This document shows positions 1 to 14,009 of a stretch of DNA of 14,009 bases, piece after piece. Source of the stretch: Nocardioides sp. (lineage in GTDB: Bacteria; Actinomycetota; Actinomycetes; Propionibacteriales; Nocardioidaceae); contig JARICB010000276.1 of assembly GCA_029264225.1 (NCBI GenBank), positions 1 through 14,009 on the forward strand. Reading direction: 5' to 3'. The notes under the pieces are model-generated. The model was not told the DNA's origin. It saw nothing but the letters and a program-made list of their open reading frames with translations, and did not search any database. Position 1 is the first letter of the stretch. Every line of letters starts with the position of its first letter. The position numbers and the translations under genes were made by a program.

Positions 1-145
1 GGACCGTGAAGACCACGCCGGGATGAAAGCCTCGTGAGAGCGAGAGGTATCCGACGGTCAGCAGTACGCCGCCGGCGAGCATGAGGAAGCCCGCATAGCT
101 GATGGCAAGCTTGAGCCGCACGCTCAAGCCCGGCGCCCTATCCAT
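1..145 (-). CDS. vanS: VanS sensor histidine kinase, N-terminal part (truncated by window edge)
   Basis: Only the first 48 codons are present; the gene continues beyond base 1. Reading the minus strand from the ATG at 145 gives a short basic N-terminus (MDRAPGLSVRLKLAISY) followed by a hydrophobic segment of about residues 13-35 (AGFLMLAGGVLLTVGY), the expected first membrane helix of a sensor kinase. The start matches my recollection of the S. coelicolor VanS N-terminus (from memory, not aligned). The ATG overlaps the last 8 nt of vanR, so the two are translationally coupled. VanS is a membrane kinase/phosphatase that controls VanR phosphorylation in response to glycopeptides. The kinase domains are outside the window, so assignment rests on the N-terminus and on the adjacent vanR and vanKHAX genes. 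Confidence 0.85.
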   Translation of the reverse strand, partial: MDRAPGLSVRLKLAISYAGFLMLAGGVLLTVGYLSLSRGFHPGVVFTV

Positions 146-824
146 CCTGGCGGCCGCGTTCGGCAGTGGCGTCGATGCGATACCCGACCCCGGGCACGGT
201 GGCGATCTGCCATGGTTCGCCGAGGCGCTTGCGTAGCGCGGAGACGGTGATGCGGACGGCGTTGGTGAACGGGTTGGCGTTCTCGTCCCATGCTCGTTCG
301 AGCAACTCCTCTGCGCTGACGACGCCGCCGTCGGCAGCAACCAAGACCTCGAGCACTGCGAACTGCTTGCGGGTCAGGGCGACATAGCGGCCATGACGGT
401 AGACCTCACGCCGGAACGGATCCACCCGGAGGCCAGCGATCTCGCGCACGGGTGGTCGGTGGTGGGCGCGGCGACGGTCGAGCGCCCGGAGTCGGAGGAC
501 GAGTTCTTGGAGGTCGAACGGTTTGGTGAGGTAGTCGTCGGCGCCGAGCTCGAACCCGGTGGTCTTGTCATCAAGCCGATCGGCAGCGGTGAGCATGAGG
601 ACGGGCATACCCGTGCCGGACGCCACGATGGAGCGCGCTACCTCGTCGCCCGACGGTCCAGGAATGTCACGGTCAAGGACGGCGATGTCGTAGCTGTTGA
701 CGCTCAACATCTCCAAGGCCGTGTCCCCGTCACCGGCCAAGTCGGCAGCGATCGCCTCCAGCCGCAGGCCGTCGCGGATCGCTGCTGCCATCAGGGGTTC
801 GTCCTCGACGACCAGTACGCGCAT
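138..824 (-). CDS. vanR: VanR response regulator (OmpR/PhoB family)
   Basis: A 228-aa two-component response regulator. The N-terminal receiver domain (about 1-118) shows the acidic pair E7/D8, phospho-acceptor D51 (AVLDRDIPG), T79 and K101 (LTKPF). The C-terminal half (about 130-222) is a winged helix with the recognition region TNAVRITVSALRKRLG and the terminal VPGVGYRI hairpin typical of OmpR proteins. The start at 824 gives MRVLVVEDEP; the frame stays open to 893 but the extra residues match no receiver fold. It is predicted to activate the divergent vanK and vanH promoters, where TATC repeats spaced 11 bp (one helical turn, usual for OmpR family sites) lie at 849-888 and 2164-2203. The first site also sits 25-64 nt upstream of vanR itself, which suggests autoregulation. 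The RBS is weak. Confidence 0.93.
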   Translation of the reverse strand: MRVLVVEDEPLMAAAIRDGLRLEAIAADLAGDGDTALEMLSVNSYDIAVLDRDIPGPSGDEVARSIVASGTGMPVLMLTAADRLDDKTTGFELGADDYLTKPFDLQELVLRLRALDRRRAHHRPPVREIAGLRVDPFRREVYRHGRYVALTRKQFAVLEVLVAADGGVVSAEELLERAWDENANPFTNAVRITVSALRKRLGEPWQIATVPGVGYRIDATAERGRQDG

Positions 825-848
825 GGACCGGATGCTATCGAGCACCAT

Positions 849-888
849 GTATCGCCACCGTATCCAAAACCACATACACCCTCGCAAC
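849..888 (+). promoter_or_regulatory. Predicted VanR operator/promoter 1 (vanR-vanK divergent region)
   Basis: This 40-bp element begins GTATCGCC and matches the element at 2164-2203 at 29 of 40 positions without gaps. It contains TATC at 850 and again at 861, an 11-bp direct repeat expected for an OmpR-family dimer, then CATAC at 873-877 in a position suited to a -10 region. A further TATCG lies at 836-840. Its orientation points toward vanK, whose ATG at 914 is 26 nt beyond its end. It also occupies the upstream region of vanR. Binding by VanR is inferred from context and duplication; no experimental site was compared. Confidence 0.75.
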
Positions 889-913
889 ACCACTGCGTCT
901 TGTCTTGTGGCCC

Positions 914-2110
914 ATGCTCTGCTCCCAGCACTCCCTGCCGGATGTGACCACCACCGTTCGACGGATCAGCCCGGCCATCCACCTCGACTTCTTGCAACAC
1001 CAACAATCGGTGAGCTTCCTTCAGACACCGGCGTGGGGCCGGGTCAAGCGCGAATGGCGCGCTGAGTCCCTCGGTTGGTTCGACGGCGGGCGGCTGATCG
1101 GCGCGGCCCTCGTCCTGCACCGACCGATCCCCGCGGTCGAGCGATTCACGCTGGCCTACCTGGCCGAAGGGCCCATCCTCGACTGGACCGAGCAGCTCCA
1201 GACATGGCTGGATCCCCTGACCGAGTATCTGAAGCAGCACGGCGCGTTCGCGATCCGCCTCGGCCCACCGGTACGCACCCACACCTGGACCGCCGGTCAG
1301 GTCAAGGACGGCATCGCCGACCCGGCCATCAGCCGGCTTACCGACATTCCAGTCAACGCCGACCCTCTCGGGGCCAGCGTGACGAAACAGTTGCGCGAGG
1401 CCGGCTGGCTACCGCAGAACCCGGAGGACGGCTTCGGGACCGGGCATCCCCAATTCACCTTCGAGCTCCTATTGCGCGGTCCCGACGGGACTCCGAGGTC
1501 CGAGGAGGACCTGCTGGCCGGCATGAACCAGCTCTGGCGGCGCAATATCAAGAAGGCGGCCAAAGCAGGCGTGCAGGTCACGACGACACTCGCTCTCGAC
1601 GACCTGTGGACCGAGGATGTGAAGGCCTTCCACCAGCTCTACCTCCACACCGCGGAGCGCGATCACTTCACGCCCCGACCCCTGTCCTACTTCGAGACCA
1701 TGTTCACAGCCATGAAGCACGAGGACCCGAACCGGATCCGGCTGTATCAGGCCCATCACGAGGGCGACCTGGTCGCCGCCGCGATCATGATCGGCGTCCG
1801 CGACACGGCGTGGTATTCCTACGGCGCCTCCTCCACCCACAAGCGTGAGGTGCGTGGCTCCAACGCCGTTCAGTGGGCGATGATCCGCGACGCGCTTGCT
1901 GACCGGTGCAACGTCTACAGCCTGCGTGGAATCACCCCCACCCTTGACCCCGAGGACCCTCACCTTGGACTCATCCAGTTCAAGGTCGGCACGGGGGGTC
2001 AGGCAACCCGCTACGTCGGCGAGTGGGAGCTGCCCGTGCGTCCGATGCTCTATCGGGCGTTCGTGGCCTACCTGAAGGGTCGCGACCGGTGGAGGAGACG
2101 CTCCCGATGA
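914..2110 (+). CDS. vanK: VanK, FemABX-family peptidoglycan branch aminoacyltransferase
   Basis: A FemX-like protein of 398 aa. Members transfer an amino acid from aminoacyl-tRNA to the side-chain amine of the peptidoglycan stem on lipid-linked precursor in the cytoplasm. In S. coelicolor, VanK is the FemX version that accepts D-Lac-terminated precursors and is essential for growth once VanHAX acts. Visible family traits are SFLQTPAWGRVKREWRAESLGW near the N-terminus, the basic helix LWRRNIKKAAKAGVQV mid-protein, the second-domain HQLYLHTAERD segment, and a C-terminal LDPEDPHLGLIQFKVGTGG block. The ATG at 914 is chosen because it lies 26 nt after the operator, mirroring vanH (25 nt). An in-frame TTG at 905 and GTG at 944 (giving MTTTVRRIS, the likely core N-terminus) are alternatives, and no start has a strong RBS. 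It is not directly coupled to vanH, which has its own operator. Confidence 0.88.
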   Translation: MLCSQHSLPDVTTTVRRISPAIHLDFLQHQQSVSFLQTPAWGRVKREWRAESLGWFDGGRLIGAALVLHRPIPAVERFTLAYLAEGPILDWTEQLQTWLDPLTEYLKQHGAFAIRLGPPVRTHTWTAGQVKDGIADPAISRLTDIPVNADPLGASVTKQLREAGWLPQNPEDGFGTGHPQFTFELLLRGPDGTPRSEEDLLAGMNQLWRRNIKKAAKAGVQVTTTLALDDLWTEDVKAFHQLYLHTAERDHFTPRPLSYFETMFTAMKHEDPNRIRLYQAHHEGDLVAAAIMIGVRDTAWYSYGASSTHKREVRGSNAVQWAMIRDALADRCNVYSLRGITPTLDPEDPHLGLIQFKVGTGGQATRYVGEWELPVRPMLYRAFVAYLKGRDRWRRRSR

Positions 2111-2163
2111 CCCTGAACCTGGGCATCTCGGCGGCGCGGCCTCCGACTGAACCAGGCAAGCGG

Positions 2164-2203
2164 GTATCGCCGGCATATCGAAATCTGCATACGCCTCGGC
2201 AAC
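2164..2203 (+). promoter_or_regulatory. Predicted VanR operator/promoter 2 (upstream of vanH)
   Basis: This is the second copy of the 40-bp element (29/40 identity with 849-888, same orientation), in the 117-bp gap between vanK and vanH. It has TATCG at 2165-2169 and exactly again at 2176-2180, followed by GCATAC at 2187-2192 as a possible -10 region and a shared GCAAC end. The element ends 25 nt before the vanH ATG. Conservation between two otherwise unrelated gaps, both ahead of van genes, supports a VanR-activated promoter for vanHAX. Confidence 0.75.
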
Positions 2204-2227
2204 GGCCACTTCCGTTGACTGGGTGAC

Positions 2228-3250
2228 ATGAGTTGCAACATCTCGGCTGCTTCGGCCGTGCGAGCCAGAACACCGTCCGGGTCCCCCCAGTTCGCCATCA
2301 CGATCTTCAGTTGTGAGCCCGACGAGGCAGTCCTGTTTCGTCAACTGGCCTCCGACTTCGGCGCCGTCGCGACGATCCTCGGCGAGCCTCTCTCGCAGGA
2401 CACCGCTCAGGCAGCGGTGGGCAGCCATTGCATCAGCGTGGACCACAAGACCCCGGTCTCGAACGCGACACTCGCGAACCTGAGCCGGCTCGGCGTCCGC
2501 TACGTCTCCACCCGCAGCATCGGGTGCAACCACATCGACGTCGACTTCGCGGCAAGCGTGGGCATCACTGTCGGTACCGTCGCGTACTCACCCGACAGCG
2601 TCGCCGACCACACCCTGATGCTGATGTTGATGAGCCTGCGTCATATGCGGGCCACCATCACTCGCACCAACACCCACGACTACCGCCTGGCCTCCGCGCG
2701 CGGGCGTGAGCTGCGTGACCTCACCGTCGGGGTGGTCGGGACAGGAAGGATCGGGTCGGCGGTCATCGACCGCCTGCGCGGCTTCGGTTGCCGCATCCTG
2801 GCCCACGACGCCCGCATCGCGCAGCAGGGGGAGTACGTCGACCTCGACACGCTGCTGAGTGAGAGCGACATCGTCACGCTCCACACGCCGCTTACCGACC
2901 GGACCCATCACCTGCTCAACGCCGAACGCATCCAGCGGATGAAGCCCGGTGCCTGCGTGGTGAATACCGGCCGGGGCGCCCTCATCGACACAGCCGCCTT
3001 GGTGGCCGCACTGGAGAGCGGCCACCTCGGTGGCGCAGCGCTCGACGTGGTCGAAGGCGAGGACGGCATCTTCTACGCCGATCGCCGCACCACCCCGATC
3101 GACGACGAACTGTTCCTACGGCTCCACCGCCTGCCGAACCTGCTCCTCACGCCCCACACAGCCTTCTACACCGACCACGCGCTGCTCGACACCGTCGAGC
3201 ACACCCTGACCAACTGCCGGACCTACGAAAGCGGACACGACCATGACTAA
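2228..3250 (+). CDS. vanH: VanH D-lactate dehydrogenase
   Basis: A 340-aa D-isomer-specific 2-hydroxyacid dehydrogenase that reduces pyruvate to D-lactate with NAD(P)H, supplying VanA. The N-terminal catalytic part starts ITIFSCEPDEAVLFRQLA. The Rossmann motif is G171-T-G173-R-I-G176, and the catalytic triad is R249 (in TGRGALID), E278 (in DVVEGEDG) and H310 (in LTPHTAFY). The R-E and E-H intervals of 29 and 32 residues are the same as I recall for lactobacillal D-lactate dehydrogenase. About 28 residues precede the conserved ITIFSCE block, so the true start could be later, but the ATG at 2228 is the first after the operator, with GGG 4 nt before it as a poor RBS. The 3' end overlaps vanA by 8 nt. 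Confidence 0.95.
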   Translation: MSCNISAASAVRARTPSGSPQFAITIFSCEPDEAVLFRQLASDFGAVATILGEPLSQDTAQAAVGSHCISVDHKTPVSNATLANLSRLGVRYVSTRSIGCNHIDVDFAASVGITVGTVAYSPDSVADHTLMLMLMSLRHMRATITRTNTHDYRLASARGRELRDLTVGVVGTGRIGSAVIDRLRGFGCRILAHDARIAQQGEYVDLDTLLSESDIVTLHTPLTDRTHHLLNAERIQRMKPGACVVNTGRGALIDTAALVAALESGHLGGAALDVVEGEDGIFYADRRTTPIDDELFLRLHRLPNLLLTPHTAFYTDHALLDTVEHTLTNCRTYESGHDHD

Positions 3251-4280
3251 GTTGAAGCTCGGCATCCTCTTCGGCGGCATCTCCGAGGAACACCTCATCT
3301 CCCTCAGATCCGCACGCGAAGTCGCAGGGCACCTCGATCCGGACAAGTACGACCCGTACTGGATCGGCATCACCACCGACGGCGCCTGGAGACTGTGCGA
3401 CGGCCCGGAAGCTGGCTGGGAGGACACCGGACGACCGGTCGTGCTCTCACCCGACCGCACCGTGCATGGACTGCTCGTCATCGACAAGCAGGGGGTCGAG
3501 ACCATCCGGCTCGATCTGCTCCTACCCGTCCTGCACGGCAAGCTCGGTGAAGACGGCGCGATGCAGGGCCTCATGGAGCTCTCCGGGATCCCGTACATCG
3601 GATGCGACGTCCCGAGCTCAGCAGTCTGCATGGACAAGTCGCTGACCTACACCATCGCCCAGGGTGCCGGGATCGACACCCCGAACTTCTGGGTGCTCGA
3701 CGAGAACTCCCAGCCCGACGTGGAAGCGCTGACCTACCCGGTGTTCGTCAAGCCTGCCCGCTCCGGCTCCTCCTTCGGCGTCAGCAAGGTCACCGCACCC
3801 GACGAGTTGCCCGCTGCGTTGGCGCAGGCACGCCAGTACGACACCAAGGTGTTGATCGAGCAGGCCGTCATCGGCGCCGAGATCGGCTGCGCGGTCCTCG
3901 GCGAGCGCTCCAACCTGATCACCGGCGAGGTCGACCGGGTCGCACTCACCCACGGATTCTTCCGCATCCACCAGGAGGCGACCCCGGAGACCGGTTCGGA
4001 GAACTCCTCCTTCATCGTCCCCGCCGACATCTCCGAAACCGACCGCGACAACGTCAAGGAGGCGGCCAAGGCCGTCTACGCGGCCCTGGGCTGCACGGGG
4101 CTCGCCCGCGTGGACATGTTCCTCACCAAGACCGGCAAGGTGATCCTCAACGAGGTCAACACCTTGCCCGGGCTGACCTCCTACAGCCGCTACCCCCGGA
4201 TGATGGCCGCCGCAAGCCTCTCACTGGGCGAAGTGGTGGACCGCCTCGTGGCGATGACGCTGACAGGACAGCGGCAATGA
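3243..4280 (+). CDS. vanA: VanA-type D-alanine--D-lactate ligase
   Basis: A 345-aa ATP-grasp ligase that joins D-Ala and D-Lac to make the depsipeptide terminus to which vancomycin binds poorly. The N-terminal motif is LFGGISEEHLISLRSA; the ATP-grasp core includes YPVFVKPARSGSSFGVSKV and LIEQAVIGAEIGCAVLG; the metal-binding end is ARVDMFL followed by LNEVNTLPGLTSYSRYPRMM. The omega loop reads FFRIHQEATPETGSENS, with H243 at the place of enterococcal VanA His244, the residue linked to D-Lac rather than D-Ala selection. Housekeeping Ddl enzymes have a Tyr-containing loop there. The start overlaps vanH by 8 nt with a purine-rich stretch (GAAAGCGGA) upstream, and the stop overlaps the vanX ATG, so vanHAX is translated as a coupled unit. 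Confidence 0.96.
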   Translation: MTKLKLGILFGGISEEHLISLRSAREVAGHLDPDKYDPYWIGITTDGAWRLCDGPEAGWEDTGRPVVLSPDRTVHGLLVIDKQGVETIRLDLLLPVLHGKLGEDGAMQGLMELSGIPYIGCDVPSSAVCMDKSLTYTIAQGAGIDTPNFWVLDENSQPDVEALTYPVFVKPARSGSSFGVSKVTAPDELPAALAQARQYDTKVLIEQAVIGAEIGCAVLGERSNLITGEVDRVALTHGFFRIHQEATPETGSENSSFIVPADISETDRDNVKEAAKAVYAALGCTGLARVDMFLTKTGKVILNEVNTLPGLTSYSRYPRMMAAASLSLGEVVDRLVAMTLTGQRQ

Positions 4281-4948
4281 ACCCGGACTTCGCCTACGTC
4301 GACGAGTTGGTCCCTGGTATCCGCTGGGACACCAAGTACGCCACCTGGGACAACTTCACCGGCAAACCGGTCGACGGCTACCTGGCCAACCGCATCGTCG
4401 GGACCCGCGAACTCTGCGCCGCCCTGAACCGGGCGCAGACATCGGCCGAGACCCACGGCCTCGGGCTGCTCCTGTGGGACGGCTACCGCCCCCAACGCGC
4501 CGTGGACCGGTTCCTGGGCTGGTCCCAAGAGCCGGAGGATGGCCGGAGGAAGGCACGTCACTACCCCCACATCGACCGACGAGAGATGTTCGAGGCCGGG
4601 TACGTCGCCGCGGAGTCCTCTCACAGTCGCGGCAGCACCGTTGATCTGACCCTTTTCGACCGCACCACCGGACAACTCGTCGCGATGGGCGGGGATCACG
4701 ACCTGATGGACCCGATCTCCCACCACGACGCCCCAGGAGTGCCGGAAGCCGCAGCCCGAAACCGTCGACTGCTGCGGGCCATCATGGAAGACAGCGGCTT
4801 CAACTCCTACCAGCAGGAGTGGTGGCACTACACCCTGGCCGACGAGCCGTTCCCCGACACCTGCTTCGACTTCCCGATCACCTCGCTTTCGCGACCCTCC
4901 GCTGCAAAGATGGCGGATGTCAGGTCCATCGGTCGGGGACGCACGTAG
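4277..4948 (+). CDS. vanX: VanX D-Ala-D-Ala dipeptidase
   Basis: A 223-aa zinc dipeptidase that destroys D-Ala-D-Ala so that only D-Ala-D-Lac reaches MurF. All key residues fall at the same numbers as enterococcal VanX: R71 (DGYRPQR), zinc ligands H116 and D123 (SSHSRGSTVD), catalytic E181 and zinc ligand H184 (EWWHY). The start ATG lies in an ATGA overlap with the vanA stop; the frame is open much further upstream, but that stretch is the shifted reading of vanA. It ends FDFPITSLSRPSAAKMADVRSIGRGRT, about 20 residues longer than the enterococcal enzyme, which ends soon after FDFP. It acts in the cytoplasm. Confidence 0.96.
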   Translation: MNPDFAYVDELVPGIRWDTKYATWDNFTGKPVDGYLANRIVGTRELCAALNRAQTSAETHGLGLLLWDGYRPQRAVDRFLGWSQEPEDGRRKARHYPHIDRREMFEAGYVAAESSHSRGSTVDLTLFDRTTGQLVAMGGDHDLMDPISHHDAPGVPEAAARNRRLLRAIMEDSGFNSYQQEWWHYTLADEPFPDTCFDFPITSLSRPSAAKMADVRSIGRGRT

Positions 4949-4971
4949 GTGTCCCTTTCAAGGGAGTCACC

Positions 4972-5541
4972 ATGAGTCGATATCAGGTCGGGTACTTCGT
5001 CGGGAGCCTTTCCTCGACCTCGATCAACCGGAGGCTCAGCGAGGCGTTGATCAAGCTGGCGCCCGATGACCTCGAGTTCCGCGAGATCCCGATCGGCAAG
5101 CTGCCGCTGTACAGCCCCGACTTCGACAGCGACTACCCGGCCGAGGCCAGGGCGCTCAAGGATGGCCTGGCCGCCTCCGACGCCGTCCTCTTCGTCACCC
5201 CCGAGTACAACCGGTCGATCCCCGGTGCGTTGAAGAACGCCATCGACTGGGCCTCGCGGCCGTGGGGTCAGAACTCGTTCGACCACATGCCGGCTGCGGT
5301 CATCGGTGCGTCGATGGGACAGATCGGGACCGCTGTAGCGCAGCAGAGCCTGCGGGGGGTGCTCAGTTTCTGCAACGCCCGGCAGATGACAGCGCCTGAG
5401 GCCTACATCCACTTCCGGCCAGAGTCCTACACCGAGTCCGGCGAGGTCACCGACGAGGCGACGGCCGAGTTCCTCCGTACCTTCATGCGGGAGTTCCGTA
5501 TCCATGTCGAGCGGGTCCTGACGGTCCTACCGCGACCCTGA
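4972..5541 (+). CDS. NADPH-dependent FMN reductase (flavodoxin-like)
   Basis: A 189-aa protein of the NADPH-dependent FMN reductase family (relatives include ChrR/YieF quinone and chromate reductases). The FMN phosphate-binding loop is G11-SLSSTSINRRL, and the flavin-ring loop is T76-PEYNRSIPGALKNAIDW, both highly typical. Length fits the family. The ATG at 4972 has an RBS (AAGGGAG) 7 nt upstream. It starts 23 nt after the vanX stop with no convincing terminator, so some transcription from vanHAX is likely, although a redox enzyme is not a known part of van clusters. A short inverted repeat CCCTT-tc-AAGGG (4953-4964) overlaps its RBS and could hide it. The physiological substrate cannot be read from the sequence. 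Confidence 0.9.
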   Translation: MSRYQVGYFVGSLSSTSINRRLSEALIKLAPDDLEFREIPIGKLPLYSPDFDSDYPAEARALKDGLAASDAVLFVTPEYNRSIPGALKNAIDWASRPWGQNSFDHMPAAVIGASMGQIGTAVAQQSLRGVLSFCNARQMTAPEAYIHFRPESYTESGEVTDEATAEFLRTFMREFRIHVERVLTVLPRP

Positions 5542-5559
5542 CGGCTGCCGACGGATCAC

Positions 5560-6327
5560 TCAGCGCAGTGCGTATGTCGCCAACGAGACAGCGACGTAGT
5601 GGGCGACGAAGGCCAAGATCGTGAAGGTATGGAACACCTCATGGAAGCCGAACCATGCCGGGCTCGGATTCGGCTTCTTCAACGCGTAGACCACGCCGCC
5701 GAGGGTGTAGAGCACACCGCCGATCACCACCAGGCTCAACGTCGCGATCGCGACCGGGGTGCTCATCTGTCGGGCGCCCTCGACGAAGTCGGGAATGAAG
5801 AACACGGCAAACCAGCCGAGCCCGATGTAGATCGGCGTGTAGAGCCATCGCGGGGCACCGGTGAAGAAGACCCGGAAGAGCACGCCGAGGAGCGCACCGC
5901 ACCAGATGCCCGAGAGCAGCCAGACGCGGGGATTGCCGTTGAGCAACAGCATCGCGAAGGCGGTGTAGGTACCGGCGATCAGAATGAAGATGTTCGAGTG
6001 GTCGAGTCGGCGCAGCAGCGCCCAGACGGCCGGCTGCCACGTGCCGAGGTGGTAGATCGCCGAGACGCCGAACAGCAACAGGGCAGAGGCGATGAAGACT
6101 GCCGAACCCGCCTTCGTGCCGGGCGACGGCGAAAGGGTGATCAGCACGATCCCGGCCACTACGACGAGCGGGACCGTGCCTGCGTGGAGCCACCCGCGAA
6201 GCCGTGGCTTGAGTTCGGCCATCTTGTCGGCCATCACGATCAGGGCCGCGTCGTGGTCGAGAAACTTATTCACGAGGTCATCATGCCCCCCCTGGGGGCG
6301 CCGGTTCGACCGTCGCTGCGTTGACAT
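5560..6327 (-). CDS. trhA: Hemolysin III / TrhA family (PAQR-like) membrane protein
   Basis: A 255-aa polytopic protein with about seven hydrophobic helices. PAQR-type metal-site motifs are visible: S89 and H93 (SAIYHL), D109 (RRLDHSNIF), and H229/H233 near the C-terminus (FHEVFHTF). The family was named from a Bacillus cereus hemolysin, but related proteins are widespread housekeeping membrane proteins linked to lipid/membrane homeostasis, so a toxin role should not be assumed. The first about 31 residues (basic, then NKFLDHDAALIV) are poorly conserved in my judgement; later starts at GTG 6273 or ATG 6234 are possible, the latter just ahead of MADKMAELKPRLRGWLHAG. It converges on the FMN reductase (18-bp gap) and diverges from the acyl-CoA dehydrogenase operon. 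Confidence 0.88.
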   Translation of the reverse strand: MSTQRRSNRRPQGGHDDLVNKFLDHDAALIVMADKMAELKPRLRGWLHAGTVPLVVVAGIVLITLSPSPGTKAGSAVFIASALLLFGVSAIYHLGTWQPAVWALLRRLDHSNIFILIAGTYTAFAMLLLNGNPRVWLLSGIWCGALLGVLFRVFFTGAPRWLYTPIYIGLGWFAVFFIPDFVEGARQMSTPVAIATLSLVVIGGVLYTLGGVVYALKKPNPSPAWFGFHEVFHTFTILAFVAHYVAVSLATYALR

Positions 6328-6344
6328 CGCGACCGCTCATGACG

Positions 6345-6374
6345 TTGTATATACATATACCGATTCGGCATAGT
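6345..6374 (+). promoter_or_regulatory. Candidate operator/promoter of the catabolic operon, with palindrome
   Basis: The 81-bp gap between the divergent TrhA gene and the first acyl-CoA dehydrogenase has an AT-rich island unlike the surrounding high-GC DNA. It contains the perfect 10-bp palindrome TGTATATACA (6346-6355), overlapped by GTATAT-AC-ATATAC (6347-6360). A possible -35 TTGTAT (6345-6350) and -10 CATAGT (6369-6374) are 18 bp apart, directed at the GTG start at 6409. A regulator could bind the palindrome and control one or both genes. The promoter boxes are weak matches; the palindrome is certain, its function is inferred. Confidence 0.45.
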
Positions 6375-6408
6375 TTTAACCGGTGTACGTCGTAGAGAGT
6401 GGGAACGC

Positions 6409-7599
6409 GTGGACTTCGAGCTCGACTCAGACCAGCGAGCGTGGCGTGAGGAGGTCCGGGCCTTCCTGCGCACGCATGTCACCCCGGAGTTGCGGGCCGA
6501 GCTGGCCGCCCATGACCTCGAGGTCCTTGACGGTGAACTCGCGAAGTTCCGTCGCGCCATCGGCGAGCAGGGCTGGTTCGGCCTCAACTGGCCGGTCGAG
6601 TACGGCGGCCTGGGGCTGGGCCCGATCCACCAGCACCTGCTGGTCAGCGAGTTCGAGTACTGGGGAGTCCCTGGTCCGGATCTCACCGTGACGTCGGTGG
6701 CGCCGATGATCATGCGCCACGGCACCGACCGCAACAAGGATGAGTTCCTCCCGCCCATCGCTCGTGGCGAGATGGTGTGTGCGGTCGGCTATTCCGAGGC
6801 CGACGCCGGCACCGACCTGGCCAGCCTGCGCACCCGCGCCGTCCTCGAAGGGACGATGGAGGACGGCACCTGGGTCATCAACGGCGCCAAGATCTGGAAC
6901 AGCGGTGCCCAGCGGTCCACCCACGAGTGGTTGTGCGTGCGCACCGACCAGGATGCCCCCAAGCACCGGGGGATCTCGGTCATCATCGTGCCCGTCGACG
7001 CTCCAGGCGTATCGATCCGCCCGCTGATCGCCTGGTCGGGCTACCGCACCAACGAGGCGTTCTTCGACAACGTCCGCGTCCCCGCCTCCAACCTGGTCGG
7101 CGAGGTCAACAAGGGTTGGCGCTACATCACCCGCGCCCTGGACCTTGAGCGCGGAGCACTGACCAACGCCGGTGACCTGCGCCGGGCCGTCGACGACCTG
7201 CTGGACCTGGCCCGTCGTCCTCGTCGCGACGGCGTCGTACCTGCCCACGACGCAGCCGTCACCCGCCGACTCGCGCAGCTCGATGCCGACGTCGAGGTGG
7301 CCACCCTGATGGGGTTCGAAGCGGCCTCGATGCTCGCAGAGGGCACCATTCCGAGCATCGAGGTGAGCACCGAGAAGATCTTCACCAGCGAACTGCGCCA
7401 GCGCATCGCCGAGGTCGCTCTCGACCTGCTCGGGCCCGACGGACTGCTGGGCCACCTCACCCCCGACGCCCCCGACGACGGCCGCTTCGAGCGGCTCTAC
7501 CGGATCGCTCCGCTGATGCGCTTCGGAGCCGGCACCAACGAAGTGCTGCGCGACGTGATCGCGCAGCGCGGCCACGCCATGCCGTCCTACGGACGCTGA
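6409..7599 (+). CDS. Acyl-CoA dehydrogenase, putative catalytic (alpha) subunit
   Basis: A 396-aa acyl-CoA dehydrogenase predicted to introduce the alpha,beta double bond, with electrons passing to ETF. The GTG start at 6409 follows a GA-rich RBS (AGAGAGTGGGA). Motifs: G127-YSEADAGTD for acyl-CoA/flavin contact, VINGAKIW ending at W163, and a C-terminal GAGTNEVLRDVIAQRG. At the usual Glu of the YEGT motif it has A374 (GAGT), as in isovaleryl-CoA dehydrogenase, and it has E247 in LDLERGAL at the alternative base position of that enzyme. It lacks the R-x-Q-F-G FAD motif and the Q-x-x-GG-x-GY motif, both of which occur in the next gene, so an alpha2beta2 enzyme like mycobacterial ChsE proteins is inferred. 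It is the first gene of the operon, 9 nt before its partner. The substrate is unknown. Confidence 0.92.
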   Translation: MDFELDSDQRAWREEVRAFLRTHVTPELRAELAAHDLEVLDGELAKFRRAIGEQGWFGLNWPVEYGGLGLGPIHQHLLVSEFEYWGVPGPDLTVTSVAPMIMRHGTDRNKDEFLPPIARGEMVCAVGYSEADAGTDLASLRTRAVLEGTMEDGTWVINGAKIWNSGAQRSTHEWLCVRTDQDAPKHRGISVIIVPVDAPGVSIRPLIAWSGYRTNEAFFDNVRVPASNLVGEVNKGWRYITRALDLERGALTNAGDLRRAVDDLLDLARRPRRDGVVPAHDAAVTRRLAQLDADVEVATLMGFEAASMLAEGTIPSIEVSTEKIFTSELRQRIAEVALDLLGPDGLLGHLTPDAPDDGRFERLYRIAPLMRFGAGTNEVLRDVIAQRGHAMPSYGR

Positions 7600-7608
7600 G
7601 GAGAACAC

Positions 7609-8760
7609 ATGTTGCTCGTCGTCACTGAGCAGGAGCGCGACCTCTCGGCCGCCCTGCGTCATCTACTCACCACCCACTGCACGACCGATGTGGTCCGCCA
7701 GTCCCTGACACCGAGCAGGGATCAGTTCCCCCAGGAGTTGTGGCAGGCGTTGGTCGCTGCCGACATGCTTGCGCTGCCCTTCCCCGAAGAGTTCGGCGGT
7801 GCCGGCGGCACCCTCGACGACCTCGCGGTCTTTGCCGTCGAGGCGGGGCGGACTCTGTGCCCGAGCGTCGTGCTCGGCACCCTCCATCTGGGCCTTGCGG
7901 TCAACGCCCTGGGCAACGACACCCAACGCGGATGGCTGTTGCCAGCGATCTGTCGCGGCGAGATCCGTGGCGCGGTCGCCCTGCACAGCCCCTACGACGC
8001 CACCGACGTGCGGCCGCGCCTCACCGCCGAGTCGGTGACCACTCCCGACGGTCCCGTCTTCGAGGTCAGCGGGGAGATCGACTACGTCGATGACGCCGAC
8101 CACGCACAACTGATGCTCCTCACGGCTCGTGTGCAGTCATACGGCGAACCGGGGCACACCGTCGGCCTGCTGGTCGACCCGGCCAGCAAGGGCATCGAGA
8201 TGACGCGGTTGCCCACCAGTGACGGTGACCGCTGGCAGCGACTGCGGCTGGACCGCGTACGGGTCGCGGCGGCCGACGTGCTGGCCGGGCCCGACGACAG
8301 TGGCCTGGCAGCCGATGACCTGCGTCGGATCGCCCTGACGATCCGGGCGCTGCAATGCCTCGACATGGTCGGTGGCGCCCAGGCAGTGCTCGAGCGCACG
8401 GTGGCCTACACCTCCACCCGCGAGCAGTTCGGGCGACCGATCGCGTCCTTCCAGGCCGCCCAGCATCTCGTGGCCGACATGCACATCGCCGTACAGTCGG
8501 CCAGGTTGGCGGCACGTAGCGCCCTCTTCTGGCTGGGCCGCGGACAGCTCGCGACCCGGGAGACGGCCATCGCGGTGATGCATGCCGCCACCGCCTACCG
8601 CCGCATCACGCTCAACGCCCACCAGTTGCACGGGGGAATGGGGTACGTAGTGGAGACCGACCTCTACCTGTGGTCTGAGCGAGCACGCAGACTCGGCGTC
8701 CACGGTGGTGGCCCCGACGTGGCCGGTCGCTGGCTGGAACGGGAGATCGGCCTTGGCTGA
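7609..8760 (+). CDS. Acyl-CoA dehydrogenase, putative FAD-binding non-catalytic (beta) subunit
   Basis: A 383-aa acyl-CoA dehydrogenase homologue with an ATG at 7609 preceded by GAGGAGA. It carries the cofactor motifs missing from the previous protein: R271-EQFGRPIASFQ and Q339-LHGGMGYVVE. It lacks both possible catalytic bases: an Ile stands where isovaleryl-CoA dehydrogenase has its LDLER Glu, and the YEGT position reads HGGG. The middle motif (normally TEP-x-AGSD) is degraded to ALHSPYDATD. This complementarity indicates a heteromer with the upstream subunit in which FAD sits at the interface, as described for ChsE4-ChsE5 and FadE28-FadE29 in cholesterol side-chain degradation. The 3' end overlaps the TTG start of the following CoA-transferase. 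Confidence 0.9.
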   Translation: MLLVVTEQERDLSAALRHLLTTHCTTDVVRQSLTPSRDQFPQELWQALVAADMLALPFPEEFGGAGGTLDDLAVFAVEAGRTLCPSVVLGTLHLGLAVNALGNDTQRGWLLPAICRGEIRGAVALHSPYDATDVRPRLTAESVTTPDGPVFEVSGEIDYVDDADHAQLMLLTARVQSYGEPGHTVGLLVDPASKGIEMTRLPTSDGDRWQRLRLDRVRVAAADVLAGPDDSGLAADDLRRIALTIRALQCLDMVGGAQAVLERTVAYTSTREQFGRPIASFQAAQHLVADMHIAVQSARLAARSALFWLGRGQLATRETAIAVMHAATAYRRITLNAHQLHGGMGYVVETDLYLWSERARRLGVHGGGPDVAGRWLEREIGLG

Positions 8761-9958
8761 GCAGCGGCCGTCCGGCCAGGTCCTGTCCGGAGTGCGCGTC
8801 CTCGACCTGTCCCGCTGGGTCGCCGGCGAGTACGCCACCAAACTGTTCGGAGACTTCGGTGCCGACGTGGTCAAGGTGGAACGCCCCGGTGAGGGCAGTC
8901 TGACTCGTCAGTTCGGTCCGTTCCCCGATGACGAACCCGACCTCGAGCGCAGCGCGCTCTTCCTCCATCTCAACACCAACAAGCGTTCTGTCGCCCTGGA
9001 CCTGCGTGCCGACGCCGACCGCGAGGTCCTTCTGGAGTTGGTGCGCCGGGCCGACGCCGTCGTCGAGTCGTTCCGGCCCGGACATCTCGAGTCGCTGGGC
9101 CTGGGTCCCGACGTCCTGCGGGAGCAGAACCCGAAGCTCGTCCTGACCCGCATCAGCGCGTTCGGCCAGACCGGTCCCTACCGCGACCGGGAGGCCAGCG
9201 GCCTGGTGTTGCAGGCTGCCGGGGGACCGATGCGCGCCACTGGCCAGGCCGACCGGGCGCCCCTGCGTAAGCCGGGCCTCCTCGAGCACTACACGGTGGG
9301 CCGCACCGCGGGGCAGGCCACCATGGCCGCCCTCTTCCGAGCCCGACGCACGGGGCAGGGCGCAACGATCGACGTGTCCGGTCAGGAAGTGCTGTTGGCT
9401 GGAGCCGACCGACGCGCGTCCTACCTGCTCTCCGCGTCCTACTCGGGCATCACCGCCCCCCGCGGCGCGCGTAGCCCGCACCGCCACGGCGCGACCTTCA
9501 CCGGCCCGTTCCGCGCGGCCGACGGTTTCGTCATGGTCTATGTCACCAACGTGGCCTTCTGGAACAGGTTCGTGAACCTGATCGCAGTCGACGATCCGGC
9601 GTTCCGCGAGCGATTCCTGGATCGCCAGACGGTTCTGGGCGTCGACCGGGAGGACTTCCTCGCCTATGTCACCGCTTGGGTCGCGGCTCGACCCAAGATC
9701 GAGGTGATGGAGGCCGCCGAGGCGGCCCGCATTCCGGTAACCGCCTACCTCTCGGTCTCCGAGGTGATGGCGCACCCGCACTTCCGTGACCGCGGGGCGT
9801 TCGTCACCGGCGACCACCCCGTCGCCGGTCGGTTGGAGTACGCCGGCCCGCCGTGGCGGATGGAGCGCGGCTACGCCCTGCGTCATACGGCGCCCCTGCT
9901 CGACCAGCACGGCACCGAGGTGCGCGACGAGCTCGACCGAGCGGAGGCCCCAGCATGA
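8753..9958 (+). CDS. Family III (CaiB/BaiF) CoA-transferase, subunit lacking the catalytic Asp
   Basis: A 401-aa CaiB/BaiF-family protein. The N-terminal motif GVRVLDLSRWVAGEYATKLFGDFGADVVKVE is diagnostic. The TTG at 8753 is chosen because GGGAGA lies 6 nt upstream and it begins just before the conserved region; it overlaps the previous stop by 8 nt. The frame opens earlier (ATG 8705), but that would run 56 nt into the previous gene. Family III enzymes form an acyl-aspartyl intermediate; here the segment that should contain this Asp reads KPGLLEHYTVGRTAG, with E178-H179 at the position, so the subunit may be inactive alone. It is probably paired with the next protein, like BbsE/BbsF of benzylsuccinate activation. 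Racemase-type function is an alternative, but Asp loss argues against that too. Confidence 0.88.
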   Translation: MAEQRPSGQVLSGVRVLDLSRWVAGEYATKLFGDFGADVVKVERPGEGSLTRQFGPFPDDEPDLERSALFLHLNTNKRSVALDLRADADREVLLELVRRADAVVESFRPGHLESLGLGPDVLREQNPKLVLTRISAFGQTGPYRDREASGLVLQAAGGPMRATGQADRAPLRKPGLLEHYTVGRTAGQATMAALFRARRTGQGATIDVSGQEVLLAGADRRASYLLSASYSGITAPRGARSPHRHGATFTGPFRAADGFVMVYVTNVAFWNRFVNLIAVDDPAFRERFLDRQTVLGVDREDFLAYVTAWVAARPKIEVMEAAEAARIPVTAYLSVSEVMAHPHFRDRGAFVTGDHPVAGRLEYAGPPWRMERGYALRHTAPLLDQHGTEVRDELDRAEAPA

Positions 9959-11247
9959 GTACGTCCACCGACCTACCCCTGGACGGGATTCGGGTCCTCG
10001 ACCTCACCGTCGTCTGGTCCGGTCCGGGCGCCACCGCGCTGCTCGGTGACCTTGGCGCCGAAGTGGTCCGGGTCGAGGGCAACGACCGCCTCAGTCGCCA
10101 GGTCTCGGCCAAGGTGACCAAGGAGTCGTTCGAGAAGACCGGCTACCACGGCGGTACCTACCCCGACAAGGATCCCGGTGCCCGCCCCTACGACCGGTCG
10201 GCGCTCTTCAACTGGCACGCGCGCAACAAGCTCGCCGTGTGCATGAACCTCGACACCCCCGAGGGGCACCAGGGGTTCCTCGACCTGGTCGCCGTCAGCG
10301 ACGTGCTGGTCGAGAACAACTCCAACGGAGTCCTGGAGAAGCTCGGCATCGGCCACGAGCGGCTGCTCGAGCTCAACCCCCGCCTGGTCGTGGCCCGGAT
10401 GCCGCCCCTGGGGATGACCGGGCCGATGAGCAACTACCTCGGCTACGGACCCAACTTCAACAGCCTGGTCGGCATCGCCGCGATGGACGGCTACGAAGGT
10501 GACGAGCCCGACTCGGCCGGCGAGAACTACCACATGGACGAGGCCTCCCCGGCCGGGCTGGCCTTCGCAGTACTGGCAGCCCTGTGGGACCGCGAAAGCA
10601 CTGGGCGTGGCGGCCTGGTCGAGTTCGCCCAGGCGGAGGCCGTGATGGCCGAGGTGGGGGAGTTCTTCCTTGACCACCAGTTCAACGACCGCGACCCGGT
10701 CGTTCGGGGCAACTCCGACCCGTGGGCGGTGCAGGACGTGCTGGCCGTGCAGGGCGACGACCGCTGGGTGGCGGTGACCATCCGCGACGACCGTGACTGG
10801 GCGGCGCTGATGAGCGTCCCCGGCCTCGGTGCTGATGCTCGACTCCCCGGAGCCGACGCCGACGGTGCCACCCGACGGGACGCGACCACCGCGATCCGCA
10901 CCGTGCTTGCCGAGTGGTGTGCCGCCCGCGAGGCCGAAGAGGTCGTCACCACCCTGCAGGCGGTCGGCATTCCTGCCGGCGAGGTGATGAGTGAGCCCCA
11001 ACTGCTCGAGGACGAGCACCTGATCGCTCGCGGCTGGTGGCAGGAGCGCAGCCACCCGTCCGTCGGCACCCATCGCTACCCGGGCCAGCCCTGGCGCAGC
11101 GACGACATGGAGCTCGCCTATGGGCGGCCCTTGCCGGGGTTCGGCGAAGACAACGAATACATCTACCAAGACGTCCTGGGCTATTCCCAGGAGCGGTACG
11201 ACGACCTGGTGGCGCGCGGTCTCGTGACCGACCACCAGTTGGCGTGA
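9955..11247 (+). CDS. Family III (CaiB/BaiF) CoA-transferase, putative catalytic subunit
   Basis: A 430-aa CaiB/BaiF-family protein whose ATG overlaps the preceding stop (ATGA). It has the N-terminal motif GIRVLDLTVVWSGPGATALLGDLGAEVVRVE, an insert of about 30 residues near positions 45-75 (VTKESFEKTGYHGG region), and the substrate-domain segment GYGPNFNSLVG. D195 in NYHMDEASPAGL falls 22 residues before the G of the conserved TG-x-G turn, where my remembered formyl-CoA transferase sequence has its nucleophilic Asp. With its neighbour it probably activates the pathway acid using an acyl-CoA donor (succinyl-CoA in BbsEF), which would explain why the operon needs no acyl-CoA ligase. Donor and acceptor cannot be told from sequence. 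Confidence 0.9.
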   Translation: MSTSTDLPLDGIRVLDLTVVWSGPGATALLGDLGAEVVRVEGNDRLSRQVSAKVTKESFEKTGYHGGTYPDKDPGARPYDRSALFNWHARNKLAVCMNLDTPEGHQGFLDLVAVSDVLVENNSNGVLEKLGIGHERLLELNPRLVVARMPPLGMTGPMSNYLGYGPNFNSLVGIAAMDGYEGDEPDSAGENYHMDEASPAGLAFAVLAALWDRESTGRGGLVEFAQAEAVMAEVGEFFLDHQFNDRDPVVRGNSDPWAVQDVLAVQGDDRWVAVTIRDDRDWAALMSVPGLGADARLPGADADGATRRDATTAIRTVLAEWCAAREAEEVVTTLQAVGIPAGEVMSEPQLLEDEHLIARGWWQERSHPSVGTHRYPGQPWRSDDMELAYGRPLPGFGEDNEYIYQDVLGYSQERYDDLVARGLVTDHQLA

Positions 11248-11256
11248 GAGGAAGAC

Positions 11257-11751
11257 ATGACGGACTTGATCCCGGCCGAGGCGGCCGCTCAGATCGGCAA
11301 GATCGCCGCGACCGCGACCGGCGAGGTGAACCGACGTGACTGGCAGCGTTGGGCGGTGTCGGTAGGTGAGGACAACCCGCTGTGGTTCGACGCCGAGCAT
11401 GCGCGCGCTCACGGCTACGACGACGTCATCGCGCCGCCGCTGTTCGTGCAGTACTCGATCCTGGGTGTCACCCCGCTCGCTCAGCTGCGTCCCGACGGCT
11501 CGTCGGGGGCAGCCTCGGGCAACCTCGCGTTCCCCGACGCCCCGCGGCGGATGGCCGGCGGCGAGAGCACGACGTTCCACCTGCCCTGCTATCACCGCGA
11601 CGAGATCACGATGGAACGACGGGTCGAGTCGATCGTGCAGAAGGAAGGTCGGTCGGGGCCGTTCGTCCTGGTCACCTGGCGCACGACCTACACCAACCAG
11701 CGAGCCGAACTGGTGGCCGAGGCCACCACGTCGATGATCGCCAAGCCGTGA
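11257..11751 (+). CDS. MaoC-like hydratase, putative non-catalytic subunit (N-terminal MaoC/FAS1-type)
   Basis: A 164-aa single hot-dog protein of the MaoC N-terminal dehydratase type (HadA/HadC-like), with a GAGGAAG RBS before the ATG. The conserved segment reads SVGEDNPLWFDAEHARAHGYDDVIAPPLF. In R-specific hydratases this loop has D-x-N-P-x-H; here the Asp is E38 and the catalytic His is W43, so it is unlikely to hydrate on its own. Such subunits are known to complete the substrate tunnel of a catalytic hot-dog partner (HadAB/HadBC, ChsH1-ChsH2). The next gene supplies a His-containing partner. The spacing of 9 nt from the CoA-transferase gene places it in the same operon. Confidence 0.87.
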   Translation: MTDLIPAEAAAQIGKIAATATGEVNRRDWQRWAVSVGEDNPLWFDAEHARAHGYDDVIAPPLFVQYSILGVTPLAQLRPDGSSGAASGNLAFPDAPRRMAGGESTTFHLPCYHRDEITMERRVESIVQKEGRSGPFVLVTWRTTYTNQRAELVAEATTSMIAKP

Positions 11752-11765
11752 CGGAGGAGAGCGGA

Positions 11766-12221
11766 ATGCCTGATCTTCAGCCTGCCCAGTTGCACCACGA
11801 GGACGTCTCGGTGGGCGACGAACTGCCCGTGCTGACCGTCCAGGTCGATGAGACCCAGATGTTCTTCTTCAGCGCAGCCACCTACAACGGGCACCGCATC
11901 CACTACGACCACACGTGGGCGCGAGACCGCGAGGGCTACGACGACGTGCTCGTCCAGGGCCCCCTGCAATCAGCACTGCTGGCACGGGCCGTCACCGACT
12001 GGATCGGTGGCGCGGGGCGACTGGTGAAGTTCTCGGCGCAGAACCGCGCCGTCGCGTTCCCCGGCCAGGACCTGTCCTTCGGTGGCCGGGTCATCGCTAC
12101 TCGGGTCGAGGACGGCCGCGGCCTGGTCGACCTGGAAGTGGCCGGTCGTCGTGGCGACGACGTGCTGATGCCCGGCACTGCCACGGTCGAGTTGCCGCTA
12201 CGCGATGCGGCGGTCGTCTGA
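11766..12221 (+). CDS. MaoC-like enoyl-CoA hydratase subunit with catalytic His
   Basis: A 151-aa hot-dog protein; ATG at 11766 with a strong GGAGGAGAG RBS. The active loop reads FFFSAATYNGHRIHYDHTWAR: H46 occupies the R-hydratase catalytic His position and N41 stands where the paired Asp is usual. The N-x4-H version is common in a MaoC branch annotated as acyl dehydratases, so it is not necessarily inactive. Then follows YDDVLVQGPLQSALL, the usual MaoC helix. It is predicted to form the hydratase with the previous protein and add water to the enoyl-CoA made by the dehydrogenase pair. Its stop overlaps the ATG of the thiolase-fold gene by 1 nt (TGATG). Confidence 0.88.
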   Translation: MPDLQPAQLHHEDVSVGDELPVLTVQVDETQMFFFSAATYNGHRIHYDHTWARDREGYDDVLVQGPLQSALLARAVTDWIGGAGRLVKFSAQNRAVAFPGQDLSFGGRVIATRVEDGRGLVDLEVAGRRGDDVLMPGTATVELPLRDAAVV

Positions 12222-13426
12222 TGGGCCTGCGCGGCGACGCCGCGATCGTCGGCATCGCGGAACTGCCCGCCGAGAAGAAGCAGAGTGGGCCGCCGCGCTT
12301 CACGATCGACCAGTACGCCCACTTGGCGAAGTTGGCGCTCGACGATGCGGGGCTGCCCGCCTCGGTCGTCAACGGACTGGTCACCCACGGCATCCAGGAG
12401 TCCGACATGTTCGCCCCGGCGACACTCTCGGAGTACCTCGGGATGCCGCTGGACTTCGGCGAACGCGTCGACCTCGGTGGTGCTACCGCGGCCGGGATGG
12501 TGTGGCGCGCCGCGGCCGCGATCGAGCTCGGTGCCTGTGAGGCCGTGCTCTGCGTAGTGCCCGGGTCGCTGATGCTGCCGCGCTCCGAACGCCGGGCCCC
12601 GGCATCGGGCTCCCCGCTCTGGTACGGCGCCTCGAGTGGCAAGTACGGCTCACCCCAGGCGGAGTTCGAGATCCCCTACGGCAACGTCGGGCAGAACGCG
12701 CCCTATGCCCAGATCGCGAATCGGTACGCCGCAGAGTTCGGCTATGACCCGCGAGCGACGGCCAAGATCGCGGTCGACCAGCGCACCAACGCCTGCAGCC
12801 ACCCCGACGCCGTGTTCCACGGCAAGCCGCTGAGCGTCGACGACGTGCTGGCCAGCCCGATGATCGCCGACCCGATCCGGATGCTCGAGGTGGTGATGCG
12901 GGTCCAGGGTGGTGCCGCCGTACTGCTCACCAACGCCGACCTTGCCAGCAAGGCGCGCAACCGCCCGGTGCGGGTCACCGGCTTCGGTGAGCATCTGGCG
13001 TTCAAGACACCGACGTATGCCGAGGACCTGGTCCGCACCCCGATCGCCCGCGCTGCGGATCGAGCCTTCGAGATGGCTGGCCTGGAGCGCGCCGACGTCG
13101 ACATGGCCTCCCTCTACGACTGCTACACGATCACCGTGCTGATGACCCTGGAGGATGCCGGCTTCTGCCCCAAGGGCACCGGCATGCAATGGGTCAACGA
13201 CCACGACCTCACCTTCCGCGGCGACTTCCCGGTCAATACCGCGGGCGGTCAGTTGTCGTTCGGCCAAGCAGGCATGGCCGGCGGCATGCACCACGTCGTC
13301 GACGCAGCACGTCAGGTGATGGGTCGAGGCGCGGACGCGCAGGTGGCCGACTGCGACACCGCTTTCGTGACCGGCAATGGCGGCATCATGAGCGAGCAGG
13401 TCGCGCTGCTCCTCCAGGGCGAGTGA
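12221..13426 (+). CDS. Thiolase-superfamily protein without catalytic cysteines (Ltp2-like, putative retro-aldolase)
   Basis: A 401-aa thiolase-fold protein of the SCP-x/lipid-transfer (Ltp) branch. The nucleophile region reads D84-LGGATAAGMVW, with Ala/Thr where thiolases have Cys. The C-terminal second Cys region reads TGNGGIMSEQ (G385-N386-G387), also without Cys. The usual GH motif is replaced in NTAGGQLSFGQAGMAGGMHH. It keeps a Y299-DCYT segment, resembling the Tyr-Asp-containing motif of the Ltp2 aldolases. In mycobacteria and Thermomonospora, Ltp2 cleaves a tertiary 3-hydroxyacyl-CoA by retro-aldol reaction with the DUF35 domain of ChsH2. The next gene encodes a free-standing DUF35 protein, supporting the same role. 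A thiolytic function is unlikely; a scaffold role cannot be excluded. Confidence 0.87.
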   Translation: MGLRGDAAIVGIAELPAEKKQSGPPRFTIDQYAHLAKLALDDAGLPASVVNGLVTHGIQESDMFAPATLSEYLGMPLDFGERVDLGGATAAGMVWRAAAAIELGACEAVLCVVPGSLMLPRSERRAPASGSPLWYGASSGKYGSPQAEFEIPYGNVGQNAPYAQIANRYAAEFGYDPRATAKIAVDQRTNACSHPDAVFHGKPLSVDDVLASPMIADPIRMLEVVMRVQGGAAVLLTNADLASKARNRPVRVTGFGEHLAFKTPTYAEDLVRTPIARAADRAFEMAGLERADVDMASLYDCYTITVLMTLEDAGFCPKGTGMQWVNDHDLTFRGDFPVNTAGGQLSFGQAGMAGGMHHVVDAARQVMGRGADAQVADCDTAFVTGNGGIMSEQVALLLQGE

Positions 13427-13434
13427 GGGACACC

Positions 13435-13869
13435 ATGACGACACCGAGCACCGAGAAGGCCGTCGAACCGCGGCCCCAGCCCGAGGCCACGCCGGTCTCG
13501 CAGCCCTACTGGGATGCGTTGCGCGAGCACCGGATCTCGATCCAGCACTCTCCATCGGCGGATCAGTGGGTCTTCTATCCCCGGTTGCTGGCTCCCGGCA
13601 CCCTGGCCGACGACCTGGAGTGGCGCGAGATCTCCGGCGCCGGGACCCTCTACACCTTCACCGTGGCCGAGCGTCCCACCGCACCGCCGTGGGCCGACCG
13701 GGTGCCGCAGCTGCTGGCGGTCGTCGAGTGGGATGAGGGACCGCGCGTCAGCACCGAGCTGGTCGAGGTGGACCCGGCCGACATTCGCATCGGGATGCGG
13801 GTCAGTCCCGTCTTCCACGACGACCCCGAGTCCGGGATGACGCTGCTCCACTACCGACCGGCCGAGTAA
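13435..13869 (+). CDS. DUF35 OB-fold protein, cysteine-free, partner of the thiolase-fold protein
   Basis: A 144-aa protein; ATG at 13435, 8 nt after the thiolase stop, with GAGGGA as RBS. The pattern LEWREISGAGTLYTFTVAERP and the later PQLLAVVEWDEGPRVSTELV are the OB-fold hallmarks of the DUF35 family, which usually begins with a four-Cys zinc ribbon. Here the ribbon region (ISIQHSPSADQWVFYPR then LLAPGT) is aligned by the surrounding YWDALREHR and FYPR, but the whole protein has no Cys, so zinc binding there is lost. DUF35 proteins bind thiolase-fold partners (BbsA-BbsB, ChsH2-Ltp2, acetoacetyl-CoA synthase assemblies in archaea). It is the last gene of the operon, with its stop 10 nt from the convergent IclR gene. 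Confidence 0.87.
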   Translation: MTTPSTEKAVEPRPQPEATPVSQPYWDALREHRISIQHSPSADQWVFYPRLLAPGTLADDLEWREISGAGTLYTFTVAERPTAPPWADRVPQLLAVVEWDEGPRVSTELVEVDPADIRIGMRVSPVFHDDPESGMTLLHYRPAE

Positions 13870-13879
13870 CGAGGGGCCT

Positions 13880-14009
13880 TCAGTAGGACAGTCGCCGGCT
13901 GCTGAGTTCGGCGGCGGCGTCGCGGGTAAGTGCACCGATCTCGCCATAGCGCTCGGGCGTGAAGCGGGTGTCGGGACCACTCACGACCACCGCTCCGATC
14001 GGGTGCTCG
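13880..14009 (-). CDS. IclR-family transcriptional regulator, C-terminal end (truncated by window edge)
   Basis: The last 42 codons of a minus-strand gene are visible, ending at the TGA complementary to 13880-13882. The translation begins EHPIGAVVVSGPDTRFTPER and ends LSSRRLSY; the G-A-V-V-V-S-G-P-D-x-R segment followed by a terminal amphipathic helix is the typical end of the IclR effector-binding domain. The DNA-binding domain lies outside the window. IclR proteins commonly control adjacent aromatic or organic-acid catabolic operons and bind CoA-pathway substrates, so this is the nearest candidate regulator of the eight-gene operon. Only a short piece is seen, so subfamily is unknown. Confidence 0.78.
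   Translation of the reverse strand, partial: EHPIGAVVVSGPDTRFTPERYGEIGALTRDAAAELSSRRLSY

Follow-up and report, generated by a model that had tools for sequence, protein, structure and literature searches.

A Nocardioides operon with a putative Sal-type aldolase, predicted to encode an aldolytic round of steroid-type side-chain shortening

How can an acyl-CoA be shortened by an operon that encodes acyl-CoA dehydrogenases, MaoC-fold proteins and a thiolase-fold protein, and that lacks a 3-hydroxyacyl-CoA dehydrogenase (3HCDH)? This question is raised by eight co-directional open genes at positions 6409-13869 of a 14,009-nucleotide stretch of Nocardioides DNA (the window), in which the gaps between neighbouring genes range from -8 to +14 bases. 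Pfam and NCBIfam searches assigned the products to acyl-CoA dehydrogenase (twice), CoA_transf_3 (twice), FAS1_DH_region (MaoC-like), MaoC (a weak match, 21.1 bits against a cut-off of 27), Thiolase_C_1 and OB_ChsH2_C. The features are as follows.

6409..7599, + strand: ACADa, acyl-CoA dehydrogenase, presumed partner in an alpha2beta2 steroid-type enzyme (PF02771/PF02770/PF00441)
7609..8760, + strand: ACADb, a further acyl-CoA dehydrogenase and putative partner subunit (PF02771, PF00441)
8753..9958, + strand: CoATa, family III CoA-transferase (PF02515, 312 bits; TTG start, GTG at 8705 possible)
9955..11247, + strand: CoATb, family III CoA-transferase (PF02515, 265 bits)
11257..11751, + strand: MaoCa, MaoC-fold subunit, presumed non-catalytic, ChsH2/HadA-like (PF13452, 81.5 bits)
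11766..12221 (start at 11748 also possible), + strand: MaoCb, MaoC-fold subunit, presumed catalytic (matches 8khg and 4wnb_B)
12221..13426, + strand: SAL, predicted Sal-type thiolase-fold retro-aldolase (CtSal 9myr_A, 453 bits)
13435..13869, + strand: DUF35/OB-fold protein lacking zinc ligands, predicted to partner SAL (PF01796, 73.7 bits; 9myr_B, 108 bits)

The segment 13880-14008 on the minus strand had been taken for the end of an IclR regulator, and this assignment was dropped because no HMM matched it.

Conservation of the gene set

Loci of relatives were collected in a single scan, in which the best 80 of 364 relatives, mostly from Mycobacterium, were kept; 61 of these 80 have at least 9.9 kb on either side (full-flank loci). 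Their genes were predicted with a codon-model caller, which may miss or extend genes, and alignments of 81 rows comprise the window plus the 80 loci. SAL loci occur in many non-tuberculous mycobacteria as well as in Amycolatopsis, Nocardioides and Rhodococcus. ACADb, MaoCa and MaoCb are present in all 61 full-flank loci, and ACADa and DUF35 in 60 each, and such recurrence shows that the gene set is not due to chance.

A sequence-only reading of this DNA had described an eight-gene operon without a 3HCDH, and both the domain searches and the conservation in the full-flank loci confirm this. Nor was a conserved 3HCDH neighbour found: in PF02737 searches of 18 genomes, with matches listed to about E 6e-4 and the window's own genome judged on its 14-kb contig alone, no strong match came closer than 10 kb to SAL. 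The nearest strong match lies about 27 kb away (G247), and a weak one of 44 residues (E 5.9e-4) lies about 8 kb away in G244. The same reading had noted neither ligase nor oxygenase, which is correct within the operon; around the relatives, however, CoA ligases, a Baeyer-Villiger monooxygenase (BVMO; 50/61 full-flank loci) and sometimes CYP125 (15/61) adjoin the set.

The thiolase-fold protein and its DUF35 partner

Comparison with characterised enzymes gives good support to the prediction that the thiolase-fold protein is a Sal-type retro-aldolase and, with it, to a retro-aldol cleavage. SAL is 51.7% identical to CtSal, a bile-acid side-chain aldolase (9myr_A, 453 bits), and its matches to Ltp2 (30%) and 4u4e (34%) are far below this. 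The motif Y299-D300-C301-Y302 (YDCY), which corresponds to the catalytic Tyr302/Cys304 of CtSal, is kept in 81/81 rows and is also present in the other Sal-clade rows sampled. Gln158, Gln344, Gln349 and Gly388 are likewise kept in every row, their counterparts in CtSal being Gln347/Gln352 and the oxyanion residues Gln161/Gly391. In a tree of 27 rows, which gave long-branch warnings, SAL falls in a 20-row clade with CtSal (support 100/99), and Ltp2 lies outside. The view that this protein is an aldolase rather than a thiolase was supported, whereas its presumed likeness to Ltp2 was not, because Cys301 stands where the Ltp2 motif YDHF has a His and because SAL belongs to the Sal clade. According to a published alignment, the catalytic Tyr344 of Ltp2 is opposite Gln352 of CtSal; in our alignment SAL has Gln349 at this site and Ltp2 has Glu, unlike the published Tyr344.

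It could be argued that SAL catalyses genuine thiolysis, with a dehydrogenase encoded elsewhere finishing a round of ordinary beta-oxidation. Indeed, 3HCDH proteins are encoded elsewhere in 18/18 genomes searched, and SDR genes, whose products could oxidise alcohols, lie close to some loci. However, the position of the thiolase nucleophile, as assigned by alignment, is Gly87 in SAL (Gly89 in CtSal) and Gly in 81/81 rows; together with the invariant YDCY motif, and with all strong 3HCDH matches in the 18 genomes lying more than 10 kb away from SAL, this makes ordinary beta-oxidation highly improbable.

The DUF35 protein has the DUF35 chain of CtShy as its closest match (9myr_B, 108 bits). In published work on CtSal, a Cys3His1 zinc finger shapes the bile-acid pocket. 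This zinc finger of Shy is missing from the DUF35 of the operon, the three Cys sites of CtShy being Ser, Ala/Thr and Thr/Ser/Asn in 77/77 rows. In addition, MaoC and DUF35 are on separate chains here (genes at 11257-12221 and 13435-13869, respectively).

Partner subunits and the activation step

The closest solved relatives of ACADa are 4x28_A (245 bits), which we take to be the FadE26/FadE27 complex (the entry itself lists just acyl-CoA dehydrogenase), and Tcur3483 (232 bits), the next family scoring 123; Glu247, within LDLERG, is present in 75/75 rows. ACADb reached 134 bits with the NCBIfam model IpdE2, under its cut-off of 450, and in the PDB it matched 5ol2 (98 bits) and, in second place, Tcur3481 (94 bits). 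Relatedness to the steroid alpha2beta2 enzymes (FadE26/FadE27, Tcur3481/3483) is thus clear for ACADa and less so for ACADb. MaoCa matches the ChsH1/ChsH2 entry 4w78_A weakly (E 6e-5). MaoCb matches itaconyl-CoA hydratase 8khg (E 4e-11) and the ChsH1/ChsH2 entry 4wnb_B (E 1e-7), and has N-x4-H in 81/81 rows: the His is kept, and Asn occupies the canonical dyad Asp site, which is Asp in ChsH1 and Shy.

As for the transferases, the closest solved relative of CoATb is a benzylsuccinate CoA-transferase subunit (9fn0_B, 183 bits; next 117), whereas CoATa is nearer to other families than to BbsE/BbsF and shows no special closeness to any steroid enzyme. The proposal of protein pairs with BbsEF-like and Chs/Ltp-like relatives finds support here. 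As for the residues that set the subunits apart, the expected catalytic His site of MaoCa is Trp, Tyr or Phe, and never His, in 80/80 rows; the presumed catalytic Asp is replaced by His in CoATa (motif RKPGLLEHYT[IV]G, 9/9 rows) and is present in CoATb in 9/9 ungapped rows (10 rows in total).

Activation by CoA transfer was partly supported: the pair is in the operon but is optional. At 45% clustering, 53 of the 61 full-flank loci, all mycobacterial, contain only a FadD1-like ligase cluster and the other 8 only the CoA-transferase cluster, which argues against an obligate CoA-transferase. For the mycobacterial ligase FadD1 is the best model, followed by FadD17 and CasI. The exchange is not absolute, because an Amycolatopsis locus (L004) has both, with a ligase 43% identical to the FadD1 cluster, and because CasG lies near several Nocardioides loci.

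Substrate, neighbouring genes and known routes

The steroid context in the genus is strong. CasG (steroid-24-oyl-CoA synthetase, NF052580), which according to the literature prefers C5 side chains, was detected in 9/10 genomes with SAL versus 37/205 without (Fisher p 4e-6), and KshA (PF19298, E<=0.001) in 9/10 versus 115/205 (p 0.03); these p-values overstate the association because genomes of one genus are not independent. In 6 of the 10 SAL-bearing genomes CasG is above cut-off, on the same strand and 8.4-10.0 kb from SAL, and the window's own genome encodes a CasG (848 bits) on another contig. Only the best 8 (one run) or 6 (CasG run) first-look candidates were scored per genome, so absences in this survey are not absolute, including that of CasG and KshA among the scored candidates of SAL-bearing genome G099. 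Besides, the closest characterised relatives of most operon partners are steroid enzymes (ACADa, DUF35, the MaoC proteins weakly, and the linked BVMO, CYP125 and ligase).

We consider, with a probability of roughly 0.58, that the operon encodes one aldolytic round shortening the side chain of a steroid-type acyl-CoA, as an actinobacterial counterpart of the proteobacterial Scd1AB-Shy-Sal. CoATa/b (replaced in relatives by a ligase of CasG or FadD1 type) would form the CoA ester; heteromeric ACADa/b would generate the 2-enoyl-CoA; and a heteromeric hydratase, with MaoCb as catalytic and MaoCa as binding subunit, would hydrate C3. Bound to the DUF35 protein that lacks zinc ligands, SAL would then use Tyr299/Cys301 to split C2-C3, yielding either acetyl-CoA or propionyl-CoA together with an aldehyde or a ketone, so that such a round would need neither a 3HCDH nor a thiolase. 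The carbonyl product may be oxidised by neighbouring gene products, namely an aldehyde dehydrogenase in Nocardioides, or a BVMO and esterase at most loci. This order of steps, in which activation by CoA precedes desaturation, hydration and finally a retro-aldol cleavage, had already been proposed from the sequence and is supported; for the cleavage, the support is the 52% identity between SAL and CtSal and the catalytic Tyr and Cys in 81/81 rows. A C5 (C24-oyl) side chain would be the likeliest substrate, although its length is ambiguous because a split heteromeric hydratase is known for C3 and Sal for C5 side chains. Counting against the aldolytic steroid round are the Asn for Asp in MaoCb, the missing zinc finger of DUF35, the replacement of Arg216 of CtSal by Pro in 80/81 rows, and an alignment gap at His59 of CtSal in every row, as well as the lack of a close steroid relative for CoATa and the G099 genome with neither CasG nor KshA among its scored candidates.

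The known Sal route does not predict the linkage to BVMO and esterase genes. Among the 61 full-flank loci, 45 contain the esterase, 44 both genes and 10 neither within 10 kb, whereas a BVMO is expected by chance in about 1% of 21-kb stretches (45 BVMOs in ~90 Mb of 14 genomes). The closest match of the linked BVMO is steroid monooxygenase (610 bits). The pair recurs in varied arrangements in Mycobacterium and Nocardioides and also beside the Rhodococcus DMU1 aldolase; in Nocardioides G018, G189 and G083 a second pair lies 12-21 kb from SAL; and in the window's genome an esterase-BVMO-SDR set is located on a separate contig (C261). With this linkage a retro-aldol/Baeyer-Villiger route is conceivable. 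Extending the tertiary-alcohol idea of the sequence-only reading by means of these neighbours, an acyl-CoA branched at C3 would be hydrated to a tertiary alcohol and cleaved by SAL to a ketone, which the BVMO would convert into an ester for hydrolysis by the HSL-type esterase. Possible substrates include sterol acids alkylated at C24, which would give a 24-ketone, and C23 (24-nor) steroid acids, which would give a 20-ketone. Published work describes retro-aldol cleavage of C24-branched sterols (PMC3546705) and conversion of progesterone to testosterone acetate by a bacterial BVMO (PMC12239570). On the other hand, CtSal acts on a secondary alcohol, giving an aldehyde, so that a tertiary alcohol may arise but need not; according to the authors who described CtSal, a C3 side chain bearing a C17 hydroxyl may be too crowded for a Sal-like site. 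Furthermore, two Nocardioides loci (G099 and G204), like the 10 full-flank loci, have neither BVMO nor esterase within 10 kb, and only 7/58 cluster BVMOs have the full FxGxxxHxxx[WY] fingerprint, its His being replaced by Phe, Tyr or Met in the commonest forms of the mycobacterial and C261 BVMOs. Considering also the C5 preference of CasG, we regard a beta-branched substrate as unlikely.

More speculative in scope, and in our opinion doubtful, is that operon, esterase, BVMO and SDR together constitute an undescribed complete removal of the side chain of a steroid or other polycyclic isoprenoid. Retro-aldol cleavage would give a carbonyl, Baeyer-Villiger oxidation an ester, and hydrolysis an alcohol; the SDR would regenerate a carbonyl from which another turn could start, leaving a 17-hydroxy/17-keto nucleus without an Ltp2 round; behind this are the three Nocardioides genomes with two esterase-BVMO sets within ~21 kb of SAL. 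It is quite improbable that the same chemistry acts on an acyclic isoprenoid or terpenoid acid of the phytanic or citronellic type. Beta-methyl acids block ordinary beta-oxidation, CYP124, a methyl-branched lipid hydroxylase, is among the relatives of the neighbouring CYP125 (629 bits), and the ADH and aldehyde dehydrogenase genes adjoining Nocardioides loci fit a primary alcohol; yet the closest characterised relatives are mostly steroid enzymes and CasG is linked. An open-access literature search for a bacterial phytol/phytone route gave nothing relevant among the matches listed. CYP125 itself was rejected as a marker of the main cholesterol cluster: it is present in only 15/61 full-flank loci and is usually an extra paralog, since the 14 genomes searched carry 1-5 CYP125-like genes (E<=1e-100). 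A Vibrio alfacsensis plasmid flavoprotein was likewise rejected as a BVMO, being an Old-Yellow-type enzyme nearest BaiCD (Pfam, below cut-off); the hydrolase beside it belongs to another family than the linked esterase.

That no named pathway has this gene set was too strong a claim. The closest known route is Scd1A/B-Shy-Sal-Sad of P. stutzeri Chol1 and C. testosteroni, which acts on C5 bile-acid side chains and shares the two acyl-CoA dehydrogenase genes, MaoC hydratase, DUF35, Sal-type aldolase and lack of a dehydrogenase/thiolase step, as well as aldehyde dehydrogenases (by Nocardioides loci). The present set differs in being actinobacterial, in forming a single operon with a CoA-transferase pair, in having MaoC in two genes and a separate DUF35 without zinc ligands (Shy is a MaoC-DUF35 fusion), and in its BVMO/esterase linkage. 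The igr operon (ChsE1/E2-ChsH1/ChsH2-Ltp2) resembles the present set in its two-subunit dehydrogenase and MaoC hydratase, which here are presumed to be heteromers (with MaoCa as the inert MaoC subunit), and in having DUF35 and an aldolase. It differs in the Ltp2 motif (YDHF) and catalytic Tyr, in the fusion of DUF35 to ChsH2 and in the C3 side chain. BbsEF/BbsAB (benzylsuccinate) shares a family III CoA-transferase pair and a thiolase-fold protein with DUF35; however, only CoATb is nearest to Bbs, and the Bbs route employs a dehydrogenase and a thiolase. The cas genes of R. jostii RHA1, also actinobacterial, include a CasG-type ligase but use the thiolase CasB, and neither Sal nor Sad is present in this model bile-acid degrader according to a 2021 review table (PMC8399759).

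Most likely, then, the operon is a variant of an aldolytic route known in other bacteria and found partly in one mycobacterium. As far as the open-access texts searched go, little or nothing has been described of the zinc-ligand-free DUF35, of Sal combined with a heteromeric MaoC split over two genes, of ligases taking the place of the transferase pair, or of the BVMO/esterase linkage. If our reading is true, Actinobacteria possess a self-contained aldolytic module with its own activation step, a natural test case for why some organisms use aldolase rather than thiolase cleavage and for how a zinc-less DUF35 works.

A close mycobacterial system is the atf1-chsH4-chsE6-kstR3 operon of M. neoaurum HBC, in which the aldolase Atf1, replaceable by sal1, and the stand-alone DUF35 ChsH4 lead to a C22 aldehyde; CoA-transferase, heteromeric MaoC and BVMO are not named in the portion of that report consulted (PMC10398937). 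Deletion or over-expression of sal/thl aldolases steers sterol-converting M. neoaurum between C19 and C22 products (PMC10834601, PMC12409849), so that an additional module that includes a BVMO branch might find practical use. In Nocardioides G099, whose SAL is 68% identical, no acyl-CoA dehydrogenase or MaoC gene directly adjoins. SAL also has a paralog of 61-65% identity, and Atf1 may be an ortholog of either.

The operon and its probable aldolase

The families of all eight operon genes were confirmed by Pfam and NCBIfam; the gene set described in the sequence-only reading was right. The genes lie on the same strand with gaps of 9, -8, -4, 9, 14, -1 and 8 bases, and the contig stops 140 bases past the operon.

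Features of the window
138-4948: glycopeptide-resistance-like set, five members by HMM matches: VanR-O-like response regulator (minus strand; 444 bits, cut-off 505), FemAB family protein, VanH-like protein (471, cut-off 540), D-Ala-D-Lac ligase (567, cut-off 550) and VanX (367, cut-off 320)
4972-6273, separating the van-like set from the operon: FMN reductase family protein (plus strand) and TrhA/haemolysin-III-like membrane protein (minus strand)
6409-13869: operon: ACADa, ACADb, CoATa, CoATb, MaoCa, MaoCb, SAL (thiolase-fold), DUF35
13880-14008, minus strand: convergent gene with open 3' end, IclR-regulator-like by eye, no match in the HMM search

Our firmest inference is that SAL, the Sal-type protein of the operon, would catalyse a retro-aldol cleavage (probability about 0.85). 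Among solved structures, the best match is 9myr (453 bits), the complex of CtShyDUF35 with the bile-acid side-chain aldolase CtSal. The published description of this complex (PMC12329534) assigns catalysis in CtSal to Tyr302 and Cys304, support of Cys304 to Gln347/Gln352 and the oxyanion hole to Gln161 and Gly391; a Gly occupies the position of the nucleophilic Cys of thiolases. All of these residues are conserved across the operon alignment, in 81/81 rows (80 loci and the window itself). In a 27-row tree with long-branched outgroups, 12 sampled operon SALs form one clade (support 100/99) nested in a 20-row Sal clade that holds CtSal (100/99); nearest to them, with weak support (81/81), are a mycobacterial paralog group and the SAL of genome G099. 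The conserved catalytic residues and this placement support the retro-aldol cleavage proposed earlier. Unlike CtSal, SAL has Pro in 80/81 rows at the position of Arg216, a residue affecting Km (PMC12329534), and an alignment gap at His59 in every row, and all three zinc Cys positions of CtShy are replaced in the operon DUF35 (77/77 rows). Because of these differences, the substrate pocket of SAL may differ from that of CtSal.

A protein scan over species genomes gave 364 loci, the best 80 of which were kept; they come from Nocardioides, which is also the source of the closest named relatives of the window's aldolase, Amycolatopsis, Rhodococcus, Propionibacteriaceae and many Mycobacterium. Neighbours were counted in the 61 loci flanked on either side by 9.9 kb or more (full-flank loci), where ACADb, MaoCa and MaoCb were each called in 61, and ACADa and DUF35 each in 60. 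Within the window's genus, 215 genomes were searched, among them the window's own (an incomplete assembly of 2.9 Mb in 451 contigs, 84% complete); SAL was found at E<=1e-100 in 10 of them and is therefore an accessory module. SAL is also borne by a Rhodococcus qingshengii plasmid, adjoining an ABC transporter, two SDRs and a BVMO-like gene. At one Nocardioides locus CoATa and CoATb were called as a single 814-aa frame (L108:6157-8601), which may be a fusion, a sequence error or a gene-caller artefact. At Mycobacterium loci such as L009 and L033 the operon stands between a conserved protein (cluster 9; FHA domain by eye) and a membrane protein (cluster 10); in M. tuberculosis, similar genes presumably lie on either side of fadD1, and if so the operon may have been lost from that species. 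IclR genes occur near the operon at L106, L075 and L099.

Paired subunits and the predicted pathway

The catalytic position of the CoA-transferases, which we presume by analogy with formyl-CoA transferase and from partial alignment, holds Asp in CoATb and His in CoATa (9/9 ungapped rows each). ACADa is clearly closest to 4x28_A and Tcur3483. In MaoCa, an aromatic residue (Trp, Tyr or Phe) replaces the catalytic His (80/80 rows); MaoCb retains the His and has Asn instead of Asp (81/81), as in the alignment with itaconyl-CoA hydratase. The same division is described for inert ChsH2 (His to Tyr) and catalytic ChsH1, which act on C3 side chains (PMC11321319).

In the most probable pathway, an acid would be activated by CoA transfer or ligation, the acyl-CoA desaturated, the enoyl product hydrated, the hydrated product cut by retro-aldol cleavage and the released carbonyl oxidised. 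An obligate CoA-transferase is not established, the pair being present in 8/61 full-flank loci and a FadD1-like ligase in 53/61; nor is a requirement for the tertiary alcohol proposed in the sequence-only reading, or the uniqueness of the pathway. Known systems to compare are the proteobacterial route for C5 side chains, with Scd1A/Scd1B, Shy1, Sal1 and Sad (PMC8399759), and atf1 of M. neoaurum, which by knock-out and complementation makes the C22 aldehyde, works with the stand-alone DUF35 ChsH4 and can be replaced by sal1 (PMC10398937). Deletion of sal/thl removes C22 alcohol by-products (PMC10834601, PMC12409849). For R. jostii RHA1, CasG/CasC/CasD/CasB are described without Sal in the text cited (PMC8399759).

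A steroid is the probable substrate of the operon, and the chance that its side chain is C5 and yields an aldehyde is about even. The steroid-24-oyl-CoA synthetase CasG (E<=1e-150) is present in 9/10 genus genomes with SAL vs 37/205 without (p 4e-6), and KshA (E<=0.001, including a few weak matches) in 9/10 vs 115/205 (p 0.03). The one genome with SAL but neither of these genes is G099; its SAL shows 68% identity, and neither ACAD nor MaoC genes immediately adjoin it. In six genomes (G018, G036, G168, G189, G062, G081) a gene 8.4-10.0 kb from SAL passes the curated CasG cut-off; the nearest CasG is 69 kb away in G083 and 52 kb in G204. Since the family III CoA-transferases BaiF and BaiK act on bile-acid CoA esters (PMC9868651), a transferase on a steroid acid would not be strange in itself.

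The Baeyer-Villiger monooxygenase and esterase

The known Sal route leaves the neighbouring BVMO and esterase unexplained. Within 10 kb, a BVMO occurs in 50/61 full-flank loci, an HSL-type esterase in 45/61, both in 44/61 and neither in 10/61; CYP125 occurs in 15/61. With 45 BVMOs in about 90 Mb across 14 genomes, a random 21-kb stretch would hold one in about 1% of cases, a figure that is not a p-value because the loci are related, although the arrangement varies between genera. Among ten Nocardioides or Nocardioidaceae loci examined, eight have a BVMO in the stretch covered (L002, L003, L005, L006, L105, L106, L107, L109), and those of G099 and G204 have none there. Several also carry an amidohydrolase, a family-5 solute-binding protein, aldehyde dehydrogenases and an alcohol dehydrogenase; the Amycolatopsis locus has an additional amidase. 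A second PadR, esterase and BVMO set lies 11-21 kb from SAL in G018, G189 and G083, and the window's own genome has a PadR-esterase-BVMO-SDR set on a separate contig, C261 (best matches 64, 64, 62 and 59% identical, respectively). In the mycobacterial and C261 BVMOs, the commonest fingerprint forms have Phe, Tyr or Met replacing His; orthologs with such a replacement in the type I fingerprint are:
L056:11627-13228
L103:2227-3825

The two enzymes could act on the product carbonyl, if this were a ketone from a branched substrate, or on the C22 aldehyde, in which case aldehyde dehydrogenase and BVMO would be alternatives. They could also act later, on a 20-ketone, or upstream, on a ring ketone. 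Sequence alone does not fix the order of the steps.

Relatives of SAL

A second SAL (61-65% identity) was present in 6 of 14 genomes searched. The second mycobacterial paralog (four neighbourhoods, L147-L150) has a DUF35 alongside, with zinc ligands absent by eye, and in some cases ACAD genes and TetR; it is a candidate Atf1 relative. An aldolase of the CtSal clade is also encoded on a plasmid of Vibrio alfacsensis from turbot intestine, together with a fused DUF35-MaoC, a ligase and a BaiCD-like flavoenzyme. SAL relatives at 42-46% identity on Mesorhizobium, Sulfitobacter and Shinella plasmids (L102, L112, L113) lie in acetoacetate-CoA-ligase-SAL-OB/zinc-ribbon protein-MaoC sets, close to sugar ABC transporter, class II aldolase and SDR genes; they too have the YDCY motif of Sal, and another retro-aldol use is therefore likely.
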